Position numbers and translations under genes: made by a program
The notes under the pieces: model-generated
Seen by the model: only the letters and a program-made list of their open reading frames with translations
Told to the model about the DNA's origin: nothing
Databases searched by the model: none
Source of the DNA: Acidovorax defluvii
GTDB taxonomy: Bacteria; Pseudomonadota; Gammaproteobacteria; Burkholderiales; Burkholderiaceae_C
NCBI GenBank assembly: GCA_003268905.1
Contig: QLTU01000021.1
Location: 1-64,000, forward strand
Direction of reading: 5' to 3'
DNA: 64,000 nt
Part shown: in pieces, positions 1 through 64,000 of the stretch
Layout: each line of letters starts with the position of its first letter
Position numbering within the stretch: position 1 is the stretch's first letter

Positions 1-83
1 CTGCCCAATATTTAGGCAAGGCAAGTAAAACACCTGGGTCAGTTTTGAAGCGGCACATGCCCTCTAAGTGGGTCAGTTTTCAG
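1..83. mobile_element. End fragment of an IS21-type element
   Basis: The first 83 bases hold two copies of the motif TGGGTCAGTTTT, near positions 36 and 70, in direct orientation. Repeated GGGTCA motifs at the tips are typical of IS21-family termini, and a related but different pattern closes the full IS21 element at 22.9 kb. The element itself would lie to the left, outside the window. The stop codon of the adjacent nuclease-STAND gene lies inside this end, so the insertion cut that gene. The exact tip is uncertain. Confidence 0.55.
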
Positions 84-2022
84 TCGGCGGCAACAACCAT
101 AGCGTCACGTCGCCGCGGTTGAGGATGTACTTGGCCAGCATGTGTCCGGCCATCAGATCGTACGAGAAGGCGATTCCCTGTTGCCCCTCGTCGAACTCGG
201 TGCGAATCAGGACGCCTTCAGACTCCAATCCCCGGATGATGCTAGCGTCCCAGAGACTGCCCCCGTCGATCTTCGCGCGGGCGACGTCAAGCTGCATGCT
301 GCGGGCGTTGTTGTCCCAGAGCGAAGCGGCGATTTTTCTCATCGCCTCGTGCACCTCGTCCTGGTAGAGCCGCCGCGAGTTCGAAGAAAGTTCCGCCACC
401 CGCGCTGCGACGCGCTTGAAGTGCTCTTCGAACAGGGCAACTAGCGAATTCGGCAGCGCTTCGACGCCGACCGTGCGCTGCCGTCCGGCATTGGCCACTT
501 CGCAGTAGATGCGCAGGGTCAGCGGATGTTGCAGCAACTCCAAAGGAAGGTCGGCATCGGTCTTGTCGATTTTGTAAAAAGCGAAGTACTTTTCGATGGC
601 CACATGCGGGTCATCCTTGAAGCCGTTTAGTTCAAATCGATCAGATGTGTATGACTCGCCCGTCCCCTCAGGCAGGCAGTCCCCCGCGAATTCATTGCGC
701 AGGGTCGCGACCAACAGGACGTAGGGGAACGTCTTCAAGAGCTCGTCGGCACGTGAGAGCAGGTCTTTCCAATTCCGAGGGTCTTCGGATTCATTCAATC
801 CGTCGATGACAATCGGCAAGCGTCTGCCGGCCCGGTGACCCGCCGCGTCCATAGCCTCGACAAGGCGCTCGAACGTCTCGACCGACTTTCCGTTCACCTT
901 GAATCTGGATGCCAAATCATCGAGTGTCTGGCCCGCGTGGAGATCTTTGCCAAGGAGCAGCACACCGCCCGGGAAGGCCCCCCCTGGCTGTGTCAACTTA
1001 ACGCACATCTCGGACTTGCCTTCGCCTGCGGCGGCCAAGACGTAAAGCGACCGTGCGCCGAGAGAATCGCCTAGCTGCGTCACTTCAGATGCGACGGCGT
1101 GCAGGTCGGCCACGAGGTTTGCGCTCTGGGGGGCGCAAGCCACGCGTGCTCCTCGTAACTTGGACAGGAGCCTTCGATAGTTCACGGGGCCAGCAAGCTC
1201 GGTTGCTAGAAGCCGCTTGATCGCATCGAAATCGCCGGCGACGACGGCGGTGTACAGCTCGTCAAGCAACACGGCGGAGTCGGCCACATGCTTGAGGAAC
1301 GACTCCATTTCGACCTGCAGCGGTGCAAGCAGTTCCGTTGTTTGGGCTGCGATCTCAGCCGCTCGCGCGCGAAGACTCGCAGCGAGATCGGCAATTGACT
1401 GCCAGGCGTCCTGACCACCCAGACAGCGGGTCACCCTCGCTTCTGCGTCTTGCACCACGTGCAATTCGGGCTGGTACCGACGCTGGAGTGAGGCCGTGGC
1501 AATCTTGTATTGCTGCGCCAGCAGGTCGGGCGTGATGACCAGTTCGCCGAAATACGCTTCTCTGAGCACAGCGCCAGGTCCAACCAAGAGCTCTTCTACA
1601 TCGTCCGCACTGAGCAGGTCGAGCTTGAACTGAGGGTACTTTGAGCTCAGCCCGTAGAACCAAGTCTGGTCATCCTTGACGAGCGGGTAGCGCGTCCACA
1701 ACTTCCAGTCGGTGACGCCAGGGACGTGCGCCTGTGTTTTCTGGAGGCCTTCCTCAATCTTCATGCGCTGCGCGGCGGTCAGCTTGGCACCGCGCGCCAA
1801 CTGGTACCACTTGCACTGCCAGCCGATCCACTGAGGTGGCTTGCCAAGCAAGCAATCTTCCGTCAGCTGGATGTGGAATTCAACACCGGGCTGGTTGGCC
1901 AGTTCCCTGAAGTGCCCGAAGCGCCCATAATGCCGGCGCACCAGTGAACGACAAAGCTTCTCGAAGTTGGAAGTGGCTGCGCCCGGTAGTTGCGTGAAGA
2001 CATCCCAGTTTGCTTGCGGCAT
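73..2022 (-). pseudogene. Mrr-like nuclease fused to STAND/NACHT-type NTPase, C-terminus truncated
   Basis: The 649-residue product starts with a predicted PD-(D/E)XK restriction-endonuclease fold: acidic residue E48 in GVEF, then the Q-x-K motif at WQCKW (69-71). A helical linker follows, then a P-loop NTPase with Walker A at AAAGEGKSE (331-339) and Walker B at PIVIDGLN (403-410), the pattern of NACHT/STAND ATPases. Mrr-like nuclease plus STAND is the architecture of several antiviral STAND (Avs) proteins, which sense phage proteins and then cleave DNA. Those proteins carry a long C-terminal sensor region. Here the frame stops at TGA inside the IS21-type end, so the sensor is missing and the gene is probably inactive. 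It is the last gene of a three-gene operon, 14 bases after the DUF6375-like gene. The nuclease assignment rests on motif pattern only. Confidence 0.7.
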
Positions 2023-2036
2023 CTCGTTCTCAGACC

Positions 2037-2444
2037 TCAGTCAGCTTGTACGGGCGTGTCGGGGTAGTGGTGCGCGGAATAGACTTCCACTCGCGCGCCG
2101 CTCTCGACGAAGAGCTTAATGAATGCTGAAACATCTGCCTCATCGGTCGAAATTCTGATTTTCTCCCCATCCTGCTCGACGGAATGCTCGGAACTGAACT
2201 GTCCCAGTTCCTCCGGCGCCAACGTGTAGAGCTGAAATTGCCGGATGAGCGACATCATGCCGTCCGAGAACCGCTGATCCTCGGGAGGAGCGTGCGCAAT
2301 GGCATACGCGTTGTCCTTGCTCGCCTGTTCTCCCAGCTTATTGATGACGTCGGCTACGGCTTCAGCGTCCTTGGCCTGCTTGAACTTTCCGATGAGAACG
2401 AGGTTCATCGAGTGCTCAGAGCTGTATCCGGTCCAGATTTTCAT
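2037..2444 (-). CDS. DUF6375-like small protein
   Basis: A 135-residue protein starting MKIWTGYSSEHSMNLVLIG. The opening resembles proteins I know as DUF6375: short, one alpha/beta domain, beginning with a strand and an SEHSMN-type motif, and rich in acidic residues near the end. No catalytic motif, signal peptide or membrane segment is visible. It sits between the radical SAM gene (13-base gap) and the nuclease-STAND gene (14-base gap), so all three are probably co-transcribed. A role as adaptor or as substrate of the radical SAM enzyme is possible but is pure inference. The function of the family is unknown to me. Confidence 0.65.
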   Translation of the reverse strand: MKIWTGYSSEHSMNLVLIGKFKQAKDAEAVADVINKLGEQASKDNAYAIAHAPPEDQRFSDGMMSLIRQFQLYTLAPEELGQFSSEHSVEQDGEKIRISTDEADVSAFIKLFVESGARVEVYSAHHYPDTPVQAD

Positions 2445-2457
2445 GAGTTGTTTCCCG

Positions 2458-3357
2458 TTAAATCCAAAAAGTACTTTGTAGCGCTTCTAGAGCAGCCATC
2501 ACTCCTGTCTCACCGATGGGGGTCGCTGCTGTGGCGTATGAGCTTGTCCGCAGCATCCCCGACGCATCGATATGTGCGTATGCACGCAGCCCCTTCTCGC
2601 CAGGAAGGGGATCGGATGTCGGCAGTCCGTCAGCACCAGCTTCGCTGATCGCGAGTCGAATTGGCCCGGTGTAGTTACGAACCCACTCTTCTAACCTTGC
2701 AGAAAGTTCTTGGCTCACGCCACCAACGGTGGCGGTCGGCTGTTGCGGAAGGAGTAGCAACTCAGACGCTCTAACCTGTTGAGAGAGGTTGATCAGCGCA
2801 TCGAGCTGGTCGATGGTCTGGTGGTTGACCACCACGTTTATGCCGAAGGGAAACACGCCGGCTAGGCTCTTAAGACGCCCAACCAAGTCGTCGAATTTCC
2901 TGCCCCGCTGTGCTTCGTAGGTGTGGCCGACGCCGTCTACGCTCACCCGAAAGAAATTCGCACTGCCAGCCAGTGACTCAAGAAGATGGTCTGTGAGCCT
3001 GTGACCGTGTGTCGTGAATGTGACGGCCAGTTTGGTTTCCCGGGCCGCACGCTGGCAAATCTCGGCGAACTGCGGATGCAACGTCGGCTCGCCGCCACCA
3101 AAACCAACCGCGAGGCAGCCCGCTTCATCCAGTTCGATTAACCAGGCCAACACTTGGTCGGCCGTCAACGTGGCTCTGGTCTTGGGGGCGTAGCAGTACG
3201 AGCATTGCAAATCGCAGACGTTCGTGAGCGCGATGGAAACCTGTCGCGGTGCTCGAGACCAAGACTCCTCCGCCGGTCGAACTTCATCAATTAGGACGTT
3301 TATGCCGGTGCGCCGGTCGAAAAAATGGTGCCCATCCGGGCCAGTTCTGATTTTCAC
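2458..3357 (-). CDS. Radical SAM enzyme of the defence-like operon
   Basis: A product of about 299 residues with the radical SAM [4Fe-4S] signature in CDLQCSYCYAPK (C-x3-C-x2-C) and the SAM-binding GGGEPTLHP motif, followed by the expected TIM-barrel pattern. It lacks the cysteine-rich SPASM tail, so it is a minimal enzyme. The fold predicts 5'-deoxyadenosyl radical chemistry; the substrate is unknown. It does not show the motif spacing typical of viperins. I chose GTG at 3357, giving MKIRTGPDG. The frame is open further upstream, but those residues come from the 68-base mobile repeat that begins at 3376. No good ribosome-binding site is left upstream, so the native promoter was probably removed. 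First gene of the three-gene operon. Confidence 0.75.
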   Translation of the reverse strand: MKIRTGPDGHHFFDRRTGINVLIDEVRPAEESWSRAPRQVSIALTNVCDLQCSYCYAPKTRATLTADQVLAWLIELDEAGCLAVGFGGGEPTLHPQFAEICQRAARETKLAVTFTTHGHRLTDHLLESLAGSANFFRVSVDGVGHTYEAQRGRKFDDLVGRLKSLAGVFPFGINVVVNHQTIDQLDALINLSQQVRASELLLLPQQPTATVGGVSQELSARLEEWVRNYTGPIRLAISEAGADGLPTSDPLPGEKGLRAYAHIDASGMLRTSSYATAATPIGETGVMAALEALQSTFWI

Positions 3358-3375
3358 ATCACATTGTGACCGGAA

Positions 3376-3443
3376 CTGTTTAGGGTTGTGGGATACCTGC
3401 CCGGAACTGGCACCCAAACGACGATCACCCACGGCCTGAGGGC
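3376..3443 (+). repeat. 68-base repeat, copy A (inverted relative to 19215-19282)
   Basis: These 68 bases recur in inverted orientation at 19215-19282. The first 36 bases match exactly and the rest has about nine mismatches. Copy A abuts the 5' end of the radical SAM gene on its left. Its right side faces the IS91-type genes. It may be a terminus of a mobile element; the element is not identified. The left boundary follows a GAAC tetranucleotide, which is a known target of IS91-type elements, but this may be chance. Confidence 0.6.
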
Positions 3444-3732
3444 AGGTGTCGCACAAGCCTCGGGGGAGGAAACCGCGGGGAACGCCAACGCGGGTGTTCC
3501 GGGCGCAAACGCTATGGGGATTCGGGCAGCGGCCTGACGATCACAGCCCGTATGCATGCGATGCCAGTGTGCCGTTGTGTGTGGGCGGGGCCTGGGGCAT
3601 TGCTGATCAGTCGCCTGTTTCCGAGTATTTCGCAGGCCATACAGAACCGTTCGCGGCGACATGCGTGCGCCCTCCCTGTCGACGGGCAAAAGCGCATCGA
3701 CATCAAAGACAAGTGGTGGCGCGCAGAGCTGC

Positions 3733-4926
3733 TCATAACGCAGGCGGTGCGCGGATGGCCTGCCCGCGCATGAGACATTGCAGGATGGTCATCGCCTGGC
3801 CGCAGTGTCGGCAGACGAAGATCGGCGGCACTGCGTTGGGCGGTAGGTCGGCTTGCTCCTCGCTGCTGGGTGAGGCGGCTTGCGCCGGGACGACCTCCAA
3901 CAACTGGCGCGCCAGCGCGAGGCTGGCCTTGCAGTTGCCATTGGCCAGCAAGCCATAGTGGCGGATACGATGGAAACCGCTGGGCAGCACATGCAGCAGG
4001 AATCTGCGCATGAACTCCTGGGGCGCCAGCGTCATGGTCTTGTGGCGCGTGCTCCCCTTGGCCCGGTAGTCCTTCCATTTAAAAATTACCCCGCGCTCAT
4101 CCATCGCAACAAGCCGGCTGCTCGTGATAGCCACCCGGTGCGTGTAGCGAGACAGGTAGGCCAGCACCGCCTGGGGGCCGGCAAACGGCCTCTTGGCATA
4201 GACCACCCACTCGCATTGGCGCATCGGAGCCAGCCACTGGCTGAAGCAGGCACCATCAGCCAGCGCCGCCAGTTCGCCGAAGAACCTCAGCCGCCCCGCC
4301 TGGTGCAGGCGCAACAGCTCTTCGATGAAGCGCCGTCGCATTAGCCTGGACAGCACGCGTACCGGCAGGAAAAAGCCCGCTCGGCAAGCCACCCAGGACT
4401 TGCCGTCAGGGGCCAGCCCACCGCCTGGCACGATGCCATGTACATGCGGGTGATGCGTCAGTGCAGAACCCCAGGTATGCAGCACCAGCGTGGCACCGAT
4501 GCGTGCACCCAAATGCTTGCGGTCAGCAGCGATGGTCCGCAGCACCTCGGCGGCGACATCAAACAACAACCCATAGAGTTCTACCTTGTTCTGGTACGCC
4601 AGATCTGCAATGGGCGCGGGCAGCGTGAAGACCACGTGGTAATACTCCACGGGCAGCAGATCAGCCTGGCGGGCATCGAGCCAGCGCTTGGCTGCAGCGC
4701 TTTGGCACTTGAGGCAGTGTCGGTTGCGGCAGGAGTTGTAGGAGACCAGCTCGGTGGCGCAGCTATCGCAGCGCAACACATGTCCCCCCAGTGCCGCTGT
4801 GCGGCACTGCTCAATGGCCGACATGACCTTGAGCTGAGACAGGCTCAAGTGACCGCGCTGGCTGTCACGCCAGGCGGCACCATGCTTGAGGAAGATGTCG
4901 GCGACCTCCAGAGTGGGCCGCTGCAC
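3733..4926 (-). CDS. IS91-family transposase
   Basis: A 397-residue protein with an N-terminal zinc-binding domain (CDSCATE, then CRNRHCLKCQ, around residues 48-75) and a Y2/HUH-type nickase region with the metal-binding histidines in HHPHVHGIVPGGG. YLSRYTHRVAI is another strongly conserved block of this family. The C-terminus carries a second small cysteine/histidine pair (CRHCGQ). Full length for the family, with no frameshift. It performs single-strand rolling-circle transposition, which can mobilise flanking DNA by one-ended events. That could explain some of the gene fragments near it. The recombinase gene lies 10 bases upstream on the same strand. Confidence 0.9.
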   Translation of the reverse strand: MQRPTLEVADIFLKHGAAWRDSQRGHLSLSQLKVMSAIEQCRTAALGGHVLRCDSCATELVSYNSCRNRHCLKCQSAAAKRWLDARQADLLPVEYYHVVFTLPAPIADLAYQNKVELYGLLFDVAAEVLRTIAADRKHLGARIGATLVLHTWGSALTHHPHVHGIVPGGGLAPDGKSWVACRAGFFLPVRVLSRLMRRRFIEELLRLHQAGRLRFFGELAALADGACFSQWLAPMRQCEWVVYAKRPFAGPQAVLAYLSRYTHRVAITSSRLVAMDERGVIFKWKDYRAKGSTRHKTMTLAPQEFMRRFLLHVLPSGFHRIRHYGLLANGNCKASLALARQLLEVVPAQAASPSSEEQADLPPNAVPPIFVCRHCGQAMTILQCLMRGQAIRAPPAL

Positions 4927-4936
4927 GCGCGCACCT

Positions 4937-5851
4937 TCAGGCGGCAGGCATGGGCTCCAAGGGGCCGATCACCTCGCGCAGCAGGTCAGTCGCCACATGG
5001 GCGTAGATCGATGTGGTCTCCAGCTTCTTGTGCCCCAGCAGCACCTGGATCACGCGGATATCGACCTTGCGCTCCAGCAGATGCGTGGCAAAGCTGTGGC
5101 GCAGGGTGTGTGTGTTGACGCGCTTGTGAATCCCTGCCGCCTCGGCTGCCGCATGAACGGCGCGGTTGAGCTGGCGAATCGAGAGAGGCTCCAAGGGCGT
5201 CATGCCTGGGAACAGCCAGCCGCCAGGCAGCATCTTGCCCTGGGCATGGGCCAGGTGCCACCAGGTGCGCAGGCGCCGCAGCAGGACAGGGCTGAGCATG
5301 GCGTAGCGGTCCTTGGCACCCTTGCCTTGCTCCACGCGCAGCGTCATGCGCTGGCTGTCGACATCGGTGACCCTCAGGCTGACGACCTCGCTGGCGCGAA
5401 GACCTGCGCCATAGGCAACCGATAGAGCCACCTGGTGCTTGATGTTGTGGGCCGCCGCCAGAAGGCGTGAGACTTCTTCGCAGCTCAGGACCACAGGCAA
5501 GGTGCGAGGTAGCTTCACGGGCTGCATCTTGGCCATCAGCTCGATGCGTCCCAGCGTGATGTCGAAGAAGAACTTCAGGCCCGTGAGCGTGGCGTTGAGC
5601 GTCATGGGAGATGAGCCCGTATCCACCAGATGGAGCTGGAAATTGCGCAGATCCTCCACCGTGGCCGCATCGGGCGAGCGCTTGAGGTAAGCGGCCAGCT
5701 TGCGCACGGCACGGATGTAGGCTTCTTGCGTGCGAGGCTCCAGCTTGCGCATTCGCATGTCCTCAAGCATGCGTTGGCGCAGCGGCGAGATGGAGGGGGT
5801 CGAAGGGATCATGATCGCGCTCCTGTCGAAGAACGAGGCCGATTGCCTCAC
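4937..5851 (-). CDS. Tyrosine recombinase associated with IS91 element
   Basis: A 304-residue site-specific recombinase with an N-terminal SAM-like core-binding domain (residues ~25-105) and a catalytic domain. The catalytic residues are visible: R in YGAGLRASEV, H-x-x-R in HTLRHSFATH, the LLGHKKLETT block and the Y nucleophile in SIYAHV. Length is typical of XerC/XerD proteins. Recombinases of this kind are regularly found directly upstream of IS91-type transposases, as here. Its own role in transposition is not well established. Confidence 0.88.
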   Translation of the reverse strand: MRQSASFFDRSAIMIPSTPSISPLRQRMLEDMRMRKLEPRTQEAYIRAVRKLAAYLKRSPDAATVEDLRNFQLHLVDTGSSPMTLNATLTGLKFFFDITLGRIELMAKMQPVKLPRTLPVVLSCEEVSRLLAAAHNIKHQVALSVAYGAGLRASEVVSLRVTDVDSQRMTLRVEQGKGAKDRYAMLSPVLLRRLRTWWHLAHAQGKMLPGGWLFPGMTPLEPLSIRQLNRAVHAAAEAAGIHKRVNTHTLRHSFATHLLERKVDIRVIQVLLGHKKLETTSIYAHVATDLLREVIGPLEPMPAA

Positions 5852-6086
5852 TCGCCAACATAGACAGGGGCGCGATGTGTACTTACTGTCAGGGCCTTCG
5901 CGGCGGGCTACCGCGCGAGCGGTTTAGTCCACAGGCTGCGGGCGGTCGCTCGGGTCGATCGTCACGACCGACTACTTTCGACCATAGCGGCCATCTTCAC
6001 ACGGCCGAACATCATGCCGCTTCGAAGCCAGCCTCAGAAAAATAGTCTCCCATCTGGCTTCAGAACATGGACAAGGGTGACGAGTC

Positions 6087-7754
6087 CTATCTACGGACAT
6101 GGCGGAACAGGAGTCCAGTGGGAGAGAGCTTTCTGGCCCGGTCCTCGGCCACGATATTGGTGAACTTGGTCTTGATGTCCTTGAGGTTGGTAAAACCAGC
6201 GCTGCCGGCGATGCCGGACACCACCCCTAGTGCAACGCTGCCAGTTAGGGCAGCCGCCACCGCCAGTCCTCCTGTTGCCACGCACTGGGTCACATCAATG
6301 CCAAACAGCTTGAGCTTCTTGAGCCTTGCCTCAGCAATTGCTTTTTGGTGGGTGCGAAACGCCTGCTCAAGGTTCTCGACCACTTGATCGGCAGTTCTGA
6401 AATAGTTGTCTGGGTTGATGCCGATAAGGTCTGACACGCCGTGCCCAAGGATCGCCCGAACCTCTTCAGCAAGTCCTTGTTTGCGGATCTGTAGAACTGT
6501 TTCAGGGGGAACGTTGCCCAGCCATTCCAAGTTTTTCCCTGTTTCGCTCATCAAAGCCCTGACTACATGCATGCTTGTGCGGTCCTTCTCGTCGCCGCGA
6601 ACAGGAGCGCCCTCGTACTCCAGCATCCAGGTGTAGTGCAACCATGACGTTTCCGCGTTGATCAGCGGTGTGCCTCCGAAATGCCGTGCATTCCGTTGCG
6701 CGGCGACAGCCTGCGGCATTCGGCCAAGACACGCCTTGAAGACGTGATTCCCAGCAACCTTCGGATCCAGACCCGGGAATAGCACATCCTTCATCGCATG
6801 TTCAAGCTGGGCCTTGGGCTCGCTTCCCCACTCTGTGTCGAAGATCAGCCGTTCTTTCCCTTTCAACTCCGCCAGCACGTTTTCTACGGTGGGGAGGTTC
6901 CCGCAGAACTCCTGAAAGTCCTCCACCGACTCGAACTGCCGTCCGAACAGGTAGCCCGCGTGCTTGCAGATAAGCGGCTTGCATTCCGCCATGAGGGCGG
7001 ACCTGCCATCGTCTTCAAAGTCCGAGGGGTTGGGAACAACCAAGGCTAGAGGGGGGGAGATGTCAGCTGTCGCAAGCTCGCGGTAACCCATTGCAGTGAA
7101 CGTATGCTTAACGAGCATGCTGACGAACTCCTTCGGCGGCATCACATGGAGAAGCGGGGCTATACGCATGATCGGGCAGGGCAGAACGATGGTGTCCACA
7201 TAGAGGCCTGCTGTCGAAACGGCGTTCTCCCAATATGCCGGGAACAGATCACCAGCGAATGTCGCCTTCAGCTGTGTGCCGTCTTGTAGGTGATACGCCG
7301 CAGCATCTGCGATGGAATTCCAGAACTCTTTTACGACCTGAGCGAGTTCTGGCAGCCCTTTGATGAAGCTCTCCACCAACTTAGGATCTTTGGAGATCAA
7401 TCGCCCTGCCTGACCGGGATTGCCTCCGGCCTTGATCATCGGTTCGTAGAAGGCACCGAACTGCTGGAACAGAAAGTCAAAATACGCTGACTGGATGTCG
7501 GCGAGGCTCACAGCCTTCTTGGCATCCTCTCGCTGACGCATGGCGACCATTGCAAGCGTGAAGGACCGGATGCGACCGTCCACGGTGCGAGGATCGACCT
7601 TGCCGTCCGCGCGTAGCCGAATGGCCTCCAAGCTGCGAAAGAAATCGTCAGCGAGGTGCGCTGCGAAGTGCACTTTCCCTGCCTGAAGCTGCTCCCTCGC
7701 CAGGAACACGCGATCCGTGAGATCCTGGATTTCTTCTTCGGAATACTCCCTCAT
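6087..7754 (-). CDS. Large protein of unknown function
   Basis: I do not recognise this protein. From ATG 7754 it has 555 residues. This start gives MREYSEEEIQDLTDRVF and follows an AGAGAGG ribosome-binding site at good spacing. The open frame extends upstream to 8129, but that part is low-complexity arginine-rich sequence without an obvious domain and is probably not translated. The N-terminal half is mostly helical. A central stretch (LALVVPNPSDFEDDGRSALM and following) looks like a globular alpha/beta domain. Near the C-terminus a hydrophobic glycine/alanine-rich segment (CVATGGLAVAAALTGSVALG) could be a membrane or pore-like helix. That would fit a toxic effector or a colicin-like protein, but this is inference. 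It stands alone between the IS91 genes and the toxin-antitoxin pair. Confidence 0.6.
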   Translation of the reverse strand: MREYSEEEIQDLTDRVFLAREQLQAGKVHFAAHLADDFFRSLEAIRLRADGKVDPRTVDGRIRSFTLAMVAMRQREDAKKAVSLADIQSAYFDFLFQQFGAFYEPMIKAGGNPGQAGRLISKDPKLVESFIKGLPELAQVVKEFWNSIADAAAYHLQDGTQLKATFAGDLFPAYWENAVSTAGLYVDTIVLPCPIMRIAPLLHVMPPKEFVSMLVKHTFTAMGYRELATADISPPLALVVPNPSDFEDDGRSALMAECKPLICKHAGYLFGRQFESVEDFQEFCGNLPTVENVLAELKGKERLIFDTEWGSEPKAQLEHAMKDVLFPGLDPKVAGNHVFKACLGRMPQAVAAQRNARHFGGTPLINAETSWLHYTWMLEYEGAPVRGDEKDRTSMHVVRALMSETGKNLEWLGNVPPETVLQIRKQGLAEEVRAILGHGVSDLIGINPDNYFRTADQVVENLEQAFRTHQKAIAEARLKKLKLFGIDVTQCVATGGLAVAAALTGSVALGVVSGIAGSAGFTNLKDIKTKFTNIVAEDRARKLSPTGLLFRHVRR

Positions 7755-8528
7755 CTGCATCCTCTCTGGGGTCGTAAATACCGGGGAAGTTTTCGATCCG
7801 CGGCCAGAACATTGTCGTTGTCTTCTGCGCCATTTGTCCCAGAGTCCTGCCGCGCCGAGGAACTCACCGGCGCTACCCCTGAATCCGAGAGCCGCCAGAC
7901 CTGCAGGCGCTCGGCCAACCCGCGCATGAATGTCCAGCGACCGCAATGTGGCCGAGACCGTGAGTTCATCACTTGGCCATGACCGACTGGACTCGCTGCT
8001 TATGGAAAGCTCTCCATTGAATCGCCCCGGCTTTTGCGGATGCGCATTCCACTGATGGCGGACAGTGATTCCATTCCCATCGCGTGGAATACGCAGCTTT
8101 GTGGCTTCTGAGGCTATCGCGGCCAACATAACCCCGTGCGTCCAGCTTATTCTGGCCCCATAGCCCCCGCCGAGCCCCGCCGTGGAGTTGGGCCGCAGGG
8201 GGGCCTGTTGCGGCTTCTTGCTGCGCGACGGAACCGGCTGGGTGCGTGTGCAGCACCGCTATGGGCGCCAGTGCATCCCCCCTGGCCAGCATTCGATGGA
8301 TGGGATGAGTTCTTGCCGCCCAGCGTGGGCGCTGCGGATCTGGATCTAGGGGCCTATGTAGCAGCGGATGTGGCTGCAGCAGTCTCGTATCTGCGTGTGC
8401 GCGCCGTCCACGAAAAGATCGCGGGCATATGTGCCGAAGCCGCGGCCATCCTGCCCAAGGCCGGGGCGGAACTTGGCTAGGACACCACCGTTTGCCGACT
8501 CTAAAAACGCTTGCTCCCGTTTTTATGA
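7755..8528. other. Stretch without a supported gene
   Basis: About 770 bases between the unknown 555-residue gene and the toxin-antitoxin pair. Open frames exist on both strands but none has a recognisable domain, a ribosome-binding site or a sensible start. It is probably eroded DNA. Confidence 0.5.
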
Positions 8529-8546
8529 TGTAGTAACATGGCTACA
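8529..8546 (+). promoter_or_regulatory. Operator/promoter of the Phd-PIN operon
   Basis: An inverted repeat TGTAG-N8-CTACA overlaps a good -10 element (TACAAT, 8543-8548). No strong -35 is visible. It lies 26 bases upstream of the antitoxin start. This is where a Phd-type antitoxin would be expected to bind for autoregulation. A GGAGG ribosome-binding site follows at about 8560. Confidence 0.45.
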
Positions 8547-8571
8547 ATATTCACATATTGGAGGTGCCGTT

Positions 8572-8826
8572 ATGACCATCACCACCCTATCAAGCCGCGA
8601 GTTCAACCAAGGGGCGAGCGAGGCAAAACGGGCCGCAAACAACGGGCCAGTGTTCATTACAGATCGAGGCCGCCCGGCCCATGTGCTGATGAGCTTTGAG
8701 GACTATCAGCGGCTCACCAAGCAGCGGCGCAACATTGCCGATGCGCTGGCAATGCCGGGTATCGCCGACATCGAGTTTGTGCCGCCGCGTGTGACCATCA
8801 AATCCCAGCCGGTTGATTTCACATGA
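8572..8826 (+). CDS. Phd/YefM-family antitoxin
   Basis: An 84-residue antitoxin starting MTITTLSSREFNQGASEAKR. The fold is typical of Phd/YefM: an N-terminal DNA-binding part (residues ~1-55, including GPVFITDRGRPAHVLMSFEDY) and a flexible C-terminal toxin-binding tail. I chose ATG 8572 because GGAGG lies eight bases upstream; a longer frame opens earlier but has no such site. Its stop overlaps the toxin start (ATGA), so the two are translationally coupled. It would repress its own promoter at 8529-8546 and neutralise the PIN toxin. Confidence 0.88.
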   Translation: MTITTLSSREFNQGASEAKRAANNGPVFITDRGRPAHVLMSFEDYQRLTKQRRNIADALAMPGIADIEFVPPRVTIKSQPVDFT

Positions 8827-9251
8827 TGTTTGTTCTTGATACCAACGTGGTGTCCGAGCTGCGCAAGGTACGGATTGGTAAGGCCGATGCAAACGTGACG
8901 GCATGGACGGAAACCGTCGATGCCGCCGACCTCTTTGTGTCAGCCATCACCATCATGGAACTGGAGCTTGGCGTTCTGTCGATTGAGCGCAAGGACGCCA
9001 CCCAGGGGGCCATGTTGCGCTCATGGCTGGAGCAGCACGTATTGCCCGAGTTCTCCGGCCGCACGCTGCCTATTGATACCGCCGTGGCGCAACGCTGCGC
9101 CCGGTTGCATGTCCCCGACAAGCGCGGAGAGCGCGATGCTCTCATTGCGGCAACGGCCCTTGTTCATGGCATGACGATGGTTACTCGCAACGTTGCTGAT
9201 TTCCAGCCAACAGGCGCGATTATTCTCAATCCGTGGGAGGCGATGCAATGA
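8823..9251 (+). CDS. VapC/FitB-like PIN-domain toxin
   Basis: A 142-residue PIN-domain ribonuclease. The acidic active-site residues are visible: D in VLDTNVVSE, E in TIMELELGV, D in ERDALIAATA, and the later D of RNVADF. Length and motif order match the FitB/VapC class, which cleaves tRNA or rRNA. It overlaps the Phd-type antitoxin by four bases. Either of two adjacent ATG codons, at 8823 or 8826, could start it. Intact, so probably a functional stabilisation module for the plasmid. Confidence 0.88.
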   Translation: MMFVLDTNVVSELRKVRIGKADANVTAWTETVDAADLFVSAITIMELELGVLSIERKDATQGAMLRSWLEQHVLPEFSGRTLPIDTAVAQRCARLHVPDKRGERDALIAATALVHGMTMVTRNVADFQPTGAIILNPWEAMQ

Positions 9252-9522
9252 CAGCTGCCCATAGGCATTACACGACTTGGCTGTGGTAACGCTCCGGGAG
9301 CACTGAGGCAATCAACCGTTCCTTCGTCAAGGATTTTGAGGTGCGTTCATTGACGTCCAAGCTTGGCAGTTGAACTTCTACGTGACTAATCTGCATCAGC
9401 CCAGGGTAGGAGACCGCGATAAAAGCGATGCATCTCACAGGCGCACCACGCGCCCGATGTACGTTAGCTCTCTATGATGATGGGACAACATCCTCAGCTT
9501 GGCAGGGAGTGCCATTCAAGTC

Positions 9523-9692
9523 ATGGAAAATCTGAGTCCCACCGAACTGAAGGGCATTCTCCATTCCAAGCGCGCCAACCTGTATTACCTGGAGCACTGT
9601 CGGGTTCTCGTCAACGGGGGGCGCGTGGAATACGTCACCGACGAGGGCAAACGCTCGTTGTACTGGAATATTCCCATAGCCAACACCACCAC
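9523..9692 (+). pseudogene. cas1: Type I-F cas1, 5' fragment
   Basis: About 56 codons starting MENLSPTELKGILHSKR and running through VNGGRVEYVTDEGKRSLYWN. This is the characteristic N-terminus of Cas1 from subtype I-F (YPEST) systems, whose full protein is about 325 residues. Homology stops at the NTT codons, where a 26-base perfect palindrome starts. The catalytic part of the integrase is absent. No cas2/3 or csy genes are present in the window. A type I-F repeat lies 65 bases further on, so both are relics of one locus joined by deletion. Confidence 0.8.
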
Positions 9693-9718
9693 AGTGAATC
9701 GCCCCGGGGCGATTCACT
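9693..9718. repeat. 26-base perfect palindrome at the cas1 break
   Basis: AGTGAATCGCCCC followed immediately by its exact reverse complement, at the point where cas1 homology ends. The arm resembles the tips of some IS3-type elements, so it could be two insertion-sequence ends left after excision. It could also fold as a hairpin; no T-run follows, so it is not a classical terminator. Confidence 0.6.
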
Positions 9719-9756
9719 CAGAAATGGCGTGAGGGCCTTGGCAGGGGACGGAGATT

Positions 9757-9784
9757 GTTCACTGCCGCATAGGCAGCTCAGAAA
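9757..9784 (+). CRISPR. Solitary type I-F CRISPR repeat
   Basis: A 28-base sequence beginning GTTCACTGCCGCATAGGCAG and ending CTCAGAAA, with the internal stem CTGCC/GGCAG. It has the length and pattern of subtype I-F repeats. The next repeat would start 32 bases on, near 9817, but that sequence does not match. The array is therefore a single repeat with at most one bordering spacer (9785-9816). With the cas1 fragment beside it, this is the remains of a collapsed array rather than an active one. Confidence 0.75.
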
Positions 9785-9840
9785 ACACTGTCAGGCCGCC
9801 GAACTGAAGGGGTTGCACGACGAAGCAACGCACTTTGCTC

Positions 9841-10911
9841 TTAGATCAGACTGATCCGGTCATGCACGTGTTTTGAGATGGCAACGCGCACCTCGTGGTG
9901 CACCAAGTCACGAAGGTGGTAAAGCCCTCTCGCGTTCTTCAGACCTGCAGCCTTCACCACTTGTTCGACAGTGAAGTCACCATTGAGCCATCGCACCAGG
10001 ACGGTATTTCGGACAACCTGTGGTCCCAGACGCGCGGGATACGGCAGGTTGCTGCTTTGGCATGCCGTTCGAATGGTTTTGGTCACCAGATGCAGCAGAG
10101 CGTGCATGGACATGGATGGGGATTTCCGCGAACAAAACAGCACCTCATGATTCTGGGCCGGCTCATAGCACTGACGGGCGGACAGCCATTCTCCGAGGGC
10201 TTTCGCCACTGACGCCGGCACGTGCATGACCCTTTGATCTCCGCGTGTTTCGTTTTCTACCCGCAACGCAGAGATTTTCTCATGCGTCATTGCCTTTCGT
10301 GGATCCTCACCTCCCTCGATCAATACGTCCTTTACCGTCAGTTGGCGGATCTCTCTGGGAGCAAGTCCAAGATGAAAAATTGCCATTAATATCGCTCGAT
10401 TGCGCCTTTCAATCAGGTCATCACCCACAGGAAAGGCCGCGAACGCTGCCTTCCAGAGCGCATCTGAGAGGATGGCCCCCTTGGGATCCTCGCTTGGCGG
10501 CATGTCCTCCCCCAACAATCCAAGAGCCGGATTTGCATTCACCCACTTCTGTGACAGCGCGAATCGGTAGATTCGGTCTATGGCGCTCCAATAGCGCCTG
10601 CGAGTGATCGGACTGACCGTACCTTGTTTTTTTGAGGCTCGTAAGCTGCCGTTAATGAAATTGTGGACGTCTACAGCAGTGGCCTTGTGCCAAGCGGTGC
10701 CAGACATAGCTTGCCCTTCAATGTTGGCATGTTGACTCAGCGACGTAAGCCAGCGTTTCCAAATCAGCCGATAAAGAACCGCCCCCTTAGGAGTCAACCA
10801 ATCGCGATCGTCGTTGGCTCGGTTGTTGAACCAAAGCTCAAACACCTCTGGTCCCAAAGGCATCGCCACAGGGGATGGGAGTTGGTTCTGTTGCAGAGGC
10901 ACGTGAGACAT
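9841..10911 (-). CDS. Tyrosine recombinase-like protein of the plasmid backbone
   Basis: A 356-residue protein from ATG 10911 (MSHVPLQQNQ); the frame is open a little further upstream but without support. It has an N-terminal helical core-binding domain and a C-terminal region with the outline of a tyrosine recombinase: R in LAPREIRQLT, an RNT motif in PQVVRNTVL that corresponds to the H-x-x-R box, and tyrosine in ARGLYHLRD. The H of the box is replaced, so it is a divergent member. It lies just downstream of the replication gene on the same strand. A role in resolving plasmid multimers is a reasonable guess. Confidence 0.65.
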   Translation of the reverse strand: MSHVPLQQNQLPSPVAMPLGPEVFELWFNNRANDDRDWLTPKGAVLYRLIWKRWLTSLSQHANIEGQAMSGTAWHKATAVDVHNFINGSLRASKKQGTVSPITRRRYWSAIDRIYRFALSQKWVNANPALGLLGEDMPPSEDPKGAILSDALWKAAFAAFPVGDDLIERRNRAILMAIFHLGLAPREIRQLTVKDVLIEGGEDPRKAMTHEKISALRVENETRGDQRVMHVPASVAKALGEWLSARQCYEPAQNHEVLFCSRKSPSMSMHALLHLVTKTIRTACQSSNLPYPARLGPQVVRNTVLVRWLNGDFTVEQVVKAAGLKNARGLYHLRDLVHHEVRVAISKHVHDRISLI

Positions 10912-11123
10912 AGAATTTCTTTGTTGTTTTGAATGCACATTACATGAAAATCTAAAAAGTAAATCACCAGCCCATTTCATATCCCAAGGCCACGCATGAC
11001 ACATTGAACCGAAAAGTCAATCAAGACTGTAACCTCAATGACCACACGGTCAGATCATGTAGTGTGCATTCATGTGCCGGCCAAATCGCCAGCGAAGAGC
11101 TGCCCAAACGGTAGTCGTCGTAG

Positions 11124-12470
11124 CTATGCTGCGGGCTGAAATTGCTCAATGAACTGAGCCAGCGCTTGGGCTGTAGGTTCGCCCCATAGCTCCTTGGCAT
11201 ACCAAGTTGAAAAGAGGGAGCGGACCATGGCGCTTTCGATGCCCTTATCAAGCTTGATGGACTTGTTCTGGTTTTGAGCCTTGAACACGTCGAAGATCTG
11301 CTTGTGCTCCTTTTCATCGAGCTCTTTATAAACGGCCAACGCATCTTGCGCGCGTGCAGCGAGGAACTTCTCCATCACTGATGGACCTGTAGGGTTCTTT
11401 TTAGAGATCGTCTTTGGAGCGCTTAGCTGGAAAGAATTCGGATTTCTAGCAATGTCTTGGAGTGTCCATCGGAAATACCCTGCCGGCGTGCCCAGTGGGC
11501 TCATGCTGGTGGATTCGGCTCTGATTTCCACCCGGGAGATGGCAGCCCGGATGACGTCTTCTTGGTACTGAGCGGCCAAGTCTGACGCGTCCGCTTGGCT
11601 GAAACCGAACTTCATAATTCTTCCGATCAACTCCGCATCGATCACTGGGGGTGCGGGGAATTCGAGCTGCGGCTGCTTGTTTTGCTCGACACGGAATTGA
11701 AGCTTTTCCACCCTGCGCCCGTTCTTATGTTCAACGAGCTCAATGTTGATGTCGGTCAGCGCATTGATCTCCGCAATTGCTGGCTTGATCGTGTCACGCT
11801 TGAAATACTTATAGACCGGTGGAGCCTCGGCTGATATCGGATTTCCAGTGATGACCCCGTACCAATGTTCGTAGCTCTGGATGAAGGTCAACTTCGACGG
11901 GTTGGTGGCATATCGCCTGCAGATCTCATAGAGAGCAAGGGCCGAGCCGGATTTGAGCGAACTTTGGTAGACGATTGACAACCGCGTATAAGTACTCGGT
12001 GCCATCACTTGCTCATGCACCTCCGGCGGGAAGGCAAAACCGAACCATACTTGGCCAGAGTGTTTATTGAATCCCTCAGGGTTCACCAACGTTACTGACG
12101 AAACCAAGCGCTCACTGGTCCACTGGCGCTCGTTTTCCATGAGCAGCTTGATGTTCTGCATGTCCTCCAGTTGTCTCTTGAGGTACTGGACATCTTTGCT
12201 GTCGTATGCGGCGTCTCGAGCCAGGTCCGACAAGGGAATCCAAAAATACTTCTTTGCAGCTGGCGTGTTGATGGGAGCGTTGAGTCCGGGCTCCTTCATC
12301 TCCTGCGCGTGATACATCATCACATTGAAGACCTTGCGCGAAAGTAAAGACAGGTTGCCTTCAACGACACGAAGACCGATAGCTTCGTTTGTCTTTCGGA
12401 ATTGCTTTAGATCGCCTGATTCGAGGGTCGTCAGCGCATTGCTTCGAGCCTTGCTCTTCCTTGTCGCCAT
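11124..12470 (-). CDS. Replication initiation protein, Rep_3/RepB superfamily
   Basis: A 448-residue plasmid initiator. The first winged-helix domain spans about residues 30-150 (LSLLSRKVFNVMMYHAQ, then YFWIPLSDLARDAAYDS). The second is marked by SGSALALYEICRRYATNP and a WYGVITGNP block. The C-terminal third is an extension with a lysine-rich end. Rep_3 proteins bind iterons as monomers to open the origin, and their own operator as dimers. Upstream lie palindromes (12506-12594), six clustered iterons (12673-12812) and a ladder of ten more (13167-14102). The start at 12470 has an AAAGG ribosome-binding site seven bases away. It fixes the replicon as a theta-replicating iteron plasmid. Confidence 0.85.
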   Translation of the reverse strand: MATRKSKARSNALTTLESGDLKQFRKTNEAIGLRVVEGNLSLLSRKVFNVMMYHAQEMKEPGLNAPINTPAAKKYFWIPLSDLARDAAYDSKDVQYLKRQLEDMQNIKLLMENERQWTSERLVSSVTLVNPEGFNKHSGQVWFGFAFPPEVHEQVMAPSTYTRLSIVYQSSLKSGSALALYEICRRYATNPSKLTFIQSYEHWYGVITGNPISAEAPPVYKYFKRDTIKPAIAEINALTDINIELVEHKNGRRVEKLQFRVEQNKQPQLEFPAPPVIDAELIGRIMKFGFSQADASDLAAQYQEDVIRAAISRVEIRAESTSMSPLGTPAGYFRWTLQDIARNPNSFQLSAPKTISKKNPTGPSVMEKFLAARAQDALAVYKELDEKEHKQIFDVFKAQNQNKSIKLDKGIESAMVRSLFSTWYAKELWGEPTAQALAQFIEQFQPAA

Positions 12471-12505
12471 CGACAGCCTTTCAGTGTCACCTACCCATCT
12501 CTTTC

Positions 12506-12594
12506 GCCGTGGCCACGGCCCCCATCATCGGTGAAAATTTCACAAAGTTATCTCACCTTTGTATGAGCTCATCGCTTTTTCACTTTTCGATGAG
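12506..12594. promoter_or_regulatory. Palindromes upstream of rep (operator candidates)
   Basis: Three inverted repeats lie between the rep start and the origin: GCCGTGGCCACGGC (12506-12519, perfect), ACAAAG-N9-CTTTGT (12542-12562), and CTCATCG-N13-CGATGAG (12568-12594). The middle one contains TCTCACCTTTG, which matches the 3' half of the iterons. Rep_3 plasmids often use an inverted pair of iteron halves as the operator for Rep dimers, so this one is the best candidate. I could not place -35/-10 boxes with confidence. Confidence 0.45.
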
Positions 12595-12672
12595 ATCATA
12601 GCGCGCTCACCACTCGATTTGATAGCTTCTCTTTAAACCTCAGGCATTTATCCAACAGGTGCAGGAATCCAG

Positions 12673-12812
12673 GTCCCTGTAGATGCTCACCATAGTCCCT
12701 GAATCCACTCACTTACGCTCCCCGTAGAAGCTCACCCAAACTCCGTTTAGTCCCCGGTGAACCTCACCTGAGTCCCTGTAGATGCTCACCTAGGTCCCTG
12801 AATCCACTCACC
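12673..12812 (+). repeat. Iteron cluster of the replication origin (6 copies)
   Basis: Six direct 19-base repeats start at 12673, 12695, 12718, 12750, 12772 and 12794. Spacing is 22-23 bases, about two helical turns, except for one step of 32. The form is GTCCCTGTAGATGCTCACC, alternating with GTCCCTGAATCCACTCACC; the pair at 12673/12695 is repeated at 12772/12794. A near DnaA box (TTATCCAAC, 12648-12656) sits just before the cluster. This is the likely Rep binding region of the origin. Confidence 0.85.
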
Positions 12813-13166
12813 GAGTTGGCCGCTAACCCGCACCAGTGCTGCATTTGACTGACCCTAATTTGTATTCAAATGATCCAAGGGTATTCTCAAAAAGATACTC
12901 AATGCGCAAGCATCCGGTCTTGAGAAATGCAAACCACCAGACAACCAAAAACCGTCACCAGAAAAGCCGAAGAACCGACTCAGAGGGACTCACCAACATC
13001 TCGGTCTGATTCGACCATGGCAAGAGCCCCCCACAGTGCTAAGCGGACCCTCACCCTTCCCTTCTCCCTGCCCTCATTGACAGTGAACTTGGTACGTGAT
13101 CTATCGCCAGTCGTAACAGGCTTTAGCTTGGAATCCATTCGACATGGAGTCTATAGATTTCCACGG
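12813..13166. other. Spacer between iteron groups, no gene
   Basis: About 350 bases after the origin cluster. The first 100 are AT-richer (for example TAATTTGTATTCAAATGATCC, interrupted by short direct repeats) and could be the DNA-unwinding region. The rest shows no gene and no clear further iteron. Confidence 0.35.
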
Positions 13167-14102
13167 GTCCCCGATGAAGCTCACCTTTCGCTTGCATCTC
13201 GCCTGTCAGGTGGGTCAAAACTTAACATTGGACTTATCCGGCCTTGTCTTCGATTTCGAGCGGCCTCTAGGCCCGTGTCAGGCCCGGCTTGAGGTATGTG
13301 TTTGTCAGACATCCTTAAATTGGTCCCTGTAGAAGCTCACCATTCAGTTGACTTGTTGAGGGAGGCTTTATAAATCAACAACTTGATTGATAGCAGGCAC
13401 TCACTCTAGGTGTTATTTATTGCGAAATTCTCACAAAGAGGGTCCCCGAAGGATCTCACCTTACCTGAACTAGTCCTAGCGCGGCAGGCGACATATTGGG
13501 GCGCCATGTCCCTGGAAAGGCTCACCTTTATCGTGATGCGACTTGAGTGCGCGAACATATCTCGCTGCCAGGCCGTGCAAGGTCCCTGTAAAAACTCACC
13601 TTTGTGCTGCAGGGATGGTTTTTGTCTAACCAGTGGTGCTGCTGCGAGGGTAGCTAGCAGGCAAATGGTCCCCGTAGAGGCTCACCATTAGAAGACAACC
13701 GCCGATAGAGGGGGGATACAGGTCCCCGGAGGGGCTCACCTTTCTACTTTTCCAATTAACCGAGGCAGATCTATTAGCGGAAACGAAGCGCGCAAATTTG
13801 TTCGAAGATTTTTGGGCGCTGGTCCCTGTGGAAGCTCACCTTTCGGGACAAGGATTGTCAATCCTCGGATCTCCGAGATGTCGTCGCGCAGAGCAATGGA
13901 GATGAAATCAGCCTTGCGGTGAAATTTGTCCCTGTAGAAGCTCACCTTTTGACTTGCTATACAGGTGTTGCACACGATAAGCGGGGCGACGGATAGCCGG
14001 AAGCTGTTTACGACCCTTTGAGCTCGTGGCAACCGTCGTGAGCAACTCTGAAAGCTTCTTCTAAGCGCAGTGCTCAGATTTTGGTCCCCGAAGAAGCTCA
14101 CC
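13167..14102 (+). repeat. Ladder of ten dispersed iterons
   Basis: Ten copies of the same 19-base iteron, all in one orientation, start at 13167, 13323, 13442, 13508, 13582, 13668, 13722, 13822, 13928 and 14084. The consensus is GTCCCYGNAGAAGCTCACC, most copies being followed by TTT. Spacing is irregular, 54 to 156 bases, and the DNA between copies is unrelated. No gene is supported within the stretch; open frames there cross the iterons. In plasmid P1 a separate set of nine 19-base iterons (incA) outside the origin controls copy number by titrating and handcuffing Rep. This ladder may play the same part. Confidence 0.85.
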
Positions 14103-14309
14103 TCAGGATTCTTGGCAATGAGCGGTGGTTCAGATTCAGCAAAATTCTTCAGCACCTGCAGATTTTCCGCTGGCCCCAGTGTCAAGGCGTTGATCTAGTG
14201 CGCGGCAAACAGAGTGGACTCGCCGTCCAAGCTAGCGCAGGTCGGGTTGTGCGAATAGATCAGCGAGGTAGTCACTTCGTGCGTTCATCGATGACCTGGA
14301 CATGTCAAA

Positions 14310-14347
14310 TTGACAATAATTACGGTAATTATCATAATTACCGTAAT
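14310..14347 (+). promoter_or_regulatory. Promoter with built-in operator for the KfrA-like gene
   Basis: TTGACA (14310-14315) and CATAAT (14333-14338) are separated by 17 bases, an almost ideal sigma-70 promoter. A perfect 29-base palindrome (14319-14347; arm ATTACGGTAATTAT, one central base) covers the spacer and the -10 box, and a further GGTAAT half-site follows at 14351. A protein bound here would block RNA polymerase. The gene begins at 14361, so autoregulation by the KfrA-like protein is the natural reading. Confidence 0.75.
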
Positions 14348-14360
14348 AAAGGTAATCACT

Positions 14361-14990
14361 ATGGCACGACCACTCGCCACCAAAGAAATCGTCTTTGATA
14401 CCGCCAGCTCTCTGTTATCTGATGGTAAAGAACCAAGCATCGTCAACGTACAGGCCAAGATTGGGGGCGGTTCGTACACAACGATCAAACGCTACCTTGA
14501 CGCATGGAATGTCCAGCGCGAGATCAGTGCGCAAGAGGGCCTGGAGACGCCCTCCTTCGTGCTTGAAAGGAGTGCAGAACTTGGGCGCCAGCTCTGGGCC
14601 ATGGCTTTGCGAGATGCCAACAAGCAGACACAGTCAGTCAGGGAAGCCGCGGAAAGTAAGGTGACAGCCATCGCCCGCGATCTGGAGGTTGCTCACTCCG
14701 AAATCCGGCGCATGGAAGAACTCGAAGAATCTCAAAATCAACTTTTAGAGAGCACCAATGAACAGCTCTCAAAAGTCACCGAGGCGCTGACAGATGCACA
14801 AATCAAGGCGTCCAAAGTTCCAGACCTGGAAGCGCGTCTTGCAGCCGCCCTGGCAGAAGCCGCCACCGCTCGCCAAGCGGCCACTGATAAGGCGGTGGAG
14901 ATCGGGCGAATGACAGGCGAAACAGAAGCATTGCGAAAGCAGCTCGTTGACCTGACTTCCGCCCTGGTTTCACCATCAAAACGTGCGTGA
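14361..14990 (+). CDS. KfrA-like DNA-binding coiled-coil protein
   Basis: A 209-residue protein from ATG 14361 (MARPLATKEIVFDTAS). Residues 1-60 form the KfrA_N DNA-binding domain, with GKEPSIVNVQAKIGGGSYTTIKRYLDAW as its helix-turn-helix. The rest is a long alpha-helical coiled coil rich in alanine, glutamate and arginine. KfrA of IncP plasmids is an autorepressed protein with this architecture that helps plasmid maintenance. The promoter-operator directly upstream fits that. A longer frame starts at 14310, but those codons lie within the operator. It faces the convergent parB gene. Confidence 0.85.
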   Translation: MARPLATKEIVFDTASSLLSDGKEPSIVNVQAKIGGGSYTTIKRYLDAWNVQREISAQEGLETPSFVLERSAELGRQLWAMALRDANKQTQSVREAAESKVTAIARDLEVAHSEIRRMEELEESQNQLLESTNEQLSKVTEALTDAQIKASKVPDLEARLAAALAEAATARQAATDKAVEIGRMTGETEALRKQLVDLTSALVSPSKRA

Positions 14991-15022
14991 AGCCAGGCTG
15001 CCCTGCCCTGCCTCGAAGCGAA

Positions 15023-16015
15023 TTATTCCTTCGGGAACAGCGCCATTAACCTCGACGTAAATTCATTGGCGGTCTCGGGAGTGAGGCCCCTCAGACTAAG
15101 TTCGATACGGCCGTCCTCTTCGAAGGATTTGAGTTCGCCTTTAGCTCCTTTGAAGCTGAGCGCCTCACGGGTGGAGCGAGGACGCTTCACAGGGCCCTTG
15201 ACGGCGGCTTTGCGCCTGGCCACAACGTCACGATATCCCATGCCTGTCTTCGCGACTTCGAGAATGAGCTCGAGAGTAGCCTCATCTCCCTCGACATCCC
15301 AAAATTCACGGAGCGCATTGAGCATTTTGTGATTTAGCAGCTCCGGATTCTCGGCGACAGCATGTATGACTCTGTTGGACAGCCCCGCCAACGACAGTGT
15401 TCGACTGACGTGATCCTCGCCTAGGCCGAGTGATTTTGCTAAAGCTGCCTGAGTCTGATAAACCTTCTTTGCTAGAAGCTCCTTCCATTTGATAGCGTCA
15501 TCGAGAGGTGTTTGCTCGCGTCGTTCAACATTAGCCGCTCGAGCTTCCTCGTAGAGCTCTCTGTCGCTTGCTGGACGGGGCCGAATCTCGATCCGTAACG
15601 TCTCAAGACCCGAGGCGCGGGCCCCGCGCAACCGCGTTTCACCTTCGATAAGGGTGATGCTCCCTTGGTCGTCGATGTATCCAGTAGCAGAGATGCGCTG
15701 CCCGGAAGTCGACAGCGAAATAGCCATGTTGTCCACGGCCGTGGTCGTGTAGACAGCGCGGGGATTGAATGGATTTGACTTTATGAGGCCGACAGGGACG
15801 TCATAGACGTTTCCTACCTGGTAGTCTGAAGGGACCGCAGTCCGTTCTTGGCTCGAACCAACTCCCGGGGGGATTTGCACTGGGCGTATGTCTGCTGGGC
15901 CTATCTCGGACGGAGTCATGCGGGGATCACCCACGATGGGGATGTTTGCTGAGACAGATTCGACGGCAGCGACGCGATCATCGGAGACTGCGCGTTTTTT
16001 GAAACCGGTGGCCAT
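15023..16015 (-). CDS. ParB/RepB-family partition protein
   Basis: A 330-residue centromere-binding protein. After a variable N-terminus, residues ~70-165 form the ParB/Srx-like CTP-binding domain, with YDVPVGLIKSNPFNPR and the IEGETRLRGARASG block. A helix-turn-helix region follows (QAALAKSLGLGEDHVSRTLSLAGL, quoted in part: QAALAKSLGLGEDHVSRTL). The C-terminus probably dimerises. It starts two bases after the parA stop, so parA and parB form one operon. Candidate centromere sites lie upstream of parA at 16827-16897 and 17629-17642. Confidence 0.85.
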   Translation of the reverse strand: MATGFKKRAVSDDRVAAVESVSANIPIVGDPRMTPSEIGPADIRPVQIPPGVGSSQERTAVPSDYQVGNVYDVPVGLIKSNPFNPRAVYTTTAVDNMAISLSTSGQRISATGYIDDQGSITLIEGETRLRGARASGLETLRIEIRPRPASDRELYEEARAANVERREQTPLDDAIKWKELLAKKVYQTQAALAKSLGLGEDHVSRTLSLAGLSNRVIHAVAENPELLNHKMLNALREFWDVEGDEATLELILEVAKTGMGYRDVVARRKAAVKGPVKRPRSTREALSFKGAKGELKSFEEDGRIELSLRGLTPETANEFTSRLMALFPKE

Positions 16016-16017
16016 GT

Positions 16018-16686
16018 TTATTGCTCCTCACCATTGATACGGTTTAGGATCTCGTCGTAAACCGCTTGCATCTCATCAACCGCCTTTTGTGAGCGCTCGC
16101 GGCCTTTCAGCTCGTGCACTGCGCGACCGCTCTTGCCGGTGGCCAGCCAAGAGGCACGGTGAGCAATTTGCGACTTGAACACCGAAATACCTTCGCTGGC
16201 AAGGAATTCGCGCAGTTCCGCTGTGGCCTTGGCGCCTTCGATCGGTGAAACCCGAGTGAGAACGACGTGTGCTGGAATTTCTCCGGACTCGTGGCGTGGC
16301 CCCATCTCCTTAAGTGTGTCGAAGACATTCAAAGTCGATTCAACTTCTTGCTGGTCAGCGCCACATGGAACTAAGACGATGTCGCTGAGCAAGGCGCACT
16401 CGAGCATGGTTCTGTAGTTTTGAGCACCGATGTCTACAACGACCAATGTGTATTTCTTCGAGAGGTTTGCGAGTTCACGTGCTGGGTTCGGCGGCAAGGC
16501 GAGTACGGGAATTGATGGTGTCACGCCCTCATCGTTACGAATCTTCGACCAACTCATCGCCGATCCTTGTTTATCCGTATCCAAGAGAACTACATCTACG
16601 CCATTTGCTGCGGCCAAAGCTGCGATATGCGTTGCAAGTCTTGTCTTTGCGACGCCGCCTTTTTCTGCTCCGATGGTGATAACCAT
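16018..16686 (-). CDS. ParA-family partition ATPase
   Basis: A 222-residue Walker-type partition ATPase. The deviant Walker A motif reads KGGVAKTRLA (residues 9-18), with A for the usual G and R for the second T; switch I is DTDKQGSA and Walker B is VVVDIG. The short form without an N-terminal DNA-binding domain is type Ib-like, so operon control may depend on ParB. It drives plasmid segregation over the nucleoid together with ParB, encoded directly downstream. The two substitutions in Walker A are unusual but near conservative. Confidence 0.85.
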   Translation of the reverse strand: MVITIGAEKGGVAKTRLATHIAALAAANGVDVVLLDTDKQGSAMSWSKIRNDEGVTPSIPVLALPPNPARELANLSKKYTLVVVDIGAQNYRTMLECALLSDIVLVPCGADQQEVESTLNVFDTLKEMGPRHESGEIPAHVVLTRVSPIEGAKATAELREFLASEGISVFKSQIAHRASWLATGKSGRAVHELKGRERSQKAVDEMQAVYDEILNRINGEEQ

Positions 16687-16826
16687 ATCAAACGTCTTTC
16701 ATAAGGCAAAAATATCTAGTCGAATTTTCGCTGATAACAATATGCTTCGTCAATGTTAAAAGCCATGGAGCCGAGAGTTTTTAATAGTTAGTGGCCATTT
16801 TCTCTTTGCAGCCAGCTGCCACAATC

Positions 16827-16897
16827 TTGGCTCGCGCCAACTTCGGTTTAGGCAACCCAGCTTGCAAGTCTGAGTCATGCAGGTTGGCTCGCGCCAA
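16827..16897. promoter_or_regulatory. Pair of parS-like palindromes
   Basis: Two copies of TTGGCTCGCGCCAA, at 16827-16840 and 16884-16897, lie 57 bases apart and about 140-210 bases upstream of parA. A third, fully symmetrical copy is at 17629-17642. Position upstream of parAB and multiplicity suggest ParB binding sites, that is, the plasmid centromere. Confidence 0.5.
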
Positions 16898-18130
16898 GTT
16901 GATTGCCCGGTGCTGTGTCACTGTGAATTTTATATCTGACTGGATAGACGCTCATGTGGCGTGCATCCAACGGCAAAGCCATTGGCATTCGGAGTGTGAG
17001 CTGCACGAAGCTGCTGAAAGAGTTTGCTAACGCAGCCGTTTATTCCTGGGGTCTTTGATTGGTAACTACTCATCTTCATAGACCGATTAAATTCAATCTA
17101 TCGTTTTTCTCTTTCCTGGATTCGGAAGCGCTCCCATCTCACTGCTTCTTCGCATCCCACCGTCGAGGCAATGTACTCGCGCACCCAGAAGGGTTGCCAT
17201 AAGTGGTTGCGCTTTCTCTTTCCGTAGACCAGCGTCAGGTGGATTAAAGCCCACTATCTGCGATAGCGAGTGCCTTGGAGGTATCGGTAGCAGCATGTGC
17301 ACGAGATCGGCATCAGATGCCCCGCATCAACTCTGCACTCCTTTTGCATTGTCAGCTGTTTGAGATGAAAACCACGTGATGCTTGTAACCGATGACCTTT
17401 TGACTCTAAATTTCAAACTTGTCCATCGTTCTTCTTCCATCGTTTGCTTGGTGGCTCACGATTGAAAGTGTCTACGGTGGAAGATTTCCTGGAAAGTCAG
17501 ACTTCTATTGCTTCCTCGGCAGGGCTAGGGGCGGTTTCCTTAGTAGGTAGGATTGGCTAATGCTCGGCAGGTGTTCGGTGCGCAAGTGGAGATGCCGGTA
17601 TTCGCTGAGTATTTCAATGGCCAAAGGGTTGGCTCGAGCCAACTTTTCGTCTTTGAACCCGTTGTTAGGTTGGGCAGCGGTTGTTTTCCTGTGCGGAGCG
17701 AATATATTTCGGCGCTTCGAAAGTTATGTACGCTCAAATTCACGCTAAGGGGGTGTTGGGTTTGTGGATGATTGGGAAATTCTGGTGTGAGGCTTGGCCC
17801 GTACTTCGTCGTTACATTGCGGCTGTAACCCTGATACAGAGAGGTCAGTGTGGGTGCGACGTTGGAAATTTTGAACGCATCGACTTGATCTTTCATGAAT
17901 TTTGAAAGCGATACAACCCATATTATGGGAATCAAAAGCTTTCGACGGGTGGGGTGGCATCCCGGTGTAGTGAGATGTCATGGCGATCGCTTGTAGGAGG
18001 CAAATTACATGAATGTTTCCGTCTGGATTTTTGGATCGAATATTTCCAATTCCAGATCGTTTCAGGCATGACTTTGGTTGTTCTCTTGAAAATGGTTTCG
18101 GAAAATTGGATGTTGTCTAATTCACTTAGC
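16898..18130. other. Long non-coding stretch beyond the partition genes
   Basis: More than 1.2 kb with no convincing gene on either strand. Open frames are short, lack domains and have no good ribosome-binding sites. The only clear signal is the third parS-like palindrome. It could be further plasmid control DNA or eroded sequence. Confidence 0.5.
17629..17642. promoter_or_regulatory. Third parS-like palindrome
   Basis: TTGGCTCGAGCCAA is a perfect palindrome and extends by one more matched base on each side. It differs from the two copies near parA by a single base at the centre. It lies about 730 bases further from parA. Confidence 0.45.
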
Positions 18131-18222
18131 AGGCTGCTGAAATACCCTCCACCTTCATTCCTCGGTTGACGCCTTGCCACGACAATCAAGGCACCCCTAC
18201 CGACCAGACAGACGAGCCATCC

Positions 18223-18645
18223 ATGCGCGGAGCCGACACCTTCACCGAGAGCCTGTTCACCATGCGCCACCTCGATGACTTCGTGCCCGCCGATCACCCC
18301 TTGCGCGTGATCCGTGTGATGGTCAATAAAGCCCTGGCCAACATGGACGAGCTGTTTGCCCGGATGTATGCGGCCGACATCAAAGGCGGGCGCCCCAGCA
18401 TTGCTCCCGAGAAGCTGCTGCGCGCCATGCTCATCCAGGTGCTCTACAGCGTGCGCTCGGAGCGCCAGCTGATGGAGCAGACCCAATACAACCTTCTGTT
18501 TCGCTGGTTCATCGGCCTGGCCATGGACGACGCAGTCTGGGTGCCCACTGTCTTCAGCAAGAACCGCGAACGCCTGATCGAGCACGATGCGGTCATCGAG
18601 TTCTTCAATCAGATCGTGCGTAAGCACGCGGTGATCCCATGTTGA
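18223..18645 (+). pseudogene. IS5/IS1182-type transposase, N-terminal fragment
   Basis: About 130 codons beginning MRGADTFTESLFTMRHLDDF and including GGRPSIAPEKLLRAMLIQVLY and the RSERQLMEQ block, which is the N-terminal region of DDE transposases in the IS5/IS1182 group. Homology fails after EFFNQIV near 18617, and the frame then ends at once. The DDE catalytic core is lost. A tip-like sequence AGGCTGCTGAAA near 18131 marks the left end of the element. An IS66 fragment follows on the other strand. Confidence 0.75.
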
Positions 18646-18670
18646 CCGTTACCGGCCGCCCGGGTATTGA

Positions 18671-19214
18671 TCAGGCGCTCGCAGCCTGCCAACGATGCGG
18701 CAACAATTCTTCCACTCGGCTGGCCTTGTGCGTGGGCAGCCGCGTCAGCACGTCCTGGAGGTAGGCATAGGGGTCATGCCCGCTCATGCGCGCCGACTGC
18801 ACCAGACTCATTACTGCGGCCGCCCGCTGGCCCGCGCGCAGGCTGCCGGCGAATAACCAATTGACTCTGCCAATGGCAATCGGCCGGATCTGGTTCTCGA
18901 TCCAGTTGTTGTCCACGGGCAATTGCCCGTCAGCAACGAAGCGCGTCAGCGCAGTCCAGCGCCTGAGGCTGTAATCCAGCGCCTTGGCAGTCGCCGAGCT
19001 GTCCGGCAGTTTTTGCCGCTGCGATGTCATCCACTTGTGCAGTGCATCAAGTATGGGCTTGGTGTGCTGCTGCCGAATGCTCTGGCGTTGATCGGCGTTC
19101 AGCTCCTTGACCTCGCGCTCGATGTCGTAGACCTTGGCGAACTGCTCCAGCGTGAACCCGGCAAGCTGGCTTTTGTCCGCCGCATGCAGGTCGAAGAATT
19201 TGCGCCGGGCTCCG
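18671..19214 (-). pseudogene. IS66-family transposase, C-terminal fragment
   Basis: About 180 codons of the IS66 transposase (TnpC) C-terminus. The diagnostic blocks are ARRKFFDLHAA, PVDNNWIENQIRPIAIGR with NWLFAGS, and a final LPTHKASRVEELLPHRW. The N-terminal two thirds are missing. The break lies at the 68-base repeat (19215-19282), whose sequence is translated in the same frame but is not IS66. Confidence 0.8.
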
Positions 19215-19282
19215 GCCCTCAGGTCGTGCGCGATCATCGCTTGGGCGCCAGTTCCGGGCAGGTATCCCACAACCCTAAACAG
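19215..19282 (-). repeat. 68-base repeat, copy B (inverted relative to 3376-3443)
   Basis: Reverse-complement partner of the repeat at 3376-3443. It joins the IS66 fragment on one side and unrelated sequence on the other. The two copies enclose 15.8 kb that contains the IS91 genes, the toxin-antitoxin pair, the CRISPR relic and the whole replication/partition module. Confidence 0.6.
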
Positions 19283-19757
19283 ATGCGGTCGGGTATTCGA
19301 CTCCTGTGAACTCACTGTTTCGAGCGTATTCCGGTCCCTTAGCAGCTAAATAGGCGCCGGCATCAACGACTGAATGTTGGTCGCAATCGATGTGATCATT
19401 GCATCTTGCGCCCTGATCAACGAATGACGCCGTGAAGAGGCTATGCGGGCGGAACTTCCTTATCCACAATCAGCTGACTGTCGTAGACCAATTCGCCCCA
19501 CCGAGTTAGGGCAGCGTTACGCACGCCTTAGTCTGCAAGACATCGAGGTACTTATCGCTCAGACGAGTTTGAACGCAAAGCCGACTTGGACGGTATCGGT
19601 GAGTGGTGCAGAGCGCTCACGCCTAGGCGCCTGCATTTGGCAATCTGCGTACTCGGTTCTACTGCCTCCATCGATACACATCTTTGCTTTACTTGGCTTG
19701 TAGCGACAGACATCGTGGCCGCTTTACCGGTCGCCCATTCGCGGGATCCCCTTCAGC
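19283..19757. other. Stretch without a supported gene
   Basis: About 475 bases between the 68-base repeat and the IPTL-CTERM relic. I see no domain, no RNA gene and no clear repeat in it. Confidence 0.5.
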
Positions 19758-20168
19758 TCAGGGGTGCAATCTTCTCCGCAACCTGAACCAAGCCAGTCCT
19801 CCCAGCAGCAAACTCATCATCACCATGCCCCATTCGCTGAGCGTGGGGATCGACGTTGCCCCACCGGGTACGACGGCGAGCAGCACTGGCGCAAACGGGT
19901 CTTCGATCACACCAACGTCAGTGATATTGGAGTCACCGGTGCCGTTGTCTATGACTTGGTAGGTGGCCTTCAGACGATCGGGACTGAATGTCCCCCATGA
20001 GAACCAAGTTGCCGCAGCGCCCGACACGGCGGGGCCGTATTTTTGCAACTGCGCTCCCGCTGGCAGAGGCTGGGGGTAGGTGATTGACACGGTAAGTGTG
20101 TCGCCAGCGCAGCCGGCTGATCGAAAGCGGAAGATTCCCGCTGGAAAGTCGGTTGTTCGGCAGATGGC
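19758..20168 (-). pseudogene. IPTL-CTERM protein, C-terminal relic
   Basis: The last 130 or so codons of a surface protein. It ends with the IPTL-CTERM signal: IPTLSEWG, then a hydrophobic helix and RLRRR. Before that is a domain with FPAGIFRF, TLTVSITYPQPLPAG and KYGP, which also occurs in the large IPTL-CTERM gene at 60.7 kb. No upstream part or start is present; the IS21 element begins 240 bases further on. IPTL-CTERM proteins are thought to be anchored or sorted at the cell envelope by a rhomboid/exosortase-like processing route. Confidence 0.75.
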
Positions 20169-20475
20169 AACAGATCAATCCTTCCACTGCCACCGGCTGA
20201 CAAAGCTGTCGCATGGTCCACGACATCGCCATGCGCGGTACAAGTCCTCCTAGCTTGTTAGCCGCTCTAAATTCAGCCCAAGGTTGATCACCTTGCTGAA
20301 CTATGTGCGACAACCTTGCCGAATCAAGCCCCTCTGCGGATTCACTACAAACACTGGAGCTCCTGCACGAGCAGGGCGACGCCATGGCTGCTTGCTGTAA
20401 TGTGTTGATTTCCATGCAACCGTAACCCACCATTTCCATCTCGATCTGACCCACCCCGGTTCGTGAACTTCATGC

Positions 20476-21279
20476 TCACGTTGTGGATAAGTTCTTGGCT
20501 GTCTTCTCCTTCTTGGTGGTCTGTGGTGGTTGCTGTGCAGAGCTGTTCTTGAATCGATAGCTGTCGTTACCGGTTTCCAGAATATGGCAGTGATGCGTAA
20601 GCCGGTCCAGCAATGCCGTAGTCATCTTCGCATCCCCGATCACACTGGCCCACTCGCTAAAGCTCAGGTTGGTGGTGATCACGACGCTGGTGCGCTCGTA
20701 CAGCTTGGACAGCAGGTGGAACAGCAAGGCGCCTCCTGACGTACTGAACGGCAGGTAGCCCAGCTCATCCAGGATCACCATATCGGCATAGGCCAGGCGG
20801 TGGGCCAACTGTCCGGGCTTGCCGTTGGCCTTCTCCTCCTCCAACGCATTGACCAGCTCCACCGTGGAGAAGAACCGCACCCTGCGGTGATGGTGCTCGA
20901 TGGCTTGCACCCCGAGGGCTGTGGCGATGTGGGTCTTGCCCGTACCCGGTCCACCCACCAGCACCACGTTGTTGGCGTTCTCCAAGAAGTCGCACCGGTG
21001 CAGCTGGCGTACCAGTGCCTCGTTCACCTCGCTGTGGCCGAAGTCAAACCCAGCCAGGTCCCGGTACGCCGGGAATCTGGCCACCTTCAATTGGTAGGCT
21101 ACCGAGCGCACCTCCCGCTCGGCGGTCTCGGCCTTGAGCAGTTGAGACAGGATGGGCTGTGCCGCATCGAAGGCCGGTGCACCTTGCTCAGCCAGTTCCG
21201 CAACCGCCTGGGCCATACCGTGCATCTTGAGCTCGCGCAACATGATCACGATGGAAGCGATGGCAGGGTCATGACGCAT
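20476..21279 (-). CDS. istB: IstB, IS21 helper ATPase
   Basis: A 267-residue AAA+ ATPase related to DnaC. Walker A is [11 protein letters not shown] (residues ~108-118), Walker B is [11 protein letters not shown], and [14 protein letters not shown] is the sensor block. IstB controls target choice and activates the IstA transposase. The start overlaps the end of istA by 11 bases. Full length and intact. Confidence 0.93.
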
Positions 21280-22819
21280 AGCGCACCTCCCTCAATTGGT
21301 CGTAGCGAAGCACATTGGCCTGGGGTTCCACCGCCAGCTTGAGGGCCTGGGGCGAAGTGACCGGTGCTGGAGCGGGCTTGCCGTCCAGCAGGCGATGGAG
21401 CACGTTCAGGATGTGGGTCTTGCTGGCAGCACCTGACTCCAGTGCCAGCTCCACTGCGGTGAGTACCGCCTGCTCGTCGTGGTGCAGCACCAGTGCCAGA
21501 ACCTCCACCATCTCCCGGTCGCCGCCGGGTTGCTTGAGCAAGGTGGCCTGCAGTCGCTTGAAGGCCGCTGGTAGCTCCAGGAACGGAGCACCATTGCGCA
21601 AGGCTCCGGGCTTGCGCTGCAGCACCGCCAGGTAGTGGCGCCAGTCGTAGACGGTCAGCCCAGCACCATGGTGGTTACGCTCGATCAGGCGCTGGTGCTC
21701 GCACACGATCTGGCCTTCGGCGGCAATCACCAAGCGGTCTGCGTAGACCCGCAGGCTTACAGGCCGGTTGGCATACGGGGCCGGCACGCTGTAGCGGTTG
21801 CGCTCGAAGTGGACCAAGCAGGTGGGCGAGACGCGCTTGGTGTGCTCCACAAAGCCATCGAAGGGCCGAGGCATCGGCATCAAGGTTGCCTTCTCTTGAG
21901 CCCAGACATCCGCGACGGTGCCCGGCAACTTGCCATGCTCGATCTCATTCCATAAGGCCACGCAGCGCTCCTCAAGCCAGGCGTTGAGCTCAGTCAGGCC
22001 TGGGAATGGCGGCACCACCTGCCACAGACGATGGCGGGCGTCGCGCACGTTCTTCTCCACCTGGCCCTTCTCCCAGCCCGACGCGGGATTGCAGAACTCG
22101 GCCTCGAACAGGAAGTGGCTGACCATGGCCGCAAAGCGCGCATTGACGTCGCGCTCCTTGCCACGGCGCACCCGGTCTACAGCGGTGCGCATGTTGTCGT
22201 AGATGCCACGGCGGGGCACACCGCCCAGAACTACGAACGCATGGTTGTGAGCGTCAAACAGCATCTCGTGCGTCTGCAGCGGATAGGCGCGCAGGTAGAA
22301 CGCTCGGCTGTGGCTGAGCTTGAAGTGGGCCACTTGCAGCTTGGTGCGCACTCCGGCCAGCACTGCCCAGTCCTCGCTCCAGTCGAACTGGAAGGCCTCA
22401 CCTGGGCCGAAGGCCAGGGGAACGAAGGTGCCGCGGCCGGTGGTCTGCTGGGCCACCACGCGCTGCTCTTGCCACAGCCGGGCAAAGGCGGCAACCCGGT
22501 TGTAGGAGCCGGTATAGCCCAGGGCCTGCAGATCAGCGTACATCTGCTTGACGGTACGCCGCTGCTTGCGGGATCGGCCAGCTTCCGTCTTGAGCCAGCC
22601 CGAGAGCTTCGATGCGAAGGGATCGAGCTTGGATGGACTGACCCGCTTGGCGTAGTGCGGCTCGGCCTCGCCTGCGCGCAGGTACTTGCGGATGGTGTTG
22701 CGCGAGAGGCCCGTGCGGCGGGCGATCTCCCGGATGGACAGCTGCTCTCGCAGGGCCCAGCGCCTGATGACACTCAGTGTTGCCACGTCTATCACTCCTG
22801 GTCTCCTGCTGCTCAACAA
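21269..22819 (-). CDS. istA: IstA, IS21 transposase
   Basis: A 516-residue transposase. The N-terminal helix-turn-helix ([20 protein letters not shown]) is followed by the DDE integrase core: D in [12 protein letters not shown] in YDNMRTAV, and E in [12 protein letters not shown] beta-barrel-like C-terminal domain with FERNRYSVP follows. Length is normal and there is no frameshift. With IstB it forms a complete transposition module. Confidence 0.93.
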
Positions 22820-22995
22820 AGCAGCAGGTTAGGGTTAGTACGTGGGTCAGGTTTGGATGGAAATCCTGGGGGTTAGTGGGTCACTTCTACGTGGAAATCA
22901 ACATTGTCAGTGTCAGTTTTTGAGAAAACCCAGATTTCATGCGCCTTGCAGGCCGACCGATCCCAATCCATTGAGACACCCATCGCTAACCAGTT

Positions 22996-23059
22996 GAATT
23001 TGTTCAACTTTTAACCGGACACTACTGGAATTTGTTCAACTTTTAACCGGACACTACTG
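22996..23059. repeat. Tandem duplication of a 32-base unit
   Basis: Two perfect head-to-tail copies (22996-23027 and 23028-23059). The unit contains TTTTAACCGGACACTACTG. It looks like an insertion-sequence tip and stands exactly where the DUF262-like fragment breaks off. Confidence 0.8.
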
Positions 23060-23139
23060 TCTTCCAGTAACTTATGAACCTTGTCTCGCGTCCAGCGGTA
23101 GTCGCGCTGGTAGGCCGGGGTAAAAAAGTTTCTGTGCGC
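23060..23139 (-). pseudogene. DUF262/GmrSD-type N-terminal fragment
   Basis: One minus-strand frame reads NFFTPAYQRDYRWTRDKV followed by HKLLED. This is the hallmark of DUF262 proteins (F-x-x-P-x-Y-Q-R-x-Y-x-W ... LL-x-D), the N-terminal domain of GmrSD-type modification-dependent restriction enzymes and BrxU. Only some 25-30 residues remain; the reading frame runs into the tandem 32-base repeat. No start codon is obvious. Confidence 0.5.
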
Positions 23140-23214
23140 TTTCGGTTTGCTTCGAGAGTAACTGTGTCTGTGCGAAAGCTCACTAGCTTGTACTCCGATT
23201 TGTAGTGGATTGTG

Positions 23215-24189
23215 TTACTGCTCATTCAGGTTCAGAGATAATTTCTGTATGTTGGTGACCGCCTTCCCAAATCCCCGCAGCCACCAATCGAGCATGGCAC
23301 TATCAACCACAGTGGCGATAATTTCCAGCCAGCCGTCCTGGGCCTCTACGTATTGCTGATCGGTTGACAGGGGCGACTCGGTCAGGTGGAGGCCGGCATC
23401 CTTGGTAATGCGAAAACGCAATTGCACCCGATGCCCTTCGCCAAACCCAAACCGTCCATCGTCGTCGTATTTCTGCAAGTCAAATTCAGCAGGGCGCTCG
23501 AAAGTGAGCGTGGATGCCTCGGCCTTGCGAATGCGATGCAGGGCCAGGCTGCGCTCGTTGTTAAAGCCGTCAAAACGGCACACCAGGTAAAGACGCGGGC
23601 CTTGCTGAGCCAAGCCGAGGGGCATGACCGTGATCGACCGGCGTTTGCCGGCAGAGTTCTGGTAGTCCAGCGTCAGCCAGCGGTTGGCGTACAGTGCCTC
23701 GCTCACGGCTTCGAATACTCCCGGGACAATCTTGGGCGGCAACAGCGGCTGGCTGGTTGCTACAACGCGCACCTTCCCAGGCCACTCGCGCTCCAGGCGT
23801 GCGGTGCTCTCTGAACCCAGATTGCGTTTGGCTTGACTGAAAAATGCATCCATGGACTTCATCAATCGGGGAGGCAGAAGGTTCTTGAGGTGCTCCTCAG
23901 CCAACTGCAGCAACAGCGATTCTTGGGGCGTGAGATTGGGCATAGCCAATGCCTTGGCCTGCTCCAACCAGCGATAGCCATAAGGCTTGCTGCGGTCGTC
24001 ACGCTCGATCTCAAAATGCTCGCTGAGCATCTCCAACTGCCGCTGGATGGTGCGCAGTTCGCGCTCAATACCTGCATCCTTGAGTTGCTGGTGGAGTTCG
24101 CCGGCTGTGACCTTGCGGCCACGCGGAATGCGGCGCATCAGTTCGACGGCGAGCAGAACGGTTTCGAGGGTGTCGGATCGCTTCGCCAT
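23215..24189 (-). CDS. WYL-domain transcriptional regulator
   Basis: A 324-residue regulator. Residues ~1-85 are a winged helix (KVTAGELHQQL, then RTIQRQLEML). A linker follows, and residues ~150-235 form the WYL domain, with LDYQNSAGKRRSITVMPLGL and LYLVCRFDGFNN; the WYL triad itself reads LYL. A WCX-like C-terminal domain ends the protein. WYL proteins commonly control defence islands and may bind nucleic acid or nucleotide ligands. The start lies one base after the DUF2779 stop, so it is the last gene of the AAA+/DUF2779/WYL operon and probably represses it. Confidence 0.85.
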   Translation of the reverse strand: MAKRSDTLETVLLAVELMRRIPRGRKVTAGELHQQLKDAGIERELRTIQRQLEMLSEHFEIERDDRSKPYGYRWLEQAKALAMPNLTPQESLLLQLAEEHLKNLLPPRLMKSMDAFFSQAKRNLGSESTARLEREWPGKVRVVATSQPLLPPKIVPGVFEAVSEALYANRWLTLDYQNSAGKRRSITVMPLGLAQQGPRLYLVCRFDGFNNERSLALHRIRKAEASTLTFERPAEFDLQKYDDDGRFGFGEGHRVQLRFRITKDAGLHLTESPLSTDQQYVEAQDGWLEIIATVVDSAMLDWWLRGFGKAVTNIQKLSLNLNEQ

Positions 24190-24190
24190 C

Positions 24191-25690
24191 TCAGACTTTC
24201 AGGGTTGTGCGAGAGAACGCGGCCCACAAGCGCACCATCGCATAAGTGTCCAGCGCACAGTAATCCAGGAGCTGCTGCTCAATCTTGGCCTTGCGTGCGG
24301 CGGAGGTTTGCGGCGAGATCGCTTCCATAAAGGCCTCCATGGCCGTGCCGCCATCCTGAACGCCGTCAAGGTCGCCATAGTTCAGATCGGGGCACAGCGC
24401 TGGGAGTACCGCCTTGATGCTCCAGCTGCCTTGCTGACTCGGGTGGTAGTAGTGTTCACGTGCCACACGCAGGAGATCAACCACACGCTCATTGAGCGCC
24501 AGGAGGGCCTTGGCCAGACGTGGAAAGCGCTGCGCCAGATCGCGGATACGGGCCATCTCAAAACCTGCGTTGTAGACAAAGATGGGGCCGCGCTCACCAC
24601 AGGCGCCGACCAAAGCCTCTGCAAAACCTCTTGACGGGTCGCCGCCGGAAAGGTCGAGAAAGGCTTGCTGTACAAGCTTCCCTGTGCGCGCGAGGCGATG
24701 CACACTGAACTGAAACGGAATCTGCTGATAGGGGCGAGTACCCTTCCAGATCGGTACAGCGAACTGGATGGTTTCGAAATCCATGAAGTACGCAGGCAGC
24801 TTGTGCTGCGCCAGATCCCGTGCCGCACTCACTTGGTCAAAATGCACCTTACCAGTGAGCGTGACCTTCTTCACACGCCGTTGTTTTTCGTTGAGCAATC
24901 CATCCGGTACGTCGCGCAATTCGCTCAATCCGTGAGCCTCGATGTGCGCTTTCAGCGCTTTGTTCTGGGCTCCTGGCAACCAATGCAGGGGTTGTTCCAC
25001 CAGGGGCTCGTTGCTTTGGCAATAGGCGAAGAATCCACACTCATAGGGGGCACTGCACTGCTCACCGGTTAAGACCCGAGGCTCTTTCTTTTTGGCAACG
25101 ATCTCATGGGCCTCTTCGATCCAACCGCGAACCTCTGCTTCGCGTGGAAACGCTTCGTCGGTCAGGTCGTTCTCGACTAAGAGCCCGCTGTAGTCGCCAC
25201 CGCCCGGGTAGACCCAAGAGCTGTCGATATGTGCAAGTGCAATCCCTGCCAAGGGGACACCACAGGAGTGGGCCAAAAACGCCTGCACGGCGGCATCGTC
25301 CCGGTGGTAGTCCTTCACGGAGGTAGAGGACTTCACCTCGACCATGCGCCAAGCCCGGTTTCCGGCTTGCTTGATAGGCAGCATGACGTCCGCAAAGGCC
25401 AGTGCCCCTTCGGCACGGAATCCAGCCTCAAAGATCGGCTGGTTCGTCTGTAGGAGTGCTTGCGTTCGCGTAAAGGCTGCGTCAAAGCCTCCCACTTGGA
25501 AATCAATGAGGGTGCCTTTGCCTTTGGGGTCGTAGACATGCCTGGCAATATCCCCAACCTGATGGCCCACCATGAAGCTGGCCAGGGTGGCCGAGGAGTC
25601 TTCTCGCAGGTCTGGGCGATGTACCTCCAGCCACAGCCGCTTGGGGCACTGCCGAAACGCCAGCAGCTTGGATTTTGAAAGTACACGCAA
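24191..25690 (-). CDS. DUF2779 protein: predicted Cas4/RecB-like nuclease plus DEDD exonuclease
   Basis: About 499 residues from TTG 25690, which gives LRVLSKSKLLAFRQC and has AGGGGG six bases upstream; ATG codons at 25726 and 25768 are alternatives without a good site. In numbering from 25768, the N-terminal half has the PD-(D/E)XK pattern: D127 in FADVML, E144 and K146 in VEVKSS. C41 plus C238, C244 and C250 have the arrangement of a Cas4/AddB-type iron-sulphur cluster. The C-terminal DUF2779 region has D330/E332 (MDFETI), D431 and D507 in YCALDTYAMV, as in DEDD 3'-5' exonucleases. Two nucleases in one chain suggests attack on DNA or RNA. It is followed by the WYL gene and preceded by the AAA+ gene. 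Confidence 0.75.
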   Translation of the reverse strand: MRVLSKSKLLAFRQCPKRLWLEVHRPDLREDSSATLASFMVGHQVGDIARHVYDPKGKGTLIDFQVGGFDAAFTRTQALLQTNQPIFEAGFRAEGALAFADVMLPIKQAGNRAWRMVEVKSSTSVKDYHRDDAAVQAFLAHSCGVPLAGIALAHIDSSWVYPGGGDYSGLLVENDLTDEAFPREAEVRGWIEEAHEIVAKKKEPRVLTGEQCSAPYECGFFAYCQSNEPLVEQPLHWLPGAQNKALKAHIEAHGLSELRDVPDGLLNEKQRRVKKVTLTGKVHFDQVSAARDLAQHKLPAYFMDFETIQFAVPIWKGTRPYQQIPFQFSVHRLARTGKLVQQAFLDLSGGDPSRGFAEALVGACGERGPIFVYNAGFEMARIRDLAQRFPRLAKALLALNERVVDLLRVAREHYYHPSQQGSWSIKAVLPALCPDLNYGDLDGVQDGGTAMEAFMEAISPQTSAARKAKIEQQLLDYCALDTYAMVRLWAAFSRTTLKV

Positions 25691-25736
25691 GGCTGACCCC
25701 CTCTTATTCTGAAGAAATTTTCCCATGGGTTGAGAC

Positions 25737-27827
25737 TCACAAAAACCCAATGGGGCGATTCGTGCCATGTTTCACCGCGCATTCGGCTTCGAGCGCCGAA
25801 ACGAGGGCGGCAGCAGACGTAATTGGCCGGAATCGGTGCTGGCGCACCACAGCCGCAAAATCCCCAGGCGTTAGCGACGGCAGCCGTGAAATCCTGGCTT
25901 GCTCATCTGGCAGAGGTTGCTGCAAGCCGAGTCCTTCGCAGTGACGCGACAGCAACTCCCACGCCTGGTCGGAGCGCAGAAAGTCGAACTTCACTTTGAG
26001 ATCGAACCGGCGCAAGGCTGCCTGGTCCAGACCCTCCATCAGGTTGGTCGAGGCCACAAACACGCCAGAGAACGATTCCATCTGGGTCAGCATTTCGTTG
26101 ACCTCACTCACTTCCCAGTTGTGTTGCGCACCTCGCCTGTCCTGCAGAAAGCTGTCCACCTCGTCGATTAACAGGACCGCGCCATCGCTTTGCGCTTCGC
26201 GGAAGGCTTTGGAGATGTTCTTTTCACTCTCACCCAACCACTTGGATTTCAGATCGGAAGCGCGTTTGACGAACAGAGGAACGCCAAGCTGATGAGCGAG
26301 CCATCGTCCGTAGGCGGTCTTGCCTGTGCCAGGCGGCCCGTACAGACAAAGCCTGCCAGAGCGTGCAGCGACAAGGCCGGCGGCGACAGCGGCCAGCTCT
26401 ACATCGGCATGAATGAAGCGTGGGTCGTAAACGTCCGGCAGTCTGTTTGGATCGTGCGAGAGCAGCGGACCGTGCCCCTGGGCTTCCATGGTGCTGGAGA
26501 TCAAGCGTTCCAACGCAGCTGCCGTCTTTTGAGGGCCAAGATCGTCCCGGATCAAGCGAATGACTGAACTCGCCTTTGCGACTACCGCAGGAGCGAGGGC
26601 TTCGGCCTCTGCTATGCGGGAAATCCGGTTGGCGTCAAGCAGCTCACCGCAGCTGCTTTGCAGAATCCGCTCGCGCTGCGTCTTGGGTGGAATGGGCAAC
26701 TCAAACACCATGTCAAAGCGGCGAATGAAGGCGGGATCGAGACCCCGCATGGAGTTGGACATCCATAGAGTGGGTACCGGATTCTCTTCGAGCATCCGGT
26801 TGATCCACGCCTTGCGAAGTTGGGCAGTGCTCTTGCTCCCGAAGAAGCTGTTTCCATCGTTGAATACGTCCTCGACCTCGTCGAAGGCGATCATCGCTTG
26901 CTGTTGGGAGAAGAAGCTCTGTGCGGCGCGAAATGCCCGCAAGCGACGCTCTCCGTTGATTGGGTCACCGTCGGAGTCCTCGCTTGCGACTTCAAACAAT
27001 TCACACCCCATCTCCTTGGCCAAGGCTCGCGCCAATTGGCTCTTGCCGGTTCCCGGCGCACCGTGCAGGAAGACGTTGACACCACGCCGACCCGTTTTCA
27101 TGGCGTGGCGAAGATAGGGGCACAGAATCTCCAGTGATGACTGGATATGGTTGTAGTCGGCCAAGCTCAGCTCTGCCGGGCTGGCGGCAGAGACCGTGCC
27201 CCGCAGGAGACTGATGGGGTCGGCCTTGGATGAGGCCATGAGATCTGCGAAGTCTTCAGACAACAGATCCAACTTGTAGCGCAACTCTTGGCTACCTTGA
27301 CGGGCCATCAAAACCAGACCGGATCTGGCAAGAATGCCAGTGGCGCTCAATGAGGCACGGACCTCAGATTCGGGGAGAGCAAGGATGACCGAAAGAGCAT
27401 GAAATACCTTGACGGACGAAAGCGGACCCAACCAATCAGCAGCGTCGTTCAAGAGGCGCTCGTTGTGGATAGAGACGGTGAACTCCAGCACTTTGCAGTC
27501 GTTCGTGCTCAGCCCCACCAGCTTGGACAGTTGTCCTACGTTATGGCCCAGGAGGGCGGACTGGGGAGCTCCGAACCACTGATCCTCAGCCTTCTGATGT
27601 AGTTGGCGCAGTTCAGACTGGACGGCCTTGAAATCGAACTCTCGGCTCGATGGGTCGATCCAGTGCCCCAAACCGAGCACTTCCGCCAATGCGTCGTTGT
27701 GAAACCCGTGCTGATGGAGAAACTCGCGGCACCCACGCAGCGGAACCAGAATGCGCAGCAACCAAAGACGAATGATCGGTTCCACATTGGCTGTACCAAA
27801 TGAGTTCGCAGCGCGGTGTCTTAGCAT
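25737..27827 (-). CDS. Tandem AAA+ ATPase
   Basis: A 696-residue protein from ATG 27827, which has AAGGAG upstream; the frame extends 33 codons further without support. An N-terminal region of about 240 residues resembles nothing I know. Two AAA+ modules follow: Walker A HGAPGTGKS (255-263) with Walker B MIAFDEVED, and Walker A YGPPGTGKT (496-504) with Walker B VLLIDEVDS. Both have sensor and arginine-finger blocks (IRRFDMVFELP; ALRRFDLKVKF), so both are probably active. The layout recalls Cdc48-like unfoldases. First gene of the AAA+/DUF2779/WYL operon; it may remodel a substrate for the nuclease. Confidence 0.85.
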   Translation of the reverse strand: MLRHRAANSFGTANVEPIIRLWLLRILVPLRGCREFLHQHGFHNDALAEVLGLGHWIDPSSREFDFKAVQSELRQLHQKAEDQWFGAPQSALLGHNVGQLSKLVGLSTNDCKVLEFTVSIHNERLLNDAADWLGPLSSVKVFHALSVILALPESEVRASLSATGILARSGLVLMARQGSQELRYKLDLLSEDFADLMASSKADPISLLRGTVSAASPAELSLADYNHIQSSLEILCPYLRHAMKTGRRGVNVFLHGAPGTGKSQLARALAKEMGCELFEVASEDSDGDPINGERRLRAFRAAQSFFSQQQAMIAFDEVEDVFNDGNSFFGSKSTAQLRKAWINRMLEENPVPTLWMSNSMRGLDPAFIRRFDMVFELPIPPKTQRERILQSSCGELLDANRISRIAEAEALAPAVVAKASSVIRLIRDDLGPQKTAAALERLISSTMEAQGHGPLLSHDPNRLPDVYDPRFIHADVELAAVAAGLVAARSGRLCLYGPPGTGKTAYGRWLAHQLGVPLFVKRASDLKSKWLGESEKNISKAFREAQSDGAVLLIDEVDSFLQDRRGAQHNWEVSEVNEMLTQMESFSGVFVASTNLMEGLDQAALRRFDLKVKFDFLRSDQAWELLSRHCEGLGLQQPLPDEQARISRLPSLTPGDFAAVVRQHRFRPITSAAALVSALEAECAVKHGTNRPIGFL

Positions 27828-27955
27828 GACGGGTATCTCCTTATGAATGAAATCCATCATCCTGGATGCTGCGACATGATGTGTCGCACAGAACATGGCT
27901 TCAATAGGAGCGCAGCGCTTGAACAAAATGCTACCGCGAGACGCCCCAAGGTCAA

Positions 27956-28283
27956 TTGCTCAGGGACAAATGGCACGCCCACCGTCCCCGGTCGCTTCTC
28001 ACGTGGCTCGCTCATCGGCTGCAGCGCGAGGTCTCCGCACCGGAAGTCGCCCACATCTGGGCGCACCCCTTCCATGCGAAATTTCCTGCGCATCTGCGTG
28101 TGCTCGTAAAGCACGGCACGTGCCTAGACGCAGCAACGCGCGGCGCGGCCTATCTCTATAACCTGCTACTCGCCGAACTCGCCGAACTCGCCGAACTCGC
28201 CGAACCCGAGGAAACGCGGAGGCCGGAGTTGGCGGACGAGTACCGCGAGAAGCTGGCCACGTGGGCCCAGACCGATCTTCCGG
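27956..28283 (+). pseudogene. DUF6361-family fragment
   Basis: A plus-strand fragment of about 109 codons with features I recall from DUF6361: AKFPAHLRVLVKHGTCLDAA, then GAAYLYNLLLAEL and ADEYREKLATWA. Four tandem CTCGCCGAA units (28169-28204) give a LAE repeat inside it. The N-terminal part is missing, as a stop lies just upstream, and the C-terminal part is cut by a solo IS21 end at 28284. It converges on the SNF2 helicase gene. From memory, DUF6361 genes can neighbour helicase/PLD genes, so it may be a lost component of that block. Confidence 0.6.
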
Positions 28284-28308
28284 GGTCACTTCTGGATGGA
28301 AATCAACA
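28284..28308 (+). repeat. Solo IS21 end
   Basis: Twenty-five bases starting GGTCACTTCT and ending TGGAAATCAACA match the right tip of the complete IS21 element (22879-22903) except for three bases. No IS21 genes are nearby. It is a scar of a past insertion or of recombination between two copies. Confidence 0.7.
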
Positions 28309-28353
28309 CGCTGCTGTCCGAATCCCCTCGGTGTGGGGGATTACAGCGGGCTG

Positions 28354-31119
28354 TTAGTCGGAGGGTTTTGTGTCAAATCGAGGCGCAAAAGAGTTGATCT
28401 CCTGCACAAGAGCGTCCGGCAGACCGCCGGCCTCTGCCAGTTTGGGCGAGATCACCATCCCATGAAGTTGCGCGCGCAGGTTGTCCCAACGCTCTCGCAA
28501 TACCTCCCAGTTCTTCTCGTCGTAGGTGCCTTTGAAGATGACGGGCCGAACCGCGATGCGGGGCAATTCGAGCGTTATGTCCTCGGCATCTGGAATGGCC
28601 GCGAGCGTCTTTTCCCAAAGGCTGCCTACACGGTCGACGCGGCCCACCTGCTGCTCCACTACACCCGGGTTCCACTCCGGGTGCAGCAGAATCACGGTCT
28701 TGCAGGCCTTGTGCAGATTGAGACCTTCTCGTCCCACCACGGATTGAGCCACGAGCACCGCTGGATGGCTGTTCGGACGGTTGAATGCCAGCTGCAATAG
28801 GCGGCGGGTGTCCTGGCCGGTGTTCCCGTACATCAGGCGTGCAAAGCCCCCTTCGGGGCGACGGTAGTCCTCTGCAAGCCGAGTTTCCAGTCGCGCCCAA
28901 CGTGCTTCAGCTGTTTCGCTTTCGTTTTCCGAAGGGCCATCGGCATCATCGTTGCGGTCGGCCGTGGCATGGATCAGTTCCTCGAAAGCAGCGGCAACGG
29001 CAATAGGATCTTGTTCCTCCGGTTTCATGTCCGTCAATTCCTGCAGCGCCCGGGCTACGAGGGCCAGGGGTGAGTCATGAACGTCTGTGTTTTGGTCAAC
29101 CGAACGACAAAAGGCGTCAAACACCAACCGGGAACTGCCCGGTGCTAGGCCCGCGTCGATGCGGTCCAACAGCCCGACGCGTGCTGCATGGCGACTGGCT
29201 TCAAGTGATTGATATTGCGATGCTAGTTTCTCGTCAAGTTCGCATCTATCCAGCGCACCGACCCTGCCGAGTTGGCGGTGGGCCGCCTGGATGGCAGGCC
29301 ATTCGTCCCCGTGTACTTTGGCTTGGGCCCAGGGCTTTCCGGCGTCCAGCGCTCGCAGCATAAAGCGGCCGTTGAGCAGTGCCACCAGTGCCTTCAGCGG
29401 CAAGGTGTAACGACCGAAAACCAGAACTTTCTCGCCTGCCTCGCACACCTCTTCGATCGCCTCGACCGCAGCTAGGATTGCCGGATGGTCGAGCAATGGA
29501 TCATCGGTGCTGTCAAAAGCTGAAGCGATGCTTTTTTGCCACCAGGCGACACGCTCCAACCGCTTCACCTTGGCGATCGCATCAGTCGACGTGGCCAGTT
29601 CGGACTCACTGTTCGTCTCCCGGGTCTCTTTCGCATCGAGATCCAGCTGATTCTGGTCGAGATTACGGTCTAGCCTTGCCTGATCCAGCAGCGCCGCGAT
29701 GCCGTGGCCATTACCCATGGTCAGCCGCAACCGCTTGGAGACAGAGTCTTCCTTTTGGATGGCGACGATAGACAAGGCCTCGGCCGCACACACAGCCTGG
29801 CGCCAGGCGGGTGTCAGGTCAGTGGGTTCCACCGGAATTTCAAGTTCATGTCGATAGGCATGCAGCGGCAGTTTGGCGCGCAGGGAAAACGTCTGGACTG
29901 AAGCCAGCTGGCGTTTGTCGCGTCGCAGCAGGTAGGGCGACAAGGTCTGTTGGAATAGTTCAGACGCCCGTTGATAGTCCTGTCTGGACTGGACGTCGTT
30001 GGGGCATTTGCGCACCTGCGCGCAGGCCCTTGCATAGAGCAGAAAAACGTCGTTGTCCGTGTTGGGAGGACTGATGTTTTCGGCACCGATGCGTTCGAGT
30101 GTCTGATGCCATTGGCTAACATCGAGCTCTACTGGCGTTGCAGTCATAGCCACACGCCTTGGCGTTACGCCCGGCAGAATTACGCGGTCGATCATCCTGG
30201 AAAGGCCACTGCCGTCTCCACGGCTCTTGTGGGCTTCATCGATAATCACTAGGTCGAAACTTCCTAGACCCAGGCCGACGGCAGATTCAAGCCAAGGGCG
30301 AAGCTGCTTGTTTCGCTCGTAATCCTCTGCCTCCATGGCACCAGGCCATGGAGTTTCTTCTGCCAGCTTCTCAAGGAGTTGGCGAGCGGGATGCTTGGGC
30401 GGATGTACCCATATCGACTCGACGATGTTGTGAGCAGCGCGCAGGACTTTAGCGCCCCCTGAGTTGTCCCGATCCTCTTCACAAGGGAAGTCGCAGGAAA
30501 CACTACTGCTCGAAAGTTTGCTTTCAAAATAACGGAAGCCTTTCAAAAAACGACTGTCCTTTAGCTCGCTTTCAAAATCGCTGAAGCATCGTGGAAAACG
30601 AGCGCTCGATTTTTTTCTCCAAAAGGCGTGAAGCGCCGGCAGCAAGGCCCATCGCCAGGGATCGCTGTCTTTGCCTAGCCGCCAGTTTGTAAAGGCATGC
30701 GAGATCAGTACGACCTCGCGCTCGAACCAGGGCATTGTCAACTGCTCTTGATCTCGCCATGCACCTAGAAACTGCCAAAGGCTGCGCAGCAGTTTCGGAG
30801 ACTCGACACCGCCGCCGCGGAGTTCGTCCTGCCACTGCGGCCCGAGTCCCGGTGGCACCAGGATGGCCACCCGGCCGCCTGCCCGAATGACCGAGGCTGC
30901 CAACGTCACCGCGATGCGGGTCTTGCCCATGCCCACTTCGTCGGCAATCACCACACCGTTGTACGGAAGACGTTTTGCGATGCCGAGCAGGCTCGCGCGC
31001 TGACCAGCGTTGAGATACTCGTTTCTTTTGGCTGCTTCGCCTGCCGTCTCCGCCAGTGCGGCCAGGGACGTGAGTTGCCCGGCAACCACGTCCCAGCCCT
31101 TGAAAGATTTGCTCTTCAC
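28354..31119 (-). CDS. SNF2-family helicase/translocase
   Basis: A 921-residue superfamily 2 ATPase. Motif I is DEVGMGKTRIA (60-70), motif II is DEAH (294-297), and motif III is AMTATPVEL. The second RecA domain ends with GREGLNLHKACK and the motif VI block QQVGRVDRVGS, where R fingers contact ATP. A long insertion between the two cores (roughly residues 400-600) is helical and acidic. Full length. The start overlaps the PLD gene's end by four bases (ATGA). It would translocate along duplex DNA and present it to the PLD partner. It resembles helicases of DISARM-like and Dpd-like systems, but no methylase or dpdA is present. Confidence 0.88.
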   Translation of the reverse strand: MKSKSFKGWDVVAGQLTSLAALAETAGEAAKRNEYLNAGQRASLLGIAKRLPYNGVVIADEVGMGKTRIAVTLAASVIRAGGRVAILVPPGLGPQWQDELRGGGVESPKLLRSLWQFLGAWRDQEQLTMPWFEREVVLISHAFTNWRLGKDSDPWRWALLPALHAFWRKKSSARFPRCFSDFESELKDSRFLKGFRYFESKLSSSSVSCDFPCEEDRDNSGGAKVLRAAHNIVESIWVHPPKHPARQLLEKLAEETPWPGAMEAEDYERNKQLRPWLESAVGLGLGSFDLVIIDEAHKSRGDGSGLSRMIDRVILPGVTPRRVAMTATPVELDVSQWHQTLERIGAENISPPNTDNDVFLLYARACAQVRKCPNDVQSRQDYQRASELFQQTLSPYLLRRDKRQLASVQTFSLRAKLPLHAYRHELEIPVEPTDLTPAWRQAVCAAEALSIVAIQKEDSVSKRLRLTMGNGHGIAALLDQARLDRNLDQNQLDLDAKETRETNSESELATSTDAIAKVKRLERVAWWQKSIASAFDSTDDPLLDHPAILAAVEAIEEVCEAGEKVLVFGRYTLPLKALVALLNGRFMLRALDAGKPWAQAKVHGDEWPAIQAAHRQLGRVGALDRCELDEKLASQYQSLEASRHAARVGLLDRIDAGLAPGSSRLVFDAFCRSVDQNTDVHDSPLALVARALQELTDMKPEEQDPIAVAAAFEELIHATADRNDDADGPSENESETAEARWARLETRLAEDYRRPEGGFARLMYGNTGQDTRRLLQLAFNRPNSHPAVLVAQSVVGREGLNLHKACKTVILLHPEWNPGVVEQQVGRVDRVGSLWEKTLAAIPDAEDITLELPRIAVRPVIFKGTYDEKNWEVLRERWDNLRAQLHGMVISPKLAEAGGLPDALVQEINSFAPRFDTKPSD

Positions 31120-33125
31120 GGTTCTCCTCCTAACGCAGGCAACTCCGCCGTCTTCCAGCGTGCGTCTACCCGCGTCAGCATGCTTTCGTACATAGCGCCA
31201 TACGCAGATTCACCGGTCTCCGCGTAAGCCGGTCGGAAAGCCGGCACCCGAAGTGGGCTCAGTGGGTTCAGATCCAAAGTGCGGAAATAGCCCAGCACCG
31301 GGCTTTCCTCTAGCCGTGCCAGGGTCTGTTCCAGCCGTGCACACCAAGCCGGCCAGTCAGTCTGCAGCACGACGGTTTGGCGAGAGGCGATCCTCTCCAC
31401 CAGTTCCATCATCTGTCGCACCGGGTATGAGCTGACTCCACCTGCGCCCGCAGAAGGCGCGGCTTCCGAGTCGGGCTTCTTTGGATCGTTAGGGGCGGTA
31501 TCACCGGTGTCGTCCGGGCCATCGTCGCCATCAGCCACCGCCGGAAAATTCTCCAAAGCCCACCACGCGCTTTCGAAATCCAGCGCGGTCAAGGCGGACG
31601 CCGCCAGGCGGCCGAATTCATCCATGACGGGGATGAGGCAGCGGTGCTCCGCACCCTCCAATGTCCAACGAATCAGAACCTGTCGCGGCTTCGCAGCCGA
31701 CCAGGAAAAACCTGTCTCGTCCATGTAGCAGGGCTGCTCGGCTGGATCCAGAATCTCAAAATCAGTAGCGGTCGTCCCGGCCGGCGGCTGCAGTCGGCCA
31801 CCTTCCGGTGTCGACGCCCACACCACCCACGCTACCGGCGGTGCAACGAAGGGTGGACCATGCGGGGGCATGCCTTCGCCGACAGACAATTGGTCAATGT
31901 CGTCTATTGAGTGATCCCAGTGAACGGGCAGTAGGTTCGTGATGACCGTCTCTGGCGCGACATCGGCATTTGCGTACCAAGACAGCCCGATAGGAGCGAA
32001 TACAACACCGGCTTCCAGGTTGCCGCCATCCCGCGACATTTTCTTATCGAAACCGGGACCAGTTAGGTTGCCCGAACCGAGATAAACCCATGGCCGGTGG
32101 CACGAATTACTGCCGGATTTTTCGCTGGCACTGAAAAGGAATTTGGCATGGAGGCTGCGGCTGGCATGGCGGCCGAACAAAGGAGCCATGCTCGCTGCCG
32201 CCCTGACGTCCCAACCTTGCAGGTTCATGGCTGGCAAGGCGGATGCCACCACCTGACAGGCCGCAGGGTTGACGAACACATCGATATTGGCAGTGCCTGT
32301 CAGGGCTCGGTGTTCCCGCAGCGTGGCAACAATTTTTCCCAGCACGGCGGGTAACTGCCGATTGGGTAGGCCACCTTCAAAAAATCCTGAACCCATGGCA
32401 AGGTAATTGCGTGGCGCTGAGTCAGCCACTGCGTGGATCGCGTGCGGCAACTGCGCCAGAAAAGACGAGGCACGGTTGTCGATGAAGCGTGCAGGAGGTC
32501 CGTCCTTTGGAGCACATGCCTCCATCCAGTCGGCCAGCTTATGCATGCTGTCTTGTGTTTCGACGCCTGGCAGGCGATTGGTAGCATCGAGTATCCGAAG
32601 ATCGAACTGGGCTTGAAGGAAAGCGAATAGCGACCAGGCGGCGCTGAAGTCGGCACGTCTTTGGATCACATCGGCGTCTTCAGTCTCAAGATCTTCGGAT
32701 GCCACATCGATTGACCAGACCAGATCGAGGCTGTCTTCCACCGTCTGTCGAGTCCAGTTGCCGGTTGAGACAACCAAACGGACCCGCCAACGGCCGTCTC
32801 CCGATGCGTGGCGGAAACCAAGCAAGGCCACCTTGGCATGCAAAAGGCGAAACGGCCGCGCGCTTTCCTGGGCGATGGGTAGGTGAACTAGGCCCGGAAC
32901 CTCCACGGGACAGATGGCGGGATGGCCCGGGTCCAGCATCAGGGCCACCGAAAGAGCGCCACGCGACGCTCTTTGCGCTCTGGTCTCGCGCGTGAAACGT
33001 TCGATTGCCTGGTTGAGAAACAAAGCGTCGGCAGAGTAACCGCACATCCAACAAAAACCACTGCGGTAGTCGTCGGGCACATCGAAATACTGGATGAGCG
33101 ACAGAGGAGGCACGGGCTTAGCCAT
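31116..33125 (-). CDS. Phospholipase D-superfamily protein, predicted nuclease
   Basis: A 669-residue protein with two HKD-type motifs: H96-x-K98 followed by STGN at 120-123, and H326-x-K328 (SLHAKFLFS) followed by GSGN at 350-353. Two motifs in one chain make a complete PLD active site. In bacterial defence loci, proteins of this type are usually nucleases rather than lipases. The C-terminal 250 residues are a separate, proline-rich and acidic-linked region of unknown role. It overlaps the upstream 434-residue gene by eight bases and the SNF2 gene by four, so the three are translationally coupled. Confidence 0.8.
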   Translation of the reverse strand: MAKPVPPLSLIQYFDVPDDYRSGFCWMCGYSADALFLNQAIERFTRETRAQRASRGALSVALMLDPGHPAICPVEVPGLVHLPIAQESARPFRLLHAKVALLGFRHASGDGRWRVRLVVSTGNWTRQTVEDSLDLVWSIDVASEDLETEDADVIQRRADFSAAWSLFAFLQAQFDLRILDATNRLPGVETQDSMHKLADWMEACAPKDGPPARFIDNRASSFLAQLPHAIHAVADSAPRNYLAMGSGFFEGGLPNRQLPAVLGKIVATLREHRALTGTANIDVFVNPAACQVVASALPAMNLQGWDVRAAASMAPLFGRHASRSLHAKFLFSASEKSGSNSCHRPWVYLGSGNLTGPGFDKKMSRDGGNLEAGVVFAPIGLSWYANADVAPETVITNLLPVHWDHSIDDIDQLSVGEGMPPHGPPFVAPPVAWVVWASTPEGGRLQPPAGTTATDFEILDPAEQPCYMDETGFSWSAAKPRQVLIRWTLEGAEHRCLIPVMDEFGRLAASALTALDFESAWWALENFPAVADGDDGPDDTGDTAPNDPKKPDSEAAPSAGAGGVSSYPVRQMMELVERIASRQTVVLQTDWPAWCARLEQTLARLEESPVLGYFRTLDLNPLSPLRVPAFRPAYAETGESAYGAMYESMLTRVDARWKTAELPALGGEP

Positions 33126-34422
33126 GAGCGACCTCCGCTTCGATCGGATGCAACCAAGCGTTCAAGTTGCGCTCGATATCAAGGCTCAGCCACCACAAGT
33201 TGCGGATCCGATGGGAGATATCTGGCGGCCAGCCGAAATTGTCGGCAGGTGCGCTGTCTTCCTGGTCGTAGGTTGCGCCTGACGCGCTGGCCTCGGCATC
33301 GGCGGCCTCAAAGGCTTGGCCCGCACAAACATGGTCGCCGACCAGACGCAGAATGCGTCCGTCACGGGCTACGAGCTGACGCAACACGTTGTCATCGGCC
33401 GAAATCAACTCGCGGCAGAACGTGGTCGCTTCTTTGTCCTCATGCTGCAACTCCAGAAAAGCACGGGCTTTGAATTGCAAGTCGGAAAAAGGCTCGCGGA
33501 GCTGCTGTGGCAAGCTCGAGCCGATGAGAAAACGGTTCCCACGATCCCCAATGTGGACCTCGAGTTTGTTGAGAAGATCTTGCGCAGCATCTCGCGCAGC
33601 AAAAAATCCGGCGCCCGCGCGCATGTCGCTCCAGTGCTTCGGATCACTGATCTGCGTTGGCTGCTGTTCCCATTGACAGGGTGGTGCGTTTTCTCGGCGT
33701 GACTGAACCCAATTCAGCGCGTCGCGGCGCCGCTGACGCTCCCCCGAAGGACTGGCACTTGAGCCCTGAAGCAGACGCTCCCTGAGCAACGTGCACGCTT
33801 TCTCGGATAGGGGCTGCAGAGGCGAAAGCGCTTCCCGCAATACTGGTGAGTCAATTTTGTCGACCTGGCCCAGCACCCATTGAAGGAGGTGATCCGGCAC
33901 GCTGCGGCGGAAGGGTCGATGTTCCGCGAAAGCCGTTTCGACAAAAGCCAGTCCATCCTCGCTGCAACGGAAACTGTTGAACCGCCCACCACCCGGCTGG
34001 ACCAACCCCAAAGCCGGCAAGACGTTGACCGTTGCCATGCGCATAGGCTGGGTGACGTAGAAACCCGGCCGACTGGCGTTACGAAAGATGAAATCCTTGG
34101 CACTGAGGCCCGCCAGCTTGGTAGTTCCTCGAATACGGCCTTCACCGGCTTGCGGCTCTTCTGCCAACGCCATCCAGCAAGCCAGGGCCTCGATGGCGTT
34201 GGCAACCTCGATCTGGGTCACGCTCTTGCCCCGCAGAGCCGCTTGTTCCGCCACCATGACACCCAGAGTGGAGAACAATAGCTGCTTGCCAAACCAGACG
34301 CCACCGAGGCCGGGTACCGCTAGTTCGTTGAAAAGCCGAGTGCTGGATGCAAGACCCAAAGTCCGCACGCGCCTGACACTCTCGACACTGCCAGGTCCAA
34401 GGATTCCCCAAGAAGCACTCAT
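33118..34422 (-). CDS. Unknown protein, first gene of the helicase/PLD operon
   Basis: A 434-residue protein that I do not recognise. It begins MSASWGILGPGSVESVRRVR. The first 170 residues look globular and include a possible winged helix (KSVTQIEVANAIEALACWM). The middle is charged, and the end is tryptophan-rich (NLWWLSLDIERNLNAWLHP). There is no P-loop, nuclease motif, signal peptide or membrane segment. Tight coupling to the PLD and SNF2 genes suggests it is a component of one complex, perhaps a target-recognition subunit. An IS5 element inserted 59 bases upstream of its start may have altered or replaced its promoter. Confidence 0.7.
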   Translation of the reverse strand: MSASWGILGPGSVESVRRVRTLGLASSTRLFNELAVPGLGGVWFGKQLLFSTLGVMVAEQAALRGKSVTQIEVANAIEALACWMALAEEPQAGEGRIRGTTKLAGLSAKDFIFRNASRPGFYVTQPMRMATVNVLPALGLVQPGGGRFNSFRCSEDGLAFVETAFAEHRPFRRSVPDHLLQWVLGQVDKIDSPVLREALSPLQPLSEKACTLLRERLLQGSSASPSGERQRRRDALNWVQSRRENAPPCQWEQQPTQISDPKHWSDMRAGAGFFAARDAAQDLLNKLEVHIGDRGNRFLIGSSLPQQLREPFSDLQFKARAFLELQHEDKEATTFCRELISADDNVLRQLVARDGRILRLVGDHVCAGQAFEAADAEASASGATYDQEDSAPADNFGWPPDISHRIRNLWWLSLDIERNLNAWLHPIEAEVAHG

Positions 34423-34481
34423 GTAGCAGATATTTAAAGGCGAAACACAACATGCTACAGGATGTTAATGAACGCGGTTAG

Positions 34482-35635
34482 GGCAATGCTGAAAAAGTCC
34501 CCGCTGCTTCTTCAGTCTGGGTAAATTACAGGGCCATGAAGCAGCAGACCCTTGCCATGGCGGCCGACACGCAGTCGGGCTTTGAACAACACCGCAAACC
34601 CACGCGGCGCGATGAATTCCTCAAGACCATGGATGCGCTGGTGCCCTGGGCTGCGCTATGCGAGGAGATTGCCCCGCACTATCCCAAGGCCGGCAATGGA
34701 CGCCCCCCCATTGGTTTGGAGCGCATGCTGCGCATTCACTTCATCCAGCACTGGTTCAACCTGGCTGACTTGGCGTGCGAGGAAGCCCTATACGACAGTG
34801 CCAGCCTGCGCCGCTTTGTGGGCATAGATCTGGGCTGCGAGCCGGTCCCAGACGCCACCACGATGCTCAAGTTCCGCCACCTGCTCAACGACAACAAGTT
34901 GGGCCAAGCACTGTTCACGCGCGTCGGCAAGGAGTTGCAGGCTCGCGGTATCAAGGTCAACACCGGCACCATCGTGGACGCCACCATCATCGGCGCGCCC
35001 AGCTCCACCAAGAACGCTGACAAGGCCAGAGACCCCGAAATGCACCAGACCAAGAAGGGCCAGCAGTGGTATTTCGGCATGAAGTTGCACATTGGCGTGG
35101 ATAGCCAAACCGGGCTGACCCACAGCGCGGTGGTCACGGCGGCCAACGTGCATGACAAACACCCGCTGCCCGATTTGCTGCACGGCAACGAACAGCGCGT
35201 CTACGGCGACTCGGCCTACGCCAGTCAGAAAGCACTGATAGCGAGTAAAGCACCCCAAGCCAAGGACTTCACCAACCAGCGCACGCGACGTGCGGGCGAG
35301 GTGAACGAGGTGCAGCGGGCCAAGAACCGCAACAAGTCGCGGGTACGTGCCAAGGTCGAGCATGTCTTTGCGGTGGTCAAGCGCCTGTGGGGATTCACCA
35401 AGGTGCGCTACCGTGGGCTACAAAAGAACGCCACGCGCGCATTCACGGCCTTGGCGCTGGCCAACATTTACCTGTGCCGCAGTCATCTGTTGGGACAGGT
35501 GCGCCCGTAAGGGCGGAAATCGGGCCTCAGCGCCCCGCGAACTGCCCAAATGGGCCGCGCGAGAGGCATAAAAGTCCAAAAAACTGCGTCATCCAGGTTT
35601 GCGCGGAAATTTTCGACGGCTTGTTCAGCGTAGCC
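34482..35635 (+). mobile_element. Complete IS5-family element with TTAG target duplication
   Basis: An element of 1154 bases. Its tips are GGCAATGCTGAAAAAG (34482) and, read inward from the right, GGCTACGCTGAACAAG (35635), 13 of 16 bases identical. TTAG occurs on both sides (34478-34481 and 35636-35639), the expected 4-base duplication of IS5. One intact transposase gene lies inside. The clean duplication points to a recent insertion. Confidence 0.88.
34536..35510 (+). CDS. IS5-family transposase
   Basis: A 324-residue DDE transposase. Its N-terminal domain includes GRPPIGLERMLRIHFIQHWF and the LYDSASLRRFVGIDL block. The catalytic residues are D in TIVDATIIGAP, D in VYGDSAYAS, and E in RAKVEHVFAVVKR. 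Length is normal and there is no programmed frameshift. It belongs to the IS5 group proper and lies alone within the element. Confidence 0.93.
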   Translation: MKQQTLAMAADTQSGFEQHRKPTRRDEFLKTMDALVPWAALCEEIAPHYPKAGNGRPPIGLERMLRIHFIQHWFNLADLACEEALYDSASLRRFVGIDLGCEPVPDATTMLKFRHLLNDNKLGQALFTRVGKELQARGIKVNTGTIVDATIIGAPSSTKNADKARDPEMHQTKKGQQWYFGMKLHIGVDSQTGLTHSAVVTAANVHDKHPLPDLLHGNEQRVYGDSAYASQKALIASKAPQAKDFTNQRTRRAGEVNEVQRAKNRNKSRVRAKVEHVFAVVKRLWGFTKVRYRGLQKNATRAFTALALANIYLCRSHLLGQVRP

Positions 35636-35739
35636 TTAGGTCAAGATTGGCTCGGCCCTCACACCCAATCCGAGTGATGGACCAGGATGCCCTCATCACA
35701 ACGCTGATCACCGTAGAAGCCAAGCTCTGTGTTCGATGA

Positions 35740-36111
35740 TCACCCTGCAGCCGTCTCCGCAATCAGTACATCGGCTGGGATGCCCAGGCTCTTGTGCAGT
35801 CTGCGGATCATGGCCAGCGTCAGCGGGCGCTTGCGGTTCAGGACTTCGTAGACGCGGTTGCTTTTGCCGATGATCGGCTCAAGATCTTTGACGGACAGAC
35901 CGCTCTGATCCATCCGGAATTTGATGGCTTCCACCGGATCTGGCGCGGTGATGGGCACGTGCTTGGCCTCGTAGGCTTGCACCAGCGTGGCCAGGATGTC
36001 CAGGCGATCCCCCTCCGGCGTACCCAGATCAGGGTCGGACTCCATCAAGGCCGCAATCTCTTTGAGCGTGGCCTTGTAGTCTGCTTCGGTGTGGATAGGG
36101 CGGATGTCCAT
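35740..36111 (-). CDS. higA: HigA-family antitoxin
   Basis: A 123-residue antitoxin. Residues ~60-118 form an XRE-type helix-turn-helix (SVKDLEPIIGKSNRVYEVLN), with the family-typical LNRKRPLTLAMIRRLHKSLGIP. The N-terminal part carries the HTEADYKATLKEIAALM block. It lies 18 bases downstream of the toxin gene, which is the reversed order typical of HigBA. It should bind the operator at 36445-36461. Confidence 0.9.
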   Translation of the reverse strand: MDIRPIHTEADYKATLKEIAALMESDPDLGTPEGDRLDILATLVQAYEAKHVPITAPDPVEAIKFRMDQSGLSVKDLEPIIGKSNRVYEVLNRKRPLTLAMIRRLHKSLGIPADVLIAETAAG

Positions 36112-36129
36112 GTTTTCCTCCGTGGCCGG

Positions 36130-36432
36130 TCAGGCCATTTCAACGGTTTCTGCGTCCACTGCGTCGTACTCTTTGTGGGTGCCGACGAACTTCACGTAAA
36201 CGATCTGCAATTTGTATGCAATGGCCACGATCAGCCGATAGTCATTGTCTTTGATGTTAAAGACCACGCGACCGTTCTTCAGCACGGTGGCGCTGCGGTA
36301 CTGCGCATTGATGTCAGCGGGCTGGGTCCAGGTCGAACTGGTGGCTTCCTCGTACCAAGCCTTCAGCGGCTGCTCGGCGTCGGGATAGCGCTCCCAGAAG
36401 GCCCGAAGGGTAGACACGGCAATCACTCGCAT
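36130..36432 (-). CDS. higB: HigB-family mRNA interferase toxin
   Basis: A 100-residue toxin of the HigB_toxin family. It starts MRVIAVSTLRAFWERYPDAE and contains NGRVVFNIKDNDYRLIVAIAY and FVGTHKEYD, the family hallmarks. The fold is RelE-like, and such proteins cut mRNA on the ribosome. The gene comes first in the operon, with the antitoxin downstream. Intact. Confidence 0.9.
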   Translation of the reverse strand: MRVIAVSTLRAFWERYPDAEQPLKAWYEEATSSTWTQPADINAQYRSATVLKNGRVVFNIKDNDYRLIVAIAYKLQIVYVKFVGTHKEYDAVDAETVEMA

Positions 36433-36444
36433 AGGTCAAAATGT

Positions 36445-36461
36445 AGTCCCAAAATGGGACT
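36445..36461. promoter_or_regulatory. HigBA operator
   Basis: A perfect palindrome AGTCCCA-AAA-TGGGACT lies 13 to 29 bases upstream of higB. It is well placed for autorepression by HigA. Confidence 0.65.
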
Positions 36462-36607
36462 GTTGCAGTCGTAGGCCGGCGCAACCGAGGGTTTCCACAA
36501 TGCAAAACGGCCATTTGATAGAGGCGGACGCCCTCAAGAACAGTGCTTTTCTAACGAACCTCATATGCGGGCGCGGGTTCGGTTCCGTTTTCCGCCACCA
36601 TACACAA

Positions 36608-36637
36608 GGGCTCGGATGATCTCCGGGCCCTTTTTCT
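36608..36637 (+). terminator. Rho-independent terminator
   Basis: A stem GGGCTCGG / CCGGGCCC (eight pairs with one G-T) closes a seven-base loop and runs into TTTTT on the plus strand. No plus-strand gene precedes it here. It follows a tRNA-like 3' end with CCA at 36600, so it may be the remnant of a lost RNA gene's terminator. Confidence 0.6.
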
Positions 36638-36872
36638 TGCCTGAAATCCCCGCGCCACGCGGGATTCCGGCCACCGGTGCTGCGGGTGACCACCGGCCGA
36701 AACGCCCGGAATCGGCCACTTTCTCGGCCAGAGTCGTCTCTGTTCTCTGTTTGGCCTGCGGGTAGGCGCAGATGGTGGTGTATACGAATCAACAGCTTAC
36801 CCGCGCAGGTTCACCGTCAACCAAGGCCGCCAGTCAGGCATCGAACGCCGCCAGAGCACCGCCAGCGGTTAC

Positions 36873-36901
36873 TTGACCGTATCGCAATCGAGATACATAA
36901 T
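36873..36901 (+). promoter_or_regulatory. Promoter of relB-yafQ
   Basis: TTGACC (36873-36878) and CATAAT (36896-36901) are separated by 17 bases, with the antitoxin start 22 bases downstream. This is a good sigma-70 promoter. Confidence 0.6.
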
Positions 36902-36923
36902 TGCGGAAATGGAGGATTCAATC

Positions 36924-37202
36924 ATGGCTCATTCCACGATGCTGCACGTCCGGGTGGACGACGAAATCAAGACGCAAGCCAGCGAGGCTCTGGCAGCCAT
37001 GGGGCTGTCGGTGTCTGATGCCGTGCGCATCCTGCTCAAGCGCGTGGTGAACGACCAGGCCTTCCCGCTGGAGTTGAAGGTGCCTAACGCCCAGACCCGC
37101 GCGGCGATGGAAGAAGCCCGCGCCATGGCCAAGGCGCGCACAGCCCGTTTTGAGTCTGCAGACGCCCTGATCGATGACCTCGAAAAAGCCCGCCAGCAGT
37201 AA
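36924..37202 (+). CDS. RelB/DinJ-family antitoxin
   Basis: A 92-residue antitoxin from ATG 36924 (MAHSTMLHVRVDDEIKTQAS), preceded by GGAGG. The N-terminus is a ribbon-helix-helix domain; MGLSVSDAVRILLKRV is typical of DinJ. The tail binds the toxin. The end overlaps the YafQ-type toxin gene by 29 bases, so both are coupled. A longer frame begins at 36873 but lies within the promoter. Confidence 0.88.
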   Translation: MAHSTMLHVRVDDEIKTQASEALAAMGLSVSDAVRILLKRVVNDQAFPLELKVPNAQTRAAMEEARAMAKARTARFESADALIDDLEKARQQ

Positions 37203-37494
37203 GCGGGCGCCGCTGCCCAGGGCGAGCGATTACACCAAGACTTTCCTCAAAGACTGGGAACGCCTCTCGCGTTCGGGCCGCTACGACCTGAAGCGGCTGA
37301 AGGAGGCGATGTTGCTGCTCATTGGCAACGATGCGCCGCTGGGGCCTGAATGGCTGGATCACCCGCTGAAGGGTGATTGGGCTGACCACCGCGAATGTCA
37401 CATCGGCGGCGACTTCCTGCTCATTTACCGCCTGGATGGCAACGCCATCATCTTTGTGCGCGCAGGCACGCACTCTGAATTGTTCGAGGAGTGA
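37174..37494 (+). CDS. YafQ-family mRNA interferase toxin
   Basis: A 106-residue RelE-superfamily toxin. After a basic leader it shows the YafQ pattern: TKTFLKDWERLSRSGRYDL, GPEWLDHPLKGDWADHRECH, and DFLLIYRLDGNAIIFVRAGTHSELF. The histidines of the DHRECHIGGD block and the C-terminal H are the expected catalytic residues. Partner of the RelB/DinJ antitoxin directly upstream. Intact. Confidence 0.9.
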   Translation: MTSKKPASSKRAPLPRASDYTKTFLKDWERLSRSGRYDLKRLKEAMLLLIGNDAPLGPEWLDHPLKGDWADHRECHIGGDFLLIYRLDGNAIIFVRAGTHSELFEE

Positions 37495-37497
37495 TCC

Positions 37498-37725
37498 GTG
37501 GCGATTGAATCACTGCCCACTTTCACCAAGCCAGCCCGTCAGCGCTGGGAATCGATTCCCGCCAATATCCGCCAGCGGCTGCTGTCCAACGTCTGGTGCG
37601 GCCAGTGCCGTCACGAAACCACGATCACCAATTTCAGCGGCACCATCAAGGGTGGCGACTTGCTGCTGGTGGGCCAATGCGCCGAATGCCGCAGTAATGT
37701 GGCACGGGTAATCGAGGGCTCGTAG
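37498..37725 (+). CDS. Small zinc-ribbon protein behind the toxin
   Basis: A 75-residue protein starting with GTG three bases after the yafQ stop (MAIESLPTFTKPARQRW). It has two CxxC pairs, CGQC near residue 34 and CAEC near residue 62, which should bind one zinc ion. No partner is known to me. Its tight linkage to the toxin genes suggests co-transcription. Confidence 0.65.
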   Translation: MAIESLPTFTKPARQRWESIPANIRQRLLSNVWCGQCRHETTITNFSGTIKGGDLLLVGQCAECRSNVARVIEGS

Positions 37726-37821
37726 CCCGATCAGGCATCAAACCTCGTCACCACCTCCCGCTGCGCCACCCAGTCGGTCGGTAGCGGATTCCGCTGGAAC
37801 CACAGCAGGCTCATGCATCGG

Positions 37822-38029
37822 GGCTGCTGTCCGGCCAGAATGCTCTGGATGATGGCACCAGCAAGACCGACGTGCGGATCATCGACTTTGTTGACACCGG
37901 CCACCCGGCGTTGCTGCGGATGTGGGACAAGCGGCAGCGCGGCTACCGGGCGATGGGGTATCGCGTCGAGGCGCGGCGCGAATTTGGCGAAATCAGCGAA
38001 ATTTGTTCCGTGACAACGGCTTGCCCGTG
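37822..38029 (+). pseudogene. Fragment resembling the C-terminus of a helicase
   Basis: One plus-strand frame reads TSKTDVRIIDFVDTGHPALL followed by RMWDKRQRGYRAMGYRV. The pattern reminds me of the C-terminal end of DEAD/DEAH-type helicase proteins. There is no start and no motif that decides the matter. The 430 bases between the zinc-ribbon gene and parD hold nothing else. Confidence 0.35.
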
Positions 38030-38156
38030 AATCCTCGGGGAGAAAAAAGCGAAATCAGGTGCCAGTACAGCCGCTTGTCTTCTTTGTCGCAATTATTGCC
38101 ACACGTGCCGCCACCTGTGCGACAATGAATCTATCTGATCGCTCCGGGAGGCTCCC

Positions 38157-38426
38157 ATGTCCGAACGCATCAACGCTCGTCTGTCGCAGCCCTTGGCTGA
38201 ATTCGTGGATCGAATGGTCGGCGAGGCGGGTCTTTACGAAACGCCCAGCGAATACGTGCGCGACCTGATCCGCCGCGACATGGAGAGGCGTGACGGCCAG
38301 TTTGTGCAGGACGCGATCCTTGCCGGGTACCGAGACTTGGCGGCAGGCCGCGTCTTCGCGTCCAGCGGCGACTTCAAGGCCGACATGGCGGTGCTCGACC
38401 GCAAGGAAGCCGATGGCTGGAAATGA
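38157..38426 (+). CDS. ParD-family antitoxin
   Basis: An 89-residue antitoxin. The ribbon-helix-helix part (MSERINARLSQPLAEFVDRM, then YETPSEYVRDLIRRDMERR) and the acidic tail are typical of ParD. It overlaps the ParE-like fragment by 14 bases. The partner is broken, so the antitoxin is probably an orphan. Confidence 0.88.
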   Translation: MSERINARLSQPLAEFVDRMVGEAGLYETPSEYVRDLIRRDMERRDGQFVQDAILAGYRDLAAGRVFASSGDFKADMAVLDRKEADGWK

Positions 38427-38617
38427 CGTGCCATCCGCCGCCACGTTCCTGCTGACCCGGAATGCGGCGCTGGATTTGCGCCGCATCCACACGCGGTCGC
38501 GCCGTGAATGGGGCGAAGACGTTGCCGACCAGTACCTCGCCGATCTGTACGTGGTCATGGGCGTTGCTGCCGCCAACCCGGAGAAGGGCCGCTTGCGGCA
38601 GTACCGTTCGGCTCCGC
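38413..38617 (+). pseudogene. ParE toxin, N-terminal fragment
   Basis: About 68 codons from ATG 38413. NAALDLRRIHTRSRREWGED and the following VADQYLADLY match the first two thirds of ParE toxins. The fold's last strands, which carry the toxic C-terminus, are absent. The sequence changes at 38618 into an XRE regulator in another frame. Confidence 0.75.
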
Positions 38618-38806
38618 CACATCAGTCGCATTGAGCAAGGGCACCAAGTTCCCAGTGTCCGTACGATTGAAGCCTTGGCTGATCAAATGCAGATCCATCC
38701 ATTGACGCTGATCGTCGCAGCATATTGTGAAGATCTGGAAATGGCCGCTATCAACAATATCCTTCAAGCAGTCAAATCGGATTTCAAGAAAATTCTCCCG
38801 GGTTAG
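38618..38806 (+). pseudogene. XRE-type regulator, C-terminal fragment
   Basis: A 62-codon frame beginning HISRIEQGHQVPSVRTIEAL and followed by ADQMQIHPLTL. This is the second half of an XRE/Cro helix-turn-helix with its tail. The N-terminal half is missing; it was fused to the broken parE by deletion or insertion. It ends converging on the next minus-strand gene, overlapping by four bases. Confidence 0.65.
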
Positions 38807-39249
38807 ACCGGACACGCAGAATCTGCTGGTTTTTCTGCGAACTGAATTAACAGCTCCAGACCCAGCATCAGTGCAGTTCCAGTGGGCGTGCGATCCTGGC
38901 GATTCAATATCCGGTTGACGATCTCCCGATCAAAGGTAGCGCTGAGCAGAGACAGAGCATCCTGCAGTATTTCCAGATCCACTTCCATGATGTCGTCAGT
39001 GCACTTCGCACCCGCTCGGGTGAGCAACAAAAGCGTGAGCGGCAAGGCTGCACGTCCGGAGCTGTCCTTTGTATCCCCGCCAACACCAGCCATCAAGTCT
39101 CGAAACTGATAGGCTATCAGCATCAGGTGTCTGTCATCCAGGGAGTGCGGCAAGATTGCCTCCACCCCGCCTGAGTTGATCAGCCTCATAAGTTCCTGTT
39201 CCCTAAAATTTCCTAGGGTCGCTTTTTCGACACGCAACATCTTTGCCAT
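38803..39249 (-). CDS. Small protein of unknown function
   Basis: A 148-residue protein starting MAKMLRVEKATLGNFREQEL that I do not recognise. It appears mostly helical, with a hydrophobic LPLTLLLLTRAG segment too short and isolated to be a clear membrane anchor. No catalytic motif is visible. It stands alone among toxin-antitoxin genes. Confidence 0.5.
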   Translation of the reverse strand: MAKMLRVEKATLGNFREQELMRLINSGGVEAILPHSLDDRHLMLIAYQFRDLMAGVGGDTKDSSGRAALPLTLLLLTRAGAKCTDDIMEVDLEILQDALSLLSATFDREIVNRILNRQDRTPTGTALMLGLELLIQFAEKPADSACPV

Positions 39250-39394
39250 TCAAGTTAGTATGTGACCAAGTAGTCTCATTGCGACTACGGCACGCGACGA
39301 TAGCTGAAAAAATCTGCCACTTTGGCGACCAACGTTTCTATGTCTACGAATGGAAATCCGCTGGTTGCCGACCCCAACGACATAGGCAACCAGC

Positions 39395-39859
39395 GTGTTG
39401 CCACATCTGCCTGCCACTCCATTGAAGAATTGTCTGGACCTCACCCGCTTGGCCGAGCTAGATCGGCAGTTTTGCGAGTTCGCGAAACTGCAGCGAGACG
39501 GCGCACCCGGGTGTGGGTGGGCAAAAACTGTCCGACTGGCTTTGGGCATGAGTTCGAGAGCGTTGGGCGCGCGGGTTGGCGTAACACCCCAAGGAATTCG
39601 CAAATTGGAGCAAGCCGAAGCAGAGGGGACCATCACATTGAACACCCTAGCTCGCTTGGCTCGCGGCCTCGATTGCGATGTGCACTACATGCTCATTCCA
39701 CGTACTAGCCTTGTGGAGCAGGTGCTCAAGCGCACACATGAGGTGGCTGGAATTTCGTTTCCTCCAGCACCAAAGGTTACCGAGATATTGAGAGAGGCGG
39801 AATCGTTGAAAGCCCTGTCTGAGCTACTTGCCCAGGTGAACAAACGAGGGCTTTGGTGA
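39395..39859 (+). CDS. Mobile mystery protein A-like XRE regulator
   Basis: A 154-residue helix-turn-helix protein. LALGMSSRALGARVGVTPQG followed by IRKLEQAEAEGTITLNTLAR and CDVHYMLIPRTSL are the hallmarks of MobMystA, an XRE-type protein usually found beside MobMystB, a Fic-domain toxin. No Fic gene is present here; the brxL gene follows convergently 17 bases away. It may be an orphan antitoxin or a regulator recruited by the BREX locus. Confidence 0.75.
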   Translation: MLPHLPATPLKNCLDLTRLAELDRQFCEFAKLQRDGAPGCGWAKTVRLALGMSSRALGARVGVTPQGIRKLEQAEAEGTITLNTLARLARGLDCDVHYMLIPRTSLVEQVLKRTHEVAGISFPPAPKVTEILREAESLKALSELLAQVNKRGLW

Positions 39860-39876
39860 GCCAAGGTCAGCCTGCT

Positions 39877-41952
39877 TCACTCAACCCCCAACGCCTTGAA
39901 CGCAGCATCCACCGGATCTGAATAGAAGCTGGTCTGGAACTTGGCAAACAACTCACCCGGCACGGAAGGGATGTCCGTCACGCTCGACATCGGCAGCAGG
40001 ATGCGTTTGGCGCCCGCATCAAAGGCCACTTGCATGCTCTCCGCCAGATTACGCACCTGAACAATGGTGCCGCCCAGACTCATGTCTCCCAACACAGCCA
40101 ATTGCGACTGCACAGGTTTCGCTAGGGCTGCCGAGCACAGCGCAATGAAGCTGGCCAGCGTCAGCGCTTGTGGGGCACCGCTGTTTTGCAGCTCCACCAG
40201 GTGGGTATGAAAATCCCGCTCGCCCGGCTTGATGGAGGCACTCACCCGCGATGAGTTGGCTTTGAAGTAGTCAAACGCCACCTTGACTGCCTCCCGTGGC
40301 GCTGCCCCGGACACGTTGACCTTGCCGCCGCCCGGTATGGACTGGATCTCCAGCCGGTAGATGCCTGGCATTTCCGAAGCGCCCATGCTGATGGTGTGCA
40401 AAGTGCCTGGTTGCAGGCGCCCCTCAGGCACCAGTGCACCGCCCGACTGCTCCGGCACGGTCACGAAGCGCTCCACACCGTCTTCCAAATCGATGTAGCT
40501 GAAATGCACGTCGTAAAACTCCATACCGCCGATCTTCTTGAGCTGCTCCTTCACGCGGCGTCGAGTTTCCAGGGCATATTCCAGGCACTTGCGCACCGAA
40601 TCCTTGGTGTACTCGCCGTTCGGACACACCAGCTTGAGCAGGCCTGACGTGGTGCGGCGCACGGCAATGGTGTCGCGCTGGTTCAGGTTGTTGCCCAGCT
40701 TGAACCACTTGTCGATGGCATCGGCAAAGCTGTACTTGCGCATCTCGCGCAGGTACTCGGCCAGGTAGTCCACAATCAGACCGTACTGGTTGGTAAAGAA
40801 CTCGGGCCGCATCTTGGGGATTTCCCAGCCTGGCACGTAGGCGTGAAAGCGGTCAAAAAAGGCCGAGTCGATCATGGCCTCCGGGAACGGGGCCAGCAGA
40901 TGCGAGGTTTTGACTAGCGACTCCACACTCTGGTTGATGTTGCCCACGAAGACCATGGCTGCACTGGCGTTGATGGACTCACGGCCACGGCTGAACGAGC
41001 CCGAAGCCATGTAGTCCTTCATGATCTGCACACCATCGTGGTCCTTGAAGTTGATCCCCGCAACTTCATCAAAAGCCACCACGTCCCACAAGCCCACTAG
41101 CCCCACCTTGCGGGCGCTCATGTTGTAGAACAGATTGGCCACGGTGGTCTGCCCGCCCGACACCAGAATGCTGTTGGGGCTGATCTCTTTGTAGATGTGG
41201 CTCTTGCCGGTGCCTCGCGGTCCCAGCTCGCAGAAGTTGTAGTTGTTTTCCACCAGCGGCACCATGCGCGCCAGCAGGTGCCACTTTTCGCGCTCCTTGA
41301 AGCAGGTGGGCTCCATGCCGGTGGAGCGGATCAGCGCGTCGATCCACTGCGCATCGGTGAACGCCTTGCGCGCCTCAAACAGGGCCTGCATGTCCATGTT
41401 GGGCATCTGGATGGGCTTGAGCTCGGTCACCGTGAAAGGCGAGCCGCGTTGGTCTTCCTCAAAGTGGTACTTCAGCGTGACGATGCACCAGATGCCTCCC
41501 ACCAGCAGCTTCTCGAACTGGCGCACGTAGGTGTCGGAAATCTCGGCGTTCTTCACGCCCAGGTTGGACAGCAGCGCTTCGTACAGGTCACGCTTTTCGT
41601 TGAGCTTGACAGTGATTTTGTCGATCACCTTGTACGTGCCGCTCTCGCGCACCTTCGACTTGACCTTTTCTGCCTCGTCTGCGCGCACATAGTTTTCAGC
41701 CAGTACGCGCTTGACCATCTGCAGCCCCTTCTGGATGGTGGCCTCGTCGTTGCTCGCGCAGTACATGCCCAGCAGGTACTCCAGCACGTACACCGGCACA
41801 TTGGCGCCTTCCTTGATGAGCTTGGTCAGATCCTTGCGGACCACCTTTCCAGCGAAGTGCGTGTTGAGCAGATCGTCGAGGCTCGCGCCTGCAGTGAACT
41901 CCAATGCTTCGGATGGTGGCGCGGCGGTAGGGGTGTTCAGTTCTTGTGTCAT
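39877..41952 (-). CDS. brxL: BrxL, Lon-like AAA+ protein of BREX type 1
   Basis: A 691-residue protein. An N-terminal domain (1-200) precedes an AAA+ module with Walker A GPRGTGKS (244-251) and Walker B VVAFDEVAG. The C-terminal domain resembles Lon protease (GASEMPGIYRLEIQ; GDMSLGGTIVQVRNL) but lacks the Ser-Lys dyad in its usual form. Known BrxL forms DNA-translocating barrels and is needed for phage restriction, not for methylation. Last gene of the BREX locus, 27 bases after pglZ. Full length. Confidence 0.93.
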   Translation of the reverse strand: MTQELNTPTAAPPSEALEFTAGASLDDLLNTHFAGKVVRKDLTKLIKEGANVPVYVLEYLLGMYCASNDEATIQKGLQMVKRVLAENYVRADEAEKVKSKVRESGTYKVIDKITVKLNEKRDLYEALLSNLGVKNAEISDTYVRQFEKLLVGGIWCIVTLKYHFEEDQRGSPFTVTELKPIQMPNMDMQALFEARKAFTDAQWIDALIRSTGMEPTCFKEREKWHLLARMVPLVENNYNFCELGPRGTGKSHIYKEISPNSILVSGGQTTVANLFYNMSARKVGLVGLWDVVAFDEVAGINFKDHDGVQIMKDYMASGSFSRGRESINASAAMVFVGNINQSVESLVKTSHLLAPFPEAMIDSAFFDRFHAYVPGWEIPKMRPEFFTNQYGLIVDYLAEYLREMRKYSFADAIDKWFKLGNNLNQRDTIAVRRTTSGLLKLVCPNGEYTKDSVRKCLEYALETRRRVKEQLKKIGGMEFYDVHFSYIDLEDGVERFVTVPEQSGGALVPEGRLQPGTLHTISMGASEMPGIYRLEIQSIPGGGKVNVSGAAPREAVKVAFDYFKANSSRVSASIKPGERDFHTHLVELQNSGAPQALTLASFIALCSAALAKPVQSQLAVLGDMSLGGTIVQVRNLAESMQVAFDAGAKRILLPMSSVTDIPSVPGELFAKFQTSFYSDPVDAAFKALGVE

Positions 41953-41979
41953 TCGCGTTTTAGAAGAGACCGCATTCCA

Positions 41980-44586
41980 TTAAAAGTCGCTGCCAAAAGC
42001 CAAGTCCACCTTGATGGGCAGGCGCAGCACTTCCACCTTGGTGATGGCATCACGCATCACCAGGTCATAGCGGCGGTGCGGGTCATGCGCACCGGCCAGC
42101 ACCGTCAAAAACACCGAACGCTTGCGCTCATCCAGCAACTGGGAGGTGCTGTCGAACGTCAGCGTCTGCTCGTCGCTGATCGGCGCGTCGCCGTCGCGCA
42201 GCGAAACCACCACCGTGCGCGCCAGCACCCGCTCGGACACCGCGTCGGTCTGAATGAACTCGAACCGCTGCGAACTGGTCACCATCTTGCCCACATTGCC
42301 CAGCACGCTGATGTTGATCGGCCGGGTCTTGGCGTGGTCGGCTTCGCTTTCGCGCACTGTAATGACAGGCACCACCACCTCTTGCGGCATGGCGCTGCCG
42401 TGCACAAAGCGTGCGCCACCGGCAAAGTGAAAGCGGCTGGCCCCCTTAGGCACCCAAAAATCCAGGCTGCCTTCAGGCGTGGTGCCCGCCGTCACCGCCG
42501 TATTGCCCGCCCAGGCCTTGGCGGTCGTGCCCAGGTTACGGCCGATCAGATAGCGCTTCTTAGCCTTCAGCGTGCCTGCGGGCTTGTCATCCAGCGTCGA
42601 TTTGTCAGCGCCATCCAGGGGCGACTCCTGGTAGATGAAACCATGGTCCGCCGTCACCAGCACGGTCGATCCGTTGAGCGAGTTGATGATGAAGCCCAGC
42701 AACTGCGACAACTCCTGCACCGTTTGCGCCGCCGCCTCAAAGGTCTTGGACTCTGACGCCTGCTTGTCGCCCGTCATGTCGATGCGGTCGTGGTAGATGT
42801 AGATGAGCTGGCGGTCACGCACCAGCTCGCGGCCTTTTTCCTTGCCCAGGGCCATCAGGTCTTCGGCCTTGATCGCCATGCCGCCGACCGACCTCAAGTG
42901 CTCATTGCGCTGCTCCAGCGTAGCCACCAGGTGGCCGTCGGCCAGCACATCGAGGTTGGCGCTTTCCTTGTATGCCAGCGTTCGGTGCGGCAGCAGTGCT
43001 GCCATGCCCAGCGCGGTGTAGCTGGGCAGCACACCCAGCATGGCATCTAGCGACGCCTTGAAGCGGTTTTTGCCATTGGTGAACTGCACCAGTTCCTGCG
43101 CCACTTCGTAGCGCAAAGCGTCAGAAATCACCACAAACACCCGCTTGGCGCCGCCGCTGTACAGCGGCTGCACCTCGCGCTCATAAAACGCCTGCTGCGG
43201 CGTCACATCCGGGATGGCCCAGCGTTGCAGCAAGCCTTGGTCGCCTTCCACCACCTTGGCCCAGGCGGCGCCCAGCTGCGGCACAAACCATCCTGAATAG
43301 ACATTCTCGATAGACGTGCGCAGCTCATGCAGCACCGCCCAGCCTGAAGGCTCCACGGCATCCGCTGCCGTGTGAAAGTGGCGGTACAGCTGGTCAAAGC
43401 GGTACAGGTACTCGCGGTACTGGCCAAAAGCCGTGGCCGCATCGGCGAAGCTGAAGCCCGCCGCATGGCTGGCCTTGAGGCTGAAAAAGTCTGCCGCTGC
43501 CGTGAGCGCGTCGTAGCAAGCCGCCAGCGCACGGGTGCGCTCGCTGGCACTGGCCAGCAAAGGATTGGCCCAATGCCCATCACGCCGCCGTGCAATCAAC
43601 CCATGCACCACGTCCATGTTGGCACCTGCCCCCGCCACGATGCGTTGCTTGAGGTCCTGCACGACCCGCAGCTCTACCTCCTCGAAAGCCATGCATTCGG
43701 CCAGTTGCTCTGCCGTGTAGCTGGCCAGTAATTGCGCCAAGTTCAGTTCCTGCGCCACGGCACGGGCCAGCACGTTGTAGCTGCTGAAAAACGCCAGGTC
43801 TGAGCGCCACCGCGCCGCAAACACCGAGGCATTGGCTGCCAGCGCACGGTCGGGCAACACAAAGTGCGCCAACTGGCGCGGTGGTGCGCCATCTAGGCTC
43901 CGGCACAGGTCGGTCACCAACACACGCACCAGCAGGTCGCGCAGGCTGGGTTCTGCGTCGGCATAGCCCAGTTGCGAGCGCACCAGTGCCCAGAACGCAG
44001 GCGCCAAATCGTTGGTCGCAATGTCTTGCCAGGCCTTGGGCTGCGCCGCCAGGTCAGCCTCGCCATCCACCACCATCGAGGCAAACAAGCGCTGCAGCAT
44101 GGCAAACAGCTCGGGCTGGTCAGCGCGCGTCAGCACAGCCAACATCTTGCGATCCAGGTCTGGTGCACCGTCGCCGGGCAGCACCAAGCGCTTGAGGCGT
44201 TCCACCCGATCCTTGGCGCGCAGAAATTTGGTCCGCTCCTTCAGATGGTGGCGCAGCGCCTGCGTGGTCAGGCCCAAGTCTTCCAGCAGGATAGACGTGG
44301 TATCAGCCCGAAACGACTTGCTGCGCAGGCGCACGTCCAGCAGCCAGTCTTGCGCGGGCTCGGGCTCGGGCTGGGTGCTGTAGATCAGCCAGCGCTGGCC
44401 CGGTGCACGTTCGATATCAATTTTCACGCGCAGTGAGGGTGTGTCATCGAGCCGGATCAATTGCACGTCATCGAGTTGCAGACCGTCCACGATCGAGGCG
44501 AACTCCGCCTCCACGTCGTGCCAGAACACCACCGGGCGTGTGCTGAACAGGCTGTTTAAACTTTCAATCAGGCGTTGCTGGCTCAT
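41980..44586 (-). CDS. pglZ: PglZ, alkaline-phosphatase-like BREX protein
   Basis: An 868-residue BREX-1 protein. The phosphatase-superfamily core has VVISDALRYEVAQEL (near residue 487) and VTADHGFIYQ (near residue 647), which carry the metal ligands. A long helical N-terminal region and a C-terminal beta-rich PglZ domain complete it. PglZ is essential for BREX methylation and defence. It is separated from pglX here by three inserted genes. A 159-base gap upstream may hold its own promoter. Confidence 0.93.
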   Translation of the reverse strand: MSQQRLIESLNSLFSTRPVVFWHDVEAEFASIVDGLQLDDVQLIRLDDTPSLRVKIDIERAPGQRWLIYSTQPEPEPAQDWLLDVRLRSKSFRADTTSILLEDLGLTTQALRHHLKERTKFLRAKDRVERLKRLVLPGDGAPDLDRKMLAVLTRADQPELFAMLQRLFASMVVDGEADLAAQPKAWQDIATNDLAPAFWALVRSQLGYADAEPSLRDLLVRVLVTDLCRSLDGAPPRQLAHFVLPDRALAANASVFAARWRSDLAFFSSYNVLARAVAQELNLAQLLASYTAEQLAECMAFEEVELRVVQDLKQRIVAGAGANMDVVHGLIARRRDGHWANPLLASASERTRALAACYDALTAAADFFSLKASHAAGFSFADAATAFGQYREYLYRFDQLYRHFHTAADAVEPSGWAVLHELRTSIENVYSGWFVPQLGAAWAKVVEGDQGLLQRWAIPDVTPQQAFYEREVQPLYSGGAKRVFVVISDALRYEVAQELVQFTNGKNRFKASLDAMLGVLPSYTALGMAALLPHRTLAYKESANLDVLADGHLVATLEQRNEHLRSVGGMAIKAEDLMALGKEKGRELVRDRQLIYIYHDRIDMTGDKQASESKTFEAAAQTVQELSQLLGFIINSLNGSTVLVTADHGFIYQESPLDGADKSTLDDKPAGTLKAKKRYLIGRNLGTTAKAWAGNTAVTAGTTPEGSLDFWVPKGASRFHFAGGARFVHGSAMPQEVVVPVITVRESEADHAKTRPINISVLGNVGKMVTSSQRFEFIQTDAVSERVLARTVVVSLRDGDAPISDEQTLTFDSTSQLLDERKRSVFLTVLAGAHDPHRRYDLVMRDAITKVEVLRLPIKVDLAFGSDF

Positions 44587-44745
44587 AAATTCCCGTTGTC
44601 TGGTTCCCGGATGCTGAGCAATCTGGACCCACTTATTTAGTATGGCAGTCGCGCTCGGGGGCTTTGGCTAGCACTCGCGCTCTTCGAGAGGGGCTGCTGC
44701 GGCGGGTATCAACCGGGGCAATAGTGCAGCAGCCCGTTGCACAAA

Positions 44746-45642
44746 TCAGCCGTCAATGATCCCGCGCCCCTCGCGCCGCCTGAGTGCTGCTGACACTTGC
44801 GGAAAGCTCTTTACGGGCACTTTATGGCCACAAGCCCGGCCTTCAGGCGTAATGCCCAGACAGATGTACTCGTAGCTGTCCAGCAAACGCCCCCCAGCAG
44901 AGGGCTTGGGCATGAGTTTCATGGGCAGAAGGTGGACAGGGCAAACCATTTCTTGGTCTTCGTCGCCAAGGCCCGCGCGCAGTCGGCCATGCGCCTTGTT
45001 CAGCACATCCGGGCGAGTCCAGATCTCCTCGCGCTGCTTGCGAGATCCATCCAAGTCGGCATCGGGTCGGCGCAACACAGATGTGCGCTCAGCTTCAGGG
45101 TCGAGCTTCAGCGTTGGGCATGGAAGCGGGTTGGGCGAAGTGCATTGCCAATAAAAGGTCTGCCGATCCGTCTTGGTATTGAAGCCACCTAGTTGGATAC
45201 GCATGGCGCCTCCACACTCAGGGCATACCTTTGTTGAAAGGATGCCAATTGAAGCCGCTGCCTCGTCGCCTGTCACTGCCGCTGCAATGACATCGCCCTG
45301 CGCCTCTCGCAGCTCCTGGGCAGAACGCGCCGCTTTGGCTTCATCCAGTTCGCGCCGCAAACGGTCACGCTCAGCCTCAATCTCACGCAAGCGATCGAGA
45401 TCGTTCTCCGTGAGGCGCCCATCACGTCGTCTCTTTTCAGCCAACTCTTGCTCTTCATCGGCAAGATCCTTCGCTACGTTGAAATGGCGTTCGGCAACCC
45501 CGCGCACCAGTTGCGTGGCAGCCTTACCAAATGACGAGTTATCAATCTCCTCCAGCACGGCCTTCACGGTCTCCCTGACCACGACCACGGCGCCTTTTAA
45601 AAAGGCCTTTGCACCTGCAAAAAGCGAATCAAGCCAAGCCAT
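44746..45642 (-). CDS. Coiled-coil zinc-ribbon protein inserted in the BREX locus
   Basis: A 298-residue protein that I do not recognise. It starts with an amphipathic helical region (MAWLDSLFAGAKAFLKGAVV). A strong coiled coil follows at residues ~60-120 (RLREIEAERDRLRRELDEAK). Two zinc-binding parts come next: CPECGGAMRI with a later CTSPNPLPC, and CPVHLLP with CLG and CGHK. The amphipathic start could touch the membrane. No enzyme motif is visible. It is the last of the three genes between pglX and pglZ. Confidence 0.6.
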   Translation of the reverse strand: MAWLDSLFAGAKAFLKGAVVVVRETVKAVLEEIDNSSFGKAATQLVRGVAERHFNVAKDLADEEQELAEKRRRDGRLTENDLDRLREIEAERDRLRRELDEAKAARSAQELREAQGDVIAAAVTGDEAAASIGILSTKVCPECGGAMRIQLGGFNTKTDRQTFYWQCTSPNPLPCPTLKLDPEAERTSVLRRPDADLDGSRKQREEIWTRPDVLNKAHGRLRAGLGDEDQEMVCPVHLLPMKLMPKPSAGGRLLDSYEYICLGITPEGRACGHKVPVKSFPQVSAALRRREGRGIIDG

Positions 45643-45819
45643 TCAAAGCCCCTTTAAATGATGGACGCAAGGTAAATTGAGCTACTGCAGGTCTTCAGAG
45701 CAGTGCTGCCGAAGGGTGAAAAGAAACGACGTTGCCGCTTTAATTTGGGCAACCTCATGCTCACCCCACGAATTGGTCAACAGCCAGTTAACCAATTGGA
45801 ATAGCAGCAACTTGACAGA

Positions 45820-46491
45820 TCAATTTGCGGGAAACACTCTCATCAGCCAAGTCTTCAACGCTTGCAGCTGCGGCGCCGCGTTATCCAGCAGGTCGAGCTT
45901 GGCGGCTTGCCACAGCCCATGGTCAGGTTCGGACTGCCATGCCAGCCATGTGGCCACTTCGGCCTTTGAACGCCGCAACGGTTTGAACTTGGGGCCGCCC
46001 GGAATTTGATCAATCGAACTCTTGGCGTGCTGCATCAACGCTGCTTCACCAGGATGAAGGTTCAACTGAATCCAGTCTTCCAGCATGCCATCGTCGGCGT
46101 TGTTGGGCATCAACCAAGCGCCAAGGTCGTTTAGTCCATCGCTGTGGCCAAAAAGAAAACCCCCAGCTCCAGAGCCAGCCCGCAGGTGATAACCCGCAAG
46201 AGTGAGGCGCTGAGTCAATTGGTCCCGCGTGCGTGCAAAGCCTCCGCCGTTAGCGTGTTGGTCTGCATCAACAGCGATAGCCAGCCGCTCAATCTGGCCA
46301 TCCGCCAATTGGGGCAAATACGTTTTTTCCAGAACATCAAACGCGGCTTGCTTCGTGTCCTTTGCGTGCCCGGCGTCGCGTGGCGTGCGAACTGCAATCG
46401 GTTGGACAGACACTCCCCAAAGTTTGCACAGATCTTCAAAAAAACCACGATCGGACTCGCCCTCAACCAAAAGAACATTTTTGGCGCTCAT
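45820..46491 (-). CDS. TOPRIM-fold protein (DUF3226/DUF4435-like), partner of the AAA ATPase
   Basis: A 223-residue protein with the TOPRIM pattern: VEGESDRGFF with E10, and VDAD (74-77) as the D-x-D motif. GPKFKPLRRSKAEVATWLAW is typical of the DUF3226-like group. TOPRIM domains cleave DNA or RNA in OLD-type nucleases and in the AriB effector of PARIS. The start overlaps the AAA gene by four bases (ATGA), so the two are coupled. Probably the nuclease effector of a two-gene module embedded in BREX. Confidence 0.75.
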   Translation of the reverse strand: MSAKNVLLVEGESDRGFFEDLCKLWGVSVQPIAVRTPRDAGHAKDTKQAAFDVLEKTYLPQLADGQIERLAIAVDADQHANGGGFARTRDQLTQRLTLAGYHLRAGSGAGGFLFGHSDGLNDLGAWLMPNNADDGMLEDWIQLNLHPGEAALMQHAKSSIDQIPGGPKFKPLRRSKAEVATWLAWQSEPDHGLWQAAKLDLLDNAAPQLQALKTWLMRVFPAN

Positions 46492-47639
46492 CGCACTTCC
46501 ACATCCTGCTGAGTAATGTTCTGCAATGCAGCCTCATCAAACACCGTGGCAATCACCCGGCCTTGATCACTGGTGCGCACGCTGCGGCCCAAACGGAACA
46601 GCACACCATCGGTCTCTGTGCGCGCAACGGCCACTTTGGTGAAGCTCTCAATGCAATCCCAACTGTGCGTGGTGGCGAAGATTTGAATGTTGTGCCGCTC
46701 TGCCACTTCAAACAACAGACCCCACACCTTCTCTTGCACCGAGTAGTGCAAACCGTTTTCAAACTCGTCGATCAGCAAGAAACCACCCTTGGCAGCGAAG
46801 AGCTTCAATGCCAGTTGCAGCACACGCAGCATGCCGTCCCCCATGCTGTTGAGCGGAACAGGTCGATCAACCCCTTTCAGCTTCACCATGGCAGTACGAG
46901 AAGGCCTTGTCCTCACGCCGGATGGCGAGTAGCCATCAGCACGCACAAAAGTGAGGTTGTCAAAGTCGGGCTCGATGACTAGAAGCGCCTTTTTGACAAC
47001 TGCTTCCTGCTCGGTGAAAACGATCCGGTCCCACTCGTCCGCCAATTCATCCATTGAAATGAATTGGGTGGGGATAAAACTACAAGGCACTGAAGTCGCG
47101 TCGTACGCAGATGATCGACGTGCACCGTTCAGCAACTTGACGGGAGGAAATAACCGCTCCCCCTTGCGCACCAGGATGACCTGCTGCAATTCACCAGGAA
47201 ACAAATCTGCTTCAAACTTTTGGATGTATCGACGGCGAATCCTGTTGATCATTTCCCCTTCAAGCAACTCGGGCTCGCCGATGCTCTCTTCCATCATGGC
47301 ATGAGAGATTTGCAAGCGATCATCCTCTGACGTGCCACTGCCAATTTCGATGGCCGTGTCGTCCATAGGAAAGGACCGCCCCGGGAAGAAGTCCTGAAAA
47401 GGCAGCAATGATTCAGCATCCAAGGCCTCCGACTCTCGCACTCGATAGCGTTCGTCGTGCTCTTGCGCAATGGCTTCAAGCAATGGCCGCTGTGCGTTGC
47501 CCGCATACAGGCGCAGCGCCTCCAGCACCGTGCTCTTGCCCGAGTTGTTCTTGCCTACCATCAAGTTGACGCGCCCCAGCTTGGGCACCTCCAGGTTCTC
47601 CAGCGAGCGAAAGTTTTTAATCAATAAAGAGTCAAGCAT
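46488..47639 (-). CDS. AAA_15/OLD-like ABC-type ATPase
   Basis: A 383-residue ATPase. Walker A is GKNNSGKST (29-37), the ABC-type signature is LNSMGDGMLR, Walker B is FLLIDEFENGLH, and the H-loop is ATTHSWD. This is the OLD/AAA_15 architecture without the TOPRIM domain. The TOPRIM part is encoded by the overlapping next gene. PARIS (AriA/AriB), AbiL and split OLD systems share this layout; the PARIS ATPase sequesters its effector until a phage trigger appears. It starts 26 bases downstream of the pglX stop. Intact. Confidence 0.85.
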   Translation of the reverse strand: MLDSLLIKNFRSLENLEVPKLGRVNLMVGKNNSGKSTVLEALRLYAGNAQRPLLEAIAQEHDERYRVRESEALDAESLLPFQDFFPGRSFPMDDTAIEIGSGTSEDDRLQISHAMMEESIGEPELLEGEMINRIRRRYIQKFEADLFPGELQQVILVRKGERLFPPVKLLNGARRSSAYDATSVPCSFIPTQFISMDELADEWDRIVFTEQEAVVKKALLVIEPDFDNLTFVRADGYSPSGVRTRPSRTAMVKLKGVDRPVPLNSMGDGMLRVLQLALKLFAAKGGFLLIDEFENGLHYSVQEKVWGLLFEVAERHNIQIFATTHSWDCIESFTKVAVARTETDGVLFRLGRSVRTSDQGRVIATVFDEAALQNITQQDVEVR

Positions 47640-47665
47640 GTGGTGTGCTCCTGTAACTGTCGATC

Positions 47666-50600
47666 TTAGTCATCCCCCGCCCCACCCGTGACCAGCTTCA
47701 CGCCCTCCAGCAAATCCCCAAACTTGCCATAGTTCACCTTCACCCCATCATCCAGATCCAGGGTGATGCGCATGTCGGCGTAGTGGCGCAGTTGTTCGTC
47801 GTAGGCCAGTAGCTCTACGTGCTTCTTCTTGAGCTTTTCCACTTCCTTGTTCAGCTTGTTGCGGGCGGCGGTGCTGCTGGCGGCTGCGGCGTCTTTTTGC
47901 AGCATCTCGATGCGGCTTTGGATTTTGCCGGTGAGGGGCACGACGTATTCGGCGCGCAGGCGGGCGAGTGTGCCCTCGTGGTAACGGTGCAGATAGACCA
48001 GGGCCTGGAAGGCGCCTTGTTTGCCGCTGCTGAAGAGCCAGTAGATGGGGCGCTTTTTGTAGGTTTGCAGGTGGTCTTTAAAGAACTTGTCGGCGATATA
48101 GCGGCGGATGGTCTCGTCTGGGGTCTCCGTCGCTTTGGTGCCCAGGCTCTCGGCCAGCCAGGCCATGTTTTCTTCCAGCGTGTCTGGCCCCCAGACGGCG
48201 CGCAGGAATTCGCGGATGCGACTGGGAGCGTCGTCGGCAAACCAGAGTTCGTCGGTGATGGGCACGATGCCGTCGGCATCTGCGGGGAAGGTGGCGTAGC
48301 GGCCAGGCTCGAAGCCGACGTTACCCGCGTGGGCATAAATCAGGCCGGGCTCGTCGAGGCTGTAGCGGCCCATCATGCAGCCGATGGCGTAGGAGATTAG
48401 GCGTTGGCTGTCTTTTTCGCGGTCGGCGCGGGCAAGGGTGATTTGATCGTCTGGCACCTCTGGAGTCAGTTCCTGCTGTACTCCATAGGCCTCGATAAAA
48501 ATCTTATTGTTTCTTTGCTCTATCTCCCTCAGTCGAAGAAATGCAGCTTCTTTGTGATCGCTCCAATTCGACCAAGACTTCGATAAGGAACTGACACTGG
48601 ATTGTTTGACTATCCACGACATGCCAGTAAAACCGTAGGCAGACTCAAAGTCATCCCAATCTGATTTGGCAATTTCATACGCTTCGGCATAGATTTCCTT
48701 TACGAGAGGAATGCTCCTTTGAAGTTCTTCCTTAAGCAACGGAAGTGCGGCAATATTTCCAGCTTGAAATGCGACCGTGGGATTTATTGCTCGAAGAAAC
48801 TCGAATGCCACCTTTGAACACAAAAAACAACCAATGACTTCTAGCCACTCGTCTTCAGGAAAAATTGATGATCCGAGTACATCAAACATTGACCCCGGCT
48901 CAAGCCTTCGAATTCCGAAGTAGGCGCTTAAAAATGACCATGTAAGTCCACCTCGGAACATATAGTCTAGGTTTTGGATGTATCGCGACCAGTGTTTCCC
49001 TTTGTTCCGCACCACGGCATAGTCTTTGATGACTTTGCCATCGTTTGTCCAATTGACCACAAGATCGGTATTCCCGTACCACTTTCTTGTTGCGCCACCT
49101 TTGGCGTATGGAAACCAAGTCTTTCCAGAATCCGCTGCATCAGCGAAAGATTTCGCCGAGAAATTGATTCTTGAAATACTCACCTCATTCCAACTTCTCA
49201 AAAATCTGGCGTTGTCCCCCGTGTTCAATCCCACGGCAGTTTTAGATCGAAGACCCAGCAGTTCCCCTTTTACAAATGCATCTCGGTAAATCTCAGAGAG
49301 CCAATACGCAAATGGAATACCAGGGACCTTTGACAGTGATCCGATTGATACGATGTATCTAAATGAATCAAAGAATCGATCTCGTAAATCGTCGCCTGTT
49401 GTCACACTTCCATGTTTGCTAAACAAGCGCTTATACGTACCTACGTGTTGCGCGCCAAATGTATTGCCAGTCATGACGAACATGCAACTTCCGAAATCTG
49501 ACCCCCACACACCGCGCCCGTTATGAATGAGGCTATCGACACTGCTACTGTTCAGCAATTCAGCTCGTAGTTTTTCAAATGAAGAAATAAACATCCAGTT
49601 TTGGATGGTGATCATTCCAAATGATCCAGTGCTTTTTGCCAAGTTCTGGCATCGGAGCATGAAGGCTCCTATGAGATCGCTCTTACCTGCCGCATACTGG
49701 GCATTTACAAATTTCTTCAAATCAACGTCGAAATACGCAGCGCCCATGTAAGGGGGATTCGCCACCACTGCATCAAACTGCATCGCCAACACCTGCGCCT
49801 GCTGCACCAGCGGCAGCAAATCATCTGCAGCCGCGATCGCATACATATCACCACTCTGCTTGACCAAGGCCAGCACTTCTGGCAACACCGCCAAGTGCGT
49901 CTTGAGCGCATAGGGAATCTGGATCAGCGAGCCAAAGGTTTTGGCGTGCTCAAAGGTTTCCACCAGAGCGGTGATGGTGGCGCGCTGAACTTTGAACGGG
50001 GCCAGGTGGGTGGCGAGCTCGTCCAGGCTCAGGCCCTTGCTCTCTTGCAGACTCAGCACATTGAGCTTGGGCGGTTGCAAGTTGCCAGAATCATCCGTGG
50101 CGGTGAACAGGCGGCGGTCGTCAGCGCGGGCTTTCATCAACAGGGCAAAGCCTGCCATTTGGGCGGCGCGGTCGTCAATGTCCAGGCCGTAGAGGTTCTT
50201 TTCCAGAATCAGGCGCGGGATGGCCCTGGGCTGGTAGCCGCGCTCCAGGTAGATGGCCTTGAGCACGTCATAGGCCACTACCAGAATGTGGCCGCTGCCA
50301 CAGGCCGGGTCCAGCACGGTGATGGATTCGGGGTTGAGCGTGTCGCCGTCTTCACGCACGCGGGTCTGGATGAGGGCATCGAGCTGGGCTTGCACCTCGG
50401 GCGTTTGCTCGGCGGGGGTGATGTAGTACGGCCACTGTTGGGCCAAGGTGCTTTGCGGGTTGGCCATGAGCCACAGGCGGCCCACGCTGTTTTGCACCAG
50501 GTATTGCACGATCCAGTTGGGCGTGAAGAGTTGGGTAGCGGCTGGGATGTCTTCGCTTTTGACGACCTTGCCTATGACCTGGTCCTTCTTCTCGCTGATA

Positions 50601-51256
50601 TAGAACTGGTACAGCCAGCCGATGATTTCGACCTCGGCCCAGTCGTCTTCGGGGATCTCTTCCACCAGTTTGGCTATGACGGAGTCGCTGCGCAGCAGGT
50701 TGTCGGGCAGCAGCAGTTCGGTATCGTCGTCAATGCGCTCAAACAGGAAGGGCATGGCGCGGGACAAGGCGTTGCACTGGGCCACCAACAGCATGCGGTA
50801 CAGCTCGCCGTCGCGGTTGCCAGCGAGTTTGAGTTCGGTGACTTTGGCAGCGTTCAGGCCGGGGAGTTCGTTGGTCAAATCCGTGGCGTGGGTAAGGATG
50901 TCTGGCAGCCCACCCGAGGTGCTGGACAGCGCCCGGTGGCCGTGGCCCAGGTAGTCGTGCAGCTCCATGTAGCGCAACGCGGCAAAGCGGTTGAACCAGG
51001 TGTAGGCCACAGCTTCCATGGTGTGAGCAAAGCCGTCTTTGCGGATGCGCTCGATCAGTTTGTCGCGCTGGCCGCTGACCTTTGCGGGCCAGGCTTGGCC
51101 AGCGATGACGGTGACGTCGCCCTGGGTTTGGGCGGGGGCTACTTCCAGCGTGCCAGCCGTCTCGGACAAGCCCAGCAGGTTGGCGCGGGCGGTGACGGCG
51201 GCGATGAAGTCTTTGCGGGCCTGGGGGGCGTAGGACTTGAGGTTGGACTTGTTCAT
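47666..51256 (-). CDS. pglX: PglX, BREX type 1 adenine-specific DNA methyltransferase
   Basis: A 1196-residue methyltransferase. The SAM-binding motif is DPACGSGH (316-323) and the catalytic motif is NPPY (500-503), as in N6-adenine methylases. Long target-recognition and helical regions follow. PglX recognises a non-palindromic site and marks host DNA, and is also required for phage restriction. Full length without frameshift. The central recognition region (48.6-49.7 kb) is visibly less GC-rich than the flanks, consistent with exchange of the specificity domain by recombination. Confidence 0.95.
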   Translation of the reverse strand: MNKSNLKSYAPQARKDFIAAVTARANLLGLSETAGTLEVAPAQTQGDVTVIAGQAWPAKVSGQRDKLIERIRKDGFAHTMEAVAYTWFNRFAALRYMELHDYLGHGHRALSSTSGGLPDILTHATDLTNELPGLNAAKVTELKLAGNRDGELYRMLLVAQCNALSRAMPFLFERIDDDTELLLPDNLLRSDSVIAKLVEEIPEDDWAEVEIIGWLYQFYISEKKDQVIGKVVKSEDIPAATQLFTPNWIVQYLVQNSVGRLWLMANPQSTLAQQWPYYITPAEQTPEVQAQLDALIQTRVREDGDTLNPESITVLDPACGSGHILVVAYDVLKAIYLERGYQPRAIPRLILEKNLYGLDIDDRAAQMAGFALLMKARADDRRLFTATDDSGNLQPPKLNVLSLQESKGLSLDELATHLAPFKVQRATITALVETFEHAKTFGSLIQIPYALKTHLAVLPEVLALVKQSGDMYAIAAADDLLPLVQQAQVLAMQFDAVVANPPYMGAAYFDVDLKKFVNAQYAAGKSDLIGAFMLRCQNLAKSTGSFGMITIQNWMFISSFEKLRAELLNSSSVDSLIHNGRGVWGSDFGSCMFVMTGNTFGAQHVGTYKRLFSKHGSVTTGDDLRDRFFDSFRYIVSIGSLSKVPGIPFAYWLSEIYRDAFVKGELLGLRSKTAVGLNTGDNARFLRSWNEVSISRINFSAKSFADAADSGKTWFPYAKGGATRKWYGNTDLVVNWTNDGKVIKDYAVVRNKGKHWSRYIQNLDYMFRGGLTWSFLSAYFGIRRLEPGSMFDVLGSSIFPEDEWLEVIGCFLCSKVAFEFLRAINPTVAFQAGNIAALPLLKEELQRSIPLVKEIYAEAYEIAKSDWDDFESAYGFTGMSWIVKQSSVSSLSKSWSNWSDHKEAAFLRLREIEQRNNKIFIEAYGVQQELTPEVPDDQITLARADREKDSQRLISYAIGCMMGRYSLDEPGLIYAHAGNVGFEPGRYATFPADADGIVPITDELWFADDAPSRIREFLRAVWGPDTLEENMAWLAESLGTKATETPDETIRRYIADKFFKDHLQTYKKRPIYWLFSSGKQGAFQALVYLHRYHEGTLARLRAEYVVPLTGKIQSRIEMLQKDAAAASSTAARNKLNKEVEKLKKKHVELLAYDEQLRHYADMRITLDLDDGVKVNYGKFGDLLEGVKLVTGGAGDD

Positions 51257-51262
51257 GTTTTT

Positions 51263-51310
51263 ATGGTCAAAAGTGGCTCTAGCGCTTATCTAGCAAGCGC
51301 TGGCAGCTAT
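51263..51310. repeat. 48-base dispersed repeat, copy 1
   Basis: Starts ATGGTCAAAAGTGGCTCTAG and contains the partly palindromic core AGCGCTT...AGCAAGCGC and ends in GCAGCTAT. It recurs at 52231-52278 with few changes. Similar sequences are common between genes in Comamonadaceae. This copy supplies the last codons and stop of the ParE-type toxin. Confidence 0.8.
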
Positions 51311-51655
51311 TATTTTTGAATATTTTCGAGATGGGGGTGTGCATCGCCGATGGAATGGGGGTGGGGTGATGCGGGCCACATGCACCACGGCATGCACTGT
51401 GACGACGCACTGGTCTTCGTTCTGGTCGAAATAGACGATGTAGTTTTCGTGCGCGACGAGCTCATGCGCCCCGTTGACACGCGTGCTGGTGCGGCGGGGA
51501 AAATTGGGGTCGGCCAAGTGGTCCACTTGCCCGTCGATCAAAAGCCACATGTCGATGGCCGCGCTGGCGTTGTCCTGTGCAATCCAGGCTTCAATGGCGT
51601 CGAGGTCTTGCCGGTATTCAGGGCGACGTTCCACGCGGTAGGCGGCGCACGTCAT
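51290..51655 (-). CDS. ParE/RelE-type toxin between brxC and pglX
   Basis: A 121-residue RelE/ParE-superfamily protein: YRQDLDAIEAWIAQDNASAA, then HELVAHENYIVYFDQNEDQ. This gives the expected helix pair and beta sheet. The C-terminal 20 residues are encoded by the 48-base repeat and are probably not native. It overlaps the antitoxin gene by four bases. It may stabilise the BREX locus. Confidence 0.8.
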   Translation of the reverse strand: MTCAAYRVERRPEYRQDLDAIEAWIAQDNASAAIDMWLLIDGQVDHLADPNFPRRTSTRVNGAHELVAHENYIVYFDQNEDQCVVTVHAVVHVARITPPPFHRRCTPPSRKYSKIIAASAC

Positions 51656-52101
51656 TGCGGCTGCCGGGCCTGCAATGCTTTTTGTTGGGCTAGTTTTTCA
51701 GCGCGGATGCTTTGCCATTCGTCGGGGGTGATGGCGGGCTGCGTGCTATCGCGGCTGTCCTGCACCTTGGCGCGCACCCAGCGGTCGTATTCGGCGGCGT
51801 GGGTGAGTGCCTGGGCGCGGTCGGGGCGGCTGCGTTTGTGCTCGGGTGCCTGATCCGGCTGCCAATTTTCCAAGCCTTCGAGCACGATGCGGCGCACGCC
51901 CAGTTTGTGCAGCAGCTTCAAGGCGGCGTCGGTGGTGCCAAACAGCCGTGCCTGCGTGCCCCGCGCCTGCACCAGCGAAGCCTCGCCGGTGAGGGTGGTC
52001 ACCTTCACGGCAAACTGCGAGCCCACGGGCTCCAGCGCCACCGATTGCACAGCGCCATGGGCAAAGGCTGCTTGAAATTGGGTTTGGGTGAGGGTTTGCA
52101 T
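51652..52101 (-). CDS. Antitoxin partner of the ParE-type toxin
   Basis: A 149-residue protein. The C-terminal part (HAAEYDRWVRAKVQDSRDS, then ITPDEWQSIRAEKLAQQ) matches the stability-determinant/PaaA-type antitoxins that bind ParE toxins. The N-terminal part has a small beta domain (TLTGEASLVQARGTQARLFG) that may bind DNA. It overlaps the toxin start by four bases. Confidence 0.75.
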   Translation of the reverse strand: MQTLTQTQFQAAFAHGAVQSVALEPVGSQFAVKVTTLTGEASLVQARGTQARLFGTTDAALKLLHKLGVRRIVLEGLENWQPDQAPEHKRSRPDRAQALTHAAEYDRWVRAKVQDSRDSTQPAITPDEWQSIRAEKLAQQKALQARQPQ

Positions 52102-52230
52102 ACGGTGGCGTGCGCTTTATTAACGTTAGTTGTTCTTCTTTATACGTTAAATTGCCATGGGGTGCCAGAGATTTGGCAACGGCCTGTTGCCATATTGCGG
52201 GGGCGCCGTAAAAAGGGGCAACCTGAAGTT

Positions 52231-52278
52231 ATGGTCAAAAGTGGCTCTAGCGCTTATTCAGCAAGCGCAAGCAGCTAT
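52231..52278. repeat. 48-base dispersed repeat, copy 2
   Basis: Second copy of the repeat at 51263-51310, in the same orientation, 968 bases away. The two copies bracket the toxin-antitoxin pair. Confidence 0.8.
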
Positions 52279-52401
52279 TGGTTTGATAGTGTTTTTGCTT
52301 TGGGGTAACCCAGTTTTCTACCGCCAGCCCTTCCACACGGCAAAACTCGCGCGCGTTGTTGGTCACCAGCACCCAGCCTTCGGCACGCGCGTGGGCGGGG
52401 T
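52247..52401 (-). pseudogene. PIN-domain toxin, C-terminal fragment
   Basis: One frame reads NPAHARAEGWVLVTNNAREF followed by CRVEGLAVENWV, which is the C-terminal end of VapC-type PIN toxins. The rest of the gene is missing. It ends in the 48-base repeat. Confidence 0.65.
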
Positions 52402-53346
52402 TCAGAAGGCCTCGCGCTCTTGAGGGGGCGTATCGGCGCGGCCTGTTTGCATGAAGTCGGCAGGCATGTTGAAGGACTCCTCCGATGCAGCGCGCGCACG
52501 GGCGTTCAGGATCAGGTTGATGAGCGCAAACATGCGATGAAACAGGTAGTCCACCTCGGCAGGCTGCAGGGGGGTTTTGTCTGTCTCGAAGTGCCGTATG
52601 TGAAACTCGTTCCCGATTTTTGTCAGCGCCCGGGCCTCTGTTTCCACAAGCTCTCTGAACCTGCTGCCTGGCAAAGCGACGGCATCCAGCATGGCTTGGG
52701 CGGACTCTCCCTTGTTGCCGCCCGCAAGGGTTTTTAGGCGTTCCCACCCGTCCCACAGCTTTTCGATGGCATCGTTACGCGCGGATGGTGCGGGATCTCG
52801 GAAGCGTTCGCATGCCAGTTGCAACAAGTTATCAAGGGTGACGTCACCGCTCTGGGGGATGCGACCAATGGCCTGGGTCAAGATGGATGGAACTTGGCGA
52901 AGCTCACTGAGCCTGCGTATGTCTCTGAGAAGCGGCTCCAGAATCTTGGCGTGGAAAACGAATACGTGTGCTGACAGAGAACTTCCAACATGGAAGTGGC
53001 TGTGCACAAAATTCAGAAAATCGACTTTCTTGGCTGCAATGTATCGGCAGAGTGCTATCTGCATCGACACCCGCTCTGCGCGGTCGTGGGGCCAGTTCAG
53101 ATGCGCTGAGCCAACATGCGAACCTGCTGTGGCTTCAGCACGCTGCAACCAATCGTCGAAATCGACTGACGGGAGAGCCTCAGACAAAAAGCTTGCCAAT
53201 GGCTCGCGGTCGAAAACCGCCACCAGCCGATTCAGTACGTGCGCCGCCTCTTTGAACTCTGCTTGTTGGAAGTCGGCCTTTGCGTCTTCCATATCTTGAA
53301 AAGCGACGGTGAGAGCCGAGCTCGCGGCCAATTCGGTTTGCGTCAT
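52402..53346 (-). CDS. Unknown protein with a possible HEPN/Abi-like C-terminus
   Basis: A 314-residue protein from ATG 53346 (MTQTELAASSALTVAFQDME); the frame is open further up but overlaps the preceding gene. It is largely helical. The C-terminal block (DAIEKLWDGWERLKTLAGG, then LTKIGNEFHIRHFETDK and DYLFHRMFALINLIL) recalls HEPN-type domains at the end of some abortive-infection proteins. The R-x(n)-H motif of an active HEPN ribonuclease is not certain. Its start overlaps the stop of the 106-residue gene (ATGA), so the pair is coupled. Confidence 0.55.
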   Translation of the reverse strand: MTQTELAASSALTVAFQDMEDAKADFQQAEFKEAAHVLNRLVAVFDREPLASFLSEALPSVDFDDWLQRAEATAGSHVGSAHLNWPHDRAERVSMQIALCRYIAAKKVDFLNFVHSHFHVGSSLSAHVFVFHAKILEPLLRDIRRLSELRQVPSILTQAIGRIPQSGDVTLDNLLQLACERFRDPAPSARNDAIEKLWDGWERLKTLAGGNKGESAQAMLDAVALPGSRFRELVETEARALTKIGNEFHIRHFETDKTPLQPAEVDYLFHRMFALINLILNARARAASEESFNMPADFMQTGRADTPPQEREAF

Positions 53347-53663
53347 TTCAGGCCGAGCTTTTCGGTTGCCCACTCTTTTCCGGCTTCGTTCAGCATGGAC
53401 TTCCAGTCCGTAAAGCTGGATATGGAACGAATGAACGCGTCCCACTCTTCGTCGGGGATGGCTGCAAAATCTTCTGGGGTTTCGATCTTGAAACCGCTTG
53501 CCTGGTACATCTCGTCAGCGGAACCAAACGGTGTATGACGCAGCAGGAAAGCAGGCGTGAGGACTTCACCGACGGGTACTGACTGTTTGTTTATCGCCTC
53601 GGCCTTCCTCTGCAAGTCGTTGAGCTTTTTCATTGCCTCGTCGAGGCCAGTGATTTTGAACAT
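53343..53663 (-). CDS. Small protein coupled to the HEPN-like gene
   Basis: A 106-residue protein starting MFKITGLDEAMKKLNDLQRK, with no family that I can name. Its N-terminus is a short helical repeat as in some phage-derived proteins (LDELQRKA-type), and the rest is acidic. It may be the partner or antidote of the next gene. It lies 50 bases after brxC. Confidence 0.5.
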   Translation of the reverse strand: MFKITGLDEAMKKLNDLQRKAEAINKQSVPVGEVLTPAFLLRHTPFGSADEMYQASGFKIETPEDFAAIPDEEWDAFIRSISSFTDWKSMLNEAGKEWATEKLGLK

Positions 53664-53713
53664 TCGACGCTCCCCACATCAGTTAAAAATTGCTGTCTCA
53701 GCGTTGTCGCCGT

Positions 53714-56700
53714 TTACTGCACGCGCGCTTTTTGTCCGGCCCGCACCACGGCCAAGAGTTCGGACTTGAGTCGGGTGAGGTAGGCATCCACTTCAGCTTC
53801 GGTTTCCAAGTAAGGCTGGTTGGAGAACTCGGCAGCGCGCACCACGCGGGTAGTTTTAGGGGCCTGTGCTGGACTTGCCAAAGCGTTGGGCTGGCCGGTT
53901 TGCAGGGGCTGGGTGGTATCGCCGGGGCTGGCCACCCTGGGGGTGGTGGGCTTGGCGGCAGCAGCGGCCACGGCGGCTTCGATGAGGGTGATGGCCTCGT
54001 CCATGGCGTCGCCCCCTTGGCTTTGCAGGTACAGGATTTGCGCAATGCCGGTGAGGCCTGCAATGCGCGCCTTGAGGTCCTGCAAGGGTTTGAGGGCCTT
54101 GTTGGAAAGCTCGGGCGTAGCGGCAGAAGCAGCGAGCTGTTTTTGCACCTCGACCAGCTTGCCGTCGATGGAAAGCAGGGCTTTTTCTCGCTTGTCCTGC
54201 GCCAGTTGCTCGTTAACGGAGGTGACCGTGGCCACCAGCGGTTCGATGCGGTTGACCAAGGCGTAGGGCTGGGGGTTGTCGCGGATCTGGGTCAGCTCGG
54301 CCAGTGCCGTGGCCGCCTGGGGCGCCTTGTTCAGAGCTTCGCGGTTGTCGGCAAACTGGCTGAGAGCGGCTAGCAGCTTGCGCCAGGCGGTGATCTGGGT
54401 TTTGTAGAAGTTGACGAGGTCGTGGATGTCGTCAGATGCGTCTTGCCAGTCGTCCTTGGCGGAGAGCAGTGCCTCGATGAAGGCAAAGCTGTCGCGGATG
54501 GCGAGCTGCTGGCCGATGCGGGCCAGTGCTGCATCAATGGTGGGCTTGCCCGGATGGTGGGGGGTGGCGGCGGTGAGGTCGTAGCTTTTAAGGTCTGACT
54601 GCCAGTCGCCCAAGCGGGTGCGGTATTCGGCCACCAGGCTGTCTTCGTCTTCACGGCCCAGTTGGCTGAACAGGTCTTTGTACAGCTCGCGCGCGCGGCG
54701 CAGGGTGGTGGCGTCGGCGGTTTTGCGCTTCAAGATGGAGACTTGCTTGAAGCGGGCGGATTTGGTGAGCGGGTCGGCGGCGCTGGCGGGATCGAGGTCG
54801 CTGCCTTCGAGCATGAGCTTGATCTCGCCCGCCATGAACAAGCGGGCGACGAGCAGCACCGTTTCCCACTCGGGCTTCCATCCCCAGGGAATGCCAGCAA
54901 AGCGGTCCACCACGTCGGACAGCAGCACGCGGGACTGGCTGGCGGCCATTTGCAGGTAGTCGCGCAGCTCTTGCACCGCCAGGGGGTTGCCCGCTTCGCC
55001 GTTCAGTGCCAGGGCGTGCTGCGCCAAGTCGCCTGCGCTGAGCACGGCCTTGATTTCTGCAATGGGGTCGGCCTGGCGCACCTTCAGGTAGGGCAGCTTG
55101 CTGTAAGTGTTGGTGATGAGGTAGTTGAGCAGCTCATCGAGCACGGTGGCCGGGCTGCTGGCCTTGATTTGCACCGGCTGGCCCAGGGCGTAGAAGTCGC
55201 CAGCGGTGATGAGTTCAGACAGCTGGTGCACCAGGCGCTGGCGGCGTTCGCGGTTTTCATCCTTGCGGTCGGCCAAGATGCGTTTGAGCGATGGCGTGGC
55301 CTGGTCGGCCTTGGGGCTGACGATGTATTTTTCGATTTGCTGGTAGGTGGCCAGCTCGATGTCCAGGCGCTCGCCCTCAGCCAAGCGCACGAGGGCACGC
55401 CCGGCGCCTTCGCTGCTGCGCAGGATGCATTTGGCGCTGTGCAGTTTGTCGTAGTCGTCGCCCAGCGGGGTGAGCACTTCAAAGCTGAGGGCATGGCTGG
55501 CCTGGCGCCAGGGCGCGCCGTCGAGCAGGCGGTTGAATTCGTAGTCCGACTTGGTATCGCGGTGGCGCACCTTGGTCTGGCTGCCCAGGATTTCATCGAA
55601 CACGATTTCGGCCAGCAGGCGTGCCTTTTCTGCGGCGGAAACGTCCACATGGCCAATCTCGCGGGCCACGTCGCGCTCTTCGTTCGTCAGAAAGAACCAC
55701 TGGTCACCGTTGCGGCTGACCAGGCGTTGCTGCTCCAGCCGCGCCAGGCTTTCCTGAATCTGGCGCTTGAGGGCAAGTTTGTCGGCGTCGATCTGGTCAA
55801 TGCACAGGGTGGCAAGGTTGTCGATGTTGGGCTTGACGATGTCGGGGATGTAGCGAATCAGGAACATCGCCTTGAGCAGCTGGCTGTCGTAAGGCTGCAG
55901 GGCCGGGTTGAGCGGCGCCTCGTCGATGGAGCGCTTGGCCATGCCGTCGATGAAGCTTTCGATGGACGGATAGAAGTCGTACAGCGGCACCAGCACGTCG
56001 ATGCCGTTGGGGGCGTTGCGCACGGCAGCCGACTGGAAGGCGTCGAGCAATGAGCGTTCGCCGCGCGAGAGGTGCTTGCCGGTGGCGCCCACTTTGCGGA
56101 TGGTCTCAAAGATCTTTTGCAGCAGCGTGAACTGGTACGGCGCAAAGGGGTAGCAGGCGACAAACTCGGCAGCGTCTTTGTAGCCGCGCAGGCTGACGGC
56201 ATTGCCGACAAAGCTGAGCTGGTTGTTGATGACATCGCCCTTGCCAGCAAAGGCATCGCGCAGCAATACATGGGCCGCCTCGGTCTTGGAGAGCAAGCGT
56301 TCGCCAATCACTTCGTCGGTGTTGCTGCTTGCCAGAGACAGCCGCGTATGAAAACGCCCCTGAATCTTGGAGAAGTCTTGCGACTTGGCCTTGTTCGCCT
56401 CGCCAATGGCGGCGTCGATGTCTTCTTGGCTGGTGACGATGACCCAGGCGCGGCCCTTGCACTGCGTGCCCAACTGCTCGGTGATGGTTTGCAGGCTGAG
56501 CATGAGCTGCGAATTGGCACCGATAAACTGACCCACCTCATCCACCAGAAAGATCACCTTGTGGTTGGCAGGTTTGGTTGCAAGGTAGTCGTTGACGACC
56601 TTGGCAAAGCTTTCGATGTTGATGCGAAAGTCATCGCGGGCACGGTCAAACCACTGGCCAGCAGACTCGGACGTCATCTTGAGAGCTTGGGCAAGCGCCA

Positions 56701-57355
56701 CCACGATGTCGTCACGCAAGAAATCCACGGCGTCGCGCTCTTGCTCCCAGGTGCTGCCGTTGGATGCTGCAAAGGCGGCCTTGAAGACATCGAGAGCGCC
56801 CTTGGAGACCAGGTGGCGCTCCATGTCGGCGATGTGCGGAGCGTCGCCCGAGTAGCCTAACTTTTCGTTGAAGACGCGCAGGAACACTTGCAGGATGGCG
56901 TCGCGGTCTGTTTTGCTGTCGGCCTTGGCGTCGATGTTGAACAGGATCACATCAGCGGTGCCCTGCACGGCGCGTTGAATGTCGGCCTGCAGCATGGCGT
57001 CTTTGATCTTGTGGTGATCGAAGAACTGGGCGGCGCTGCGCTTTTCTCCCGTTTCGGGGTTTTGCGCCTGCAGGTTTTCCAGCAGGTACGACAGTATCTT
57101 GATGAAGTGCGATTTGCCCGAGCCAAAGAACCCGCTGACCCAGACGCCCATGCGGTCAGTGATGGCCGCGTCATGCGGACGGTCGATGGCGGCCAAATAA
57201 GCGTCAAAGAATCTGCGCAGGTATTCGCTGATCTGCTTGGTGACGACGTATTCCTCCAGCTCTTGCCACACGCTGGCTGCGTCCATCTGGTCGGCTTTGA
57301 TGACGCCGTTGATGGGGCGGTCGATGGGCTTTTGGAACAGGTCGCGAATGATCAT
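53714..57355 (-). CDS. brxC: BrxC, large BREX ATPase
   Basis: A 1213-residue protein from ATG 57355 (MIIRDLFQKPIDRPINGVIK); an upstream extension to 57490 overlaps brxB and is not used. Walker A is GFFGSGKSHFIK (75-86) and Walker B is VIFLVDEVGQF (near 270). The long remainder is helical with a low-complexity alanine/proline-rich region near residue 1150. BrxC (DUF6079) is an AAA-like ATPase needed for BREX defence and methylation. Intact. Confidence 0.95.
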   Translation of the reverse strand: MIIRDLFQKPIDRPINGVIKADQMDAASVWQELEEYVVTKQISEYLRRFFDAYLAAIDRPHDAAITDRMGVWVSGFFGSGKSHFIKILSYLLENLQAQNPETGEKRSAAQFFDHHKIKDAMLQADIQRAVQGTADVILFNIDAKADSKTDRDAILQVFLRVFNEKLGYSGDAPHIADMERHLVSKGALDVFKAAFAASNGSTWEQERDAVDFLRDDIVVALAQALKMTSESAGQWFDRARDDFRINIESFAKVVNDYLATKPANHKVIFLVDEVGQFIGANSQLMLSLQTITEQLGTQCKGRAWVIVTSQEDIDAAIGEANKAKSQDFSKIQGRFHTRLSLASSNTDEVIGERLLSKTEAAHVLLRDAFAGKGDVINNQLSFVGNAVSLRGYKDAAEFVACYPFAPYQFTLLQKIFETIRKVGATGKHLSRGERSLLDAFQSAAVRNAPNGIDVLVPLYDFYPSIESFIDGMAKRSIDEAPLNPALQPYDSQLLKAMFLIRYIPDIVKPNIDNLATLCIDQIDADKLALKRQIQESLARLEQQRLVSRNGDQWFFLTNEERDVAREIGHVDVSAAEKARLLAEIVFDEILGSQTKVRHRDTKSDYEFNRLLDGAPWRQASHALSFEVLTPLGDDYDKLHSAKCILRSSEGAGRALVRLAEGERLDIELATYQQIEKYIVSPKADQATPSLKRILADRKDENRERRQRLVHQLSELITAGDFYALGQPVQIKASSPATVLDELLNYLITNTYSKLPYLKVRQADPIAEIKAVLSAGDLAQHALALNGEAGNPLAVQELRDYLQMAASQSRVLLSDVVDRFAGIPWGWKPEWETVLLVARLFMAGEIKLMLEGSDLDPASAADPLTKSARFKQVSILKRKTADATTLRRARELYKDLFSQLGREDEDSLVAEYRTRLGDWQSDLKSYDLTAATPHHPGKPTIDAALARIGQQLAIRDSFAFIEALLSAKDDWQDASDDIHDLVNFYKTQITAWRKLLAALSQFADNREALNKAPQAATALAELTQIRDNPQPYALVNRIEPLVATVTSVNEQLAQDKREKALLSIDGKLVEVQKQLAASAATPELSNKALKPLQDLKARIAGLTGIAQILYLQSQGGDAMDEAITLIEAAVAAAAAKPTTPRVASPGDTTQPLQTGQPNALASPAQAPKTTRVVRAAEFSNQPYLETEAEVDAYLTRLKSELLAVVRAGQKARVQ

Positions 57356-57407
57356 GGGACTGTGATGGGATGGGGTGCAGCGGGTGAGCGAAGACGGAGG
57401 CGCGAAC

Positions 57408-57995
57408 TCAAGTGGTTTCGGGAACCAGGCGGAAGGCCCGGTAGTAGTGGTCTTCGGCCAGCGTGTTGAACAGGCGCAGCGAGTGGCCATCGTACCGGCC
57501 CGGAAAGAACATGAGCAGTGGCGTGTTACCCATGATCGGGTGCAGCGCAGAAAGCAGCGTGTGGGTGCGCAGCATGGGGTAGACGGCGCCCACGCCAGTT
57601 AATACGAGCAAATCCAGTGCAGCGATGTCATGCAGATCTGCAATTTTTTGGGCCAGCTTGTCTTCTTTGAGCACCGAGCGCAGAGCGGCCAGGGCACCAT
57701 CGTTGCCTTTGGTTTGCTGCATGGCGATGGCTTTGTCGAGCAACTTGCGCTCTTCCAATAACTCCGTCACCAGAGTCAACAGATCGACTACAGCGCAGCG
57801 AATGGCTGGTGACTGCTTGCCCAGGGTGGGAACTACGGTGCCTGAGAGGAAATCCCGCACATCCATCTCACGGTCAGGCGGGTAGTCGAAGATCCAGAAG
57901 CCAATTTCGTTGCCGAGCCCCTTGCTGTCGAGGAAGTCCCGCGAAGTGACACGCGGCAAGATCTGATTCAGGCGTTCTTCAAGGCTCAACGTCAT
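57408..57995 (-). CDS. brxB: BrxB, DUF1788 BREX protein
   Basis: A 195-residue protein from ATG 57995 (MTLSLEERLNQILPRV), with GIGNE-type DUF1788 features (LGNEIGFWIFDYPPDREMDV; GVGAVYPMLRTHTLL; MFFPGRYDGHSLRLF). The start overlaps the brxA stop by four bases. BrxB is required for BREX activity; its biochemical role is not established. Confidence 0.93.
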   Translation of the reverse strand: MTLSLEERLNQILPRVTSRDFLDSKGLGNEIGFWIFDYPPDREMDVRDFLSGTVVPTLGKQSPAIRCAVVDLLTLVTELLEERKLLDKAIAMQQTKGNDGALAALRSVLKEDKLAQKIADLHDIAALDLLVLTGVGAVYPMLRTHTLLSALHPIMGNTPLLMFFPGRYDGHSLRLFNTLAEDHYYRAFRLVPETT

Positions 57996-58585
57996 TGCGC
58001 GCGCTCCAGGCATTCGAGGACATAGGTTTCATGGCGTTCACCGAGGTAGCGCCGCACATCGGGGTGCAGCGATCGGGGGGTAAGCCCCATGCTGCGGGCA
58101 TTGTCCAGGTATTTGGCCTCTGCAAGCACGCGAACAATGACCTGGAACAGCTTGGCCCGCGTGGAGTCGGCCCATTGAGTGACCGTAGGGTCGTGGTGCG
58201 CGCATTCGGCCAGGAAGTCCGGCCAGTCGTGGGGCGCGAGGGCCGACTCCAGCCCCCGCTGCCGCAGTGCATAGACAGTGCGCATGAAGTCGCCCAGCAA
58301 GGGGCTGTGCTTGATAGCTGCCGCAAGTAGAAGTTGGAGTTGCACTTCGCTTTCGCGATTGGAAATCATCTCCCAACCTGCAGCGTCCAGAGTCAGCAGT
58401 CGTTTGCGGATCAACGTGGCTTGTCGTCGTGCAGTAGCGGGGGTCTTCTTTTGCAGAATGTTATCGATCTCGATGGCATGATGCCATGCGGAGTCATTCG
58501 GGTGCGTCAGCAACAGCGCAGCAATGCGCTTGCTTTCGAGTGGCATGAGCGAACCAGCGGAGATTTCTGCGTTGTAAGTGGGCAC
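57992..58585 (-). CDS. brxA: BrxA, DUF1819 BREX protein
   Basis: A 197-residue protein starting at GTG 58585 (MPTYNAEISAGSLMPLESKR). The DUF1819 pattern is clear: LLAAAIKHSPLLGDFMRTVY and the C-terminal LTPRSLHPDVRRYLGERHET. BrxA is a small helix-turn-helix-like DNA-binding protein. First gene of the BREX locus. A palindrome 26 to 42 bases upstream is a candidate control site. Confidence 0.93.
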   Translation of the reverse strand: MPTYNAEISAGSLMPLESKRIAALLLTHPNDSAWHHAIEIDNILQKKTPATARRQATLIRKRLLTLDAAGWEMISNRESEVQLQLLLAAAIKHSPLLGDFMRTVYALRQRGLESALAPHDWPDFLAECAHHDPTVTQWADSTRAKLFQVIVRVLAEAKYLDNARSMGLTPRSLHPDVRRYLGERHETYVLECLERAQ

Positions 58586-58610
58586 AAATTTGATGTAATG
58601 CGCTTTTCAG

Positions 58611-58627
58611 CTATGCAGCCTGCATAG
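58611..58627. promoter_or_regulatory. Palindrome upstream of brxA
   Basis: CTATGCAGCCTGCATAG is a perfect palindrome around one central base. On the brxA strand a related half, TCTATGC, is repeated just upstream. It is the best candidate for an operator of the BREX locus. No brxR-type regulator gene is adjacent; the nearest WYL protein is at 23.2 kb. Confidence 0.5.
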
Positions 58628-58725
58628 ATCCCGCATAGACCATGCAATTTCGCGGGATGGTTTTCTTGGGCGTGAAAGCTATTGCGGTGGAGGCGGCGTT
58701 CAAAGACTGAGGGTCCGTTAAGTCG

Positions 58726-59337
58726 TCACGTCACATGGCAAGTTCGCAACTTCTCTCGCAGTTCAGTTTGAACGTCGGGATTAGATAAGCCGGTAGTCCC
58801 GTGACATGCGACTAGGCTTAGCCGAGAGGACTGAGGCCCACCCTCCAGATCGTCATCGAGAGCTAACCACTGGGCGTCTTCTTGAGTCTGTACGCCCCGT
58901 GGCATGGCTCGGTACATGGACAGGTTCCAGGGATCTATGCCATGCACGCGCCTGTGGTAAGTACCGCCAATGAATCGGGAGCGTATGGACAGCGGAATAC
59001 GCTTGAGGGTTGCACTGTATCCGGGGCGGATACACCAGGAGCTGCTCAGCACCAGGGCCACTGCTGGATAGGGTTCGAGCGCTGACTCGAGGATAGGAAT
59101 CCATTCGAACAGCGCATGTCTAGCCGCTTCGTACGGGCTCATATAGATGCCTTTGCGGGGATGCCAGAGAACTTTCTCATGATGGACTACACCATCGAGG
59201 TCCAGGTAGAGAACCACGTCCGCGCTCCGTGGCGTAGACACAGGCAGATATGGGACGTTTTGGCCGAAGTACATAGTAGGCATGCTGGATCTGGATCGCA
59301 GTTCGCATCCGAGGCAGCAACGACAAGACAGATGCAA
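58726..59337 (-). CDS. HAD-domain protein
   Basis: A protein of up to 203 residues; ATG 59283 (MPTMYFGQNVPYLP) is a more natural start, giving 185. VVLYLDLDGVVHHEK is the HAD D-x-D-G nucleophile motif, ALVLSSSWCI is motif II and WLALDDD is motif IV. It matches the small HAD proteins found with RNA-repair or defence genes. Substrate unknown. The 7-base spacing to the DUF2384-like gene upstream suggests one operon. Confidence 0.75.
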   Translation of the reverse strand: MHLSCRCCLGCELRSRSSMPTMYFGQNVPYLPVSTPRSADVVLYLDLDGVVHHEKVLWHPRKGIYMSPYEAARHALFEWIPILESALEPYPAVALVLSSSWCIRPGYSATLKRIPLSIRSRFIGGTYHRRVHGIDPWNLSMYRAMPRGVQTQEDAQWLALDDDLEGGPQSSRLSLVACHGTTGLSNPDVQTELREKLRTCHVT

Positions 59338-59343
59338 TCACGC

Positions 59344-59625
59344 TCACCCAGAGGGGGCAAGCAACTGCCGCACCTGTTCAAAACCCTCAGGGGTTTTAGC
59401 AACCTCTTCAGGCATCCGGCCACCCAGCGCCTGGTTGGGTGTGTCCAGCCAACGGCGTGCCGCAAGCAGGCTTCCCTTGGCATTGACTGCCAAGTGATCA
59501 AGTTCTTCCAGCCGCTCATAGTCGGGGCTGCCGAACTCACGGCCGACGGGCGCCATGCGATCCCAGTCCTGAAGTTCCTGCTGTGCATGGGCGGTATCGA
59601 AGAAGTTGGGGACGGTGCCAGTCAT
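59344..59625 (-). CDS. Xre/MbcA/ParS-type (DUF2384) protein
   Basis: A 93-residue protein from ATG 59625 (MTGTVPNFFDTAHAQQELQD). The C-terminal motif AARRWLDTPNQALGGRMPEE is the DUF2384 toxin-binding domain of Xre/MbcA/ParS antitoxins. The N-terminal DNA-binding half is shorter than usual. No RES-domain toxin is beside it, so it is either orphaned or paired with an unrelated neighbour. Confidence 0.7.
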   Translation of the reverse strand: MTGTVPNFFDTAHAQQELQDWDRMAPVGREFGSPDYERLEELDHLAVNAKGSLLAARRWLDTPNQALGGRMPEEVAKTPEGFEQVRQLLAPSG

Positions 59626-59758
59626 GAGACGCCAATCTTTGCAGCGCGGGCCACAATACCCAATACATTCCACGTCAATATCGTCAGACGCACCTCGACG
59701 GGGCTGTCGTGAACAATCGTGTTGAGCATTCACTTTCCTCCTTCGTAGATGAAGCCAC

Positions 59759-60418
59759 ATGAAGAACCCACATTATGAGTTGCTGGGACGACGCATGCGC
59801 CAGTACCACCGCACGCACCAGTGGCGCCTGTCGGAGGGCGGTCTGTACATCCCCCATGCTTACTGGAACATGGACGCGGACAGTCTTTCGTACTGGGACG
59901 ATGTGGGCTTCATCCTCAATGGACGGCGTGTCATCGTCTGGTGGCGACACCCTCGGGATCTCCACCGGGATGCCATCGAATCCCAGGCTTGGAGCGAGGC
60001 AGGTGACAGCCCCCGGGATAACTGGCTCTGCGAAGGGGGTACCCAAAACTACAAGAGGGTTGGCAAGTCAGGGCGACGGAAAAAGCTGAGCAGTTTCACC
60101 AGTCGTGAGCCGTCAGCAGCCCAGAGGCAGTACTACGACAAACTGCTGCAGATTGAGCAACGGTTGACCGGGGAGGGGGTTGACTTGGAGGTCCGCCCGT
60201 CGTGGAGTTGGAAGCGCCTCAGTTGGGCGATGGGGGTGAGCCTTGTGGCACCCCTGAACGTACGAAACGAAAAGGAAGTCACGGTCGTGGCGCAATTGGC
60301 ACGTGACCTCATCTTGCGAAAGACCACCTTGGACCAAGAATTCCCAGGCTTTGTGTACGACCGATCAAGCTGGCTGCGGGATCAAACCAAGGCGCGCACG
60401 ACTGAGGCTTCCAGCTAG
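59759..60418 (+). CDS. Protein of unknown function
   Basis: A 219-residue protein starting MKNPHYELLGRRMRQYHRTH that I do not recognise. It is rich in tryptophan and arginine: YIPHAYWNMDADSLSYWDD, VIVWWRHPRDLHRDAIESQ, RPSWSWKRLSW. It has no signal peptide or membrane helix. It is divergent from the DUF2384-like gene. The charge and aromatic content suit a nucleic-acid-binding protein, which is a guess. Confidence 0.55.
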   Translation: MKNPHYELLGRRMRQYHRTHQWRLSEGGLYIPHAYWNMDADSLSYWDDVGFILNGRRVIVWWRHPRDLHRDAIESQAWSEAGDSPRDNWLCEGGTQNYKRVGKSGRRKKLSSFTSREPSAAQRQYYDKLLQIEQRLTGEGVDLEVRPSWSWKRLSWAMGVSLVAPLNVRNEKEVTVVAQLARDLILRKTTLDQEFPGFVYDRSSWLRDQTKARTTEASS

Positions 60419-60746
60419 GCAGTAATGTGGTGGATATATGGGTTTGAACTGAATAAGACGTTTACCTTCACATTGCTACCCTATTCTTAAGAGGCCTTCC
60501 GCTGTTCATGATCGACAGTCGAATTGATCACATCGCCAGACTGAGTGTTCAAGAGGGCCGGGATACGCAGGTTGCAGCTGGCGATCGCGCGTTAGTCCGC
60601 GACGTAGCGCGAGGCAGCGGTAAGGACTAGCTCTTGCGGCCCAGCACCAAACAGGGGCAAGGTCACCTTTGTTTTTTGTTAGTAAAAGGGTCGTTACTTA
60701 GCGGAAGCAGGCCTTTATTCCGTGTCCTTAAATTGGCTTGCTGATG
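60419..60746. other. Intergenic stretch, nothing recognised
   Basis: About 330 bases between two convergent genes. No gene, RNA or strong terminator is evident. Confidence 0.5.
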
Positions 60747-63700
60747 TCAGTCTTGGCGCCGCCGCATCCTGGAAAGCCCGAGCATGGCCATTAGTAAGGA
60801 CAGAAGAATCAGGCCCCATTCGGAGAGGGTAGGAATCGATGCTGTACCACCGGGTGCGATCGCAGCCACGGCCAGCCCCCCCGCATCCACGATACGAGAG
60901 TTCGCCACCAGATCGTCGTCACCGATCTGGCCATCGACAATAGTCAGGGTCACCGTATTGCCCTTAATAACCGCACCAGCGAATAGATACCAGTGCAGCG
61001 AGGGGTCGCTCGGCGTAGGGCCATATTTCCAATACTGGTACTGCTGGCCCGGAGGCAGCGCAGGCAAAGATGGGTAGGTCAGCGTAATCGAGAACGGCGT
61101 GCCCGGCGTGCCGTTGATGGCCACGAAGTCGAATAAACCATGCGGGAAGTTCAGGCTAGCGGGTGGTGCACTCGCTGGCGACTTGGGATGGCCTGTCAGC
61201 GGAATGAAGCCCGCTGAGTCTTGCGGACCATTGCCGATGGGCGCGAACACCCAGGTCGAGCCTGGAGGGAGTTGAGCGATCAGTGGGCCTGCGCCCGATG
61301 AACCTGTGATTGTGGGCGTACTACCTGCGGGGAGCGTGATGGCGAAGCTCTGGTCCACGACCGGGGCCGCAGCATAGCTGGCATCGCCAGCCTGGCTCGC
61401 GCGCACGGTGCACAGTCCGGTGGTGAGCAGGCGCAGCGCTGTACCTGTGACCGAACACACGCTGGGGGTTTGGCTGGCGAACGCCACGGAGAGCATAGAC
61501 GTCGAGCTGGCGCCCAGTGTGGCGTCGGGCGCGCCCAGGAACTGATCTGGTAGCGCGGCAAACGCGATGGTCTGCGCGGCTTTTCCTACATCGACCGCCA
61601 CGGTGGCCGTGGTGGCAACGTAGTTACCGTCTGCCTCCTTGGTAGCAGTCACCGTGCAGCGGCCTACCGCAATGCCCGAGAGCATGCTGCCGGTGACCGC
61701 GCAATAAGCGCCTCCATCTGTCACGACGAAGGTCACAGCGCCAGTGCCACTGCCGCCTGAATGGCCCAGCGCGCTGGTATCGCCCTTAGCAATAGCGGCC
61801 GGGGTGGCGATGGCGGTCAGTGTGCCTTGCGCAGCCTTAGTCACAGTGATGGTGACGGATGACGTGGCATCGTCGTAGTTGGCATCCCCGGCTTTCAGGG
61901 CGCTGAAAGTGCAGGTGCCAGCCCCCTGGCCGGTCACGGTGCTGCCCGCTAGGGAGCACAGGCCCGTGCCGCCGCTGAGGGTGTAGCTGACGACACCCGT
62001 GCCGCTGCCGCCCGAGATGCTGAGGGTTGCGCTGGCGCCGAAAGCCAGCACATTGGGCACGGCCTGCAGCTCCATCGGGGCCTGGGCAGCCTTGGTCACT
62101 GTCAGGGTGACTGTAGTGGCCGCTTGATTGTAGTTGGCGTCACCGGCCTTGGTAGCGGTGACTGTGCAACTGCCCGTGCCATTGGCCGTGAGCAGGCTGC
62201 CCACCACGGAGCACTGTCCCGCGCCCGCGGTGACCGCATAGGTCACCGTGCCGGTGCCCGAACCGCCCTGCGCGGACAGTTGTGCCGTCTGGCCGTAGGG
62301 CAATGACGAAGGTGTGGCCTGGGCGGTCAGCGCTGTCTGGGCGGCTTTGGTCACGGTCACGTCCACGGTTGCGATCGCGTCGTTGTAGTTGATGTCACCG
62401 CCCTTCGTCGCCGTGACGGTACAGGTGCCCACGCCAACGGCCGTGAGGGTTGCCCCGCTCACGCTGCAAGCGCTGCCGCCCGCTGTGACCGCGAAGTTCA
62501 CGGGGCCGCTGCCCGCGCCGCCGCTCGTGGCCAAGGTGGCCGTTGCCAAGAACTGAAGGCTGGTGGGCGTGGCGCTGGCGATCAGGGCCGGCTGAGAGGC
62601 CTTGACGATGTTCACGTCCACCGTTGCTGTGGCGGCCTCGTAGTTGGCGTCGGCGGCTTTGGTGGTTGTGACCGTGCAACTTCCTACTGCCGTGGCGCTC
62701 AGTACGTTGCCCGCAACCGCGCAGTTGGCCGAGCCTGCCGTGACGGCATAGCTCACCAGGCCCATGCCCGAACCTCCGGTGATGCTGAGCGGGGTGCTGC
62801 TGCCAAAGGGCAGGGTGGTCGCGGTCGCGGTCACTGCCAGTGTGGATTGCGCGCCCTTGGCATTGGTCAGGCTGAAGCTGACGCTGGCTGCGCCGGCCTG
62901 TGCCGTCACGGTATAGGTGCCGGCGAAGCCGTTGGCCGACGCGAGTAGCGACGCGATGCCGTTGCTATCGGTTGTGGCCGTGGTCGTCGTGGCGAAGTTG
63001 GTGGAGGCCCCTGTGGCCGCGGGTGCAGTAAACGTCACCACCACCTTGGACAAGGGCTGGTTATCGCCGTCTTGCACGCGCACCGAAAGCGGGGCGGCGA
63101 AGGCCGTAGCAATCGGTGTGGACTGCGGGGATCCTGTTTCAACGGTCAGCTCCGCGGGTGGACCGAAGGGGTCGATGCGCAGCACCAGGCCGTTGGAGGT
63201 TGCATTGTCGCCAGTAAGGGCGGCCGTGACGGGGTTGATCAGGCCGCTGCTGTCCTGCGTCGTCGTGGCGCCGCCCAGGGACAGGATGGTCTTGCCCTCG
63301 ACGACGCTGGAGGTCATGCCAAAGAAGGCTTCGTTTGCGGAGGTTCCCAGAAAGCCCGCATAGGCCCAGGTGCTTGGCGTGCTGGCATCGATCTTTGTAA
63401 TGAAGCCATCCTGCGCACCCGCGCGCGTAGTGGCCACGCCGCTTTGCGTTTTGGTTGGGAATCCGATGCCGGGATTGGTATTGCCGGCAATGTACCAGGC
63501 GGCGCCATCGATGGCGACGGCTTCCGCGCTGTCGTAGCCGCTGCCACCCAGGTAGGTGGCGGTCAGGACCTGGCCGAGGTCTGAACTCATCCGTAGCCAA
63601 AAACCATCCATACCACCTTGCGGGCTGGCCTGCAATCCCGGTCCGCCGTCACGCGAGCCCGTGGAGTTCAGAGGAAAGTCACTGGAATCCGTTTCGCCGG

Positions 63701-64000
63701 CCACGATGACCGTGCCATCCGTATCCAGCGCAATCGCCAGGGCGCGATCGGCGCCCGACTGATTACCTGAGAGCGTGCCCGTTAGCAACGTGAAGCGGTC
63801 CACCGCTGCGCCACTCGCGCTGATGCGCGCTACAAAGCCATCCGAGGCGTCGCCGCTTGGGATGCTGCGAAACCCAGGGGCCGCCGGTAATCCGGTCACT
63901 GAATCGGTTGCACCGGCGACATAAGCGGAACCGCTGGCATCCACAGCAATGGCATGGCCCACATCAAAATAGCCATCGCCCCCGATGAAGCCCGCGTAGT
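60747..64000 (-). CDS. Large SBBP/Ig-repeat surface protein with IPTL-CTERM, cut by the window edge
   Basis: More than 1080 codons; the frame is open to the window end, so the start is missing. The N-terminal part has SBBP-type beta-propeller repeats (AIAVDASGSAYVAGATDS; ATYLGGSGYDSAEAVAIDG). An Ig-like domain follows, then five tandem repeats of about 85 residues with GGSGTGTVTYAVTAG and GSCTVTATKAGDANY. A C-terminal domain precedes the IPTL-CTERM signal: IPTLSEWG, a hydrophobic helix and RMRRRQD. Such proteins are exported and sorted at the outer envelope, and may act in adhesion. The same C-terminal domain exists as a relic at 19.8 kb. Confidence 0.85.
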   Translation of the reverse strand, partial: YAGFIGGDGYFDVGHAIAVDASGSAYVAGATDSVTGLPAAPGFRSIPSGDASDGFVARISASGAAVDRFTLLTGTLSGNQSGADRALAIALDTDGTVIVAGETDSSDFPLNSTGSRDGGPGLQASPQGGMDGFWLRMSSDLGQVLTATYLGGSGYDSAEAVAIDGAAWYIAGNTNPGIGFPTKTQSGVATTRAGAQDGFITKIDASTPSTWAYAGFLGTSANEAFFGMTSSVVEGKTILSLGGATTTQDSSGLINPVTAALTGDNATSNGLVLRIDPFGPPAELTVETGSPQSTPIATAFAAPLSVRVQDGDNQPLSKVVVTFTAPAATGASTNFATTTTATTDSNGIASLLASANGFAGTYTVTAQAGAASVSFSLTNAKGAQSTLAVTATATTLPFGSSTPLSITGGSGMGLVSYAVTAGSANCAVAGNVLSATAVGSCTVTTTKAADANYEAATATVDVNIVKASQPALIASATPTSLQFLATATLATSGGAGSGPVNFAVTAGGSACSVSGATLTAVGVGTCTVTATKGGDINYNDAIATVDVTVTKAAQTALTAQATPSSLPYGQTAQLSAQGGSGTGTVTYAVTAGAGQCSVVGSLLTANGTGSCTVTATKAGDANYNQAATTVTLTVTKAAQAPMELQAVPNVLAFGASATLSISGGSGTGVVSYTLSGGTGLCSLAGSTVTGQGAGTCTFSALKAGDANYDDATSSVTITVTKAAQGTLTAIATPAAIAKGDTSALGHSGGSGTGAVTFVVTDGGAYCAVTGSMLSGIAVGRCTVTATKEADGNYVATTATVAVDVGKAAQTIAFAALPDQFLGAPDATLGASSTSMLSVAFASQTPSVCSVTGTALRLLTTGLCTVRASQAGDASYAAAPVVDQSFAITLPAGSTPTITGSSGAGPLIAQLPPGSTWVFAPIGNGPQDSAGFIPLTGHPKSPASAPPASLNFPHGLFDFVAINGTPGTPFSITLTYPSLPALPPGQQYQYWKYGPTPSDPSLHWYLFAGAVIKGNTVTLTIVDGQIGDDDLVANSRIVDAGGLAVAAIAPGGTASIPTLSEWGLILLSLLMAMLGLSRMRRRQD

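What the first reader, a model, noticed from the sequence alone, without database searches (positions are those of the whole stretch)
28354..34422. SNF2 helicase / two-motif PLD / unknown protein operon
Three overlapping genes (8- and 4-base overlaps) encode a 434-residue unknown, a 669-residue PLD protein and a 921-residue SNF2 helicase. Helicase plus PLD recalls DISARM and Dpd, but there is no methylase, no DUF1998 protein and no dpdA. Self-discrimination would have to be achieved in another way, perhaps by the unknown protein.
Basis: partly seen in the sequence, partly recalled or inferred. Interest (0 to 1): 0.7.

Follow-up and report, generated by a model that had tools for sequence, protein, structure and literature searches.

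The report
Azaca-like three-gene defence operon
Three bacterial genes that travel together appear to encode a virus-defence machine: a DNA motor, an enzyme resembling a human DNA-repair protein, and a third protein of an undescribed family; it resembles the poorly understood Azaca system but has a different first gene.

Summary
In detail: three overlapping minus-strand genes, A (434 aa), B (669 aa) and C (921 aa), are present and open. They are not a remnant of a larger known system. In 81 loci found through B, A lies upstream in 78 and C downstream in 76; each exception is at a contig end. A, B and C distances correlate at 0.90-0.94. The set is rare and patchy.

B is not an HKD phospholipase D: residues 1-418 model as a Tdp1-like (tyrosyl-DNA phosphodiesterase) fold with two HKN motifs, invariant in 81 of 81 aligned sequences. 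C is an intact SNF2-type ATPase. A is confidently modelled but matches no family; winged-helix resemblance is weak.

The nearest known system is Azaca (DUF6361-PLD-helicase): same gene order, HKN-type PLD, and in both a PD-(D/E)XK-UvrD pair may sit in front. But A shows no relation to ZacA, and B and C are remote relatives. I call it an Azaca-like system with a different first subunit; it is not DISARM or Dpd. Defence is inferred, not shown. An AAA-DUF2779-WYL module beside it is an optional companion; a ZacA fragment and an insertion sequence adjoin it.

The parts
33118..34422 (-). Gene A, 434 aa: first gene of the unit; no known family; model mostly helical, possibly two winged-helix domains
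   Evidence: no family; pLDDT 90.9; weak fold matches; conserved position
31116..33125 (-). Gene B, 669 aa: PLD-superfamily protein with a Tdp1-like fold (residues 1-418) and two HKN motifs (H96, K98, N123; H326, K328, N353)
28354..31119 (-). Gene C, 921 aa: SNF2-type helicase/ATPase with intact motifs
25737..27926 (-). Optional companion: tandem AAA ATPase, best PADLOC match IetA
   Evidence: next to A-B-C in part of the loci; common without A-B-C
24191..25768 (-). Optional companion: DUF2779 protein with weak Cas4-like N-terminal part
   Evidence: in 3 of 81 related loci
23215..24189 (-). Optional companion: WYL-domain protein, probably a regulator
   Evidence: WYL clusters in 22 of 81 related loci
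27956..28357 (+). ZacA (DUF6361)-like fragment of 133 aa, opposite strand, between C and the AAA gene; adjoining, role unknown
   Evidence: E 3.3e-13, model positions 196-287 of 396; Pfam DUF6361 only E 0.016, under its cutoff
34482..35635 (+). Insertion sequence about 55 bases upstream of A's start codon: DDE transposase 34536-35510, terminal inverted repeats matching at 14 of 18 bases, 4-base duplication TTAG
   Evidence: the name IS5 family is my recall

Best explanation
A-B-C is a complete three-gene, mobile defence module of the Azaca kind with a different first subunit. Proposed working: C, an SNF2 ATPase, moves along double-stranded DNA and presents strands or ends to B; B, a Tdp1-like phosphodiesterase, breaks phosphodiester bonds through a covalent histidine-DNA intermediate; A binds DNA or bridges B and C and sets where the complex acts. 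No methylase belongs to the unit, so self/non-self discrimination would rest on the structure or state of the DNA (free, blocked or replicating ends) rather than on a base mark. The AAA, WYL and nuclease genes are optional additions. Shown: the gene set, its co-inheritance, intact motifs. Predicted: the folds. Inferred: complex formation, DNA cleavage, defence, the mode of discrimination.
For: The same 7 of 72,556 plasmid records hold A and B; A in 78 and C in 76 of 81 loci, the rest at contig ends; A/B/C distance correlations 0.90-0.94 over 71 sequences; one A-B fused frame in Paracoccus. B: Tdp1-like model and HKN residues in 81 of 81. C: SNF2 motifs intact. Rare: A and B hit the same 2 of 299 genomes, one of them the window's own; 0 of 23 same-genus genomes has A. 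Plasmid-borne and spread over several phyla with tree labels mixed. Defence genes beside it: BREX, type I restriction, mads, Kiwa, DruH, Hhe and others. Azaca: same order and HKN-type PLD.
Against: No phage-resistance or enzyme data. No matched control was run for the defence neighbours, and many neighbours are ordinary genes. A has no trusted fold match. The only A-B fusion is a single sequence and could be a sequencing indel. B's top Tdp1 rows are nearly tied with a bacterial PLD (Z 20.5), and Pfam's Tyr-DNA_phospho gives only E 0.17. The weak ZacB match is not specific.
Confidence: 0.6

Rival explanations
1. It is a DNA-protein-crosslink repair unit: C strips or remodels proteins on DNA, B removes 3'-phosphotyrosyl or similar adducts as eukaryotic Tdp1 does, and A guides it. 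Its place among defence genes would be incidental.
For: Fold and HKN motifs of B; Tdp1's known chemistry (PMC5750209, passages).
Against: Rare and patchy (2 of 299 genomes, 0 of 23 of the genus), on plasmids, beside defence genes; a repair gene would more likely be widely kept.
Confidence: 0.15
2. It is true Azaca: A is a ZacA that diverged beyond sequence recognition.
For: Same order; HKN-type PLD in both; C-ZacC 96.9% by profile comparison; both can follow a PD-(D/E)XK-UvrD pair; a ZacA fragment adjoins the operon in the window.
Against: A-ZacA 0.2-0.3%; no PADLOC match for 8 of 8 A proteins at E up to 10; the UvrD proteins of the two contexts share only 26-34% and the PD-(D/E)XK proteins compared had no BLAST match; C-ZacC similarity may be general SNF2 similarity.
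Confidence: 0.15
3. The unit is really six genes: AAA, DUF2779 and WYL are obligatory sensors or regulators of A-B-C.
For: Same strand in the window; AAA-DUF2779-WYL-A-B-C in L015 and L070; AAA and WYL together in 12 of 81 loci.
Against: AAA was clustered in only 15 of 81 loci although 65 have at least 4 kb upstream of A; AAA relatives occur in 31 of 299 genomes, of which 2 have A and B.
Confidence: 0.1

Closest known systems
Azaca (ZacA DUF6361, ZacB PLD, ZacC helicase)
   Same: Three genes in the order accessory-PLD-helicase; two HxK...N motifs in ZacB and in B; both can sit behind a PD-(D/E)XK-UvrD pair
   Different: A is unrelated to ZacA by sequence and profile; B-ZacB 31.9-60.6% and C-ZacC 80.0-96.9% by profile comparison, so remote
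DISARM
   Same: A PLD protein and an SNF2 helicase (C is similar to DrmD)
   Different: C far under the DrmD cutoff (73.8 against 610 bits); no DrmA/DrmB-type gene or methylase in the conserved set
Dpd
   Same: An SNF2-type helicase (C is weakly similar to DpdE)
   Different: 36.5 against 500 bits for DpdE; the conserved set is three genes only
PADLOC candidate PDC-M27
   Same: C's best PADLOC match is PDC-M27C (1.6e-19); one of 7 B proteins matches PDC-M27B (E 0.018)
   Different: The best stretch of C is residues 764-840 only; no counterpart of A was found
Eukaryotic Tdp1 (as a protein, for B)
   Same: Predicted fold (VIA Z 21.6, 346 residues) and HKN residues
   Different: About 10% identity; extra C-terminal 250 residues; part of a three-gene operon

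Membership tests
Azaca | First gene encodes ZacA (DUF6361) | tested here: not met
   No PADLOC hit for 8 of 8 A proteins at E up to 10; no DUF6361 hit among 64 A proteins in Pfam; profile comparison 0.2-0.3%
Azaca | Second gene encodes ZacB (PLD) | tested here: inconclusive
   7 of 7 B proteins match the ZacB model, best 2.9e-9, but that model also rings in 44 of 299 genomes and 5 of 14 controls; profile comparison 31.9-60.6%; motifs in register
Azaca | Third gene encodes ZacC helicase | tested here: inconclusive
   C matches ZacC at 2.8e-11 but DrmD and PDC-M27C score better; profile comparison 80.0-96.9%, which may be general helicase similarity
Azaca | Gene order accessory-PLD-helicase | tested here: met
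Azaca | Protects against phages | not testable with these tools
   Needs an experiment
DISARM | DrmD helicase at its curated cutoff | tested here: not met
   73.8 bits against 610
DISARM | DUF1998 protein and methylase in the operon | tested here: not met
   The conserved set is A, B, C; no DISARM family hit for A and none for B in the window; one of 7 B relatives hits DrmC at 0.011
Dpd | DpdE helicase at its curated cutoff | tested here: not met
   36.5 bits against 500
Tdp1 (for B) | HKN catalytic motifs, no HKD Asp | tested here: met
   81 of 81 aligned sequences, the window's included; human residues from PMC9424690
Tdp1 (for B) | Tdp1 fold | tested here: met
   Predicted model: VIA Z 21.6; first 27 rows Tdp1, next a bacterial PLD at 20.5
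Tdp1 (for B) | Pfam Tyr-DNA_phospho above cutoff | tested here: not met
   11.2 bits against 22
Tdp1 (for B) | 3'-phosphodiesterase activity | not testable with these tools
   Needs an assay
SNF2 helicase (for C) | Walker A, DEAH and C-terminal helicase motifs | tested here: met
   Nearly invariant in 81 sequences; Pfam Helicase_C and SNF2-rel_dom above cutoff
Winged-helix DNA-binding proteins (for A) | Clear structural match | tested here: inconclusive
   Rows under Z 6, e.g. 2fok_B Z 5.6, rmsd 5.5 over 166 residues

The most novel reading that the evidence does not exclude
The system attacks DNA ends instead of unmarked sequences: B uses Tdp1 chemistry to strip proteins from, or leave 3'-phosphates on, the ends of invading or replicating DNA, so that primers cannot be extended or capped ends are opened to helicase-nucleases such as the neighbouring UvrD/PD-(D/E)XK pairs. 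A circular chromosome would be spared without any methylase because it offers few such ends. Azaca, whose PLD has the same active-site type, would work alike, with ZacA and A as interchangeable sensors.
Probability: 0.17. Interest if true: 0.8.

Novelty: new variant of a known kind. Interest (0 to 1): 0.52.

Why it matters
It would widen Azaca, whose mechanism a 2026 review lists as unknown (PMC12926258, passage), into a class with exchangeable first subunits. The PLD subunits of both carry a Tdp1-type (HKN) active site rather than HKD, which gives a concrete biochemical test (3'-end processing) of how a defence without a methylase could tell self from non-self.

Tried and rejected
DISARM and Dpd: scores far below cutoffs. 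ARMADA/BRIGADE (PMC12458937, passages) and BREX-related systems (PMC12839542, passages and outline): the passages seen describe other gene sets. Fold of A: no Foldseek match at E 0.001 in PDB or viral models; VIA rows are all under Z 6 and the first (1fok_A, Z 5.9) superposes badly (rmsd 15.3), so no fold is claimed. Sequence profiles of A and B against PDB chains: one hit for A at E 0.3, none for B. A in viral contigs: 0 confirmed of 11 pattern matches; B: 1 of 35; B in phage records: none.

Literature (open-licence PMC papers only): accession search 0 papers; DUF6361 0; DUF2779+WYL+phage 0; Zac-name search 504 papers, the 20 listed unrelated; Tdp1 plus anti-phage search 34 papers, the Tdp1 term in none of the 12 listed; PLD/SNF2 searches 5 and 7 papers, of which I saw passages of four (PMC12458937, PMC12839542, PMC10952713, PMC12926258) and only the listing of the others. 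Millman et al. 2022, the source of Azaca, was not among the 27 papers listed of 28; its role is recalled.

Limits: the genome census kept 80 of 125 relatives; the weakest 45 were not seen. B was the query, so B outside the set could be missed. Neighbour scans used at most two nearest frames of 120 aa or more per side: 100 of 102 selected upstream proteins (after removing known clusters and proteins of 1300 aa or more) and 118 of 127 downstream; only 25 families were printed each time. No matched control. In the full-length alignments short or broken copies and the fused Paracoccus A-B frame were dropped (81 A, 81 B, 81 C kept); L082's C hit was dropped, being another helicase on the other strand. 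L001 (a piece of the window's own genome) was left out of the counts.
Full report
Observation. The three frames are as described: A 33118-34422, B 31116-33125, C 28354-31119, all minus strand, overlapping by 8 and 4 bases.

One unit. tblastn of A and of B against 72,556 plasmid records each returned the same 7 records; in the 7, A, B and C follow each other, with B interrupted in Novosphingobium (L006). A genome scan with a B alignment gave 153 pattern matches, 125 relatives and 80 stored loci; a viral-contig scan gave 1 more. In these 81, A lies upstream on the same strand in 78 and C downstream in 76; the 3 and 5 exceptions are at contig ends. Taking the longest reading of B, no more than 13 bases separate A from B except in two loci whose A is split (L064, L077); L081 and L087 have split B or C frames. 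Distances of A, B and C correlate at 0.92, 0.94 and 0.90 over 71 sequences, with 0 of 500 permutations as high. In Paracoccus versutus A and B form one 1004-aa frame, a single case.

Distribution. In 299 genomes of the phylum the A and B profiles hit the same 2, one being the window's own. Of 40 relatives only the own genome has A; 0 of 23 of the same genus. On the B tree (81 rows, quick method) Betaproteobacteria need 13 and Gammaproteobacteria 11 label changes, at least 6 and 7 forced by starred branches. This fits horizontal transfer; the labels still cluster more than shuffled ones, and the tool warns that it is no proof.

B. Pfam sees only weak PLD and Tyr-DNA_phospho. The model (mean pLDDT 88.3) matches Tdp1 first: Foldseek 2.4e-8 and VIA Z 21.6 over 346 residues of 1-418, with 27 Tdp1 rows before a bacterial PLD at Z 20.5, a near tie. 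H96, K98, N123, H326, K328, N353, N369 and E371 are identical in 81 of 81 aligned sequences, and the positions of the HKD aspartate hold no Asp in any (the HKD spacing is recalled). Human Tdp1's catalytic residues are H263, K265, N283, H493, K495 and N516 (PMC9424690, passages). Tdp1 cleaves 3' adducts and can remove a 3' nucleoside, leaving a 3'-phosphate (PMC5750209, passages). The three ZacB proteins looked at show HPK...SRN and HAK...GS(G/A)N. B's C-terminal 250 residues were not identified.

C. SNF2-type motifs are intact and nearly invariant in 81 sequences. Matches to DrmD, DpdE and others are far under curated cutoffs.

A. No family in PADLOC, Pfam or NCBIfam for the window protein; none in PADLOC for 8 members; only scattered hits at E 0.025 or worse for 64 members in Pfam, the commonest EarA in 5. 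The model is confident (pLDDT 90.9). Its helices and short strands near 40-165 and 297-367 look winged-helix to me. VIA rows include FokI (1fok_A Z 5.9 but rmsd 15.3; 2fok_B Z 5.6, rmsd 5.5 over 166), N.BspD6I (Z 4.8), a MukBEF chain (Z 4.8, rmsd 3.3 over 84) and an ORC chain (Z 4.5) among unrelated helical proteins; all are below what the tool calls trustworthy. Foldseek finds nothing at E 0.001.

Azaca. The Zac names came from PADLOC; I recognised Azaca from memory. Papers confirm its PLD-like domain (PMC10952713, passage) and helicase ZacC (PMC12278908, passage). Three of 299 genomes besides the window's own hold full-length ZacA, with ZacB and a large helicase-like frame beside them. Profile comparisons: A-ZacA 0.3%, B-ZacB 31.9% (60.6% with the smaller set), C-ZacC 96.9% (80.0%). 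The ZacB match of B is not specific (44 of 299 genomes, 5 of 14 controls). Context is parallel: a PD-(D/E)XK-UvrD pair precedes DUF6361-PLD in Bradyrhizobium, Rhizobium etli and Shinella plasmids and A-B-C in Haematobacter, Fuscovulum, Leisingera and five genome loci (L040, L067, L069, L072, L074). The UvrD proteins of the two contexts share 26-34%, and the one Azaca PD-(D/E)XK protein compared had no BLAST match to three of the A-B-C loci, so this is a shared habit rather than a shared cassette. Of the other three Azaca plasmid loci fetched, Halomarina and Phaeobacter lack the pair; Niveispirillum has two unannotated frames of similar size, not tested.

Companions. Of 81 loci, AAA clusters in 15, WYL in 22, both in 12, DUF2779 in 3, UvrD with PD-(D/E)XK in 6, an ADP-ribosylglycohydrolase in 4, PglZ in 2; 65 have at least 4 kb upstream of A. 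The window has A-B-C then AAA-DUF2779-WYL; L015 and L070 have AAA-DUF2779-WYL then A-B-C. AAA relatives at E 1e-50 occur in 31 of 299 genomes, so the AAA gene is not tied to A-B-C. Among 100 upstream and 118 downstream neighbours PADLOC shows type I restriction genes, mads, Kiwa, DruH, Hhe, reverse-transcriptase defence genes and others, one or two proteins per family. The Pfam families shown for the upstream set (25 of 69) are largely metabolic or regulatory. There was no control set.

Mechanism. The best-supported reading is an ATP-driven DNA-acting complex with B as phosphodiesterase, C as motor and A as binding or adaptor subunit. That it defends against phages is inferred from rarity, mobility, neighbours and analogy. 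The boldest reading not excluded is that its substrate is DNA ends, given Tdp1 chemistry and the recurrent helicase-nuclease neighbours.

Verdict. New variant of a known kind: it works like, but is not shown to be, Azaca. I found no description of it in the searches named under Tried and rejected, which cover open-licence papers only.

Noticed in passing
window 27956-28357 (+): A ZacA (DUF6361)-like fragment (model positions 196-287 of 396) lies between C and the AAA gene; no other frame of the fetched A-B-C loci matched the ZacA model at E 1e-3.
   Followed up: partly
window 34482-35635: An insertion sequence with a DDE transposase sits about 55 bases upstream of A, possibly in its promoter region.
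   Followed up: partly
window 36130-36432 and 35740-36111 (-): A HigB-type toxin gene (Pfam 2.3e-31) with a weak HTH partner next to it.
   Followed up: no
window 39877-44586 (-): BrxL- and PglZ-like genes of a BREX-type cluster; A-B-C also adjoins BREX genes in Haematobacter.
   Followed up: partly
window 20476-22819 (-): Two frames that look by eye like an IS21 helper and transposase on the far side of the WYL gene, so the six genes are flanked by insertion sequences; not tested with a tool.
   Followed up: no
L121, L122, L123 upstream of the DUF6361 gene: Azaca on rhizobial-type plasmids is preceded by a PD-(D/E)XK-UvrD pair, a possible accessory of Azaca.
   Followed up: partly
L003:11974-14988: A and B form one 1004-aa frame in Paracoccus versutus; real fusion or a sequencing indel.
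   Followed up: partly
L089 (IMG/VR contig, 74,967 bases): A contig filed as viral carries AAA, WYL, ADP-ribosylglycohydrolase, A, B, C, PD-(D/E)XK and UvrD together.
   Followed up: no
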